DNA from: Lepraria neglecta
Taxonomy: Eukaryota; Ascomycota; Lecanoromycetes; Lecanorales; Stereocaulaceae
Direction: 5' to 3'
DNA length: 64,000 bases
Assembly (NCBI GenBank): GCA_033220425.1
Contig: CM065646.1
Span: 5,029,501 to 5,093,500, forward strand
This document shows positions 1-64,000 of the stretch, piece after piece; positions within the stretch are counted from its first letter, which is position 1, and the number at the start of each line of letters is the position of its first letter. The notes beneath the pieces were generated by a model. The model was given only the letters and a program-made list of their open reading frames with translations. It was not told the origin of the DNA and searched no databases. The position numbers and the translations under genes are program-made.

Positions 1-3000
1 TAGTAGTAGCGCTAGTATTTAAATAACTCGATAATAGCTAACAGCTCTTTATTGTACGTGTCGTACCGGGTCTCTACCGGAATTTATTTGTGTAAGTAGT
101 ATACTACTAGGTGCTATACTTTACTATATAACTGACTCAGGATACTACTAATGGTATAGCCCGATATATTAGTCTCTACTTATATTAGTAGTTCTGGATT
201 AAAGTACCTTAGTACTAGTATAGTAGTAAAAGCTATCTTTAAATCCTTAAAGGCCTTCTTTACCTTAGGTATAAGAATAAATAGACTCTTAGAGCTCTTT
301 TTGTTTATCTTAGTACCTCTAGATATAGTAATTATATCCCTCTATATATTAAAGACTACTCGGGCGTATAAGTCTATATCTTTAGTAGCTACTCGGGCGT
401 ATAAGTCTATACCTTTAAAGACTACTCGGGCGTGCGAGTCTATATCTAGGGTGCCTTTAGATATAATATTTGTATCCCTCTATACTATACCTCTAAATAT
501 AATATCTATACTTCTCTATATATTAGAGACTACTCGGGTATATAAGTCTATATCTCTTTTAGGTAGTAATATCTTTATTAACTCTATTAGAGGAGCTATA
601 ATATAACTAAACCCCTTAATAAACCTGTGATAGAAATTCGCAAAGCCCACGAAGACCTGAATCTCTTGAATAGATTTTAGTTCTAGCCAGTTCTTAACTG
701 ACTGGATATGGTCTTCCTCTATACTTACCTCTATAGGGGCGATAATATAGCCTAGGAAGTATACCTTATCTATACCGAAACGATATTTCTAAAGATTAAT
801 AAATAGGCTATACTATCTTAATTTGTCTAGAACCTACTTTATAGCCTCGATATACTTAGTACTAATATCTTACGTATAAATAAGAATATTATTAAGGTAA
901 ATAATATAAAAGATATCTAGCTTTTCGGCTAATACTTGATTAATATATACTTAGAACGTTATAGGGGTATTTATAAGCCTAAATAGTAAGACTTAGTACT
1001 TAAAGTAACTATAATATATTCTAAACGTAGTCTTCTACTTATTACCCTTCTTGATATAAAGGCGGTAATATATAGTAGTTAGATCTAATTAAGTATACCT
1101 CTTAGCTATAGCTAGGCGATTAATAGATTCTCTGACGAGGGGAAGAGGGTACTAATTCTTAATCATAATTATATTCAGTCCTTAATAGTCTATATAGAGG
1201 CGTAGACCTCTACTAGGCTTTCGTACGAAGAGGATTAGTAACCCCGCTAGCGATATAGATAGCTATATAAAGCCGTTAGTAAGGTTACTCTTAATATAGC
1301 CTCGTAAGGTCTCGAGCTCTACCTTATTCAGGTTATAGATAGGACTATAGGGCGGCTATCACTCGTCTATAAGGTCGATAGCGTGATCTATAGGTCCGTA
1401 CTCTAGTAACCCTATAGTACTACTATCTGAAAAGACGTTAGAGTACTCGCTATACTCCGGCGGTATTTGTACTATCTTAGTAGTAGTACTACTTATCTAA
1501 TCGATATATACGCGACGATCCCTATAGACCGGAGGCTCGTTAGCGTTTACTACTTGATATATATATATAATAAAATAGTATACTTCCTTACTAATAGTAA
1601 GCTGAGCGAACTCCTTTAGATCTATAATATCTACTTAATAAGTAGTCGTAAGAGCTACTACCGCAGTATAGATCCTCTACCGGAATAACTTCTTAACCTA
1701 ATTAATATCTAGATTCGCTATAGTTAGCTATAGTATACTAAGAATTATTTAGGTATTAATATCTATAGCGAGAAAGGTATCCTGAAAGTAGCGAACTCGG
1801 CCTTATTCGTCCTCTTGCTGGAATTCGATATAGTATATCCTATAGATCTTTACTACCTCTCTATAGATTATACTTAGCCTAATATTAGTATTAAATACCA
1901 GTAAGCCTATCTTCTGGGCGCTTATACGGTTAATAATGTTTACTTTAGTACTACTATCTACTAGTATACTAAAAGTCTTAGTCTTACCCTTTATATTCAG
2001 TACTAGGGTATTACTAATAAAGATACTATCTATTTTTAATAGTTCCTTGATTCGCTAGGTTACAGCGTAAACCTTTACCGCCTATACCCTTGTATTAATA
2101 ACAGGTTCTACCTTGGTAGCTAGCGGGGTATTCGATTTAATATTCGACTCAGTATTCGATTCGATATTCGACTCGGTATTTGACTCGATATTCTAACTCG
2201 GACTAGTATTACCTAATAAGATATCTATTAGCTCGGATTTATCGACGGGGGGAGTTATTATAATTACTCCTCGTATAGGTACAGCGGTCGGAGCTATTAC
2301 TATACCTACTTGTTTTTTGCTATATCGAGTATTACTTAGGTATTATATAATGTTTATTCCTTTACTATACAATCGCGCGTCTTATATCCAGATAACCTAT
2401 ATTTAAAGTACGCCTAATCTTTCTACCGGCGGTCCCGGATATCTTTAGATAATTTATCCTTCTATATAATAAAGGGAGGCTTATTACCTAAGTCCTTCTT
2501 ACTATTATAACCCTTCTTCTAATTATAATTAGCTATTCGGTCGGACTTATTATCCTTCTTCGAAACTTAGGGTTTCGTAGACCCCTTAGGACGAGACTTA
2601 TCTCTCTATCTATCCTTCTATATATATATTCTTACCATTTTCTTATATTAGTGAACCTAATATAATAGTTTATATATAGTCTTTAGCCTAGAAATTAGCT
2701 TATCTAGCTTTATCCTATATTCCTAAAGTAGTTATACTCGGAAGTAGTCGAAGAATTATTAATTAGTAAAAGATTATTCCCTGTTAAGGGCCCTAAGGCG
2801 AATATATAGCTTATATATATAGTTATAATACTTAATAACCGAATCGCCCTTTCGCTGCCTTACGTTTACTAGTTTCTAGCTACCTTCGGTATACGCCTCG
2901 TCTTTATCGCCCTTAAGGAACTCGTATAATAATATCTTGAAATATATCTACGAGTTAGCCCCTACCGGGAACTATAGTAACTAAGACTTCCAGTTAGTCT

Positions 3001-3821
3001 TAGCTCTATCCTCTAGGAAGCCTATAGCGTAAGCGACTTTCTTCTTTATTTCCTCTATTTAATATACTTAGCCTACTAGTATCTCGCCTTCGGGGTCTTC
3101 TTACTTAAAGCCCTTAGTATTAAACTAACGCTTATATTCATATAGAAAGTCGTCTAGTTCCTCCGGGGTATTACCCTTATATAGCTTTGGGTCTTTTATC
3201 TTTAAGCTTAGGATCGATCTCTTTACTATCCCTTACGTCTCGAAACTTAATAAGGCCTATCGACAGTATATCTAATAGGCCTAAAACACCGTATACTCCT
3301 TAGTATTTACCTATATTGTGCTAGTACCGGCTTCTTCGCCTACGTCGGCTCCTCTAAGCGTACTATTGCTAGGATCTAATCTAAGTTATTATCTTGCTCC
3401 TGCTAAGGAAGCTATTATAACTTATAGTTAACTATTCGATTCGATATTCGATTCGAATTTTAACTAACTGGCTCGACGCCGGCGTTAATCAGTAGGTAGG
3501 TAGCGGTAACGGTAGTTATAGCGTTGGTTAGTTATTAGACGGGTATACCCCCCTTACTATCGTGTCGATAATAGCGAGAGTTTCAGGATTTAGAAATATA
3601 ACGGGGTCTAGGTATACGTAACTAAGTAACTGGTAGATTTACTACTAGATAGACTGAATCCTAAGGAACCTAGATAGGAGTCCTTAGAGATAATATATTT
3701 ATCGAGGGAGATTGCACCCTCGTATCAAGCCGATCCACTATACGACTTACACTATCGTATAGCCGTACTAGAGGGATAGTCTCCCGAACCTAGTCTAGTA
3801 TCTCTATAATCGGCCCTTACA
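1..3821 (-). mobile_element. Gypsy-type LTR retrotransposon A, partial at window edge, RIP-degraded fossil
   Basis: This is an old copy of an LTR retrotransposon (Metaviridae/Gypsy order of parts), read on the minus strand. Its upstream LTR lies at 3597-3821; a gag-like region, protease, reverse transcriptase and RNase H follow leftwards until the window ends. The whole stretch can be aligned by eye with 14567-18363 (element B), so A and B are one family. The integrase part and the other LTR lie outside the window. The copy is heavily degraded by transition mutations throughout, with many breaks, and no long coding frame remains. Seen: the repeat alignment and the LTR. Known: RIP makes C-to-T changes in fungal repeats. 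Inferred: the part names, by order and by the reverse-transcriptase match in copy B. Confidence 0.85.
3597..3821 (-). repeat. 225-bp LTR of element A (upstream LTR)
   Basis: This 225-bp unit is nearly identical to 12023-12247 and 18139-18363. Ends are of the TG...CA type, allowing for transitions. The five bases after it are TTATA (3822-3826); the matching target duplicate would lie left of the window. Confidence 0.88.
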
Positions 3822-4072
3822 TTATAATATATTAGTAATAAATCGAGGAGAAGGAGTAATTTCGGCTACTTCGAGCGGAAGGAGGGTCTAACGCCCTAGA
3901 CGCTTTGCGTATTAAGTTTGTAATATATATAGCTTGTTGATATAGTACTAATTAATTATCCTTATGAGTTTTAGAGCTTTAATTGATATTATAGTAGTGT
4001 AATAAGCTAGATAAGTAATTTGTACGATATTTAAAAAGTGGCGGTTGAGCCGGAGTGGCGGTCGGGCCGGGA
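3822..4072. other. AT-rich remnant between element A and the Fot/pogo transposon
   Basis: No gene is visible in these 250 bases. The sequence is AT-rich with a small GC-richer patch at about 4038-4070 (two GTGGCGGT blocks with GCCGG), which may be the worn end of another mobile element. No partner for that patch was found in the window. Confidence 0.4.
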
Positions 4073-4074
4073 TA

Positions 4075-4134
4075 CTAGTATTGACCCTATAACCGGCAGG
4101 ACCCTACAACCGGCAGGCGCTAAGCCTAATTAGG
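4075..4134 (+). repeat. Left terminal inverted repeat of the Fot/pogo-like transposon
   Basis: The repeat holds a 17-bp unit twice in tandem (4083-4099 and 4100-4116, GACCC..ACAACCGGCAG), then a short tail ending near CTAATTAGG. Subterminal direct repeats of this kind are usual transposase-binding sites, which is inferred here. Confidence 0.85.
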
Positions 4135-4788
4135 TAAACTTCTAAAAAATTAGTAATATTGTCTATATAAACACCTCTATTCAAGGATATTATATAGCGA
4201 ACTAACCGAATTAGGGCTCTATAATATACTCGGAGGTAGCGGACTAGTAGTAAAAGAGGCCCTGATATCCAGAATAGCTATATCTTAGATATATAGTATG
4301 GCACATCCACCCGAATTCTCAAATATATGAATATACTTACTATATTATATCGCAAATCGAATTCGAAATCAGGCCTGAAAACGCGATTGTAATACCTCCT
4401 TCCTATTTGAGTATAGCTTCTATTCTAGTAGTTACCGTAGCTTCCTAATAATCCGACCTCCTTGCGTAGCTATAGGAGTAGGTAATAGCTCTCGCTCAGG
4501 GACTGGCTGCTCCGTCCTCGGTAATGCGTCTAATATATATACTCGGCGAGTCGTGATTGCTGTCGCTCGGGGTACTTTTAGTATTACTATTAGAGGCTCT
4601 AGAAGCTCGAATAGATAGCGGATGAATCCTAATATAGTAAATACCTTCTTCTCGTTATCTTTTCGAGCTCTTACTCTTACTTAACTAATAAGCTTATATA
4701 TTTTGGCTTCTTCTTTCTTCTTCGCTTATTAGATCTTATCTAGTACCTTCTTCTCCTTTACTTCTTCCTTCTATTAGTTTCTTAAAGT

Positions 4789-5196
4789 TGTTAGAACCGG
4801 TGGTTCTAACAGGACTATCCTATAGAACAAGGTGCTATAGATAGGACTAGTAGGTGGAGCGATGGTCACAATAGTAGTATTACTACTATAGCTACTATGG
4901 ATGGTAGTAGCGGGCGTAGTGCTACCAACGCTACTATGAAGGGCTTGGCAGGATTTCCTATATCTATATATACGGGGCTTTGCCTACTATTTGGAACAGC
5001 GTATTTAACTTGGTTAATCTTCCTAGTACTCCTTATACTATACTTCACTAGTTATTAATATAGAATATATTAATTACCTCCAATAACGAAGACTACTATT
5101 CTACCTGAGTAACTCCTCTCCTATAGAAGTATAAGATATATAAAACCCTAGGCGGCTATCGTACTATTAGGTATATAACCGCTATAGGTCGTAATA
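4789..5196 (+). repeat. 5' LTR of element C
   Basis: About 408 bp, beginning TG and ending at a CA-derived TA. It pairs with 10915-11313. The differences are mostly transitions, with a short indel near the (ta/gt)-rich part. Confidence 0.9.
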
Positions 5197-8100
5197 CTTT
5201 GAATACCCTAAGGGATAAGTTCTTTAATAACTTTAGGCAGAAACCCTACCCTAAATACCTTAACGGTTACTAGCTAGAGACGCTATACTATAGACGAAGG
5301 ATCTGGAAAAAGGATCAAGGTTATAGTACTAGACCTATACTACGGAGATAGGGACAAGCTTGAGCTATAGCTTATACAAGTATAACTATACCTTCTATTC
5401 CAGGGAGACTTACTCCTAGTAACTAGATATACTACCTTCGCTATATTATACCTATAAGGATAGGCCTAGAAGTAGGTCGAACCTTTCCTAAAGAAGTATA
5501 TAGAAGACGACGATGAGGATAGCGATATTAAATCTTGGATAGAAAGTATACCAAAGTTTATAGTCGAAATCCGCCGTATATTCGGACCTTCTAACGAGGT
5601 AAACGCGGTAATACACATTATCTAGTATATAAAGTAGAAGAAGTCAGCGTTAGAGTTTTTAACTTAGTTTCAGATATACGCTACTAAGATAGACTAGGAT
5701 AATAATACGCTAATAATAATATATTATCGAGGTCTTAAAGATAATATTAAAGATAAACTTATAAGATTCGGAGGAGTAATCAATACTCTAGACGGACTTA
5801 TAGAAAATACGATCGAGATTAATAATAAGTTATTTAAGCGATCTATAGAGAAGCGGTATAACGGAGGAGTTAGCGGAACCCGATATAAGGGATTCTTCTT
5901 AAAGATAAGGAATTACCGACAAGACTATAGGGAATATAATACTTACTATAGTATAGTACTAATAGAGATTAACTTTATTTAGATAGGAAAGAAGAAAGGA
6001 AACTTTAAAGGGAAAAAGTAGTACGGGGGAAAGAAAGTAATTACTTACTATAGCTATAGTAAACTGGGCTATATAGCTAGAGACTACAGGTCGAAAAATA
6101 TAGTATACCGACCGCAGATTAATATAATAGAAGGAGGACCTCTAGATAATAAGGAAGACTCCGAAGAAATATAGTAACCCTATAATAAAGAAGAATTCAG
6201 TTAGGATTCGAAAGATAATACCTTTAAATTAGAATTTAATAAGGAAGTATAGAGGTACTACTATAGGGATAGTAATAGATCTTAATAATATAAGACGGAT
6301 TAGGAAAAACGGAGAGCTAGTCTAGAGGGACTAGCGTTGACACCCGAACCTAGATCTACTATATCCTAAGTAGAAGGGAAATTACCGGAGATTAAAGAAC
6401 CTTAATCGGATGAAGATAAATATAAACTCTTCGATAAGATCGAAAGTAAGGTATAAGGTATACTAAACGAGTAATTACCTATAAAACCCGGATAGGAGGA
6501 ACCTATACGAGACTATTAATATAATAGAGAATATTAGTAATATAGCGAGGTTCTATATACTGAGTGTATATTATCTAATTACTTAATATATAGGGAAGAA
6601 AGAGGCTATCTGGCGAAAGAGCGCACGGTACCTCTACTAAAGAGAACCCCTTATAGAGAAACCTGGTAGTATAAGTATAAGGAAGATAGGTATTAGTAGT
6701 ATCTTGCAAGTAAGAGGAAGTATTATTACTTCCTATACTTTATAGATAAGTAGGAAAAGGAAAGAAATAACTTACTTAAGGTCTTTAAAGGAGGAGCTTA
6801 TAACTAAGTACTATAGTATAGCTACCTATATAACGAATATATTCCGTATAAAGGTATAAAAGAAGTATATAGATTCCTACTATTATAGGGAAAAGAATAA
6901 TCCCTTATACTATAGGGAAGTATAAGGAGACTAATACGTTATTCCCTAAATAACAATTGTATTCCGCGCAGTATCACACTTATATTATTATACTAGTAAA
7001 TATCGATAGATAGCGGACTATAGCGATAATAGACAGCGGAGCTACGGGAAATTTTATCTCGAGGAACTTGGTAGACTCGAGCGGCCTACTAACCCGGAAG
7101 AAGAAATTATCCTATAAGCTACGCCTAGCTAATAGGTTAGTATTCTTAATAGGAAAAGTAGAGGAGGAGATACGCTCCCTACTAGTAGTAATTTAGTAAT
7201 ACTACAAGGAGATTATATTCGATATAGTTAGGATAGCTACTTATAATATTATTTTAGGAATACCTTAGTTAAATAAATATAACCTAGAAATTAACTAGAA
7301 GATAAAAGTACTTAAATTCGGATAATCTAGAGATATTACTAGTATTAGACCTATTAGTTAATAGTAGACGATAATAGATAAGAGAAAGAACCGAAGACCG
7401 GTTAAAGTATATATTACTTTATTCTTAAATAATAAGAGTGACTTCTAAGAGAGAAGGCTCGACTCCTTAGTTACTAGTAAGGGTTAGTAGGATACTAAAG
7501 AGAGAGCTATTAAAGGAAAAGACGAACCTTCTACGATCCCTCGGGAATATAAATAGTAGGTATACCTATTCGAGGAAGAGACGAGTATAAAAGTGTTGCC
7601 TAAGTACTAACTATAGGATTATAAGATCGAACTCGAACCTAGTAAGGCGCCAATATTCGGACCTATCTATATATTATTAGAAAAGGAACTTACTATACTT
7701 CGCAGGTATATCGATAAGAACCTTAAGAAAGGATTTATTCAGGAATCTAAATTACTAGTAGGTTATCTAATCCTCTTCGCGCCAAAGAAGGACAGAAGCT
7801 TAAGGCTATATATCGACTATTAGAAGTTGAACGACATTACTATCAAAAATTGTTACCCCTTACTAAATATCGGCGAGCTATAGGATCGGCTCGGTAAGGC
7901 AAAGATATTTACGAAACTAGACCTTAGGGGCGTATATAATCTAATCTAGATAAAAGAAGGCGAAGAATGGAAAACTGCCTTCCGGACTAGATATAGCTAC
8001 TACGAGTATCTAGTAATACCGTTTAGACTCACCAACGCACTAGTAACCTACTAAGCACTTGTTAATAATATTATATAAGTATACTTAGATCGAATAGCGA

Positions 8101-10914
8101 TAGTATACCTCGACGATATCTTGATTTACTCTAAGAATAAGGAGGAATACGTTAAGTATATATAGGACGTTATCGAATACCTATTATAAGCGGGACTTCT
8201 CCTTAAACCGGAAAAGTGCGAGTTTTACAGGGACTCTATTAAGTTCCTAGGATTTATAGTCAGTATAAAAGGCATTAGTATAAGCCTAGAAAAGATTAAA
8301 GCTATAGCGGAATGGCCTATACTATAGGACGTCAAGGTAGTACAGAGTTTCTTAGGATTTGCTAACTTTAATAGGAAGTTTATCGAGGGCTACTTAAAGA
8401 AAGTACTTCTACTTATAGATATTACCAAGAAAGATATCGGATTTATATAGGGATACGAATAATAGAAGTCGTTTGACACATTAAAAAAAGTATATATAGA
8501 TCTACTAGTACTCTGTACCTTTTAAGCTAACGAACCGGCTCGTATTAAAATAGATACTTTAGATCTTATAATAGGAGTATACCTTTGTCAAATAAAGGAC
8601 TAAAAGTAGTATCTAGTTACCTACTTTTCACGAAAGATGTTAGTAGTAGAATAAAACTATAATATACACGACAAAGAACTACTTGCCGTAGTATATATAC
8701 TTTAGAATTGGAGAGTATACGTAGAGAGCTACTCGGACTTAACCATCTTTATAGATTATAAGAATCTTCTTAACTTTATAATAATAAAAGAGTTAAATAG
8801 AAGATAAGTCCGATAGTTAGAACTACTTAGATAATATAAGTTCAAGATAACCTATACCCTAGGAAAAGATAATAGTCGAGTAGATACGCTAAGTAGGCGA
8901 TCGGACTATATAGAAGAAAAGAATATTATAGAATAACTAATCCTAAAACGAGAAGCCGATGGATCATTAGTACTATATTAGGTATTAGTAATAACCCTTC
9001 GTATATTAGGATCTAATACGACTAATAGGATCGTAAAGGCCTATAATAACGATATATTCGCAATAAAACTACGGAAGGATCAACAAGATTCGGTATTACT
9101 TAAATATCAGGATAAAACCTACTTGCCTAATATATACGTTGAAGAAGTAATTAGGGATTACCACGATAACCTATTACAAGGTCACCCTAGAGTCTCTAAG
9201 ACTATAGAACTCCTAGGACGAGGATACGCAGCGCTAAAACTTAGGACGTGTATTAAATAATATATTAAGGAATATATTAAGTATTAGTAGAATAAGGCGG
9301 CACGATACGCCAAGTACGGACAAATTCAATTTACACCGGTACCAGAATCACTATAGGATAATATCACAATAGACTTTATAGTCAAACTACTACCGTTAAA
9401 GGATCCAGCTATATAGGAAACCTTTAATTCAATTATAGTTATTATTAATAAACTTACAAAGTATATAATTATAATACCTTTCAAAGAGATATACAAAGTA
9501 GATCAATTAGCCTTTATACTACTAGACAAGCTAATAAGGGATTATAGTATACCTAAGTTAATAATATCCGATAGAGACAAGTTATTCACTTCTAACTATT
9601 AGAGAACGCTAATTATAGTAATTAGAACTAAACTACGGATATTAATAGTATACTATCTATAGACTAATAGATAAACGGAACGTGTAAATCAAATAATAGA
9701 AGTATACCTAAGGTACTATATAAACTAAAAACAAGATAACTAGGTTTTACTACTTCTAATAGTATAATTAGCGTATAATAACAAAAGGTCAGATATAATA
9801 GGTCTGATACTATTCTTTGCCAACTACGGAAAGAATACGAATATATTTCTATAATCTAGGGAAGGACCTAATATAGATAAAGCCTTAGTTAAGGTAGAGG
9901 AGCTAAAAAACTTATATAAGGATATATAAAAGATAATCGAGAGCTTAAATAATAAGTTAAAGGAGTATATTAATAGTAAAAGAATAAATATTCCTCAGCT
10001 TAAAGAGGGGGATAAAGTATACCTTCTAATAAAAAATATAAAGATAATAAGACTAAGCAAGAAACTAGATTATATTAAGGTTAGACTATTCTTAATTAAG
10101 AAGGTAAAGGGGGCCGTTAACTATAAACTCGAGCTTCTACCTGACGCTAAAGTATATCCGGTATTCTATATCTTACTTCTAGAGCTAGCGGACTCTAATA
10201 TACCTCTCTAAGAAACGTTTTATTATAATATTAAGGAAGAAATAGAGTATAAGGTTAAGAGGATCCTAGATAGAAGAAATTAGTTCTATCTAGTTAAATA
10301 GAAAGGGTACAACGAAACAGAAAGTACCTAGGAACCTCTTAGGAACCTTGCGGGGAACTGCGGGGAATACCTACGAGAGTTTTATTAGAGATAAGAGAAG
10401 ACTAGTCGAAGCTCTCAGGGACTTCTATCCCGTTAGGGAGATCGAACTACTTAGACGAGATATTGAATATTAAGTCGTTAGATAGTTTGGGGGTAGTACG
10501 TTAACTCTCCTCTAACTCCCTAATATTCTATAACTCTCAGTCTACTATATTCTTCTTCTCTTTCTTAATAGATTTAAATTATTTATAAAGATAAGAAAGT
10601 TTCGCCTAGGTATCTATTATAGCGGACCAAATTTCGTTGCGTTGCTTTTCTATATAACGTATTTCAAGGACTAACACTATAAGGTCGTATTTCCTACTAC
10701 TATCGACGCAGTTCGAATATCTATCCAAACTAGTACCTACTAGGTACTACTTTCCACTGGTAACACATCGGGAATAGGGGCGTATAATGATTTCAGATAA
10801 CTCGCTAGCCAGCTCCTTGTTTCGAACAGCTCGGTTGCTAGAACGTTTGGTACGTTGGGGTGGCATGAAGGATAGATAGTTTCTCGGGACGAGAAATCTG
10901 GAGGAGGGGGCTAG

Positions 10915-11313
10915 TATTAGAACCGGTGGTTCTGACAGGACTATCCTGTAGGACAAGGTGCTATAGATAGGACTAGCAGGTGGAGCAATAGTAGTATTAC
11001 TACCATAGCTACTATAGATGGTAGCAGCGGGCGCAGTACTACCAACGCTACCATAAAGGGCTTGGTAGGATTTCCTATATCTATATATACGGGGCTTTGC
11101 CTACTATTTGGAACAGCGTGTTCAACTTGGTTAATCTTCCTGGTACTCCTTGCACTATACTTCACTAGTTATTAATATAGAATATATTAATTACCTCCAA
11201 CAACGAAGACTGCCATTCTACCTGAGTGACTCCTCTCCTATAGAAGTATAAGACACACGAAACCCTAGGCGGCTATCGCACCATTAGGTATACAACCGCC
11301 GTGGGTCGTAACA
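10915..11313 (+). repeat. 3' LTR of element C
   Basis: About 399 bp, ending CA and followed at once by AAAGT, which duplicates the bases before the 5' LTR. It is less mutated than its partner. Confidence 0.9.
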
Positions 11314-12022
11314 AAAGTATCCTCCTTCTCTCGCTGTTCTTTAGTAAGTAATCTCTCTTAGATAACTTCTAAGCTTATAACTCAGGCTTTACCGTAAGTA
11401 CCTTGCTTATTACCTTTACGCCTCTAATTTCGTTGACTAGCTCTTATTAGTTACTTATTAATACTCTCTTGAGTTTCCGAGAAGGAGGTAGTATAGATAG
11501 CGGCTTTCCCTAGCTTCTCTACTCGAGGATCGATATTTCCGATAGCTTAAAGGAGGTCTTATATCTACTAGATATTAGTAGGCGTTTTGAAGCTATTAAT
11601 AGTTACCCCGGCTTTAGATAGTATAACTAGACGAATACTAATATCGATATTGATAGGGAGCTTTCTGATAATTATATTGGGGTCCTAGGGAGATAAGCCA
11701 GCTTTCTTCTAAGCGTTTTTGATTATATCCTCCCTACCTACTACTTTCCTTACTTAGTAATAATATTTAATAAATTCTGCCTTATTTACTAAAATATGGG
11801 TAGTAAACCTTGTAACTTCTAATAGCTACTTTCGATATATATTAGCCAAAGGTCCGAAGAATAAGATATCTAGAGGTTAGAGTAGATATATAGAGTAGGA
11901 AGGAAGGTATAAAAGGATAATATTATAAGCCTTATAGAATTTAATAGCTTTATTTAAGATATAAGATTAATAGCCGTCGAATATAAGTATTCTATATTTA
12001 TCTTTTAAGCCTTCTTACTTTA

Positions 12023-12247
12023 TATAACGGGGTCTAGGTATACGTGACTGAGTAACTAGTAGATTTGCTACTAGATAGACTGAATCCTAAGGAACCCAGG
12101 TGGGAGTCCTTAGAGACAATACATTTATCGAGGGAGATTACACCCTCGTATCAAGCCGATCTACTATGCGACTTATACTATCGTATAGCCGTACTAGAGG
12201 GATAGTCTCCCGAACCTAGTCTAGTATCTCTATAATCGGCCCTTATA
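12023..12247 (-). repeat. Downstream LTR of element B
   Basis: 225 bp. It differs from 18139-18363 at about a dozen sites by hand count, all transitions. Five bases before it are CTTTA. Confidence 0.9.
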
Positions 12248-15200
12248 ATTATCCTCCCTTTTCTAAGACGAGCTCCTATAAGGTAGTAAGCGTAGGAAGA
12301 ATAATAGTAATTAACTACCCCTACCGGAGTAGCTTTCTAGTACGCCGGTACCCTATTATATAGATATTATACTAATACGCTAGTAATTATTAGATAACTG
12401 CCGAGTAGACGAAATCCGACTCGAAGTCCGGGTCGATTAGTTAAATCGATATCTTTCGAACTTTAATCCTTCTATCTTATATAACGCCTTAGTCTTATTA
12501 AAACTATAAAAACCTCCCTAGTAGGTAGGAAAATAGATAAAAGAGTACTATCGTTTATAGTATCGCTACGGATATTAACACTTTCTTCTACCCTTGCCCC
12601 TATTCGTAGACGTAGGTCTCTTTAGAATATATTATTGTAGCCTCCTTCCGGTGGCTACCGATTCTACTATAGGCCTATTAGGGTATTCCTTATAAAACTT
12701 TCCTAATAGCTTCTATAGATAAGAGACCCCCTTGAAGGGTTCCTAAGTATCCTCTAAATTAGGATAACCTTCCTAATAGATTTAATAGTATAGGCCTCCT
12801 ACCTTACTATCCTTACCGGGCTTGAAAATTACACTATCTATAATACCAGCGATAATATAGTCCTATATATCGCCCTCATCGAATTCTATATCCTCTAGAC
12901 TTTAGCTTATCTCCCCCTACTTTAAAGAGTCCTTTTCTAGTAAGGATATATAGAATACGTTATAAATTCGCTAGCCATCCGGTAGCTTTAGTCGGTATAA
13001 CTATAAGCTAATAACGTCTATAATAAGGAATAGACCGAATTTCTTAAACTCTAGCTTCCTATTTCGCTTTATCTTTATATACTTAGTATTTAACTAAACG
13101 TAGTCACCGACTTTATAGTCTTATAACTTCTAATATCTATTAGCGAACTCCGCTTATAATTACTATATAGCCAAGATAGTATCCTTATATACGCCTATTA
13201 GTATAAATAAGTATTTTATATTATTAACTACGGCGCGAGAATAAGATTTCGGATTGATTTCCTCGTCCTAAGATATCCTTAGACTATAGCTAAGGTTAGC
13301 CTCGAATAGCGATATACTAGTAGTAGAGTTCTTTATATTATTATAAGCAAACTCCGCTATAGGTAACTACTATACCTAATCATCCTGCTCCTAGCAGATA
13401 AACGCTCGTAAGTATTATTCTATAGTACTATTCTATTACTTAGTCTAGCTATCGGTCTAAGGGTAAAAAGCTATTAAGAGGCGATATCTTACCCCTAGGA
13501 AATATATAAGGCTAGACTAGAACTAAGAGGTGAATAGCGACCTACGGTTCGTTACTATAGAGTCCGGTAATCTATAATAGCGAACTAGGTTCTTAATTAG
13601 TATCTAGGCGAACTGCTTAGCGTCGAGTATCTTATCTACTACTATATAATATAATATCTTTATAAGACGGTCTACGATTATAAGGATCGAGTTATATATA
13701 TACCTACGCTAATCTTTTAATAGGGGTAGCCCAGTTATAAAGTCTAATAATATATCCTTCTACTTATAAGTAGGGACTAGTAAGGGTATTAACTTACTAT
13801 ACGGTTTATACCTTAATAACTTAGTTATAGTATATATAGAGTATATAGTAATATATTCGCTTATATCCTTAGTAAGCTTCGGCTAGAAGTACTTATATTA
13901 AATAAGTACTTAAGTCTTCTTAGTACCGAAATGGCCTACTAGCGGACTATTATAATAGCGTTCTATAACGACGTCTCGTAATACCTCAGGAATATATATT
14001 CGTCCCTTATAGTATAGTCTACCTCTAGCGAGACTATAGGGTTAGCTACTTAGGCCGTTTAGAGAGTTAATCGTAGATTTCTTTAATTATTCTATAATAC
14101 TCCTTATATAATCATCCTTAAGAGTTAACTCTTTAAGTTAATTATTAAAAGACTAGTCCTTAACGGAGTCGCCTATAGGGTCTTCGATTATAATAGTAGC
14201 TTATATTTAGGCCTACTATCCGTATATAACGGGTACCCTATTAGTACTAGTAACGAGTATCTAAAAGTAGCCTGCTATAAAAGTAGACCGCCCTATAGTA
14301 TAGAACCCTTATAGGGTATACTTTAGCTTATTAAGTAGATAATAGTTCTCTTATTCGGTAATACTATTATCCTACTTATAGTTAGGGATCTAACTTAGTA
14401 GGTCCGCGGGATTATATTTCCCCTAACGATATTCGATAGCAAAGTTATAGCGACTTAGTTCTTGCGCCTAACGAATCTAATAACTATTTAGTCACGTAGT
14501 ACTTATAAATCTCTTAAGATTATAATAATCTGTTAAGATCTAGGTCTTATACCTGCTACCCTTATAGTAGTAGTACTAGTATTTAAATAACTTAATAATA
14601 GCTAACAGCTCTTTATCGTACGTATCGTACCGGGTCTCTACCGGAATTTATTTGCGTAAGTAGTATACTACTAGGTGCTATACTTTACTATATAACTAAC
14701 TCAGGATACTACTAATAGTATAGCCCGATATATTAGTCTCTACTTATATTGGTAGTTCTGGATTAAAGTACCTTAGTACTAGTGCGGTAGTAAAAGCTAT
14801 CTTTAAATCCTTAAAGGCCTTCTTTACCTCAGGTATAAGAATAAATAGACTCTTAGAGCTCTTTTCGTTTATCTTGGTACCTCTAGATATAGTAATTATA
14901 TCCCTCTGTATATTAAAGACTACTCGGGTATATAAGTCTATATCTTTAAAGACTACTCGGGCGTATAAGTCTGTGTCTAGGGTACCTTTAGATATAATAT
15001 TTGTATCCCTCTATACTATACCTCTAAATATAATATCTGTACTTCTCTGTATATTAGAGACTACTTGGGCGTACGAGTCTATATCTCTTTTAGGTAGTAA
15101 TATCTTTATTAACTCTATTAGAGGAGCCGTAATATAACTAAACCCCTTAATAAACCTGTAATAGAAATTCGTAAAGCCTACGAAGACCTGAATCTCTCGA

Positions 15201-18138
15201 ATAGATTTTAGTTCTAGCCAGTTCTTAACTAACTAGATACGGTCTTCCTCTATACTCACCTCTATAGGGGCGATAATATAGCCTAGGAAGTATACCTTAT
15301 CTATACCGAAACAATACTTCTAAAGATTAATAAATAGGCTATACTATCTCAATTTGTCTAGAACCTACTTTATAGCCTCGATATACTTAGTACCAATATC
15401 TTATATATAAATAAGAATATTATCAAGGTAAATAATATAAAAGATATCTAGCTTTTCGGCTAATACTTGATTAATATACGCTTAGAACGTTATAGGGGCA
15501 TTTATAAGCCTAAATAGTAAGATTTAGTACTCGAAGTAACTATAACGTGTTCTAAACGCAGTCTTCTACTTATTACCCTTCTTGATATAAAGGTAGTAAT
15601 ATATAGTAGTTAGATCTAATTAAGTATACCTCTTAGCTATAGCTAGGCGATTAATAGATTCTCCGATGAGGGGAAGAGGGTACTAATTCTTAATCGTGAT
15701 TATATTTAGTCCTTAATAGTCTATATAGAGGCGTAGACCTCTACCGGGCTTTCGTACGAAGAGGATTAGTAACCCTACTAGCGATATAGATAGCCGTATG
15801 AAGCCGTTAGTAAGGTTACTCTTAATATAGCCTCGTAAGGTCTCGAGCTCTACCTTGTTCAGGTTATAGATGGGACTATAGGGCGGCTATTACTTGTCCA
15901 TAAGGTCGATAGCGTGATCTATAGGTCCGTGATCTGGTAACCCTATAGTACTACTGTCCGAAAAGACGTCAGAGTACTCGCTATACTCCGGCGGTATTTG
16001 TACTATCTTAGTAGTAGTACTGCTTGCCTAACCGATATATACGCGACGATCCCTATAGACCGGAGGCTCGTTAGCGTTTACTACTTGACACGTATATATA
16101 ATAAAATAGTATGCTTCTTTACTAATGGCAAGCCGAGTGAACTCCTTCGGATCTATAATATCTACTCGATAAGTAGTCGTAAGAGCTACTGCCGCAGTAT
16201 AGATCCTCTACCGGAATAACTTCTTAACCTAATCAATATCTGGATTCGCTATAGTTAGCTATAGTATACTAAGAATTATTCGGGTATCGATATCTACAGC
16301 GAGAAAGGTATCCTGAAAGTAGTAGACTCGGCCTTATTTGTCCTCTTGCTGGAATTCGATATAGTGTATCCCGTAGGTCTTTACTACCTCTCTATAGATC
16401 GTACTCAGCCTAATATTAGTATTAAGTACCAGTAAGCCCATCTTCTAGGCGCTTATACGGTTGATAATATTTACTTTAGTACTACTATCTGCTAGTATAC
16501 TAAAAGTCTTGGTCTTACCCTTTATATTTAGTACTAGAGTATTACTAATAAAGATACTATCTATCTTTGATAGTTCCTTGATTCGCTAGGTTATAGTGTG
16601 AACCTTTACCGCCTACACCCTTATATTAATAATAGGTTCTACCTTAGTAGCTAGTAGGGTATTCGATTCAACATTCGACTCGGTATTCGACTCGATGTTC
16701 GACTCGATATTCGACTCGATATTCAACTTAGTATTCTAACTCGGACTAGCGTTGCCCGATAAGATATCTATTAGCTCGGATTCACCGAGGAGGGGAGTTA
16801 TTATGATTACTCCTCGTATAGGTACAGCGGTCGGAGCTATTACTATATCTACTTGTTTTTTACTATATCGAGTATTGCTTAGGTATTATATAATATTTGA
16901 TCCTTTACTATATAATTATATATCTTATATCTAGATAACCCGTATTTGAAGTACGTCTAATCTCTCTATTAGCGGTCCCGGATATCTTTAGATAATTTAT
17001 CCTTCTATATAATAAAGGGAGGCTTATTACCTAAGTCCTTCTTACTATTATAACCCTTCTTCTAATTATAATTAGCTATTCGGTTAGACTTATTATCCTT
17101 CTTCGAAACTTAGGGTTTTATAGACCCCTTAGGACGAGACTTATCTCTCTATCCGTCCTTCTATATATATATTCTTACTATTTTCTTATATCGGTAAACC
17201 TGATATAATAGTTCGTATATAGTCTTTGGCCTAGGAATTAGCTTGTCTAGCTTTATCCTATATTCCTGAAGTAGTTATACTTAGAAGTAGTTAAAGAATT
17301 ATTGATTAGTAAAAGATCATTCCCTATTAAGGGCCCTAAGGCGAATATATAGCTTGTATATATAGTTATAATACTTATTAACCGAATCGCCCTTTCGCTG
17401 CCTTATATTTACTAGTTTCTAGCTACCTTCGGTATACGCCTCGTCTTTATCGCCCTCGAGGAACTTATATAATAATATCTTAAAATATATCTACGAGTTA
17501 GCCCCTACCGGGAACTATAGTAACCAAGACTTCTAGTTAGTCTTAGCTCTATCCTCTAGGAAGCCTATAGTATAAGCGACTTTCTTCTTTATTTCCTCTA
17601 TTTAATATACTTAGCCCGCTAGTATCTCGCCTTCGGGGTCTTCTTACTTAAAGCCTTTAGTATTAAACTAATACTTATATTCGTATAGAAAGTCGTCTAG
17701 TTCCTCCGGGGTATTACCCTTATATAGCTTTAGGTCTTTTATCTTTAAGCTTGGGATCGATCTCTTTACTATCCCTTATATCTCGAAACTTAATAAGGCC
17801 TATTAATAGTGTATCTAATAGGCCTGAAACACCGTATACTCCTCGGTATTCACCTGTATTATACTGGTACCGGCTTCTTCGCCCGCGTCAGCTCCTCTAA
17901 GCGTACTATCGCTAGGATCTAATCTGAGTTATTATCTTACTCCCGCTAAGGAAGCTATTATAACTTATAGTTAACTGTTCAATTCGATATTCGATTCGAA
18001 TTTTAACTAACTGGCTCGATACCGGCGTTAATCGGTAGGTAGGTAGCGGTGATAGTAGTCACAGCGTTAGTTAGTTATTAGACGGGCATACCCCCTTACT
18101 ATCGTGTCGATGATAGCGAGAGTTTTAGGATTCAGAAA

Positions 18139-18363
18139 TGTAACGGGGTCTAGGCATGCGTGACTGAGCAACTGGTAGATTTACTACTAGATAGACTGAA
18201 TCCTAAGGAACCCAGGTGGGAGTCCTTAGAGACAATACATTTATCGAGGGAGATTGCACCCTCGTATCAAGCCGATCCACTATACGACTTGTACTATCGT
18301 ATAGCCGCACTAGAGGGATAGTCTCCCGAACCTGGTCTAGTATCTCTATAATCGGCCCTTACA
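18139..18363 (-). repeat. Upstream LTR of element B
   Basis: 225 bp with clean TG...CA ends on the plus strand, followed by CTTTA (18364-18368). It is the least mutated of the three copies of this LTR. Confidence 0.92.
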
Positions 18364-19319
18364 CTTTATATATTCGTAGAAGTACTCCTTTATCCAAAGT
18401 AGGCCTAATTTATTATCTATCTAGCCGTTCTTACTATATATAATATAACTCTAGACCTTCTCTTTACTTAGTACTTCCTAGTAGACTACTTACTATTACT
18501 TTCCTTTAAAGATAATCTAGGGCTAAAGGAGTCTTCCGTCGAGCGAGATAAGCTTAAGGAGAGATACCTATTCCCGATTACCGTAATAAGTAATATATAG
18601 TTAGATAGTATATTTTGAGATAATGTATTTAACCTTCTTTAGGACTCTAAGCATAAAGCCTTTCTCGTCTATATTATATATATCCTAGTCTTCTATATTA
18701 TACTTCTATTTTATTATAATATAGAGCTCGAACTAATAAGCTATCGTTGTAGGGTTACTAGCGGTATTATTCCTATTCTTATCTATAGGCGAGAGGAATT
18801 TCGTTTTCAGATCGGGATAGCGATACAAGAACTTATCGACCTAATAATATCCTAGATCTCTTATATAGCCTCTTTTCTAAAGTATTTACTAGGCTATAGA
18901 GCGCAATTGAATAAGCCTTAGTAGCTACCCCTATTTACTGAGTTATATTATCTATCTCACAATAGAAGCTTCTTCTGCTGGTAATAGTAATTGCCGTTCC
19001 TCGTCGTATTCCTTCTTTAATCTTGCCCCTTTAATCCGATCTTGTAGAGTACTCTAACTAATCCGAAAGCGACTAGTAATCTAGTAAATAGGTTCGGCTT
19101 ATAGGGTGCTAACAACTTTGTAATAAAAGTGCAGAGCCAATAGGATTCTTTGCTCCTTTGGGAGCTCCAGAGGACCTGTCTAGAGGTCTTCATCATCGGC
19201 TAGATCTGGGAGAGGGTCCAGGGGCTTGTAGAGCGTTGACGTGGCTATAATAGTGGAGTTAAGTAGGTGATATGGAGCAATTCGAATAGAATTGTTTATG
19301 GTATTTGTTTACTACTATG

Positions 19320-19379
19320 CCTAACTAGGCTTAGCGTCTGCCGGTTGTAGGGTCCTGCCGGTTGTGGGGTCAATACGAG
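19320..19379 (-). repeat. Right terminal inverted repeat of the Fot/pogo-like transposon
   Basis: Reverse complement of the left repeat with only a few transitions and the same doubled 17-bp unit. It is less mutated than the interior. It lies about 200 bp upstream of the F-box-like gene's first usable ATG. Confidence 0.87.
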
Positions 19380-19576
19380 TATCTTTTAACCATGTTTTTG
19401 CATTTCAAAAATCGGATTGGAGTCTATATAAGAACTACTCATCAGGCACCGAACGTTCAGTAGTATACTTGAAAGCTTGGATTAAAACCTACGACAAGAA
19501 ATACCTTCGAGGCTGTAACTTCATTGAGATCGCGGCCAACCCATTCTTGGAATCCTTGCGGGTTGAAAAGCCACTA

Positions 19577-20580
19577 ATGTCTTTGGATCGACTTCCGGCC
19601 GAGCTCCTGCAGTCCACAGCCAATTGCCTGCCCAAAAGCTCAGCTGCATCTCTTACTCTATGCTGTCGAGCTCTATCTATAAACGTGGGCACTCAATACT
19701 TACAGGCATTGCGCGACCAAGGTCTACGGACAGAGAGGCAGAATTTCCTAACCTCCTTACAACGAGATCTGAGCGATTGGATCCTTTGCCATCACTGTGA
19801 GAGACTCCAGCGTCGCGAAAGACTTGGTCCATGGGATCATAACAACCCATGTGTGAAGGCCACTGGCGTCCTTGAGTTCGTGTATGACAGGAGCTGCAAT
19901 AATGAGCAAAGTGGTGGAAAAACTTTCAAACTAGGATTTCAACATGTGCAGTTGCTGATGAACCATTACCAGTCTGCTTCCACGCAGTCTGATCCCTCTC
20001 AATTGCTTATGAGCCAAATCCGGTCTGTTACTGCTCAATCACACATTGCCAAGCACCAACCACAGGGTTTGCACCTTTCTACATCAATGAATTCGCCACG
20101 CCATGCACTCCACTTCGAGCATCAAGACACAGATCATCGAGTGATCATAACTGGACGAGCGATAGCCGACGAATTCGTCCTCAAATTTGACTCCCATATT
20201 GTCGCTCCCCGCCGCGAGAAGCTTAAGCATTTCCGAGAATACGCGGCAGACATTTGTCCGCACATCCACAATACCCATGACTCCTCTCCGCTGGCTTCGT
20301 TGCTTCGTTGGAAATTAGAAAAATGGATGGCGATTCTTGGGCTAAATTCGACCAGTGTTATTGGTGTCAGACAGAATACCTTGTTGAGATCCAAAACGAA
20401 GGTCCGGATGAAATATCACTTCATATTTGCGCATGGAGAAATCTGGGTTCGCTCAAGTCGCATCTTGATGAGAAGTGGCAGCGCCAGTTGAGCTATGGAT
20501 TTCACACAGTCGATTATAGGAGTTTCAACTATTTCCCAGGAAGTGTTAGGGACGTATTTGAGGCGGAGGAAATATCATGA
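19577..20580 (+). CDS. F-box-like protein, uncharacterised fungal family, frame change near 20.3 kb
   Basis: The frame opens upstream within the transposon repeat, but the first good ATG is at 19577. It gives MSLDRLPAELLQ and then a stretch with LTLCCRALS, which is the look of an F-box (adaptor of SCF ubiquitin ligases). Further on are paired cysteines in the pattern CHHCERL (about 19787) and, in a second frame from about 20310, CYWCQTEY and ALHI-like LHICAW. Such paired-Cys motifs are common in uncharacterised fungal F-box proteins. The frame changes between about 20258 and 20340. Either a short intron lies there or one base is lost; I could not decide. No function beyond a probable substrate-adaptor role is claimed. 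The transposon end lies about 200 bp upstream. Confidence 0.6.
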
Positions 20581-21215
20581 AGGAGGCTGAGGGGGGCCCT
20601 TTGGACCAAGCCTCCGACGTGGCTTGGGGCCTTGTTCCGCTGATATCGCGTGCTTCCGATGGTAAATGGTCATCTGGGAGAAGCTGAAGAAGGTTTCCGG
20701 AGCGGTAGACTATCTGAGGGGTGTTGACCATATCCGCTGGGGTAATATATGACGGTGGCAGGAGACTGGACCGGATTGGAAGAATAGTAGAAGGAGAATC
20801 TCAGAATAAAGACTCTAAAAGTGATTGATATAGGCCATAGAGAATTTGGACTTCACAGAATACGAAATGATTACAGACGAACCTCATAACATGTCTCACA
20901 GCCAGTATCCAAGGATCTATCAGGGCACGTCCAGAATCAGCGAGGAAAATTGAGCCAAGGACCGTCCTTGCAACTCAATTTCTGAATGCCAAGGCCCAAA
21001 AAATAAAAAACATCAGAAAAAAAAATACACAAACTGTCTCCGAAAAAGGACCAAATCTCAAAATTACAAAGCACGCTAAATTTATATCTGTTTCGATGTG
21101 ACGTCCAAAACCCAAAGTTCCAAAACTCAAATAGGTATAGCGCCATTCTCTGCCAAGCTCTCCGACCTCAATTCAAACCTCCGCCATTTACACCTCCCTC
21201 ACCACTGTCACGACA
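20581..21215. other. Intergenic region before NDUFA13
   Basis: No gene is visible. It holds the 3' flank of the F-box-like gene, an A-rich run at about 21000-21030 and the presumed promoter and 5' leader of NDUFA13. Confidence 0.5.
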
Positions 21216-21965
21216 ATGGCGCAAGACCTGCCCCCGACGGGCGGCTATGAACCTATTCAGTACAAGGTGTGTTTAATGATGAAGCCTTGGGAGGGGTGTC
21301 AATTGGGATAAGAGCTGATTGATGGGCCCGTGTACAGCGCAATATCCCCGCGCGCGGTTTCCGCCCATCCTACTACCTCGCTGCTATGGGGATTATTATG
21401 ACATACGGCCTTTATAGAGCTGGGCAGGGGATTAGGGAACAGAAGTGCGCCCCCGTGCTCCCTCCTCTACCTTTCTCCCAACCCACCACATCTACGCAAA
21501 CGCCCATAAGAGGGGGCGCCGGGGCTACTGCCCTTGCCATTGAGAGGACCTTGGTGGTTGATGTCTATATGGGATGAGACTGACGTGGTTATGGTGATAG
21601 TGAACTCGCACGAGAAAAGATGTGGTCGCGGATCCACCTGATACCGATGCTGCAGGCTGAGGAGGACAGGGATCTGGTGAGGAGACAGTGGGCGGATAAG
21701 GCTAGGGAGAGGGAGTTGATGGGTGGGGAGGCGAGGGTTTATAACAGTGATAGGTGAGTTTGGAGGTTCTTTTGGGTGGGAAGGGTAGGATGAAGGCGTA
21801 TCTCTGCAGACCAGAGTCGCTTTGGAAATTTCGCGTCTGGGAGAGTGGAAGATCGGTTCTGATGGAGAAGAAGGAACTCTGGGACTAGCTTACTGACCAC
21901 TTCTTCTCTGCAGATTCGTGCGACCAACGTATTCAATCTCGCCCTCAAAAATCACGAAAGAGTAG
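21216..21965 (+). CDS. NADH:ubiquinone oxidoreductase subunit NDUFA13 (GRIM-19)
   Basis: Accessory subunit of mitochondrial complex I, in the inner membrane. Four exons fit exactly: 21216-21266, 21338-21444, 21601-21753 and 21914-21965, giving 120 residues, the usual size for fungi. Family marks include the N-terminal QDLPPTGGYEPIQYK, then RNIPARGFRPSYY and a hydrophobic helix (LAAMGIIMTYGLYRAG). Next come GIREQNELAREKMWSRIHL with LIPMLQAEEDRDLVRRQW, and the C-terminal VYNSDRFVRPTY. The splices restore codons across each junction (for example QNELAREK over intron 2). No signal of damage is seen. Confidence 0.95.
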
Positions 21966-22148
21966 ACCGGGTTCGTTGGTCTATGGAGTCTATCCACTAG
22001 CTACTGTACATAGAACACAATCGCATTCATGGCCAAGAAGCCAATATCCTGCTCTCAGAACGCTTAAAACGCATGCGAGATCATGACTCGTAAAGTATCA
22101 ACAAACGTCGCAAGCACCGGGCCATGGAGGAGCCCTCCCAGTATTCCA

Positions 22149-25100
22149 TCATCCAAACATGCCAGCAATGCCAGTCAAGTCGGGGCTTGGTTCTTTCTTC
22201 ACGTCCGCTTGCATATCGGCAGTCATGTATTGTTTCTGCATTTCAGACCTGACTTTCTTCGGATCAGGTCGAGGCAACTTTCCTTGCTCGTGAATCGCAA
22301 CTCCTCTGAAGCCCTCAAGGAGATCCAAGACGATCGCTCTTTGTTGTTTACTGTTCGACTGGGCTCTGAAGAGATGTCTTATCGCTCGATCCACTTTCTC
22401 GGTGGAAATTCCAGGTAAGGAGAGAAGGATCTGCTTCGGCGTCTGTGTGCGAGGTGTGTAGCTGATTACGATGCTTGCAATGAGCATGGCGAAGTCTTTC
22501 TGCAGCTCCACGAAGTAGGGATCATGCAACGAGGTTATGCACGCTTTGAGGACTTCGGTTGAGATGAACTCGCGAACGTCTGCTTCGACCGGACTGTCGC
22601 CGGCAAAATCGGGGACTATGGAGCGAAGGACTCTAGCGATGTATGAACATGCTCGAGTGTCTCGCATTCGCAATGCATGAGTGCAGAAGAGAATGACCGG
22701 TTTAAGTATCGCTGGTGTTTGCAGTACGAAGTATCGGTGCGTATCAGTAATCAAGGCCGCTGTGTCGCCATTGACTTTGTCGTTTGGAACTTCCGGAGCA
22801 GCAGGTGGACCTGATAGTTCCGAAAATTAGCACATCAACATCTTAATTGTTCTCGCAAGACCTACTGGTTTTTGATGGCTCCAGGAGCCCAACGACCACA
22901 TTAACAGCCGCCATAGTCAATTGCCGTAGTATACTCTCATCTTTCATCTCATTCGTCAGGTCGTCATCCTCTGTAGCGGTTCTGCTCTTCTCTTCGATTC
23001 TTTCCCATTCGAAGCTCGCTTTTCGGTCGACTTGTTCAAACAAAGTAGTTAGAATAGATGGAAGGAAGTGGCTCCGGGATTGCACTGGGCAGTTGTCAAT
23101 GACTGGCCGCATCATGTCGACTAAGATGGTCATTTGGTGCGGCGATAATGACAAAGCGTCTGCGAAGAGCGCGCGAGAAAGTGGTCCAGGCAGCTCGGGG
23201 AAGCTGTAGAAAGGCTCTCCAAGAAGACTCATGTAGTAGAGCAGCCGATATCCTGTCTCCCGAATAGCTCTCACCGCGGCTCTGACTGACGAAGCAAATC
23301 CTTCTAGCGTTGTTCTCGTCTCTCCGACCTTGGCGTAGAATTCATCTCTGGTTCCATGGGATATTCCGACTTGCCAAAACCGGTCCGTAAGGATCCTACT
23401 AACAACGTCCTGCATCTCAGGAGGGAGACCAGACCAGTTGGAAGGATTGTGAAAAGCTTGCGACTGACTATGGTAAATCAGTATGTTAGAGTTACTAGGA
23501 TCGCGTACTGTTTCATACCTGATGAATTGTAGCAAATTTGGCAAGATGAGAGGTATGTTCTTGCGCCAAAGCCGGCATGCCATTTCGAAAGGTTGTGAGG
23601 TCTCTTCCAATCTTTCGAGACTAACGCTCATGATAGTCTTCGTTGCTCTTATAGGCAAGGCCTAGTCAATTTCAGCTACGTACATTACCGATTCTAGGCA
23701 AGAATGGGCACACTGACGTCAAGAGCAATTTCCATATGTGCCTGAAGGTTCTTTCCTTCATCATCCAACGGATGCGACGACCAATTTGGTATCTTTTGCA
23801 CAGCTCGAGCAGACAGATACTGCTGGAGGCCTTCCAGTCCAAGTAAATTGGTAAAAGACTGGAAGGAGGATAAAGAGTGACCGAGGGCATGGTTTTGCCA
23901 TTGATCAATCAATGGCTGCAAGAATTGATCTACTCGTGCTTCGCGTATCTGAGCATCTACGCTAGTCGCTCGGTGCCTTGTCTCTTCAGCTTGCGACCCT
24001 TTAGCTTCAAGACTTGAACGCACTTACATTAGGATAAGCAGGATTGAGGAATAGCGAGCCCGTGTCTGCTCATCGAGAGCTACCGTTCGACTGACTGACT
24101 CGATCTTTCGCTGCACTTCGTCGAAAATAATCTGCAAAAGTCAGTACAAGCAGCAAGCGTCTCTGAGGTGTTCTACTTACAACGAAATCATTTGGAAATC
24201 GCATCGCAAGACGTTGTAGTTGATGGAGAGAGAAGGCTTGGAGTTCCCGCACAGCGTCGGTATACGCTACACAGCCAGGATTCTCAGGACATCTTGTGTC
24301 AAGGATGTAGTCGAACATCTTGAGTGCAAATCGTGGGTCACGCTTCAGTGGCCCTACGGCAAATCCGACAGCAAGTTGAATGACGCGTTGCTTGATTGAT
24401 GGATCCTGCCTGATGTGAGTTGCGGCAATCAACGAGGCAGGGACAGCGTACCTCAAACGTCAATCCCAGCAACCTATCGCACCATGCCCGAAGATTTGAA
24501 GACATGACTTCATGCTCGTGCCCCTCCTGAAAGTCAGCGACTAGCATCCTTTGATAGGAGTAGACTTACCGTGCTGTTATTCTTTTGGGCAGTCGTGAGC
24601 CATGTCAAGCAGCCTTTTAATGCCGCTTCTATCACTGAAAATTGAGCGTCTATTCGTAGAAGAGGCACAGATGTTTTTGCGTAAGTTGAAGCTTAAGAGC
24701 GTCAGCCTTAGAATAGAGGGGAAAATGGAAGGCATCATACCTTGAAAAGCCGGCTCTCCATCATAGACATGATCAAGGACCTGGTCAGCTTGGCTAAGTA
24801 TGTGATACAGGGCGTCTATTGGTTGCTTCTGAACCACAGCCTCTACCACCTGATTGCAGAATCTCGCATAGTTGCCGAGGAAAGCATGCTTCTCAGGCAT
24901 TGTGTCAACGTCTTCATTCAAGAACATGATGCTAGGGTTCTTTGAATCCTCTGGCAGAGCTTCAAAGCGGATGAGCCGTTGGCTACATGTCTCAAGCAAA
25001 TCACTAGCGAGGGCCATAACAGCTGGAGAATTACTGATCTTATCGGAATTCAGCAGTTTTACCCACAGATGGAGCGCCGGAATAGAGACATGAAGACTTG

Positions 25101-26356
25101 GGTTCTTCATGATATCCATGAGGAGGTCAAAGAATCTGCCGAGGTCGCTGTCTTCTGGTGCAAAGGACGGTCTTTCTTCCAAGAGTCGGCCAATATTGAA
25201 TATCATCTGGCTTGTAATTAGCTGTGAATAATTACAAGGGTCCATTTATGTGAACCTCAGAGAACTTCTTAAGAAGTAAATACTTCGCTTCATCAATGTC
25301 TGAAGGGTCAATAATAAGCCATTGACAGAGCTGCTTAAGCAAGTTGATTGTGTCAGCATTCAACATCGGGCCTGCGAGGTCCTTGAAATCATCCTCCGAG
25401 AAACGAGACCGATTATACAGAGCGTATAGCGAGTCGACAGCTGCCTGAACCCGGCGTCAATGTACTGTTCATTATCTGGCAGATTGGAAAGACATACGCA
25501 CCAATTGAATGGACATATTCGAGACCGCCAGACAGGCGCAGATACGATTTACAGCATGCGTAGTAACCAAGGCTCTAGGTATGACCCACGTGATGACTGA
25601 TTTGAAAGTAGCAAGAACTTTCACAGCACTGACTTGCTGGTCCTGACTGACTTTTTCATCACTGATGCACCACTCAAGGAGAGCTGCCATGCGAGCCAAC
25701 CATCCTTCGGAACCATATCTGGTGTTGATCGTTATCTCTCGAGACGGAAAGTAATCTGTCAGCACATCTGCCGGTGTAAAGATGTCGACGCAAGCCCGGT
25801 TGAGATCATTGCCTCTTAAGGCAGCCGTAGAATCATCGATTCCAAAAACGTCCTCTGATAGAGTCTCCAAGATTGTCAGGACCAAAAGCCTTTGAGCAGA
25901 CGGACCGTCCCACAAGCGGACTAAAAGCTCGTCCATGTCTATCCAATCCAGACCCCAGCTTCTCTTGGCTATCTCTACCCATATTTCAGCAACCTTGTTG
26001 GTGATGTACGGCGGATCTTCACTTGAAATGTTGAGAGCAAGAGTCACCACCCAGTTACGAAGTGCCCTGCTCTGCTCTGAGGTGTAGTCCGACCACTTGT
26101 GACATACCGCATACTCGAGCAGGGAGAGACCGTAGTGACGAACAATCGCTGGGTGTTCCTTTGCCGATGCCAGTCCAAAGCCATGGTATGGCGCTTCCTC
26201 GTCGAATCTAATCTCTTCAAGATATCGGGAGGCATTGTGTCGTATCTCGTTGGGAGATCTGGGGTTGTGTATTATCTCCAAAGCATGCAGAATCTGTGTA
26301 TTCGCCTCAGGCTTGTCATCTCCATCGTGGCCGTTCACGCCCTCAACGCCGTTCAT
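22149..26356 (-). CDS. Exportin-5/Msn5-type karyopherin (importin-beta superfamily)
   Basis: Nuclear transport receptor that carries phosphorylated proteins, and in some organisms RNA, out of the nucleus with Ran-GTP. The first exon starts MNGVEGVNGHD at 26356. It contains LHALEIIHNPRSPNEIRHNA, AYGF-like APYHGFGLAS and VRHYGLSLLEYAV, the conserved N-terminal HEAT region of Msn5/exportin-5. Later exons (about 25460-25246, 25245-24577, 24456-24070, 24023-23694, 23658-22843 and 22754-22149) are all alpha-helical HEAT-like sequence. The C-terminus reads GIAGMFG. Short introns separate the blocks; exact junctions were not all resolved. Total length of about 1250 residues fits the family. It lies head to tail with the PDAT gene, with about 570 bp between them. 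Confidence 0.88.
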
Positions 26357-26927
26357 TTCAGAAGTTCTGTGACCGTGTATGTGCTATGGAGCTTGTGGTG
26401 AAAGATTTTTGTAGCGGCATCGAAGGTCGGTCGTGTACACGGTAGGAGGATTCATGGATACGGGAGGTGAGTCAGTGCAACTTGCTCGACATTGGAGTGG
26501 CACCGGGAGGTAATGGCGAAAATTGGACTGCTCCCCAAGCTAGAAAGTCTTGTGTGAGGTGAGTAGGTAGCTATACACAGTGCTTATCTAGGCAAACGAT
26601 CACGAGGGCCTTCGTACAACGCAGACGTGCTGCAGGCGTCCCGAGTTTGGCGCCTAACACACCTTAAGTTAGCCCCGGAGCGGGAGTATCTAGTGTCCCC
26701 TAATCCCGCCTGAAGTTGGAAACCAATAGGCTTCTTTCCGGGCGTTTCCTGCCTACACTTATTGATTTTCCCCAGGGTGTGCACATTTACCCCTGCTTAT
26801 CTATTTCCGGACCCAATTACTTTGTACTATACGCAGTATCAACTCTGGCTCACTGATTTCTTTTGCTACCGAAGTAGTCAGGTTCTAATTTAAGCTGACC
26901 AATGCAATTAATTCTATTCCCAGGGTA
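26357..26927. other. Intergenic region between PDAT and the exportin gene
   Basis: No gene is visible. It should hold the PDAT 3' end and the exportin promoter. Short open stretches here show no family resemblance. Confidence 0.5.
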
Positions 26928-29115
26928 TCAATCTATATCTACGGACTCATGCCCATGAACGCCGCGCCGTGGTCTAGAAAATAATAAGCCTAAGTGGTCT
27001 CTCATCTCACTCTTGATTGTATCTTCCTCTTCATAGATCCTGACTTTTTCCGAGTACTCTCGTATGTTTGAAACGTAATTATCCTCAATCTGGTCACCCC
27101 TCCCACCTGCAACTCGTAGAATTAGATCATTCAACGAGGATCGTCCCAAGATATCAACGTGGTCACCTGCGGATATCAGCTCGAGGCACGAGGAATACAC
27201 GAAGAGCGGGGATCGTACCGGTATTGGGTCCACCACGGGGAGAGAATCTGTCAGGTTCGTGAGGCATTTCGTATACCTTGATCTTCACGCCGGCTGGATT
27301 AAACCGCTTGAGATGCCAACCTCTTGCACACATATAGCCATTGCTCAACAATGGTACGGTGCCATCACCCTCGCCCATAATTACACCACGATCTATTGTC
27401 CCCGCTGTCAGTGAGGTATCAATTGTAACATTCAAAGACGAGAGCGGATCCGTTTCCTCGTGGTAGAAGTAGCTTCTCTCAGTGGCTTTGCCCACGCCAT
27501 AGAAGCAGTAGATCTTTAGATTTGGGGCAAGTGGGAGGCGGCTTTCTAGCGGATTGATCCATTTGCGGTGATCAAATTCGTTGGTCTCAACTTCAGCAGA
27601 TGTGTGCGCGACGCCGTGGGAGTAATTGTCGAGCACCGCGTCTTTGTACCACGTATCGCTGTGCTTTAGCAGATATGACAGACTTTCCTCTATTGTTAGG
27701 TTGCTAGGCGATTGCGTCGAATTACTCTCTCTGAAGTTGATGAATGTCCCATAGCTGATATTTTGCCCAGGTAGGTCGTCCGGCGCCCAAGTCTTGTTGC
27801 CCCAGACCTCGTTTCCACCTTTTGGCAGCATCATAGATACGCCAGGCATAGTCCTGAAGATTTCACAACGCTCGTCTTTGCCCAAGAACTTCTCAAGACC
27901 GTAGACGGCAAAAGCATTAAGCTGGGCGGTGTCCTTCATCTCGCCGGAAAGGACGGCCGGGAGTCCTTTCAGAGCTCCAAGCATACATCCGCTGACATTG
28001 ATCCATGAGTCCACGTATTTATCGACCCATCCAGGACCACCGTGTCCAGATGCCTCGACCCAATGGAAGAAGTAGAAGAGCACTTGTGAACCCATGCTGT
28101 GTGAGATCAAGGCCACTTTTTGGTCAGAAGTCTGCACAGCTGTTTCGATGTGAGACCTCAGCCGAGAAAAGTAATGGTCACGGTGTTCGAGGTTTGCGCA
28201 CGATAACCTCCAATCATAAGCTGCGGTGAAAGCATTGGTCCTGGAGAAGGTAAGTGCAAGCTCCAGACACTAACAAGCCTTGACCTACGGATCATAGCCC
28301 AAAGTCGCCAAATTCTCGAGTATCTTACTCCATATCCAATACCCAGTGATGAAGCTACGCAGGGGTCAGTCCTTCAACACTGCAGCTTCTTCCCTCAAGG
28401 ACACCCACAAATCAGCAGCATCAAATCCCTGTGCAGATCTTAGTTTCACGCCCGGCGGATCGAGGCCTGTAAGCTTGTCCAGCATGATATGCCTCTTCCA
28501 GCCCTTCTTGTCCACGACCAGCGCCCTCATCATGCTCCAACTGCCCCAGAGTCGCTTTCTGAAGTACTGTCTTGATGCTTCTTCGGTTCCCCAGCTTTCT
28601 AAGCCAGTCGATATAACACCAGGAATCATGATGACCGGATGTAATGCTTTGACGCCTTGCGATTGTAGATGGAGGCCAACCGAGAAGGAGTCATAGTTGA
28701 CGGCTTCGCGCTCATGTCGCTATGGTCACCATCTGTATTAGCAACTTCAGCGTGTGCGTTACTTTAAGGCCATGGTGGGGGGCTTGCAGACTGTGATATC
28801 TTTTGCGTCCCTTATGATGCCTGCAGGTATGACATCCAGAAGAGACTCCAGGTTGAGATCAACCAGGCCCTCGAGATTAATCACATCGTGTTGGTTGGCA
28901 AAGAATGCTGCTACAACGAGCCCGAACAAGCCTCCTAATCCAAATATCAGACCCTGCCGACGCTTGCTCTTCTTGCTTTTGAGCCTTTTAAGCTGTGAGT
29001 CTGGTACTAATGTCACCGGCTCTCCTTTGACTGGCGAAGGGTCGCGCGAGGCTTCTGTAGAATCAGAGGTGGAGTCGCCAGAGGGCCCGAGTATACGCCG
29101 TCGGAGAGATGACAT
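26928..29115 (-). CDS. Phospholipid:diacylglycerol acyltransferase (PDAT/Lro1, LCAT family)
   Basis: Endoplasmic reticulum enzyme that moves a fatty acid from a phospholipid to diacylglycerol, making storage triacylglycerol. The start at 29115 gives MSSLRRRILGPSGD. A basic patch (KRLKSKKSKRRQ) and one membrane helix (about residues 55-72) follow, making a type II membrane protein. Later exons carry HPVIMIPGVISTGLESW, the lipase nucleophile in ALISHSMGSQV, the acid in GEGDGTVPLLSNGYM and the histidine in DHVDILGRSSLND. The last intron (27167-27218) splices PNTG to DHVDIL in frame. The first exon probably ends near 28792. At about 600-640 residues it is a normal family length. It shares a 317-bp divergent promoter with the NAA30 gene. 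Confidence 0.93.
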
Positions 29116-29432
29116 CTCTCTTCAAAGGAGGTATCTTTCTATTCACGAGGATAGCATGGTGGTAGAGTACTGGTGTTGAAAGTAAACATGGCAAAGTGAT
29201 TTGCCGTCATAGCTTAGCTGCTGTGCATATCCGAGCACTAACCTAACGATTTAGGGCCGAACCCGCTAAAAGCTACATCTAATTGGCCTCCGGGAACTTT
29301 CGGTTAGGCGCAAGCTCTAGGACTTAGATAACGGCTTCCAGGGGTGCTCTGGGCGGGTGGCCGCTTATTAGGTGAACCCTGAGCTGGTGAAAAATCGCCA
29401 ACCGAAAACGTAAATATCGAGCATAATCCTCA
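29116..29432. promoter_or_regulatory. Divergent promoter region between PDAT and NAA30
   Basis: 317 bp separate the two start codons, which point away from each other, so it must hold both promoters. No single known site stands out. Confidence 0.5.
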
Positions 29433-30162
29433 ATGACAGCCGTCACCTCGCGTACCACAGATCTTTCAAATATGAGCGACTCTAATACATTCATTGCTCC
29501 TCCCGAGCTCCGCTACATCCAATACCACAGCTCCAAAGAAAGCACCTACCTCTCCGCAATCCGGCAACTGATATCAAAAGATCTCTCCGAACCCTACAGT
29601 ATTTATGTCTACCGCTACTTTCTATATCAATGGGGAGATCTGTGTTTTATGGTATCTTTCCCCCTCCCCCAAGGGGTTCCTGTCCTTACTCATTCTTATT
29701 AACATTTGACACTAGGCATTGGATGAAAAGGACAGTCTCATTGGCGTAGTTATCTCTAAGCTGGAGCCGCATAGAGGCGGTCCGATGAGAGGTTACATCG
29801 CTATGCTGGCTGTGCGAGAGGAGTATAGAGGCAAGGGCGTGGCTACGAAGTTGGTGCGGATGGCGGTGGATGTCATGGTTGAGAGAGATGCTGACGAGGT
29901 GGGTAACTCTCCTAGGGTTTCCTACTCTTGATAGGGCATGCTAACGAAGTAAATGCAGATTGCCCTCGAGACTGAAGTCACTAATACAGCTGCCATGAAA
30001 CTATATGAGCGGCTAGGATTCCTCAGGAGCAAGCGGCTGCATCGGTATTACTTGAACGGTAATTCTGCATTCAGATTCATGTTATTCGTGAAAGAAAGTA
30101 CGGCACAATGTGGGGACGAAGACGAAAACCCGCAGTTGCCCCCAAGGCCGCCGTCAGCGTGA
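29433..30162 (+). CDS. NatC catalytic subunit, N-alpha-acetyltransferase Naa30 (Mak3)
   Basis: Acetylates the N-terminus of nascent proteins starting with Met plus a hydrophobic residue, on the ribosome, together with Naa35 and Naa38. Exons 29433-29651, 29716-29898 and 29959-30162 join in frame to 201 residues. GNAT-family marks include LSEPYSIYVYRYFLYQWGDL near the N-terminus and GYIAMLAVREEYRGKGVATK, which holds the acetyl-CoA loop. The C-terminal block is ALETEVTNTAAMKLYERLGF with RLHRYYLNG. An alternative start is the Met at 29472. The short proline-rich tail is not conserved in the family as I know it. Confidence 0.94.
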
Positions 30163-30261
30163 AACCAGGGTATATCTATATGTACATTTTCACGACCAAC
30201 GCCTAGACTCCAAACGACGTCCACTCTTGAAAAGCCCCGATTCTCAAGAAGCTGAGACCGA

Positions 30262-33200
30262 TCAAGCAGCGGCCTCGACCAGCCTGAAGCCTGCGCTGAC
30301 GGTCTTTTGGATCTCTTCGTTCTTGTGCTGGAGTAGTGACAGCGCGTACGCAACGTCGTTCCACTGGCGTTCACTCTCACATCGAGCCAGCCTGGCTGCA
30401 AGCTTGTCTGCCAGTTGCTTGGCGTGCTTGTCCTGTGGAGGGGTTAGTGAGCAAAGAGGAGGCAGGTTGGTGTTTGGGCTGCTTACCTTTTCAATGAAAG
30501 AAGACAAGAACTTGATGATCCGCTTGAGTGCATCCTCTTCGAGACCCTTTTCTGCGCTCAGAAGGGAGAACATATCGATGAAATGGTTGTACACAGCGTT
30601 ATCCTTCGTTGCCAGCTCTGTAAAGAACATCCGCGAGAGATCCGCAATTCGCTTGTCCGAGTCCTCCAGACATTTGGCCATCTCGCCTAGCTGGCCCTTG
30701 ACCTTCACTTGTCCTGCTAGGATGAGGAATGTCAATGTCATCAGACAAGTGCGCTTGACCGAAGCATCATTGTCATTCAATCGCCTATACAGGAAGTCGG
30801 TGTTCTCGTCAATAAGATGATTGAAGCAGACCGCCATGTCTCCCAGAGCGATGACAACATTGCTTCTAGTAACAGCGTTCTGTGATCTCTCGAGGATGGT
30901 AATGAGGAGCGGGAGGTTCTTTTCGCAGTATTCAGACGAAACACACATCAGCTTGGCCATACAGAGCGTGGCTGCTGCTTGGAGATCCTCGTCCTGATAG
31001 GCCGTATTGTTTGAGCATATCTCCGCCACCATAGGTCCGAAATTCGAAAGAAGTGAGTTCTCTCCATACAGTAGCTCTCGCTCGCGGATATGGGTCATGG
31101 CTTCGGTGAAGTCATCTTCGGTGGTACCGCCAATCAAGTCTAGTTCATCTTGGTCCACTGCCCCTGACTTGACTGGAGAAGCGTTGGCGGCTTTTGTCTT
31201 TTCCTTCTCGGCTTTTCTTCGCTTGAAGTCCAACTCGCAGAGCTCCAGATGGACGATCTGCTTGATAGCTATGTGGCCGACCACGAACAGCAATTGAGAA
31301 AGAGCCAGAGAGGCCTTTTGTGTCCTTTCAGGTTCTTCAGGTGGTGGAGATGGCAATTGGTTTTCACCCTCGACTCCCTCCATGGGCTCTGAAGATGAAG
31401 GAACGTTTCGAGGCTGAAATACATACTTTGTCTTCCGACGGAGGATTTCCGAGCAGAGCGTGTCCGGGTGTTTTGACAGGGCGTATATGGCACCAATGGC
31501 TTGTTCAGCAACACCAAACCTATAATCCCGTTAACACCTTAGTGTTTGGGCAAATAGAGTCTGAACCTACCATTCTTTGCTATCAGAAATGACCTCAACC
31601 ATCACAGTCAATTTGGTGAGGATGGCATGGTCATTAGGAAGCTTTGGTGCTTCCGCCGCAGCTTCCTTGCCTTGACGTTTGGTAGGGTTCATGCGCCGGA
31701 GAGCAAGACAGGTGTACTTTGCCAGAGCCAGATCAGATCGTCCCAAGGGTCCCAATCCGATTCGGAGCATAGTACCCATCTCTTTGACAACAATCTCAGG
31801 ATCTGCGGTAGCCAGCATCCCCAGCACTATGATCGCCCCGCGCCGTTGATTCTTGGAGATTTCCTGCTTCTGGACACCGTAGACTTGCCAGAGCTTCGTC
31901 ACGACCAGCTCTGATACATGGTCGGCTTTTACCATGGTGTTGAGGAGCTGCTCCAAGGATGTTAGCTCTGCCGGAGTTGCGCCAAACGTCAGACTAATCA
32001 TGTTTCGAGCAACATAGTTGGCCGCATCATTCTCACTGAAAGAATCGGGAGCGCTGAAGAAAAGGCTTCGATAGCAATCGATGAGATGTGTCTGAACGCC
32101 TTTACCTTCGTCGCTGTTCCCTTTTGTCCATATCAAACGGAGCATCCTGCGAATGCCAGTCCTCGCAGCCTCGATCTTGTATGCGTCGATGACCACAAAG
32201 AAGTCCATAGCCTCAATGACCTCGCTTTTATTCTTGGAAGACAGCAGCTGGCAGACCACGGGAGTTCCAGCATGCAAGACTTCGATGAAGCGGATGGCTT
32301 CAGTATAATATTTGCGGGTTAGTTGAAGTCTCGTCATAAGCTCTGACGTTGCTGCGTCCTCCTGTGCTTTCTTCAGTGCAGCCGCCTGCTGTTCCTCGGT
32401 CATTGGGGCCGGCGCTTTCGCAGGACTGCCCATAGTGGTGGCTTCGTCTAATAGAGCACTGTCGACTGTTGCCTCAGCTTGAAGGTGCTTTTCGCCGAGA
32501 CCGGGCGAGTCAGCTGGAGGCTTCAATGCGTTTAGCTGTTCCTCCACAGCTTGCAGTCGCTCGTCCCATTCCTTATATGACAGCTGTCCGCCATGCATGA
32601 CGCTGAAAGGGTGAGTCGACACAAGCTTGCCTAACAGCTTGATTGCGTTCCTCCTGACATTGCTACTTTTGTCTTCCAAACTTCGGGCAGCAAGTTCTGC
32701 CGCTGCTTGTCGCCGCTTAGGGAACTTCTGCTCCAGATCGCACAACTTCATGTACACCTGAATGTTTCTGCACCGGCAATACGGGTTAGTGTCCAGAAAA
32801 CGCTCCTCCAAGATATCGAAGAATCCATTGATCTGAGTTTTGGAATTTTCATTCCGCTCTTCTTGCTTGCTGAGATCAACTATAAGGTTACCGCAGACTT
32901 CAATGACAGCGCATCGAAGCGTGTACGCCTTAGAATGTCAGCACTGTTCGAAGTCATCACCAATATTAGGAATTCAGGCTCACTTCACTGTCTAGTTGCT
33001 TGACAAGTAATGTCATTTGCTTGATCACTAGACGAGGTGCCAGTTCCGAGAGTTTGATTATAAAAGCTGACACAGATTTTGGACCCCGCGTATCGTTGTT
33101 GTTGAACTCCTTGATGCTCAAATCCCTACAGCGATTGTCAGCTTCCTGCGGCCGGAATATAATTACATCAAATGTTACCTCAGGACTTCGTCCATTAACT

Positions 33201-34171
33201 GTGGGTAATCGTATTGCTCGGACAGGATGTGCAAGAGCTCAGCCATTGGCTCCGCAAGATGCTCAAAGTAGGAGAGATTCTGAATGATCGATGTCTGTGC
33301 TCCTGCGAAAAGTCAGCCGGAATGACCACTGCTCCATAGGTAGAAGACTACCAAAAGCATGTCCATGGTGCTTGACTGCTATGCAGAGCACCTTGAAAGC
33401 GTGCATACGCAAAGCCGTGCTCTTTATCCGCCGTTCACTCTCCAGAATCAGGTATACAGGCCGCGTAAAAAGTCCAACAAATGTATCCCTTTCCGAAGTC
33501 GTCACAAAGATCTTTCCAAGCTTCAATTTCAGCACCTTGCACATTGTATCCAGAGCAGTCTGTAGTTGCGCTGAAGAATCCCAGCTACCATCTTTTGCGG
33601 TTCCTTTGGTTTTTACGCCCTTTCCACCTCGGACTTTCACAGGTGCGCCACTAGGCTTTTCTGCGGCTTTCACCTCCACGACGGATATGGACCACTGCAA
33701 CAGGAATGCATACATCTCCAACAACTGTTTCTGATGCCGGGAAGCACCTTGTTCCTCTGGCTCGAGGTCATTGTGGACGGCATCTGCCTCTGACGAGAGG
33801 CCGGAGATGATCAGATCGAAGATCTTGCTAAGGGAGAGCGTAGGCAGTAGAGAAGCTGACCTGGATAGTTGGAAGAGTTCAGAATCTGGGTCACTAGGGA
33901 AAGTTTTCTGGGAGATAAGAGAATTGGGGGCACACTTGAGTAGGAACTGCAGTGAATCGAACGTAGAGCTTCTAGTCAAAGCTTCAGGATTCTCTGCGAT
34001 CGAGTCCACGATTGGGTTGAGAACGCCATTGACCAGGCTGATAGTGAGCGATTCGGGATCGCTCTCACAATCCTGTAGAGCTCCGTCTGCCTCGGGGGTT
34101 GCTATTGTAGCGGGGTCGCTGAGGTATTGCTTGAGCGTATCATTGATGTCGAAGTCCACCTGGTCTCCCAT
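30262..34171 (-). CDS. Condensin complex subunit 1 (Cnd1/Ycs4, NCAPD2)
   Basis: HEAT-repeat subunit of condensin, needed for mitotic chromosome compaction. The start at 34171 reads MGDQVDFDINDTLKQYLSDP, as in other fungal Cnd1 proteins. The long middle exon (about 32811-31570) holds DLEQKFPKRRQ and SSNVRRNAIKLLGKL. The following exon holds RSNVVIALGDMAVCFNHL, DASVKRTCLMTLTFLIL and KVKGQLGEMAKCLED, the best conserved condensin D2 region. An in-frame 54-nt intron (30433-30486) with clear GT and AG ends interrupts the last part. The C-terminus is RLVEAAA. Roughly 1200 residues. The divergent partner Cdc7 is now about 4.3 kb away because of the transposon between them. Confidence 0.93.
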
Positions 34172-34331
34172 GGTGAACTAGAGCGATAGAAAAAGGGAAC
34201 CCTTGTTGATGCGATAGAGAGATTTCAAGTCATATCAGATCGTAGTTGTCGCAAAATCGGTGTTTACGGCGCACGGACCATTGTTTACTTTTAGTAGTAG
34301 ACGCGTCCCGCGCCTGCCCCGCTAAGCTTTA
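34172..34331 (-). promoter_or_regulatory. Cnd1-side half of a split divergent promoter
   Basis: 160 bp between the Cnd1 start codon and the mariner-type element. With 38324-38474 it would form an original intergenic region of about 310 bp between two divergent cell-cycle genes. Its last two bases, TA at 34330-34331, are the target duplicate. Confidence 0.6.
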
Positions 34332-34422
34332 CAGTCGATTGCAAAACCATTGGCGGGAACGCTAAGGCACTTTCGGGGTACCCCACCACACACCAAATTC
34401 TGGTGGCAGAACGGGTATATAG
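34332..34422 (+). repeat. Left terminal inverted repeat of the mariner-type element
   Basis: Starts CAGTCGATTGC and matches the right repeat over about 91 bp with only a few mismatches. Inside is a small palindrome around GGGGTACCCC and an imperfect one around ACCAAATTCTGGT. Confidence 0.93.
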
Positions 34423-34558
34423 AAAGTGCTGCGTTGTCTCTGCAGTAGTGCTCATGTAGTCTTCCTAAAACGGCAAAGATGAAGCCGCCAGTGCCCCATA
34501 TATGGTGTTTTGTCTCCCCCCGCGCTCGTAGACTGTAGACCTCATTGTCGCTGTCGCT

Positions 34559-36976
34559 ATGGGCCCCAGAAAGCGTCGTTCCAGTACGTTTGACAGGTAT
34601 GCTGCCGTCGATAGAGAGCCTGCTGTCGCCCAGACACCTCGCCGTCTGACCCTGAAGCCTCCTGCCCCTGCTGCTGCTGCTGCTGCCCCTCAGACACCTG
34701 GACGTCTGACCCTCAACCCGCCAGCCCCCCCATCTGGACGGCTGGTGCTGAAGCCACCCCAGGCGCCTGAGCAGGCTGAGAAGCGTCCACCGCCGCCCAA
34801 AAAGGATGGCAAGGCAGCTCCTCAACGAGCTTTGAAGCCAGCTGCTAAGAAGGCCTCTAAAAAGGCTTCTCAACCAGCAAAGCAGCCCTCCCCAGAGCCC
34901 GAGCAAAGCCCCCCCTGTAGTATAGACGGATCTTTGCATGCTCCCCGTACATTCCACTCAAGTATGCCACCGCCACCTGTCTCGTCTAGCCTCTTTTCAA
35001 GCCAGCAGTCGTCCTCAGCGCTATTCCTCAGGGCAAGAGCTCAGAAGGCAATTGATTTGGTGCCAGATACACCGTCTCGAACGTCTATAACCTCATTTCG
35101 ACATGATCTGCTCGATGAGGATGACGATTCTGATGGAGCTGGGCCCGAGACTCAGTTATCCAACACTCAGACGTATTTCGATACCCAGCAGCCCCAAATA
35201 AGACGCCATTCGTCTGAAAGCCTGTTCGTAGGCGTCGAAGGTGAATCGAATAAGAGGTGGACGCAGGCTAGGAAGGAGATATCTCGTAGGGAGGACGTTT
35301 TCGGTGAGAGTGAGGAGACTCCAAAGGATGTCGATAACTCGCAGTCTACGGCTGGTCAGCAATCCCACGGTTCTACTACAAATCAGAAGAAGGGGAAGGC
35401 AAATTCGATACACCTGGATAGTGAGGACGAGCTCGAATCGCCAGGACGTGTTGCTTTTAAATATAAGCTTGCTGTCAGGTCATTCTGGGAGAAAGACATC
35501 CAAAGTTCGATTATTCGCAGCCAGACCTTCCGGGACTATACTGTCGATGGCAGTAACGACATTCTTATTAGAACTATGCATAATCAGCAGAAGGAATTCG
35601 CCGCTAAATGGGCTATAGAGAGAGGCCACGCCTGCTTTCGTGTCTCAGTCCAAGCAACACCATTTTATGAGAAGCTTACAGGGCCGAATCGACGTTCTAC
35701 CACCGCCGAGACGCAGCAGGACTGGTATAGTGTTGAAGACGAGCTTCGGGAGTGGCAGAAGGACGGAAAGAAGGGCCTACAGGTGGACCTTATATACCAT
35801 TGGGCCCGTAACAGCACGGGGGAGATCCCCGTAGTTGGCAAAGCAGCTGAGAAGAAGCCTGGGACGATTGTTTCAGGAACAGCAAGAGGCTCTACACATA
35901 TCCCAACTAATAGGCTTCTTGGGGAGATGGATGAGACGAATGCAGGGGAGCCTTGGAGGCAAAAACAACAGGAAATACACAATCGATGGGCTTGCAAAAG
36001 TTCTATATGCAGCAATACGGGCCACTATTGCTATTTGCATAAGGGCGAGCATATACCCTTCCTTCCAAGGCAGTCGAAGATGTGGGCAGTTGCTATCCTA
36101 AGAGATACTACAGGTCGAATAAGTGACGACGAGCCTCCTGCGTCTTTACTTGTTGAACTACAGCAGACGCAGAAGAAGGAGGCTCGTAAAGAAAAGAGAC
36201 GACATACCACTGAGACACCAACACAGCCTACAACTACACCTGCTTATCCTACTATAGGAGGGCAGTTTGGACAGCCACCGCCTTTGTATCCCTACGGATA
36301 TAGCTTCCAGCCTGGCTTTCAGCCACTGATATCAGGGCCCCAGTCGCTGAGAGACACGAGAACGTCAGATCTGATAAAAGAGCTTCGCTCTAGAGACGTG
36401 GATCCAACTGAGACAACTACTCGACCCCCTCACTCGATCTCTCGCTCAGTCACAGCAACACCAGGCCTCTCGTCCTATCGAAATAGCAGCCCTGTCGAAG
36501 GCGAACTAGCCGAGTTCGTTGGATGGTTAAGCAAAAAGCACCCTGAATACATAAAAGCATATGAGGAGGCTAAGGACGAGCTTATGGATCAGGGCTATAC
36601 TACAGATATCATACAAGCCTGGAAGAATGACGAGCATGAGGAGCAGTGGCGTAAGCTTGGTATTAAGCCTGGGATTGGCCGCCAATTGGCTAGAAACGTC
36701 AGTAAATGGGGCCGTGAGAGGCAGGTTCAAACGACTCTTCATGTTGGAGGTCTAGGAAGAACTCTCCCATTATCGCCATCGCGGCAGCGTTTAGCAAGCA
36801 GGCCTCAGCAGACGTCCTATAAGCAGGGACATATAATTCCGTCTGTTGAGACGAAAGCTTATGAAGATGAGACCCAGGATGATGACCCGGATATATACGA
36901 TCTATACGGTGGAGCGAATCTTAGTGATTCAGACTGTTTTGCAGAGACTCAGCTGGAGACTCAAGCAAAGACCTAA
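34559..36976 (+). CDS. Uncharacterised 805-residue protein carried by the transposon
   Basis: One uninterrupted frame, starting MGPRKRRSSTFDRYAAVD. I do not recognise a named family. Residues 1-160 are basic, proline- and alanine-rich and probably disordered, with two copies of TP-RLTL-PPAP and polyalanine. An acidic Ser-rich stretch lies near 185-300. Residues about 300-500 look folded (VAFKYKLAVRSFWEKDIQ, WAIERGHACFRVSVQ). They end in a Cys/His cluster, WACKSSICSNTGHYCYLHKGEH, that could bind zinc (split here: WACKSSIC, then SNTGHYCYLHKGEH). Residues about 650-720 form a helical, SAM-like region (FVGWLSKKHPEYIKAYEEAK), which suggests a DNA- or protein-binding role. The acidic tail holds QDDDPDIYDLYGG. 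No catalytic motif is seen. It might help transposition or bind chromatin; that is inference. Confidence 0.8.
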   Translation: MGPRKRRSSTFDRYAAVDREPAVAQTPRRLTLKPPAPAAAAAAPQTPGRLTLNPPAPPSGRLVLKPPQAPEQAEKRPPPPKKDGKAAPQRALKPAAKKASKKASQPAKQPSPEPEQSPPCSIDGSLHAPRTFHSSMPPPPVSSSLFSSQQSSSALFLRARAQKAIDLVPDTPSRTSITSFRHDLLDEDDDSDGAGPETQLSNTQTYFDTQQPQIRRHSSESLFVGVEGESNKRWTQARKEISRREDVFGESEETPKDVDNSQSTAGQQSHGSTTNQKKGKANSIHLDSEDELESPGRVAFKYKLAVRSFWEKDIQSSIIRSQTFRDYTVDGSNDILIRTMHNQQKEFAAKWAIERGHACFRVSVQATPFYEKLTGPNRRSTTAETQQDWYSVEDELREWQKDGKKGLQVDLIYHWARNSTGEIPVVGKAAEKKPGTIVSGTARGSTHIPTNRLLGEMDETNAGEPWRQKQQEIHNRWACKSSICSNTGHYCYLHKGEHIPFLPRQSKMWAVAILRDTTGRISDDEPPASLLVELQQTQKKEARKEKRRHTTETPTQPTTTPAYPTIGGQFGQPPPLYPYGYSFQPGFQPLISGPQSLRDTRTSDLIKELRSRDVDPTETTTRPPHSISRSVTATPGLSSYRNSSPVEGELAEFVGWLSKKHPEYIKAYEEAKDELMDQGYTTDIIQAWKNDEHEEQWRKLGIKPGIGRQLARNVSKWGRERQVQTTLHVGGLGRTLPLSPSRQRLASRPQQTSYKQGHIIPSVETKAYEDETQDDDPDIYDLYGGANLSDSDCFAETQLETQAKT

Positions 36977-37025
36977 ATCTATATATAACCTAGATTGCAA
37001 GCTTTCCCTCTTATTATATACACAA

Positions 37026-38110
37026 TTATATGTCTCCTTCTTCCTCGTCTGACTCCTCTACTTGTCTGACTGCATTATTGATGCCCTCATATTCGATCCC
37101 TGCTAAGCGGAAGAGATTGCCTGCATCGGGCCATGGATCTTGAGCCTCTACCGCTAAGTTTAGAAATTCTCCATATGTATTATCTGTTGCAAAGAGCTCT
37201 CCAATGTCCTGATGTCTCTTCATCCAAGCCTTCAACACAGCGAAAGATGTCTCAATAGGGTTCAAATCTGGCGAATATGGAGGGAGATATTCGAGCCGAA
37301 CGCCTGCTTCCTGGCACATCTCTGTCAACTCAGAGTTCCAGTGTATCTTGCAATTATCCATTATAAGTACAGACATAGGACCGCCGCTTTCGTATGGAGT
37401 GCAATGAGGGAGGATTCGATCTCGGACGAATTCGTTGAACATCGCGGCGGTAATGGGCCCCTGGTATATTATCCAATCGATATAACCGTCGATTGTAAAG
37501 GCAGGTAATAGACTCCATCTCTTATTCCTCTTGAGGTTCTGTATAACTGCCGGTGTTCTTCCTAGAGGTCCCCATCCAAATTTTCGATCCCCTGAGTACT
37601 GTTAGCAAGCACCAGCCAATCAGAAGAGATCTCACCTGTACGCTCACAAGCAGCGCTCTCGTCCAGAAATATAAGCTGGTCAGCTCGCCAATCAGAGAGC
37701 TTGGTGAACCAGTAGTCTCGGAGCTCTTGGTTGCGTTCCTTAGCAACCTTGCGGCACTTCTTTCGAGACCAACCAATGCGTGTAAGAGCTCTCCAGATTG
37801 TAGCCTCATCAACCTGGACATCAAATTCATCCAGGAGGAAGAACGCCATCTCATCCAGATAAGCCATAGGACGTTGCTCCAAATACGCCAAAAGCTCTTC
37901 CTCGTACACTTGGTGCAGAGCCCTTGGCCTCCCACCGCGGTTCTCACTGGGTATATACACCTCTCCATATATCCTCCAGCTTCTCCTCATACGCTGTAGT
38001 GTCCGCAGGCTAACATCATATCCACCAAGCAGAATGGTGTCGTTATCGAAACCGAGCTCAAGCTCTCGCTGAATAGCAGCCCTGGTGTATGGGTCTATAG
38101 GTAGGACCAT
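37026..38110 (-). CDS. Tc1/mariner-superfamily DD34E transposase, intact
   Basis: Exons 38110-37636 and 37591-37026 join over a 44-nt intron (37592-37635) to 346 residues; the splice gives ERTGDRKFGWGPLGRTP. The N-terminus has paired helix-turn-helix sequence (SLRTLQRMRRSWRIYG, ATIWRALTRIGWSRKKCRK). The catalytic triad is readable: Asp in IFLDESA, Asp in LIMDNCKIH, and Glu in YLPPYSPDLNPIE, with 34 residues between the last two. These are marks of fungal Tc1/mariner/IS630 transposases. It cuts and pastes the element at TA. Start codon, splice sites and all three acidic residues are present, so it may be active. It converges with the 805-residue gene. Confidence 0.93.
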
Positions 38111-38232
38111 AGTGGACAGCGAGGGAGGTGGTTGTGGGCAAGCAAAACACCAAGGAATGACGTCTACAGGGCCTCACTATTGCCTTTTTGAGAAATGTTC
38201 AATTGCATCTACGGTCTACAGTACAGTCCTCC

Positions 38233-38323
38233 CTAGATACCCCTTCTGCCACCAAAATTTGGTGTGTGGTGGGGTACCCCGAAAGTGCCTTAGCGTTCCC
38301 GCCAATGGTTTTGCAATCGACTG
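38233..38323 (-). repeat. Right terminal inverted repeat of the mariner-type element
   Basis: Reverse complement of 34332-34422, ending CGACTG before TA. Confidence 0.93.
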
Positions 38324-38474
38324 TATCAGATCCCTCCACGTGTGACAAGGATAGCTCCATCACAGCATGATGGCGCCTTGATAATTTTGAGAGCTACTTC
38401 CCCGAGTGCATCCCTTTTAGACTTCGCCATGTGACGTGGATCAAGTTTTGTGTCATAATACTAACGCGAAAGTA
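38324..38474 (+). promoter_or_regulatory. Cdc7-side half of a split divergent promoter
   Basis: 151 bp between the transposon and the Cdc7 ATG. The kinase promoter is thus almost certainly altered by the insertion, or its start now lies near the transposon end. Confidence 0.55.
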
Positions 38475-40123
38475 ATGGCAAAGCGTCCAGGGCCAATTGC
38501 GGAGGAGAATCCTTTCCTCAGAGGTACAGATCTTGCGCCGGTAACTGCCCTCAGCGAAAAGCTAGGACTGAGTCCTGGAACACGTTACGAGGAACAGCAT
38601 GATACGGATGGCGAGGATGTATCGGAAGAATCTCAGCGTTCTGGAGACGAGTCGGAGGAGGATGAAGTAGAGGTGGATGAGTCCGTTCAGGAAGAGATGG
38701 CCAAATTGGAAGATATATTCGAAGAGAGAGGACTCAGATATCGAATGATCGACCGCATTGGCGAAGGTAATGCTAAAAGAGCAGTTCGTATACATTTGGC
38801 GAGCCAATTGGCTAACTAGTACCTGCAGGGACTTTTTCCACCGTCTACAAAGCCGAAGACCTCCACTACGAATACTATCAGAACGATTGGGATATAGAGC
38901 CTAAAGATGCCTTGAAGTGGACATCTCCCCCGTTCAAGCGGAGGAGGAACGGCGAGTCGCAATCTTCCACCACATTAGTCGATAGCCAGAGCCAACGGCG
39001 GCAGCGTCAACCTCGCTATGTCGCCATCAAGAAGATCTATGTTACAAGTAGCCCAATGCGGATACAGAATGAGCTCGAGCTACTCCATGACTTAAGAGGA
39101 TGCAAGGCCGTTTGCCCTTTAATCACCGCTTTCAGACACCAAGACCAAGTCGTGGCCATATTGCCACATTTCCGGCATCAGGATTTCCGGGTACTTTTTC
39201 TTTTAATCGCTATGCTTTCCCTAGCTGACCTGATATAGATGTTCTATCGTGGAATGACCGTTTTTGACATCAAGATCTACTTTCGATCTTTGTTCGAGGC
39301 TCTCGCCGCCGTACATAAACATGGTATCATACATCGAGATATCAAGCCAACGTGAGTAACCAAATTGAGACTGTTGGACACTGCTGACTGGAACAGAAAC
39401 TTCCTTTATGACATTGACCGGCAGCGAGGAGTACTGGTAGACTTCGGCCTAGCTGAGGTAAGCTAGAAACACGGTTGTATTTTTCGTGATACTGACTCGT
39501 GGTAGCGTGAGGGTAGCGACTCTTCGCATTGCTTATGTCAAGATCATCCGACCAGTAGGAAAACCAAGATAGAGTCCAGCAAAGCGCGAAACCAGCCAAT
39601 CCCAACTGGATTCCCGAAGAACGACCCACGGCCATCAAGACGAGCAAACCGAGCAGGGACAAGAGGGTTTCGGGCTCCTGAGGTCCTCCTCAAATGCACA
39701 GCCCAAACAACTAAGATCGACATTTGGTCTGTCGGGGTCATAATGCTGACGATCCTGGCACAACGATTTCCGTTCTTCAATTCCGCCGACGACATCGAAG
39801 CCATGATCGAGATTGCTACCATATTTGGCCAGCAAAAAATGAGGCAATGTGCAATGTTGCACGGCACAATGTTCGAATGCACGATTCCTACAGTTGGCAA
39901 ACATGGATTTGCCTTGTCTCAGATCGTCCATTGGTCTTCCGCGAGGGCGCCTGATGAGGGAGAGGACCCTGATCCAGAAGTCAGAGAGGCCGTGAAGTTC
40001 CTAGAACAGTGCTTAGAGTTAGATCCTCGGAAGAGGATGTCTGCAAGAGCGGCGTTAGCGAGCGACTTTCTGGCTAAAGAAACGCTCTCTGATACTGAGC
40101 CGGAAGAGATGGATGTATTATGA
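38475..40123 (+). CDS. Cdc7/Hsk1 (DDK) cell-cycle protein kinase
   Basis: Catalytic subunit of Dbf4-dependent kinase, which fires replication origins by phosphorylating MCM proteins. Five exons join in frame (38475-38766, 38829-39190, 39239-39351, 39397-39457 and 39506-40123) to 481 residues. Kinase marks in order: glycine loop RIGEGTFSTVYKAED, VAIKKIYVTSSP, HKHGIIHRDIKPTNFLYD, VDFGLAE and GTRGFRAPEVL. WSVGVIMLTILAQRFPFF and the C-lobe block LELDPRKRMSARAAL follow. A long insert between DFGLAE and APE (about 60 residues, Ser/Arg-rich) and one after the glycine loop are typical of Cdc7 kinases. The acidic N-terminus is species-specific. The upstream frame lacks an ATG, so 38475 is chosen. Confidence 0.94.
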
Positions 40124-40377
40124 ATGAAATGGGGGGATAGACGAGCGTTGGTGGAGGCATTAGCGAGCATCAAATATCCCTTAGTATTGTTGGAAAGAGC
40201 ATGGACAGATTACCATCAGGCACGTCAATACCAATTTACAGCAAGATAGCCATTGAACTCAATCGCGGCACGCGTGTAGAAGCACCAATTGATTGTATAA
40301 CCATTACCATTGAATGCTAGCAGATGTGAGAGGCCATAATGACTCCTCTCTTCCTCTTGATTCATCCACATCCAACT

Positions 40378-41084
40378 CTATGCAACCAACTCCACCACGC
40401 CTCCGGCCTCCTTGATCTTCCTCTCTGCTTCCCGGCTGAAGTATCTCGCTCGCACAACCATTGGTATGTCTGGAATCCGCCCTTTGCCCAACACCTTCGA
40501 ATAGCCCAGTGGTAGTAGATCGAGCACGGGTGCTGTGTCGCCCTTCTTGTCGGCTAGGTATTCATCGCGCTTTTCGATGGGGACGAGGGACCAGAGCTGT
40601 TGTGAGAGGATAAACATTAGCGATATGCTTTGAGTATTCTGTAATGACCCATCCCAGTGCCTGTGCTCCGATCTCTTGACCATCCAGCAACCTCGTCATT
40701 CCGCACCCAGCTCTTCCTCTACCACAGCCCTCCGCATCAGATGATCTCAAAATGCCCCCTCACTCCATAGACTTCCCACAGAAAGGTGGTATAGCTCACC
40801 TTATCCAGGTTGATAACCGGCTTCCAGAACTGATTCTGCAGCTTATGGAAATACCGCATGCCGACTTTCCCAAAGTAACCAGGATGGTATTTATCGAGAT
40901 TCGTTCGGTGATGATGCTGTCCACCAGCCATACCACGTCCACCGGGATGCTTGCGATGCTTGCCCACACGCCCTTTGCCGTGTTAGCTATAGCCCTCGAG
41001 CAGGGGCGAGCAGGTGGTAATCTTACCGTGGCCGGCTGAGACATGGCCGCGGTGCTTGCGGGTTTTCGTCAATCGAGTAGGCAT
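40378..41084 (-). CDS. 60S ribosomal protein uL15 (Rpl28/L27a)
   Basis: Large-subunit ribosomal protein. Exons 41084-41027, 40972-40800 and 40596-40378 give 149 residues, the same as yeast Rpl28. Marks: [20 protein letters not shown], then [53 protein letters not shown] and the end [10 protein letters not shown]. The first intron (40973-41026) uses a CTAAC branch site only about 10 nt from its AG; the second is longer (40597-40799). A first intron close to the start codon is common in fungal ribosomal protein genes. Confidence 0.96.
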
Positions 41085-41516
41085 TGTTGCGACTGACTGC
41101 GGTGCTGTTGTCGATGCTGTGAGAGTCGGTCGTTGAAGGGAAAGTTTGGGTGTGCGTGCCAAGACTCGCTTAGCGCAGTGAAATTTCAGCTCCGTCAAAG
41201 TCTTGGCATTTGTCTACTTCAACATGCGACTCGCTCGCTCCGCTTTCATGACTACTGAACAAGGGAAAGCAGAACCTGCAAAGCTCTGGATCTATCAATA
41301 AAGCTTATTGAATACGTCTGTTGAACAAGGAAAACTTGGATAGACACATATCCGGATAGCTTTCATTATGCAACAAGTGGAGATTGAATGTGTATCCATC
41401 TTGAGCCTCTCGTCAGAACCAGATGCAATGGCTGATGCAGGTGGGATTACTCTTGTACCCTCAAAATTACGAATTTAACCAGGGTAGTTACCCACGAAAG
41501 CGAGGCGAGCGACCAT
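41085..41516. other. Intergenic region between Rpl28 and the 2EXR-like pseudogene
   Basis: It holds the Rpl28 promoter and leader; no other gene is visible. Confidence 0.5.
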
Positions 41517-42849
41517 GTGCTTTCCAAGGACACCGGGAAATTTCGGTTTCTTAACCTTCCCGTGGAGATCAGACTGCTCATATATGGAGGGTTATTGGCC
41601 TCACGGTCTGACCATCGGTACCTGCTTTGCTCATGCGATTCCTGTCAGCAAAACACGAAAATCGATAAAGACCAGGGCCTACGGGGTGAAGTGACTTCAC
41701 TTTTTCCAGCAATCCTACGGACTTGTAAATTGGTTTAGACGAAGCCATCTCAATTCTTTACCGGAAGAACTTTCTAGAAATTGCTTGCGTCCAAACGCAG
41801 ATGGACATATCCGACACGACTCTGACCTCGGAACCAACCTGGTTCGGAGCTTCTGACTTTCAAGTTCTGCAACACAACACTATGGCCTCCACAATATGAG
41901 ACAAGCCTTTGTAAGTCTAGAGTACTGCAACGACCTGGAGAGTCTCCTGAAAGTTTTGTCACTTATTGTACCGACCACACTTGGCGTATATAACAAACTG
42001 GAGCGAATCAACATACGTCTCCTCCGAAAGAAAGCACCTCTTCGCATGATTTTGACCTTGGGTCGTAAGAAGATCCTACCAACAAGGAAATGCACAGATC
42101 AGCTTATGGACATGGTGAACGCGGCAACATGCGATCGAGACGAGATCGATTTAATATCGTGCTATTCATTGTTGCAAGCCATAAAGCTCATTTTGGAATT
42201 TGGTCCAGTCATCGAAAATCTACCATCATCTGGAGAAGGCAACATGTTTCATTTACAAGTGATTCAATGGTCGGACCAGGCCCAACTTCGTGGCAGCGAA
42301 ACCAACAAGATTATGCGAATCGACGAGTAATTCAGACGACATGTCAATCCAGCTCTTCGGCTCTCTTATCTTGCCCATCAGTCCCATGGCCTCCTACCAT
42401 TACAGATATCTTCGGGGAGCAAGTGGAATACCAATGGAACGTTTTTAATCCACAACGGAGCCTCTTGGTACAGGACTGCTCCAATTCAGCGGGAACAGCT
42501 TACCTTTGGTACGACTTCGTGGAACGAGGACATCATCCCTTTTTTTTCTCGCAAAAGCAAAGAAGCCTATGTATGAAAGTATACGGAATTAACGGTATTG
42601 TGATAATGTTGGTATGACCTCCACCATTTCGGGGCTGTGGCATACGCTTATCTAGGTGAGGAACGCAAAGCGAACAATGCACATTCAGATCAGTCGTCCC
42701 TGCTTCCCTATTTCAAGAAATCGTGTTTAGAATAGATACCCACGCGGATGACAATGAAACTGGACTTGCACCTCAGCTTCGGCACGTTCGAAACCTCTCT
42801 TCACTGTTGAAATCCACGTTTCCAGCTCTTTGCCATTCACAAATAGCAC

Positions 42850-43398
42850 CAACGCTGTTGATGGTGCAAGTGGTGCAGTTTAAAAGGCAAACTGCACCAT
42901 TTACGAGAGTTAAATGGTTCGTGGTGTGGTTTGAAAGTCGAACCGGTTTAAACCATAGAAACCAATAGTGCACTACTGGTTTAAACGGTTTCAGGGTAGA
43001 GACGCTGAAAAGGAGCTGCATCTCACCAAAATCGGGTGGGAAGTTGCTCGAGCTCATTCCGAATTTCCTCAAGGGATTCAAGTGGATCTGGAGTCATAAC
43101 CCCGCTGTATCGTCTAAATGAGGGCTTAGAATAAGTTAAAAGTTGAAGAAATATTCCGCGGGCAAACCTCGGACATAGGGCTAGGGCTATTAACTCTTTC
43201 AGGCAGCTCGCTAACCCGATTAAGAACGATCGTTTACTCCTTCAACACCAGTAATGCTAATGGTTTAAACCACTAACCATATAAGTCAAACCGGTTTAAA
43301 CTACTAACCAGATAAGTCAAACTGCATCAACTATTAAGCAAAAAAGGCTGCACCACCTGCCAAGCCCTCAAACTGCCGGTGCACCATCAACAGCGTTG
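42850..43398. mobile_element. hAT-type MITE, 549 bp
   Basis: Non-autonomous element with inverted ends CAACGCTGTTGATGGTGCA (42850-42868 and the reverse at 43380-43398) and an exact 8-bp duplication AATAGCAC on each side (42842-42849 and 43399-43406). An 8-bp duplication points to the hAT superfamily. There is no coding capacity. A hairpin lies at 42872-42898 (GGTGCAGTTT, 7-base loop, AAACTGCACC). The motif GGTTTAAAC occurs four times, two of them within a 31-bp tandem repeat at about 43262-43322. These are likely subterminal transposase sites, by analogy with other hAT elements. Confidence 0.85.
43262..43322. repeat. Tandem 31-bp repeat inside the MITE
   Basis: Two copies of a unit beginning GGTTTAAAC and continuing ACTAACCA-ATAAGTCAAAC, with two base differences. 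Confidence 0.8.
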
Positions 43399-43839
43399 AA
43401 TAGCACCTATCCTACTCAGGCTGTCAGTGAAACGCCATGAAGAATTGACCGGCCAAGCTCTTATCCTCCAGTTATTGGCTTACAAAGAGCCCCATTCCAG
43501 CCTAATTTTTCACTTGCGAGATACCTTACAAAGTGCGCTGCATACCGATTAGCGCTAATATCTTGGCAGTCTCTCGCGATGCCCCTGGCCCAGAACATGG
43601 CCCCCTCCTCGATGATGGAGCTTTACTTCTTCCAGATAAATGCGATCTCTTATCACCAAACGCCGACCCATCTTGGTGCATGCCCGCGGGGTTCCATACC
43701 TAAGGTACCATTGGCAAGATGAGGGTCCATAGATCGTCCTGCGGCTACGCGGACGAGGGGAACGAGCTACTACCTCTCGAGCTCGTCTCAACCTGTCTCC
43801 ACTACCATCCTTCTCAATCAGAGGGTGGATAACGCAGCC

Positions 43840-45072
43840 ATGTCGAGACCAGTCAAAGTCGCAGCAGTTCAGGCGGAGCCTGACTGGCTCAACCTTCAGA
43901 AGTCTGTTGACAAAGTCATCTCTCTGATTGAAGACGCTGGCAAGAAGAGCGTCAATGTTCTCGGGTTTCCTGAAGTGTTCGTTCCGGGGTAAGTGGCCTT
44001 TCTGGGTTGCTCTGTCCCATCTCAACTCGTAATTCGAGTAATGAGACTTGATCCTGGAGCGAGGAAAGATCTCCAGCTCCTGAAACATGTCCTCTAATCC
44101 ATGGATCGTGTTGAAACAGTAATGCTGACTCCAAAAACCTTACCCGTGGAGCATCTGGCACCACTCACCGCTAAGGAACGTCGGATTTATACACGAGTAT
44201 TTCAACAACTCGCTGGTCAAGGAGTCCCCCCAAGATGGACCGGATCAAGAAAGCTGTCAAAGCCGCCGGGTGTTTCGTGGTGGGATATAGTGAACGTGAC
44301 AGGGGGAGTATATACATTGCTCAGGTATGCCATGAGACCCTTCTGTCTGGCAGGCCGTGACAGGTGCTCCAAAGCTAAATCATGACCCTTCCAGTCCTTC
44401 ATAAACCCCGACGGCGAAATCATCCACCACCGCCGCAAAATCAAGCCCACGCACGTCGACGCAGCCTCTGGGCGACGGCCAAGCCGATTCCCTAAAGTGT
44501 GTAGTGGACACAAAGTGGGGCAAAGTTGGCGGTCTAAATTGCTAGGAGCATCTCCAACCTCTGTTGCGTTACTGCGAGTACTCACAGGGAATGGAGATCC
44601 ACGTCGCAGGCTGGTATCCCTTCTGGAAACAACCCAAGGATATACTCTGGCCGTACCATATCTCTGACGAAGCTGAGAGTCGGGTGTGCCAATTCAGTAT
44701 GTCTTCTCCAGCCCCAAATCTCCTCATTTGGTTGCACATGAGAGTTCTGAAACATGTCCCCATCTTAAGAAGTGATTACTGACTGGAGAACTCAAACAGT
44801 GGCGATGGAGGGCGAGACTTTTGTGCTAGTCTGCACGCAGATGTTGACGGCTGATAATAGAGATAAGACGAAGTTGAATGATAGTCCGTTTGTGGAGTTG
44901 CCTGGGGGGCGGATTTGCCATGATTTATGGTCCTGATGGTGCTCCGTTGGTAGAGGCACTACCACCCGAGGAAGAGGGCCCGCTTATTGCAGACATAGAT
45001 TTGTCCACAATTGACTTTGCGAAGCAGATGATTGATGTGGTGGGGCATTATTCGAGACCAGATGAGCCTTAA
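43840..45072 (+). pseudogene. Nitrilase, pseudogene with stop next to the catalytic cysteine
   Basis: Intact nitrilases turn organic nitriles into acids and ammonia with a Glu-Lys-Cys triad. Here all three motifs can be read: [18 protein letters not shown] and then [10 protein letters not shown] (Glu), HRRKIKPTH (Lys), and LNC followed by TAG at 44543-44545 where the family has Trp, then EHLQPLLRYCEYSQGMEIHV. Other lesions are a frame change in the C-run near 44226-44232, another before GDGQADSLKCVVDTKW, and one in the G-run near 44905. The first intron also lacks an AG where TACCCGTGG should start. The end reads [11 protein letters not shown] before the stop at 45072. About 330 residues originally. 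At least four independent lesions rule out sequencing error as the only cause. Confidence 0.88.
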
Positions 45073-45229
45073 CATAACGTCGGAAGCCGCTAAGCATGTT
45101 AATATAAAGTAGTGTAAAGGGAGGCTGTATCTTAGTTGGAATGTCCATACTCTCTTGCATATTGGAACCCGAAGACTAGTGAATTTCATGTGTACCAGAT
45201 CCTTGCTGCTAGCCATATTCTGACCGATT

Positions 45230-45916
45230 TCATCCAAGATCCACCGCCTCAATGAAATCAATACTCCTCTTCCCCCTCAACGTGTACCCCTCAACATACC
45301 TCTCACCATACTGTCCCGCAAAATTCCCATACGTAGTGTCTGGCTTTTCTCGACAAAGCCTACAACAAATGTCCCTCACCCCTTGGGTTAATCCCAACCT
45401 CGGCACTTCCTTCACCACGACATTCCACTCATCCCAACTCAGGTGCCCACCAACAGCCCGATCGGGCCCCGCAAAATCAGCGTTGATACCATAACTAGTA
45501 GCCACGACCTCCGGTTCCTTATGCCATGCAATACTCGTAACTGTGTGTAGCGCAATAGCATCCCAAACGAGTTGAACACGGTGTTTGTCCCAGTCACTGG
45601 CTTCTCCTTTCAGAAACTCTCTGGCACCGTTGGCTCCGTCCATTTCGAACCTCTTCTCCTGGGTCACTATCTCCCCGCTTTCCTTCTCGGCCCAACCTAG
45701 ATCGTGCAGGATGGCTGCCACAGCATGGACCTCCAAATCACGGTCCTCGAGTGAGGGGATCTTAGACGCGATGATGAAGCCGAAGAGCCAGGCACGGATG
45801 CTGTGGTTGTAGGCTATGTTGTTGAGGTGGCGTCGGCTGAGGGCAAGAGCTGCGGATATTAGGGGTGTGTCTGGAACGGGAACGCCGGCGAAGAGGCGGG
45901 TAGGGACTGGTGCCAT
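45230..45916 (-). CDS. HD-domain protein, cyanamide-hydratase-like
   Basis: Single exon of 228 residues starting MAPVPTRLFAGVPVPDTP; a longer start at 45988 adds 24 residues of poor quality. HD-domain metal ligands can be read as His in YNHSIRAWLFGF, the HD pair in AAILHDLGWA, and a later Asp. The same family includes fungal cyanamide hydratase (cyanamide to urea) and yeast Ddi2/Ddi3, and the local sequence fits them better than nucleotide phosphohydrolases. The substrate is not certain. The gene converges on the dead nitrilase, with 157 bp between stop codons. A link in nitrile or cyanamide handling is only a guess from position. Confidence 0.8.
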   Translation of the reverse strand: MAPVPTRLFAGVPVPDTPLISAALALSRRHLNNIAYNHSIRAWLFGFIIASKIPSLEDRDLEVHAVAAILHDLGWAEKESGEIVTQEKRFEMDGANGAREFLKGEASDWDKHRVQLVWDAIALHTVTSIAWHKEPEVVATSYGINADFAGPDRAVGGHLSWDEWNVVVKEVPRLGLTQGVRDICCRLCREKPDTTYGNFAGQYGERYVEGYTLRGKRSIDFIEAVDLG

Positions 45917-46795
45917 AGTTGCTTTTTCCCCGGGTTGGAGGCAATGGAAAGGCAGTAAAGCAAGGACATCGGAACGAGAGTATAGCACAGTGAAGGCTCT
46001 TATGGAAAATACCTAGGTGATTGGTAATCAATTGGCAGCGCTCACTGAAGTGACTCAGAACATTGCTTTAGCGGCGGAAAGACAGAGACGATGATACAAA
46101 CACTGTAGACAGCATCCCATATGCAACACATGATTAAGTCAATACCCAGGCTTTCTGTTTGGGGTATCGATGAATTCATCTCTCAGGTCTGGTCCTCCAA
46201 CTCCTTCTCAGTGACATTGATAATCTTACAATATACATCATTACAACCAATGCTTGATTTATTCAACAAATAGACACAGAGGCTTTAGAAAACTAAGAAT
46301 TCAAGTCATTGAAGCAGAAAGCACGATATTGTCGAAAGTTCGTGAGTGCCAAAAGCGATGAGGCTAAGACCCTTGATATCCGAAAGGCGCTAGTGGTTAT
46401 CGCCCGGCTTGGCGTCCTGTCGGCCTTGCCTCACGGGATCGGATCAGTCATTCTTCAGCTGCCTAGCAACAAGTCTCTATGCAGCTTACATACCTTCTTT
46501 TGACCGCCACTTTCACGTGCGTAGGCTTCTAAAGTCTAAATCTACTCATCTGTGTCATAAAAATCCGCCTCACTCATAGGCTACCCTTCTCCCTCAAAGC
46601 TCGTGTTTCGGTCTCGTCATCCACGAGGCCCTAACACTGAGCTTCCACCCTTCGACCACGCCTCCCCAAACGCGAAAGAGGAAGGTCACCGAGATAATTG
46701 AGGCTTCTGCTCATACCCAGAAGCAAAGCAAGACCAAAGCAAGTGCTGCAGATACCTCGTCTAGCACCGCCCTTAACACGCCCCCACTTACCACC
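45917..46795. other. Intergenic region before the RBR ligase
   Basis: It holds the divergent promoters of the HD-domain gene and the RBR gene; about 46590-46795 is probably the 5' leader. A short open stretch at 46309-46503 shows no family resemblance. Confidence 0.5.
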
Positions 46796-48517
46796 ATGGA
46801 TTCGGACGATGAGTTTATGAGTGGCCTCTCCAGCCAGGACGAGTATTTCGGTGGTGTTGAAGAGAGTGATGATGGTAGCCTTGGAGATGGTTTGTATTCT
46901 CTTGTCTTTATTCGTATGATCGTTGGAGCAGCCAGGCTGACATGGAAGTTTGGTCATAGAATTCGACGAGGACAACCCAGATGTGGGGTTCTCGCAAGAC
47001 AAAGATATGAAGCCAGGCAAAAAAGCGTATGAGGTAGACTTCAAGGTATTCTCACCTGAGGATATCCAATCCCACCAAGACAAGCAGATCGACGAGGTAT
47101 CCGCCATTCTGGGTCAACCATCAGAAGCGACGGCCATCCTACTGCGGCACCTTCGATGGAACAAGGAGCGCTTGATAGAGGCATATATGGAGAGGCCAGA
47201 TTCTGTTCTCGAAACTGCAGGACTTGGGCCAGAGTCTGCCCAGGCACCAACCACCAAGGTCGTCAAGGGCTTCACATGCGAAATTTGCTATGACGACACA
47301 CCAAGACTGGAGACATACGCGTTGAAGTGTGGGCATCGGTACTGCGTGGATTGTTACAGACAATACCTGGCTCAGAAGATCAAAGATGAAGGGGAGGCGG
47401 CACGGGTACAATGCCCAACCAACGGCTGCCATCGGATCGTTGACGCGAAATCATTGGACCTACTTGTTGCAACAGAACTCAAGTCCCGGTATGTACAACA
47501 TCAACAGCCATTGTATCGTTACTAATGGGGTACACAGATACCAAGTCCTCCTCACACGTACCTATGTAGATGACAAAGAGAACTTGAAGTGGTGCCCTGC
47601 GCCTAATTGCGAATACGCCATTGAATGTGGCGTCAAGAAGAAAGAGCTCGGTCGAATTGTTCCTACGGTGGCCTGTGCGTGCAAGCATCGCTTCTGTTTC
47701 GGCTGTACCCTGAGCGATCATCAGCCGGCACCATGTTCACTGGTCAAGCAATGGCTCAAGAAGTGCGAGGATGACTCAGAGACAGCAAACTGGATTTCAG
47801 CAAATACAAAAGAGTGCCCGAAATGCTCTTCAACGATCGAGAAGAATGGTGGCTGTAACCACATGACCTGTCGAAAGTGCAAACACGAATTCTGCTGGAT
47901 GTGCATGGGCCTGTGGTCCGAGCACGGCACAAGCTGGTACAACTGCAATCGCTTCGAAGAGCGATCAGGGCTCGATGGACGTGATGCCCAAGCCAAGTCA
48001 CGACAATCTCTTGAGCGTTACCTTCATTACTACAATCGCTACGCCAACCATGAACAGTCAGCTAAGCTTGACAAAGATCTTTACAACAAGACGGAGAGAA
48101 AGATGACAGGCCTCCAATCGACATCAGGAATGTCATGGATCGAGGTGCAATTTCTAGACACCGCATCGCAAGCACTCCAGACCTGTCGGCAAACACTCAA
48201 GTGGACATACGCATTCGCATACTACCTCCAGCGTAATAACATGACGGAAATCTTCGAAGACAACCAAAAGGATCTGGAAATGGCCGTCGAGAACCTCAGT
48301 GAGATGTTCGAGAAGCCGACGGCTGAGCTTGCGGCGCTTAAGGTTGACATGATGGACAAGACGTCCTATTGTAACAAGAGGAGAGTCATTCTGCTTGACG
48401 ATACAGCCCAAAATCTCAAGACTGGTGAGTAAAATGCCCCGAAGCAGCCCCTACACGATTTCCTAACGCAGCACAGGTGAATGGAAATTCAACGTGGATG
48501 TTACTATGGGAGCTTGA
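46796..48517 (+). CDS. RBR E3 ubiquitin ligase of the Ariadne type
   Basis: RING-between-RING ligase that takes ubiquitin from an E2 onto its own cysteine and then onto substrates, often together with cullin ligases. Exons 46796-46889, 46960-47488, 47538-48424 and 48477-48517 give 516 residues. The order is an acidic N-terminus, a UBA-like helical part (LLRHLRWNKERLIEAYME), and RING1 from about residue 138 (CEICYDD, LKCGHRYCVDCYRQYL). Next are the IBR (CACKHRFCFGCTLSDHQPAPC) and RING2 with CPKCSSTIEKNGGCNHMTC; the catalytic cysteine is about residue 313, in GGCNHM. The Ariadne C-terminal domain follows (RYLHYYNRYANHEQSAKLD, TLKWTYAFAYYLQRNNM). The last intron splices KTG to EWKFNVDV. All zinc ligands appear present. 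Confidence 0.95.
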
Positions 48518-49117
48518 GCCTTGCCTATATGACTAATACCACTACGTCGAGGCATTTTTGTTGGCATTTCTAGAGAGCGAGGAGTGGGGTTTTGCAGGAT
48601 GGTGGTTATACTGGCACAAGGCACATACGCCTCGGGGCGTCAAGGAAGCCGCACTCAGACGCAGTAGAGAGGACCGGTACCACTATGCGTAGAGTTTCAC
48701 GAATTATGTACAATAGTCAACAACATGGACATCGAAAAGTCTACTGGTGCTACAAATCGTGCTACAAAATCTGTCAAATTTGTTAACTATCCTGGATCCT
48801 GTCCATAAAACAAATGGACGTCTATAAAGAGAGGGCCGGGCCAAAGAAGCTCTTGTTCTGCCTGCCTGCGTAACCTGGCATCTACAACACGCATGTTATG
48901 ATTGAATTCCTTACTCGCCTTTTCAATCCGAGGCCCAAATACTTACATAAAATCCAAAGCTGATATATAACCTTGCTAACGTACCCATTGAGACACCTTC
49001 CTTACCTCATGCCGTTTCCTTTGGTATAGTATCTCTCCTCCCTTCTGGAACCCTTACCATTGCCCCTTATTGTCTTCTTCGTTGTCTTTTTCATTGTCCT
49101 CTTCGTCGTGCTCTCCA
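48518..49117. other. Intergenic region between the RBR ligase and the NLR-like gene
   Basis: Convergent 3' flanks; no gene seen. A pyrimidine-rich stretch at about 49060-49110 has no evident role. Confidence 0.5.
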
Positions 49118-51807
49118 TCAAAACGCGCATAGATTACGGCTCGACCATGTCGAATAATCTGACAGGATTCTCCCGTATGCATCAACAACACTATCGGAAG
49201 CACCGGCCTCTAAAAGCTGTCCAATTGCACCTGGCAATTTCGCCTTGATCTCCTCGTGGGAGAATGTCGATTCAAACGCAGTTTTCCGATAAGCATGGTG
49301 CAACGGTTCTCTCCCTTTCGAATCTTGAGCATTGACATCCGAAACTCGTAAGAGGATTTCTGAAATGTCCTCGTGTATCCTACTAGCTGCATGGTGCAGG
49401 GGTACACTTCCCATATGGTCTTTAATATCAGGACAAGCCCCTCGCTCTATTAGTGATGAGAGGAATCTCGGGTGGCCGAATCGTACTGCATGATGAAGGG
49501 GCGTAAGACCATGTTTGTCTTGTGGATTGAGAGGTGCTCCATTGTCCAGTAAGAGTTTCATAAAGGATGAGTCTACTGCTTCTACCGCAGTATGGACCAG
49601 ACTCTCGTTGTGTGGTTGTATCAGCACGTCAACTTTAGCTTGTTGATCCAGGAGGTACTGCAGAACATCCCACTGTCTACTAACCATGACAGAAAGCACT
49701 GGCGTTTTCCCTTCATCATCCTGAATATCAACGCTGGCTCCATTCTTTACAAGCGTAGCTACAACACTGTAACAAGTTCCAGTGGGAATTTCCCCGCTGA
49801 ATTCTGGCACAATTGCTGAAAACAGTGCAGTCCGACCACTTTTATCTTTTGCGTTTACATCGGCATTGCTGTCTAGGAGTGCTTGTACAGTAGCAGGATG
49901 GCCCGCATGTGCAGCAGAAAAGAGAGGCGTGTCGCCGTGAACGGTCCGACTATCCACAGCCTGGGTTGTTCTTAATGCCGCAAGAACGTCCACTAGGTTT
50001 CTGTATGCTGGAAAATGGGCAGTATTGCAGGGGTTCTCTTCAGGATCAAAGTCTATCCACAATTTTTCGTAGCGAGCTAATACCGGCATGAAGGCAAAGA
50101 TTTTCGGGCGAGTCTGTAGAAAAGCCAAGATCTGTTCCATGAATTCCAATTGCACGACGTAGAGATGGATATAGCAGTTCCATGCGGCGTATTCGGGAAA
50201 AGCGAAGTCCTCTAATCGCTTGTGTATCATTTCAGGATTACATGGACCATCTCTAAAATCATCGAAGGACAGATTAGTGATGCAGACGCTTGCTATATTG
50301 CGATTCGCATTGGGGAAAAGAAGCTCATGATTAGTATCCAGATACTCCTGCAATTTAACATACATGCATTTCGCTAACGATATTTATTCTGAAAGGTGCT
50401 CACAAGTCCAGCTGTGACACTAAGTATGATATCCAGTTCCGTCAAATCTCCTCGATCAAGCGTACAGTCTCCAGGCTGTACTGCCAGTGCATGGCGTAAT
50501 TCTTCAATCTTTAGGGATCTCATGGCACAGAAGACCAGGGACATCACTCTCATTCCTAACTCGGCATTCCCTTTGGGCTGGTCGACGATCCTCTTAAAAC
50601 CATCTTTGTAAGTAGCAAAGACGCCCATTGGCAACATTTTCAAGGCCGCTCGGACTCTGCTTGAGTTTGTTTGCTTGCAAAGGCCATCAATCTGTAGGCC
50701 AGCCAGCAGAAACATACCATGAGCCTTCTCAACAACGCGTCCGATGATCTCTTCCTTTAGGTCTGGATCTCTGCGAACGAAGAACGCCAACCGACTATTA
50801 TTGTAGATCTCTGACTCCAAGTAGGTCGTAATGTCGGGAGTACTTGCAGCGATCTCTAAGCGTAGTATGGGAGAGAATGTTGGCGTAATGTCCACATTCA
50901 GGCGAGATATGAAGAACAGTCGTGTTTTGTCTAGTTGGCCGTACTTTTGAAGGTGTAACAATAATCCATCCCTATTGATCTCAGGACACTCATTAAGAGC
51001 ATCGACGAAAGTACAGACATGGCGAAAGCCTTCGGAGAACGTGCAAATCCATGATAAGGGTTCATCTTCCGTCATGTCCTTATGCTGAGAGTTCTCATCA
51101 TGGAATCTACGAAGCTCATTAAATCTTTCTGAGTGCGAAGCCTGCTCTACCAATTGCCGAAGCATGCTGCTCAACAAGGCTGAGACCGAGTGTGTCAGAC
51201 TGTTCTTGTAGTCATATTAGAGGTATATGATTGCGACGTTTTGCCCTCGAAACTTTTCGGCAATGGAATTGACAGCAATCGACGTGATAACGGTCTTGCC
51301 AGCGCCGAGATTGCCTGGACACCAAAGAACTGAGTAAGCCTTGCCTTCGGACCACTTTCTGAATTCGTCAGTCTCGAGCAGCTATTGACCCGTGTTAACG
51401 TGTCGCTTCCCATAAGCATCTTTTTGTTTACTCTGGATGTCGAGAGTCGAAAACTTTTGGAGGAAATCTTGGTCGCTAGCCCGCTGATTTTGTGGTTGGG
51501 CGGAATCCATACCAATGCGAAGTTCGCGGAGCTTATCTATAATTTCGTCATGCTCTGGAAGCGCAGTGACTATATTGAGAATTTCTGTTTGCGTTTGCGA
51601 AAGCTTTTTGGACGCCTTCTGCGAGGTCTGCGAAAGAACCTTGCTTCCCTTGATAGTCAACGCGAACTGAAAACCTGAACGTAAGTCTGGAGGGTCTGAA
51701 GCATAGTTCAGCACAGCCTTGGTCAACGATGCCGCTGTACCTAGAAGACTGATGATTGAAATGGATCCGCCATACTGTCTGTTCTCCCAAAATATGAATG
51801 CAAACAA
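49118..51807 (-). pseudogene. NACHT-ankyrin NLR-like gene, broken
   Basis: Fungal NLR-like proteins act in self/non-self recognition and cell death signalling. Read on minus, the N-terminal part (SIISLLGTAASLTKAVLNY and a coiled region) leads to VNTGQ, stop TAG, LLETDEFRKW, where the family has W. The NACHT P-loop then follows as CPGNLGAGKT (about 51293-51320). A second stop lies in IIYL-stop-YDYKN (51217-51219), then come the Walker B-like FVDALNECPE and the winged-helix part ending GLVSTFQNK. The frame changes at about 50370-50390, and a 415-codon stretch with seven or so ankyrin repeats follows (GDTPLFSAAHAGHPATVQAL, GLTPLHHAVRFGHPRFLSSL). An intron might explain the last frame change but not the two stops. 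This appears to be a recently lost host gene. Confidence 0.82.
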
Positions 51808-52220
51808 GCTGGCTCAAGCACGCAAACCGGGCTCTTCAACTGATCAGACAACTTGAGAGGGATGCGACTGGACTCAAAATTCTACGGCGCTTGGTTCTAG
51901 ACCAGTGCTAAACAGGTTTCGATCTTGCCAAAGCTTGTACAATAATAACTTGGATACTTTAGTTGATACTGACAGCGTGTCCCGTGGGTAGAGAGCGGGT
52001 TGAAGCCTAGAGGCGTTGGCAAGGTTTCTCCGGGTGGACCATGTGTGCCTAGAGGCTAGCGCGTTGGTGCGTAATGTCTGAGCTCCGGATAAACAAAGAC
52101 ACTCCTACTGTATTTAACGAATAACTTCTTCATCATTCACTTCAACATCTTACGCACCAATCCCGGCATTCTGTATACCTGAGTACCCCAAGGCTTGAGG
52201 AACTCACTTGGGTTGCCAAG
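51808..52220. other. Divergent promoter region between the NLR-like gene and VID27
   Basis: 413 bp; no gene or known site stands out. Confidence 0.5.
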
Positions 52221-54757
52221 ATGTTTATGCTCAGAAATGGTGAGCTGCTCTGCCCCACAACACTTCACTTCCAACTACTATACTCCTTCCGCTCACCTTA
52301 GTCGTTCTTGCTGACTTCGTCTCCTACATCTACAGCAACAAAGTACCTCTTCGGCAATGCATCGAAGGAATCCATAGTCGAGATAGCCCAAGGCCAACTC
52401 TACCTCGTGCGCCCTCTGTCTCCCAAGGGGAGGTCAGAACTCATCTACAAAGACGCCGCTGCTAGCATCAGGCGGACGGGCCAAGATTACCAATACCAGC
52501 TCGTCATTCAACGGGCTTACGAAGAGGGGGAGGCCGAGCTCTTGGCAGAAGAAGAAGGTGAGGACGGAGCAGCAGACGCCCTTGACACGGAGAAAGACGA
52601 GAAGACGTTCCTACTTGATCAAAGCCTACACTTTCGATCAGAAATCAGAGAGAACGGTGAGAAGGTTTTTGCATGGCAAGATCTGAGCGGAGATCCTGGG
52701 GACCTTTACGAATTTATTTGCGACGATTCAATAAAGCCAGGTGAGGTTAGCACGTTCGAGATTGTGGCCATTGAATGTCAATACGAGAGAAAGTACCGAA
52801 AGCCGAAAGAGACGGCGATAGACAGGCAACTGCAGGAATTCAACTTTACCGAGCAACCGATCCCCACTGCAAGCCCTCTAGCGAGTCCTACCGTCAAAGC
52901 TATGACTGGAGCACCCACGAAGGGCCAACCGGAAATAAATGCCCCGGCAGCGGCAGCAAAGGAGAGAACAGCAACGAAGAAAGCGGGAAAGCAAAAGGCC
53001 CCCCTTCGCGAGAATACCCCCACTGTAGCTCCGCCCTCTGCAGCCGTACCCGTGTCAAGGGAGATATTCGTGAAAGAACGGGCAGAGCTTCACCTATTCG
53101 ACTTCGACTCCGGCTCTTTCATTTTACAAGATCCTTCTGTCATCGCTACCGTGTCAGAAACAGGTACTTGGCAATATTGGTTGCAGATCACTGGCGACGA
53201 AAAGGAATGGCTTGGGCAGCGAGTTTTTGCAGACCTGAACCCAGTGTTCAATTTTGAGTATCTCTCGTTCATATTCAATCACTACACGGCCGATGGCTCT
53301 GCATATTCGTGGCTTCTACGCTTCCGGGACCAAGAAACCGAAGAACGCTTTCAAGATGGGCTCATGAGAGCGCTGTGGGAACAGCTTAACGAGACGAAGT
53401 GGAAGAAGGTTGACAAAGATGACCAGCAGTATGTCTTAGACGCCTTCCAAGATCTGACAATGGAAGATGCACCGAATGAGGAGGAAGAGGAAGAGGAACT
53501 CGTGGAGGACGACGGACAGAGAAGCGAGCATTACGACAGTGACGAATCCGAGGACGATGTTGTCACAAGGGATGATGATGGTAACGTCAATTCGAAGCTA
53601 GCCGTTGGATACAAACACGACCGGTCTTTCGTCGTTCGCGGATCGAAGATTGGCGTATTCAAGCATACTCCAAACAATAACTTGGAATTTTCGACAAATA
53701 TCTCCAAAGTCGAAACACCCAGTGGCAAGCTCTTCAGCCCCGACAAAGTTATGCTGCACTCTGAGGACCAAAATATGATCCTTCAGAATAAAGACAACCC
53801 CAATTCACTCTACCGAATGGATCTCGAGTACGGGAAGGTCGTTGATGAATGGAAGATCCATGACGATATTGCAGTCAAGTCTTTCACACCAGATAAGGTC
53901 AGCCTAGAAGATCCAATGCTGTTTTCTTGCATTAGACTGACTAGTCCTAGAAATACGCACAAATGACTGGCGAGCAAACCTTCCTTGGCCTGTCTGACAA
54001 CGCCATGTACCGCATTGATCCTCGTCTTTCCGGTAATAAGCTCGTCAACTCAGAGCTAAAGCAATACAAATCAAAGAACGCCTTCTCAAACGCCGCTACC
54101 ACCGAACAGGGCTACATTGCTGTTGCCTCTGAGAAGGGCGACATCCGCATGTTCGACAAACTAGGCCTCAGAGCCAAGACAGCACTCCCTGCCCTTGGTG
54201 AACCCATCATCGGCTTGGACGTATCGGCTGATGGCCGCTGGATCCTTGCTACTTGTCGGACATACCTAATGCTAATCGATGCGCTGCAAAAAGACGGCAA
54301 GAATGAAGGCAAGCTTGGCTTCGAGAAATCGTTTGCTAAGGATTCGAAACCCCAGCCTCGCCGTCTTGCTCTAACTCCCAGCCATGTTGCCCAGTTCCAA
54401 TACGAGACCAAGGTCCCTCTCGCCTTCACTCCAGCCCGCTTCAACACCGGTGTAGACGACAAGGAGACTTCCATCATCACCGCCACTGGCCCCTTCATTA
54501 TCACTTGGAATATGAAGAAGGTGCTCAATGGCCGGAAGGATCCTTATACTATCAAGCGATACGAGGAAGAGGTCAAAGCCGATGACTTCAAATACGGTAG
54601 CGACAAGAACGTGATTGTAGCGCTACCTAATGAAGTCAATATGGTGGCGAAGCAGAGCTTCAAGCGGCCAACTCGGGAGAGTATCGCTGCGACGCCGAGG
54701 CAGAGTGGTGCAAGGAGGAAGTTGGGGAGGGATGAGGTCGTTAATTCTCCGTACTAA
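52221..54757 (+). CDS. Vid27 family protein
   Basis: Cytoplasmic protein named for vacuolar import and degradation of gluconeogenic enzymes in yeast; its molecular role is poorly known. Three exons (52221-52239, 52336-53897 and 53951-54757) join in frame to 795 residues. The tiny first exon MFMLRN splices to ATKYLFGNASKESIVEIAQG. Conserved blocks include LYLVRPLSPKGRSELIYKD, SIRRTGQDYQYQLVIQR, WLLRFRDQETEERFQDGLMR and an acidic run near residue 390. The C-terminal propeller holds VGYKHDRSFVVRGSKIGVFK, MTGEQTFLGLSDNAMYRIDP, GYIAVASEKGDIRMFD and GLDVSADGRWILATC. No damage is seen. Confidence 0.94.
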
Positions 54758-55116
54758 GGCAAAAGGAGGACCGGTGGTTGCCATGCATGATAATGACGAC
54801 GTTGATCACGGTGTTTGACGATTATTTGCTGGCGCTGGTTGGCGGTTACCCATGATATCCCACATGCATTGGCTTTGAAACGAAACGTTTTAGGTAGCAG
54901 TAGATAAATCTGAAATGCAGACATTTGCCTTTTCCTTATTAAATCGGATACTTATCTATGACATCTCACATACACACGCCTGCTAGCAACCAGATCTTCC
55001 TGCGACCTAGTAGTCTGAATATTCCCGAACTCCCAACACCTTCCGATATGCCCAAATCATTACCTCCGACTGCGATATTTTCCCATGTCTGATCGAGAGT
55101 AGCTTCATGCATTCAT
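54758..55116. other. Convergent 3' flanks of VID27 and the TLDc gene
   Basis: No gene seen. Confidence 0.5.
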
Positions 55117-56195
55117 TCAACCACCCACACACCACACCTCAACCCCAACAACCTCAAACTTCTCCCCCTCCTCACTCAACCCCTCATTCCCAAACGTCAT
55201 ACAATGACTACTAACCCCCCTCTCCAGCACCCCATCCAACCAAAGCCCATACCTCCCATCCCCACCACCCACACTCAAAAACCCATGCTCGCAAAAAATC
55301 AAATAATCATTCACCCCACTATACGGAAACGCTTTAAACCGTATCATATCAGGCGTTTGGGTGCCACTCGGCTCGGTCCGATCATGCCCGTTCGCGTTTG
55401 GAAAAGATACTGATTGGGGAGACAGATGGGAGGAGAAGGAAGTCCGTGTTGGCGACGCGATGGTGGTCGAACGGCCCATGGATTCTGTTTCGGTGTCTGG
55501 AGCTGAGGGTGGTGGGGGCAGATTTGAGAGGAGAGAGGTGGTGTTGGAGGGGAGGATGGAGGCGCGCCAGAGGAAACATTCGCCTGTGCCGTAGAAGGAG
55601 GGGTGTGGGGCTGGGGGATCGGTAAGGTACGCGCCGAAGATCTATAGATCCTCTGTCAGTCAGGACTGTTGGAAAGAAGGTCTCGAGGGCAGTGCACGTA
55701 CACCACCAGCTGCATCTTGTATAACGAGTATAAACGAACTCCCGCGTGGTATTTTGGGCGAAGCGCATTTATTGTATAAAGTCGCTAGGCTGACTCCATC
55801 GTTCTCAAGACTATACGCCAACCGCCACGTATCCGCCAGCTGCAGCCGTGGCGGCACCAGCAGTCTAATCTCTTCCGCTACCGCTCTACTCAATATTGAA
55901 CTTTCCGTCAATCCCGAAAGCGTCAGTGGTGTTAACGGCGGCGGTTGGAAGGGTGAGGCGGTGCGATGAGGGGGCGTGTAGACGCCATTGCGCATTTCGT
56001 TGAGGGAGGTGTTGGATGGAGCTCTTAATGGGGTGGGGCGGTGGGGGGATGTGTCGGTTAGGCGCCGGTAGAGGGAGGATGCGATGTGGGTTACTGGGTA
56101 GGAGAGGTAGGAGGAGGAGCTTTGGGGGGAGGGGAGCGGGGTTCTGAGGGGGTGGTGGTGCCTGTTGTGGAGGCGGAATTGGGGTGGGAGGACAT
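55117..56195 (-). CDS. TLDc-domain protein, Oxr1-like (oxidation resistance)
   Basis: TLDc proteins protect from oxidative damage and some bind and regulate the vacuolar V-ATPase. The domain is split by one intron (55642-55701). The upstream exon has SLENDGVSLATLYNK and GSSFILVIQDAAGG. The downstream exon has IFGAYLTDPP, FYGTGECFLWRA, PYSGVNDYLIFCEHGFLSVG, GDGRYGLWLDGVLERG and EVVGVEVWCVGG. The ATG at 56195 gives MSSHPNSASTTGTTTPSEP. The frame then has to shift by one within a C-rich run near 56130 to reach SYLSYPVTHIASSLYRRL. That is either a base missing in the homopolymer or a different start such as Met at 55995. The long Ser/Pro insert in the domain is usual in fungi. Confidence 0.85.
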
Positions 56196-56953
56196 GGTTT
56201 GTTTTAGTCGGGGTGGTTTTGTATTTTTGTTGGGGTTATGGCAAGTATGAAGGTGTGGATGAAATGGTAGCCTCGAGGGTGAATAATTAGACTGTTGGGT
56301 ATTTACTTTAGGTTAGGGTTTCGGGCCATGCGCGGTGACGTTGGAGCCGCTGTCGTGGGTTTCTATTTAAAGAGGAGCTCGGTAGACAGGTAGAGTACAG
56401 ATGTGGGCTTCGAGCTTCTGCGCCTGTGCTCGCCCGCCCATATATGTGACTGTCCAGCTGGTCCAGCTCATCGATGGTGCTGGAAGTAATGCTCCTTGAA
56501 GCAGGAATTGTCCATTCGATTGAAGTGTTGGTCAGAGACAGGAACGTACAGCCCGACACTGGCATTGGGAATATTTGAGTTGGTACCGTCGTTCAAAGTA
56601 TGATAGTCGTTTCGAGCCACAAGACGAAATTCAGAAGTCAAAGGTACCTGACAAAAAGTTGATCGCGAGCAGCACTCGCGAGGAAAGACAAGCCTTAGAA
56701 TCAGGATGTTGAGTACAAATATCTATTCAGGGGTAGTGATGGTGTCGAATGACATGTTCTTGGGAACAGTAAACAAGCGGAATGGCAAGTGATGACCCCA
56801 AAAGGTCCGTTTCAAAGGCGATTGGTAGTTCTTTGTTCGTTGGCTTCAATTATGCATACCTTAAAGTCCCAGAATGAGAATTGCTACCTCACCAGCCAGT
56901 GCTATCGAGCCTGACAATGAGGAAAATCGCTCAATCGACACCCGGTTATACTT
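56196..56953. other. Intergenic region between the TLDc gene and the AAA ATPase
   Basis: Promoter of the TLDc gene and 3' flank of the AAA gene. Short open frames at 56308-56565 and 56874-57191 are not convincing genes. Confidence 0.5.
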
Positions 56954-59725
56954 TCACCCTCCTCGCTCTCCAAATTCCTTTGCCCAGTCCTCAAACTCCT
57001 GTAGGCCCTGCTTGCTAACACTGGGCCGAATATTGACCAAGCTCGCCTCGAAATCCTCGCACTGTATCGGTCGTATCTCTTCCGTGGACATGTATAGCAG
57101 CGCCTCGCCTAAGCTTCGGAGCGGCCCCATTGCTGCGTCTTTTGCCAAAGCTGTGATGTCACTGCCCGAGAAGCCTACAGATTGTCGTTAGTAACATATT
57201 CGTTAGTAATATCCGACGGTGAAAACATACCATCCGTCAATTCCACTAGGACCGCAATATCTTTCTTGTTCAAATTATGTTTCTGATGCCCCAATAATGT
57301 CCGCAGCTGGCTCGCTCTGACAGGTCCCTCAGGCAGTGGTATGTACTGCCTTCGCACGAATCTCCGCCGAGCAGCTTCATCAATAGCCCACGGCATATTC
57401 GTAGCCGCAAGAACAAGTACCCTGCTTGCATCGCCTTCAGATTTCTCCTTATCACTCAGCTTGCTACCTGCCGCTGCGCGTTGTAAGTCGGACCATTGAA
57501 TCAGGAACTCGGTCTTGATTCGCCTCGTCGATTCGTGCTCGCTTGAACCCCCTCTTGACGATAACAGAGAGTCTATTTCGTCAACGAATATGATGGACGG
57601 AGCGAGCGCCTTCGCCAAAGAAAAGAGCGCCCGCACCAGCTTCTCAGACTCTCCAAGCCATTTCGACGTAAGACTACTTGCCGAGATTGCAAAGAATGTC
57701 GATCGAGATTCCGTAGCAACGGCTCTAGCAAGCATGGTCTTTCCCGTGCCCGGAGGGCCAAATAGTAGCATTCCTCTAGCTGGCTCCCGGAGACCCATGA
57801 ACAAATCTGGGCGCAAGAACGGATAGACGACAGCTTCTTTGAGGGCTTTCTTTGCAACATCAAGGCCTGCTACGTCGTCCCAATGAACTTCGTCGCCCTG
57901 GACCACTATCTCATTGAAGATCTGCTTAGCGGCCTCTGGGTCAACGCCCTTGGGTAAGTGCTTCTTGATATTCTTGAGACGTTCTTGCCAGGCCATAGCA
58001 GCCAGAGCATTAGGACCGTCTCTCTCACTTTTAGGTGACTCGAGGTCCGGGTCGACTGGTATATGATTCTCTCGTGTCTTGCGAGGAGCTCGTTTCTTCT
58101 TCTCTTCAAGGCTGCTACTTGTAAGTTCATTATTGCTCTCAGAAGAATCTCGCCTCGTAGGCTCGTCCCTGTCATGCTTAGTCGATCGAGGCGTTGAACT
58201 ATTTGCTACTGGGCGTCGGGTGATGCCACTCGGTGCTGGAGGCCGTGTCTTTCTTTGGGGAGATCGTTGCCGTGTTGGCAAACTCGCTGCTCTTGCATTG
58301 TCCTCCTGTCGAACATTCGTCCTTGCGAGAAATTCCGCAGTCGCTCTTGAGCTAGCAGTCTGTTTCGGGAATTCGGTCCTGTATGAAGGATAATCAACTG
58401 GCGCTTTGGATCGTGCAGGTGATTTATTTCTGACCTTTGGTACCGATGGATCCTTAAATGGATCTTTAGACACATCTGTGTGTGCTGGAGGTGTTGGTGG
58501 CTCGAGGGTGATCATATCTGCGTTCGTCTGTGGACGCAAGCCCGAGATTCCATTTGGATTTTGTTGACTGGAGCTTGATGGGACGTTAGAGTAGCTATGT
58601 GGTCGTGGTAGATCCTGGAACGAGATCAAGTCAGGTGGTGTACGTGTTCTCAGCTGGACCAAGGCAGTTCCTCCTAAAGGTTGATCTTCACCGTCTGTTA
58701 CATTTGTAGAATCAGGCCGAGAAGAACTGTTCCCACCCAAACTATCACGGTGAACAGAGTCCACTGTAGTGGTACTGCCATTTCGTCCTCCCAAGGTCTG
58801 TCCCAACTTTTGCCCCGCAGCTTTGGATATTGAGTCCCACGCAAGTCCTGCAGCTTTTGACGATGCGGGCGGGGGGCCAGTAAACCGCCCAGCAGAAGCT
58901 CTAGGTGATTTCGAAGGCTTCTTGCCGTCCTTCGGCCCCCGCAATGTAGTCAGCATGACCCGTCCTTTCTTCTCTGGACTGGGCGTCCTCGATGTTTTCT
59001 TGAGAGGCACAGGAAGTGTAGCTGGCGATTGAGATGGTTGAGGTGGTGTTGGTGGAGGTGCCATCGTGCTGATTGACGGACTGCTATCTGATCGTTCTAT
59101 TGAGGAAGTCGAATCCAACTTCGGGAACGCAGGCCGGTGAGGAAGCGGTGGGGGTGCTCTTGATAAATCCGGATAGTTTACTGGAGGGACCGTACCATCT
59201 CCCATCCATGTAGGAGAGGACTGTTGTCCTATTGAATTGTGCATCTTCCTAGGCACTGGTAGCCTGCCCCGCATGGTTGAGCCGCTGTTGGAGCTGTCCT
59301 CACTCTCTCTCTCTTTTTCTTTATCTTTAGCCTCCTTCCTGCTCTTTCGCAAAGCTTCCAGGAGATCTACCCGTTCCTTGCACTGCATCTCCATGTTCCG
59401 TAGTGAGTCCTGCAAAGCCTTCTCCGTCTCGGACTTTGGCTGATAATTCGGTGGAACCCTGTAAGCATTGTGGTAGTAGATCTGATCGAGAGCCGAACGC
59501 CATGAACGGAGTGCTTCTGCTTCATTGTTCTATGGTAAAGTCATGTGTCAGTGTCAAAATCTCTCAAGTCGTACAGTAAGCTGGGAGAGCACGCACCTGA
59601 CCCTCAAAGTAGACTGCTGTGGAACACACGAGGTAGCACTCATCGTATGTCTTCTGCATAGAAGACGAGGCCTTGTTGCGCATCATTGCTGAGAGCGATT
59701 TGCTTGCGATTGTCCATGGGAAGTT
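56954..59725 (-). CDS. MIT-AAA ATPase, Sap1/Yta6 (spastin/fidgetin/katanin clade)
   Basis: AAA-family ATPase of the meiotic clade. The N-terminal MIT-like helices ([39 protein letters not shown]) precede a long Ser/Pro-rich linker with SH3- and kinase-type sites. The ATPase domain follows: [39 protein letters not shown] (Walker A), [15 protein letters not shown] (Walker B), [20 protein letters not shown] (sensor 1 and arginine finger), and after a short intron [19 protein letters not shown] (sensor 2 region). The C-terminal helix region ends [12 protein letters not shown] at 56954. Introns lie at 59530-59596 and about 57182-57230. A 5' exon ahead of 59725 (acceptor CTTTCAG) was not located, so the true start is missing from this call. 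Confidence 0.92.
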
Positions 59726-60494
59726 CTGAAAGGCAAAATGAAGCTGGAGGTTTAGAGATGGTCACTGCCCGAAGCCTCGTGTAGGGCACGAATGACGTCC
59801 CTAGTTTCCTTGTGGCGCCTTAAGATCGACGCCCCTTAGAACCTAATAGTGGAATAACACCAGCCTTTAAGTCAGAGCCTTCTAAATTGTCAGTCTACGT
59901 ATGCAATAGATGCAATAACACAAAGTGTCGAAACAACTGTGGTGGGGGAAAGCTGTGGCTTTGAGAAACCAACTAGAGGCGTTGTTTGGAGCTCATTAGG
60001 CGTCATAGTTTTCCCGAGAAGAGCCAAACCAATACGTTTGCTGCGTCTTTACGTGCGCACACAGGTTGTGTAGATGCTCCGGCAAATTTGGAAAGATTTC
60101 AACTCCAAACTTGCTGAATACCGGGGCACCAAACCAAGAGATATGTACATGATGAAGCTTTGTTTGGTAGCTAGATACCTACAAGGCGATGTCCTATTTA
60201 CAAAAAGCGACTGCAAACTCGCTAATCCACACTGCAACCCGTAAATGCGGCTGGTATCGCTCTCCTCTCGCAAGTAGATAATGCAGATCCATCTATCATT
60301 TTACATGCCATGCAATGCTGTCCAAGTTTTCCAACGCCCGCTTCATGTCATGATGCTCTATCGATGGCTGAAGATGGGTATTGGAGCAAAAGAACAAAAC
60401 GCTCATACACAAAATAGTGTTTCGGAGAAAGTGAAATTTTTTGGCGCTATGCGTGGTGGGGAAGCTGAAGATGTTGAAAGGTCCTGCCCGACTG
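59726..60494. other. Region upstream of the AAA gene
   Basis: It should hold the unlocated first exon and promoter of the AAA gene and the 3' flank of the carrier gene. No clear coding stretch was recognised. Confidence 0.45.
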
Positions 60495-61819
60495 TCATAA
60501 TAGATCGTTCTCGTGGTTTTTGATGAAGTAGTTCTTGGCTAATTCGTAGGAACCCCTGTAGAAATAGGTAAGCAAGTTTGATCTGACAAGAATCCTCGAA
60601 GATTGTATGTTGGAGAGGTTACCAGCAGATGGCAGAGCTGGGTACGGCCGTCACTATTCTTGGCCTCAACCCCCGAAAGAAACCCCCATAGCCATGTTCG
60701 CGTTTGATGATGCGGGCAGCAGCAAGCATCCCCTTTGCATGCCTGAGCTCTGGGTCTCTGGACGTCCCTCTCGTCTGTAATAGAGTCTTGATAACGTCCA
60801 ACGGTGTTGTTAAAGCTGCAGCGAACCCTCCAGCGAGGCCCCCTGCCAACCCATGTAAAGCCGGATTGTATTCTCTCGTAGGGTTCAAGAATTGTGATAT
60901 CGAGCCGTAGGCAGCGAATTGGAGCCCCGTGAAGGGAACGGTCATACTGAGTGTGGTGGGGTAGGATACAAAAAAAGCTTTGAAGCCCTCATTCCTATAG
61001 ACGGATTTTGTGCAGTCCAATATCCCCCTATACGTAGAGCCATGGACTTGCATTCGCTGCTTGATTACTAGTGATTGGTGTCAGCTATGTTTTGAAAGAC
61101 GGAGAGCCTGGCTCACCATCGAAAGGGTTCATGAAAGCGTCGCTGATTAGGGTTGCGCAAACCCCACCAGCGCCTGTGGCATCGTCAGTCAACCCTCTCC
61201 CACATGGCCCATCTCATAGAGCTTACCAGCAGCGAGCGGATGGTAACCAGCATTGTTTCCTCCCATAGCATGCTTGACGGCCTCGAAGGTTGCAAAGTAG
61301 AGGGCGTGCGCCGGGCCTAGACCACGTCACTACTCGATGCCCCCAGTGTGCAGGCCACACATAACATACCAGCTCCGACGATGACACTAGAAACGCCTCT
61401 CCACATCGATTTGTAGCCTTCCACTCTTCCTATCCTCCAAAATGCTTGTTGCATGCCAGTGTAGAGGCCGCCTTCGGCGGGCTTGAGGACTTGGAGGCGG
61501 GTCTGCGGAGCTTGAGCGCAAGCCTAGATTGGGTCACCAGGATGGAATGTTACCTTCAGCAAGTCGACCGGGTACATGACCGAGTGTTCCTGTAGCAAAA
61601 TCAGCTTTGTGTACTTTTGTCTCCTCCATGCGGTGGGGGCGAGCTTACCATGATTCCAGCAAATGCGCCCGCCAGGCAATTCTCCAAGAGGGTGAAGTTC
61701 GGAGGTAGCGCTTCATAGCTGAGGCACAAGATTAGCGGAGCCGTATATAGAGACAAGAATCACCATGAGGGCGCCCACTCGTAATCTTCCACCGGGACTA
61801 ATGGGTCATGGGCAGCCAT
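60495..61819 (-). CDS. Mitochondrial carrier, mitoferrin Mrs3/Mrs4 type (iron import)
   Basis: Inner-membrane carrier that brings ferrous iron into the matrix. Several short exons read from MAAHDPLVPVEDYEWAPS. Three carrier repeats can be seen by their PxD signatures: MYPVDLLKTRLQVL, MNPFDVIKQRMQVHGSTY and LTTPLDVIKTLLQTRG. SYPTTLSMTVPFTGLQFAAY fits the Mrs3/4 branch, as does AFMNPFDVIKQRMQ. The last intron (60556-60622) splices AICW to GSYELAKNYFIKNHENDLL, ending at 60495. Introns also interrupt at about 61060-61130, 61180-61230, 61320-61370 and 61530-61650. The ATG at 61819 is the best seen; an in-frame stretch continues upstream (SKSFATPLDLG) without a clear ATG. Confidence 0.9.
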
Positions 61820-62402
61820 GCCCAAGTCCAACGGTGTGGCAAAGGACTTTGATTCCGCCGTGATGTTGTTAGAGGTGGGTGAGGAGATTTTGGAGCTGTG
61901 TAGATATCATCAGGAAATTTTGGGGAGTGTGAAAGATCTTATGAAATTGAGAAGTGGTGGAAAGTGAGATGTTTGCGGATTTAGAATTTCTTCGGACGCC
62001 TGGAAAATGATGTCGTCGTCCAAAAACCCTTAGGACTGAAAGGGGACAAGGGCGGTCACAGCATGATCACAATGAACAGAAGCTCAGAGAATGTTTGATC
62101 AATTATTTCTAGATAGTTCCTGCGCAGCTTGCCACCTGCAGTTGAGTTGGAAATGCCAAAGAAGTGCGCCACAGGCAAAATCGGCTTTTGTCCTGCCAAT
62201 CAAAGGATTGCGCCAGCCAGCAGGATAGCTTCACAGACATGCAATGAGACGTGTGCTTTACTGAAAGACAAAGACAGCCAGGAAGCGGAGTCAGATAGGT
62301 TTGATAATATATATATTGTGCATTGTGCATTGTTGGTTTGATTTCTCTCCCACCAAGGCAATGTAGTATCACATGCATGACTCCTTCCAGAATGAGATGA
62401 TG
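61820..62402. other. Intergenic region between the carrier and Atg9
   Basis: Carrier promoter and Atg9 3' flank; no gene seen. Confidence 0.5.
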
Positions 62403-64000
62403 CTATATGCTTACACCCGTCCCTCTGCCCTCCGTTTGGGTTTTTGCAAACTGGGCGACCAGCCCCAGAACGCCTGGCCCTCTATCGTGATTCGTTGCCT
62501 GAGCGTCTTCCTCTCCATCTTCATCTCTGTTGCCTGCACGCGTTGTTTTCCAAGATTCTCCAAGATTGCTCTCATTCCCTGCACCTTCACTACCATCGCC
62601 CTTCGAATTTTCAGCATTCTCCATCAGAGCTTCTTCCTCATCTTCTAACGGATCATCCAAGGGCATGCGTGAACTCTGAAGCCTAGATTGGGTGCCATGC
62701 CTACGCTGCTTTCTCAGACCTGCAGAAGACGGTTGATGTTGGGGATCCAACAGGATGGAAGCCATTGGTGAAGAACGGCCACCTTCTGGAGCGAATCTCG
62801 GCGTACGATGGTAGGCGGAGTGCTGCCCGACTGGCGCACCGGTCAGTATAGATCGCGTGAGTCCTCGCGACTGGCGGTCCGTTTTGCTCGGTCTGCTTAG
62901 AGTTGGCCCATAGGCTTCAGCAGCTAGAGTTGGCGACATCAAACCAGGAAATGTTGGAGGAGCATAAAAGCTCTGTCTTGACATCTGGTGTGTATATGGT
63001 GCCCCAGGCCGGTTGGTGGGGTCGTAGATGTCCTTAAAGTTATAATAAGACGTAAGCATCTTGTTGTCCTTGGTTGCGTAGAAGTCTTCACGCAACTCAC
63101 GTGCCGCTCCGCCATCTGGCTGAGCGGTATTGTTGCCTCCCTTCTTGAAATCGAACACTGCGAAAGAGCAGACATACCCTAACCCATCGACATGAATGGT
63201 GAACTCTCGGAAGAAGTCTACAAGCCGATCACTGCATTTTGGAAGGCTGATCCACAGGATCAAAGGAGTGAAAAGGATACTCAGGATCTCTTCCAGGAAG
63301 ATGACCACCTTCATTTGGTAGAGCATGGCAAACTCTGCACGTACTTCATTACTGTGCAGGCGACCACGCCAGTGACTTGGTAGATAATGTGTGTATTCCG
63401 TCACGTTGGTGATTGTATATTCAGGATCGAAAACGAGGTTCTCCTCAGGTACCAGTCCCCTTGCCACGGCCCACACTGTTCCAAAAATGCCCAGGTAGAA
63501 TAGGACAGTCCGGTCACGTGTGATCTCGAAAGCCAAAAAGGACTCCGGATCAATGACAGAGGCCAGAGCCAGTACCGACGCAAGGGCGCCGGTGACGAAA
63601 GCGACGAACTTGGAAACCTGAATGGTCTTGTCTTTGGGAAATTGATCGAGGTAACGTGAAGCGAACGGGTACGACATGTTGACCCGTCGCTCGAACAAGT
63701 GCCATAGCTCGTTAAATCCACGGAACTTCCATTCGGCCAGCGGAGTATATTGACGGGATCCAATCTGCGAAGGATAACGTTGGTATTCGTTGAAGTATCG
63801 GAAGAAGTACAGCAACATGAAGAAGATGACTATGAAAGGAGCACAAAGAACATTCATGAAACCAGCGAAAAGAAATCGTCGCCGTAGACCGTCACTTAGA
63901 GCACGACGATGAGTGTCTTTAAGGAAAAGTGGCCGGACTTGGCCTTGCTCGTTGAAGACGTAGTCCAGAATGCACAGGTTCAGGTTCCATTCGAGAGTCT
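62403..64000 (-). CDS. Autophagy protein Atg9, 3' part (5' end beyond the window)
   Basis: Atg9 is the multispanning lipid scramblase whose vesicles seed the autophagosome membrane. The visible part begins before [20 protein letters not shown] at the right edge and includes [80 protein letters not shown] and LIYLxxSLPK-like [40 protein letters not shown] is also present. Four membrane segments lie in this part. The C-terminal 200 residues are polar and disordered with a highly acidic patch ([20 protein letters not shown]), as in other fungal Atg9 proteins. The visible frame is uninterrupted. About the first third of the protein is missing from the window. Confidence 0.94.

What the first reader, a model, noticed from the sequence alone, without database searches (positions are those of the whole stretch)
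34332..38323. Whole mariner-type transposon carrying a second, 805-codon gene of unknown function
Matching 91-bp inverted repeats, TA on both sides, an intact DD34E transposase and, convergent to it, an intact 805-residue frame. Tc1/mariner elements normally carry only a transposase. The passenger has a disordered basic N-terminus, a Cys/His cluster near residue 480 that looks zinc-binding, and a helical SAM-like stretch near residue 660. If the same pair recurs within matching repeats elsewhere, this is a two-gene transposon family with an accessory factor.
Basis: partly seen in the sequence, partly recalled or inferred. Interest (0 to 1): 0.85.

Follow-up and report, generated by a model that had tools for sequence, protein, structure and literature searches.

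The report
Two-gene fungal Tc1/mariner-type jumping element
A complete-looking jumping DNA element in a fungal genome carries, besides its transposase, a second large gene that could not be assigned to any known family, an unusual layout that resembles two-gene elements already reported in other fungi.

Summary
Window 34332-38323 has TA on both sides and 91-bp terminal inverted repeats with 3 mismatches. It holds two convergent genes whose stop codons lie 49 nt apart. One is a 346-aa DD34E transposase, intact once a 44-nt intron is spliced out. The other is an intact 805-codon ORF that scores as coding in all 8 blocks tested. Window 1-19000 is strongly RIP-like in composition, the element is not, so it is probably recent or low-copy.

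The passenger has no Pfam or NCBIfam match and no significant PDB sequence match. The proposed SAM domain was not confirmed.

A two-ORF Tc1/mariner family is already published in Pyrenophora tritici-repentis (46 members, 31 nearly identical with both coding regions), with similar sequences in Alternaria (PMC3538342, passages). The kind is known; this passenger is unassigned. Best reading: a compact two-gene element whose second protein is a nuclear accessory factor (inferred).

The parts
34330..34422 (+). left TA plus 91-bp terminal inverted repeat
   Evidence: 90 of 93 positions match the right end, first 70 identical
34423..34558 (+). left leader between TIR and passenger ATG; shares diverged similarity with the right leader, including TGGTGTTTTG at the same distance from the TIR edge
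   Evidence: local score reached by 8 of 2000 and global by 4 of 2000 dinucleotide shuffles
34559..36976 (+). passenger gene, 805 aa, one open frame, no recognised family
35993..36052 (+). Cys/His cluster of the passenger (residues 479-498), putative zinc site
   Evidence: positions of C and H; zinc binding is inferred, not shown
36476..36757 (+). five-helix segment of the passenger (residues 640-733)
   Evidence: single-sequence AlphaFold2 model, mean pLDDT 72.8, pTM 0.57; 10 Foldseek PDB rows, best E 7.0
37026..37591 (-). transposase exon 2 with stop codon (D237, E272)
   Evidence: DDE_3 on the spliced protein E 1.7e-29
37592..37635 (-). 44-nt intron of the transposase, GT...GCTAAC...AG
   Evidence: splicing inferred from the frame
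37636..38110 (-). transposase exon 1 (N-terminal HTH, D150)
   Evidence: HTH_33 E 5.8e-07 and HTH_32 E 9.4e-07 on the spliced protein
38111..38232 (-). right leader between TIR and transposase ATG
38233..38325 (-). right 91-bp terminal inverted repeat plus TA

Best explanation
[quoted passage not shown] The DD34E transposase cuts the element out at its inverted repeats and pastes it into TA. The convergent 805-residue protein is an element-encoded accessory factor that probably acts in the nucleus: a long, probably disordered N-terminus, a putative zinc-binding core and a C-terminal helical segment suggest a DNA- or chromatin-binding partner that helps transposition or expression of the element. 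Shown: element boundaries, both open frames, the coding signal, the tight packing and the absence of RIP-type bias. Inferred: splicing, mobility, expression, disorder, zinc binding, nuclear location and any help to transposition.
For: Near-identical ends and TA on both sides. DD34E transposase with HTH and DDE_3. The passenger is open and coding-like throughout; its mean codon score (0.13) lies near those of the transposase exons (0.16, 0.18) and within the range of the 9 host stretches (0.10-0.29), which also trained the model. The two genes fill nearly the whole element: 49 nt between stops and 136 and 122 nt between TIR and ATG, so there is little room for captured noncoding DNA. The leaders of the two genes resemble each other beyond the 91-bp TIR. 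Precedents: a Pyrenophora Tc1/mariner family of 46 members, 31 nearly identical with both coding regions, and Styx, a fungal IS3EU-type element with two putative DNA-binding proteins.
Against: One copy was seen, the only one in the window, and neither the host genome nor other fungi could be searched. No dN/dS, expression or excision data. No domain was recognised in the passenger, and its full model is poor (mean pLDDT 37.6). The authors of the closest precedent read their case as transduplication, that is, capture (PMC3538342). An accessory role rests on layout and analogy; a passenger could be open simply because it was captured recently.
Confidence: 0.45

Rival explanations
1. The passenger is a host gene, or a gene from elsewhere, captured by chance (transduplication) and not needed for transposition; it is still intact because the element is young.
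For: Transduplication in fungi is reported: in Pyrenophora a hAT element with a histone H3-like gene and a Tc1/mariner with a sequestered ORF (PMC3538342, passages). Near-identical TIR ends and no RIP-type bias fit a young insertion. Passenger codon scores are like those of host genes.
Against: Tight packing with little room for captured flanks. No known domain. The failure to find relatives hardly counts, since those collections are not fungal.
Confidence: 0.3
2. The passenger serves the element against host silencing or RIP, or serves the host, as cargo rather than as a partner of the transposase.
For: The element lacks RIP-type bias although a 19-kb block in the same window is strongly biased. 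A probably disordered N-terminus plus a putative zinc site could fit a chromatin factor.
Against: A single-copy or young element would also be free of RIP, as the neighbouring genes are. Nothing ties the protein to silencing.
Confidence: 0.15
3. The passenger belongs to a separate mobile or repeat family (for example a nested element) that only happens to lie inside this one.
For: No sequence tie to the transposase is established. I recall fungal hypothetical proteins with a similar Cys/His pattern, but no call supports this.
Against: The only inverted-repeat pair longer than 27 nt in 33800-38900 is the outer one, so there is no sign of a nested TIR element. The two leaders resemble each other.
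Confidence: 0.08
4. The 805-codon frame is not a gene.
For: No relative was found in the collections searched, which are not fungal.
Against: 805 open codons, 23-64 stops in each of the other five frames, and positive codon scores in 8 of 8 blocks of 100 codons.
Confidence: 0.02

Closest known systems
Two-ORF Tc1/mariner repeat family of Pyrenophora tritici-repentis, with similar sequences in tandem on an Alternaria alternata BAC (Manning et al. 2013, PMC3538342; passages read, supplements not read)
   Same: Tc1/mariner-type transposon of a filamentous ascomycete with a second ORF between its TIRs; 46 members, 31 nearly identical with both coding regions; transcripts reported.
   Different: Its second ORF was found through Pfam PF08946 (osmosensory transporter coiled coil); this passenger has no Pfam match. 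The sequences could not be compared, so they may or may not be the same family.
Fanzor1-carrying mariner elements (PMC3627910; passages read)
   Same: Tc/mariner TIRs and TA sites with a passenger protein beside the transposase.
   Different: This passenger lacks the [TS][TS]XX plus C4-finger part of the TnpB/Fanzor motif and has no Pfam match.
Ciliate TBE and Tec elements (PMC7325037; passages read)
   Same: DD34E transposase with additional ORFs, one of them a zinc-finger protein in TBE.
   Different: Three ORFs, ciliate hosts, and in Tec TIRs of about 700 bp and a site-specific recombinase.
Styx of Zymoseptoria (PMC10853768; passages read)
   Same: Fungal class II element with transposase plus putative DNA-binding accessory proteins (GATA, CCHC).
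   Different: IS3EU-type, four ORFs, 7.9 kb.
ToxTA (PMC12506042; passages read)
   Same: TA target site, 74-bp TIRs, passenger cargo in fungi.
   Different: Much larger (about 14 kb), described as likely non-autonomous, carries ToxA.

Membership tests
Tc1/mariner superfamily | TA target site on both sides | tested here: met
   TA at 34330-34331 and 38324-38325
Tc1/mariner superfamily | terminal inverted repeats | tested here: met
   90 of 93 positions including TA
Tc1/mariner superfamily | DDE/D transposase with Tc1-type spacing (DD34E) and N-terminal HTH | tested here: met
   34 residues between D237 and E272; DDE_3 E 1.7e-29; HTH_33 29.5 bits above its cut-off of 25; HTH_32 29.7 bits below its cut-off of 33.7
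IS630 family (NCBIfam NF033545) | score above curated cut-off of 100 bits for the whole protein | tested here: inconclusive
   59.8 and 63.9 bits for the two ORFs scanned apart, the first read on into the intron; the spliced protein was not scanned
A named Tc1/mariner subfamily | placement in a transposase tree | not tested
   no eukaryotic relatives were available; the 4 PDB sequence matches are weak (TnsAB fusions E 0.014 and 0.025, Sleeping Beauty 0.63, SETMAR 1.1)
Fanzor/TnpB | [TS][TS]XX plus C4 zinc finger part of the motif given in PMC3627910 | tested here: not met
   no match in the passenger; no Pfam match
SAM domain | Pfam or structural match | tested here: not met
   no Pfam family at E up to 10; 10 Foldseek PDB rows, E 7.0 to 9.8; the model is only moderate, so the fold is not excluded
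Pyrenophora two-ORF Tc1/mariner family | second ORF with PF08946 | tested here: not met
   no Pfam match at E up to 10
Pyrenophora two-ORF Tc1/mariner family | sequence similarity of TIR, transposase and second ORF | not testable with these tools

The most novel reading that the evidence does not exclude
A lineage of fungal Tc1/mariner elements has evolved into an obligate two-component transposon: a so far undescribed zinc-containing, oligomer-forming protein works with a DD34E transposase, binding the subterminal leaders that extend the TIRs, and may also help the element avoid silencing in a RIP-competent genome.
Probability: 0.2. Interest if true: 0.7.

Novelty: new member of a known kind. 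Interest (0 to 1): 0.45.

Why it matters
Tc1/mariner transposases are generally held to need no element-encoded partner (recalled general knowledge). An apparently intact two-gene element in a filamentous fungus gives a concrete, testable case for an accessory protein in this superfamily, beside the Pyrenophora family that its authors read as transduplication (PMC3538342). If the second protein is required, such elements are two-component systems and not chance captures; if not, they show how mariner elements carry genes along.

Tried and rejected
SAM domain: sequence and fold searches gave nothing significant; kept only as a five-helix segment. Among the 10 Foldseek rows, rank 10 is the CEP-1 oligomerisation domain (E 9.8); from memory that domain contains a SAM fold, but the match is at chance level. 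PDB sequence rows for the passenger were all weak: 1 row at E 1.5 for the whole protein, 5 rows with best E 0.31 for residues 640-733, none for residues 285-560. PHROGs gave one row at E 0.36. PADLOC was not searched. Fanzor/TnpB: motif part absent. Sleeping-Beauty-like IR/DR ends (outer and inner repeats within one end): four comparisons, reached by 483, 171, 257 and 484 of 500 shuffles. Hairpin in the left TIR folded as DNA: z -0.08. Passenger related to the transposase: local score 50, reached by 1 of 200 shuffles, but the alignment is gapped and short; not relied on. The 10-mer test was made after I had seen the shared 10-mers.

Relatives: a plasmid match to residues 425-494 in 3 Rhizobium records at E 0.2-0.4 was taken as chance. 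None for the passenger in phages, viral contigs or genome contigs; none for the transposase in viral contigs or genome contigs. The scans look first for six exact 8-residue patterns, so they reach close relatives only; 5, 4, 8, 37, 5 and 10 stretches matched a pattern, and none was confirmed. No exact 22-nt TIR match in viral contigs. These collections are not fungal, so the nulls say little.

Literature: ten searches, seen as listings of 40 rows or fewer, two of them empty, and passages of 12 papers, did not show this passenger described. Subscription papers and supplements were not seen. The 12 papers: PMC4112212 (passages and section 9), PMC3562529, PMC9594970, PMC7325037, PMC3627910, PMC12506042, PMC4905642, PMC3017866, PMC10853768, PMC9587614, PMC3538342, PMC9977792 (passages).

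An earlier count gave a wrong intron position; one search corrects it to 37592-37635.
Full report
Check of the observation. The coordinates are right. The element proper is 34332-38323 with TA on each side. The two ends match at 90 of 93 positions counting the TA (88 of 91 without it), with mismatches at positions 71, 83 and 90, and the first 70 positions are identical. In 200 mononucleotide shuffles of the element the longest exact match between the 150-nt ends was 10 nt. The joined flanks leave a single TA. No second copy of the element or of either gene lies in the window.

Transposase. On the minus strand two ORFs join across a 44-nt GT-AG intron (37592-37635) into a 346-aa protein. Pfam gives DDE_3 at E 1.7e-29, HTH_33 above its cut-off and HTH_32 below its cut-off. 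The triad is D150, D237, E272 with 34 residues between the last two. NCBIfam's IS630 model matches both ORFs, scanned apart, below its cut-off (59.8 and 63.9 of 100 bits). Splicing is inferred from the frame, not from RNA.

Passenger. The 805-codon frame at 34559-36976 needs no intron. With a codon model trained on 9 stretches of window genes it scores positive in 8 of 8 blocks of 100 codons. The other five frames are negative in 7 of 8 blocks; in codons 301-400 one antisense frame scores 0.02 against 0.13 for the gene's frame. Those five frames hold 23-64 stops each. It has no match in Pfam or NCBIfam at E up to 10, one weak PHROGs row (E 0.36) and weak PDB sequence rows (best E 0.31). A Cys/His cluster lies at residues 479-498; zinc binding is inferred. 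Residues 1-300 are rich in P, S, T and Q (0.38 of residues; 0.16 hydrophobic) and weakly basic (43 K+R, 36 D+E), in line with disorder, which no predictor tested. The whole-protein AlphaFold2 model without relatives is poor (mean pLDDT 37.6). Residues 640-733 alone give five helices at mean pLDDT 72.8 and pTM 0.57, but Foldseek found no PDB match better than E 7.0 (10 rows), so the SAM idea stands unconfirmed.

Layout. The two genes converge with 49 nt between stop codons; 136 nt and 122 nt separate the TIRs from the passenger ATG and the transposase ATG. These two leaders resemble each other: the local alignment score was reached by 8 and the global one by 4 of 2000 dinucleotide shuffles. Two 10-mers are shared, one (TGGTGTTTTG) at the same offset of 80 nt from the TIR edge in both. 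Of 2000 shuffles, 25 gave at least one shared 10-mer and none gave two; I had seen the 10-mers before making this test. I read this as a diverged inward extension of the TIRs to about 190 nt. No outer-inner repeat of the IR/DR kind was found in four comparisons.

Setting. The element lies between a condensin subunit gene (Cnd1_N E 4e-59 and Cnd1 E 1.3e-44), whose start is 158 nt to the left, and a likely kinase gene, whose likely ATG is 149 nt to the right. Of the two kinase fragments scanned, one gave Pkinase at E 4.2e-4, below its curated cut-off, and the N-terminal one gave nothing; I name it Cdc7-like from memory. With these genes, ATG9, the short intron and the RIP-type bias, the host is most likely a filamentous ascomycete (inference; no call names it). 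Window 1-19000 is AT-rich (GC 0.30-0.40) with RIP indices of 1.45-1.92 (TpA/ApT) and 0.12-0.56 ((CpA+TpG)/(ApC+GpT)) in 19 steps of 1 kb, against 0.47-1.04 and 1.02-1.74 in the 44 steps from 20001 on; the step 19001-20000 is intermediate at 1.02 and 1.15. The element reads 0.89 and 1.28. So the host lineage seems to have had active RIP, and this element, like the genes around it, shows no mark of it: single or low copy, or recent arrival.

Relatives. No whole genome is held for this window. The passenger was not found in phages, in viral contigs or in genome contigs. Plasmids gave 3 chance-level Rhizobium rows. The transposase was not found in viral contigs or genome contigs. An exact TIR pattern was absent from viral contigs.

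What is known. [quoted passage not shown] The authors call it transduplication. Its second ORF was found through PF08946, which this passenger does not match; the sequences could not be compared. Other multi-gene relatives or analogues, from passages: Fanzor1 mariners (PMC3627910), TBE and Tec (PMC7325037), Styx (PMC10853768), Kolobok lineages with accessory proteins (PMC9587614) and ToxTA (PMC12506042). In Cochliobolus heterostrophus complete Tc1/mariner copies range from 1.3 to 3.9 kb, but the potentially active ones there have a single ORF (PMC4112212, section 9).

Verdict. The feature is real, well bounded and apparently intact. Its kind, a Tc1/mariner-type element with a second gene, is known in fungi; the passenger protein is unassigned here. 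Membership in the Tc1/mariner group is met on the three features tested for it; membership in the Pyrenophora family is open, with one feature (PF08946) not met. I favour an accessory, DNA- or chromatin-associated protein (0.45) over chance cargo (0.3).

Noticed in passing
1-19000: A block of about 19 kb with GC 0.30-0.40 and strong RIP-type dinucleotide bias, with a 3.8-kb direct repeat (1-3837 and 14565-18378, 91.6% identical) and smaller repeats, next to gene-rich DNA of normal composition.
   Followed up: partly
34172-38474: The element sits in what would be a roughly 300-bp shared upstream region of two divergent genes, a condensin subunit and a likely kinase (Cdc7-like by recall), 158 nt and 149 nt from their likely starts; an effect on their expression is possible but untested.
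   Followed up: partly
34423-34558 and 38111-38232: The leaders of the two element genes share diverged similarity and an in-register TGGTGTTTTG, possibly subterminal binding sites or remains of longer TIRs.
   Followed up: yes
36518-36709 and 37515-37777: Weak local similarity between the passenger's helical segment and part of the transposase (score 50, reached by 1 of 200 shuffles), gapped and not relied on.
   Followed up: partly
43262-43322: Two tandem copies of a 31-bp unit that begins GGTTTAAACC (93% matches).
   Followed up: no
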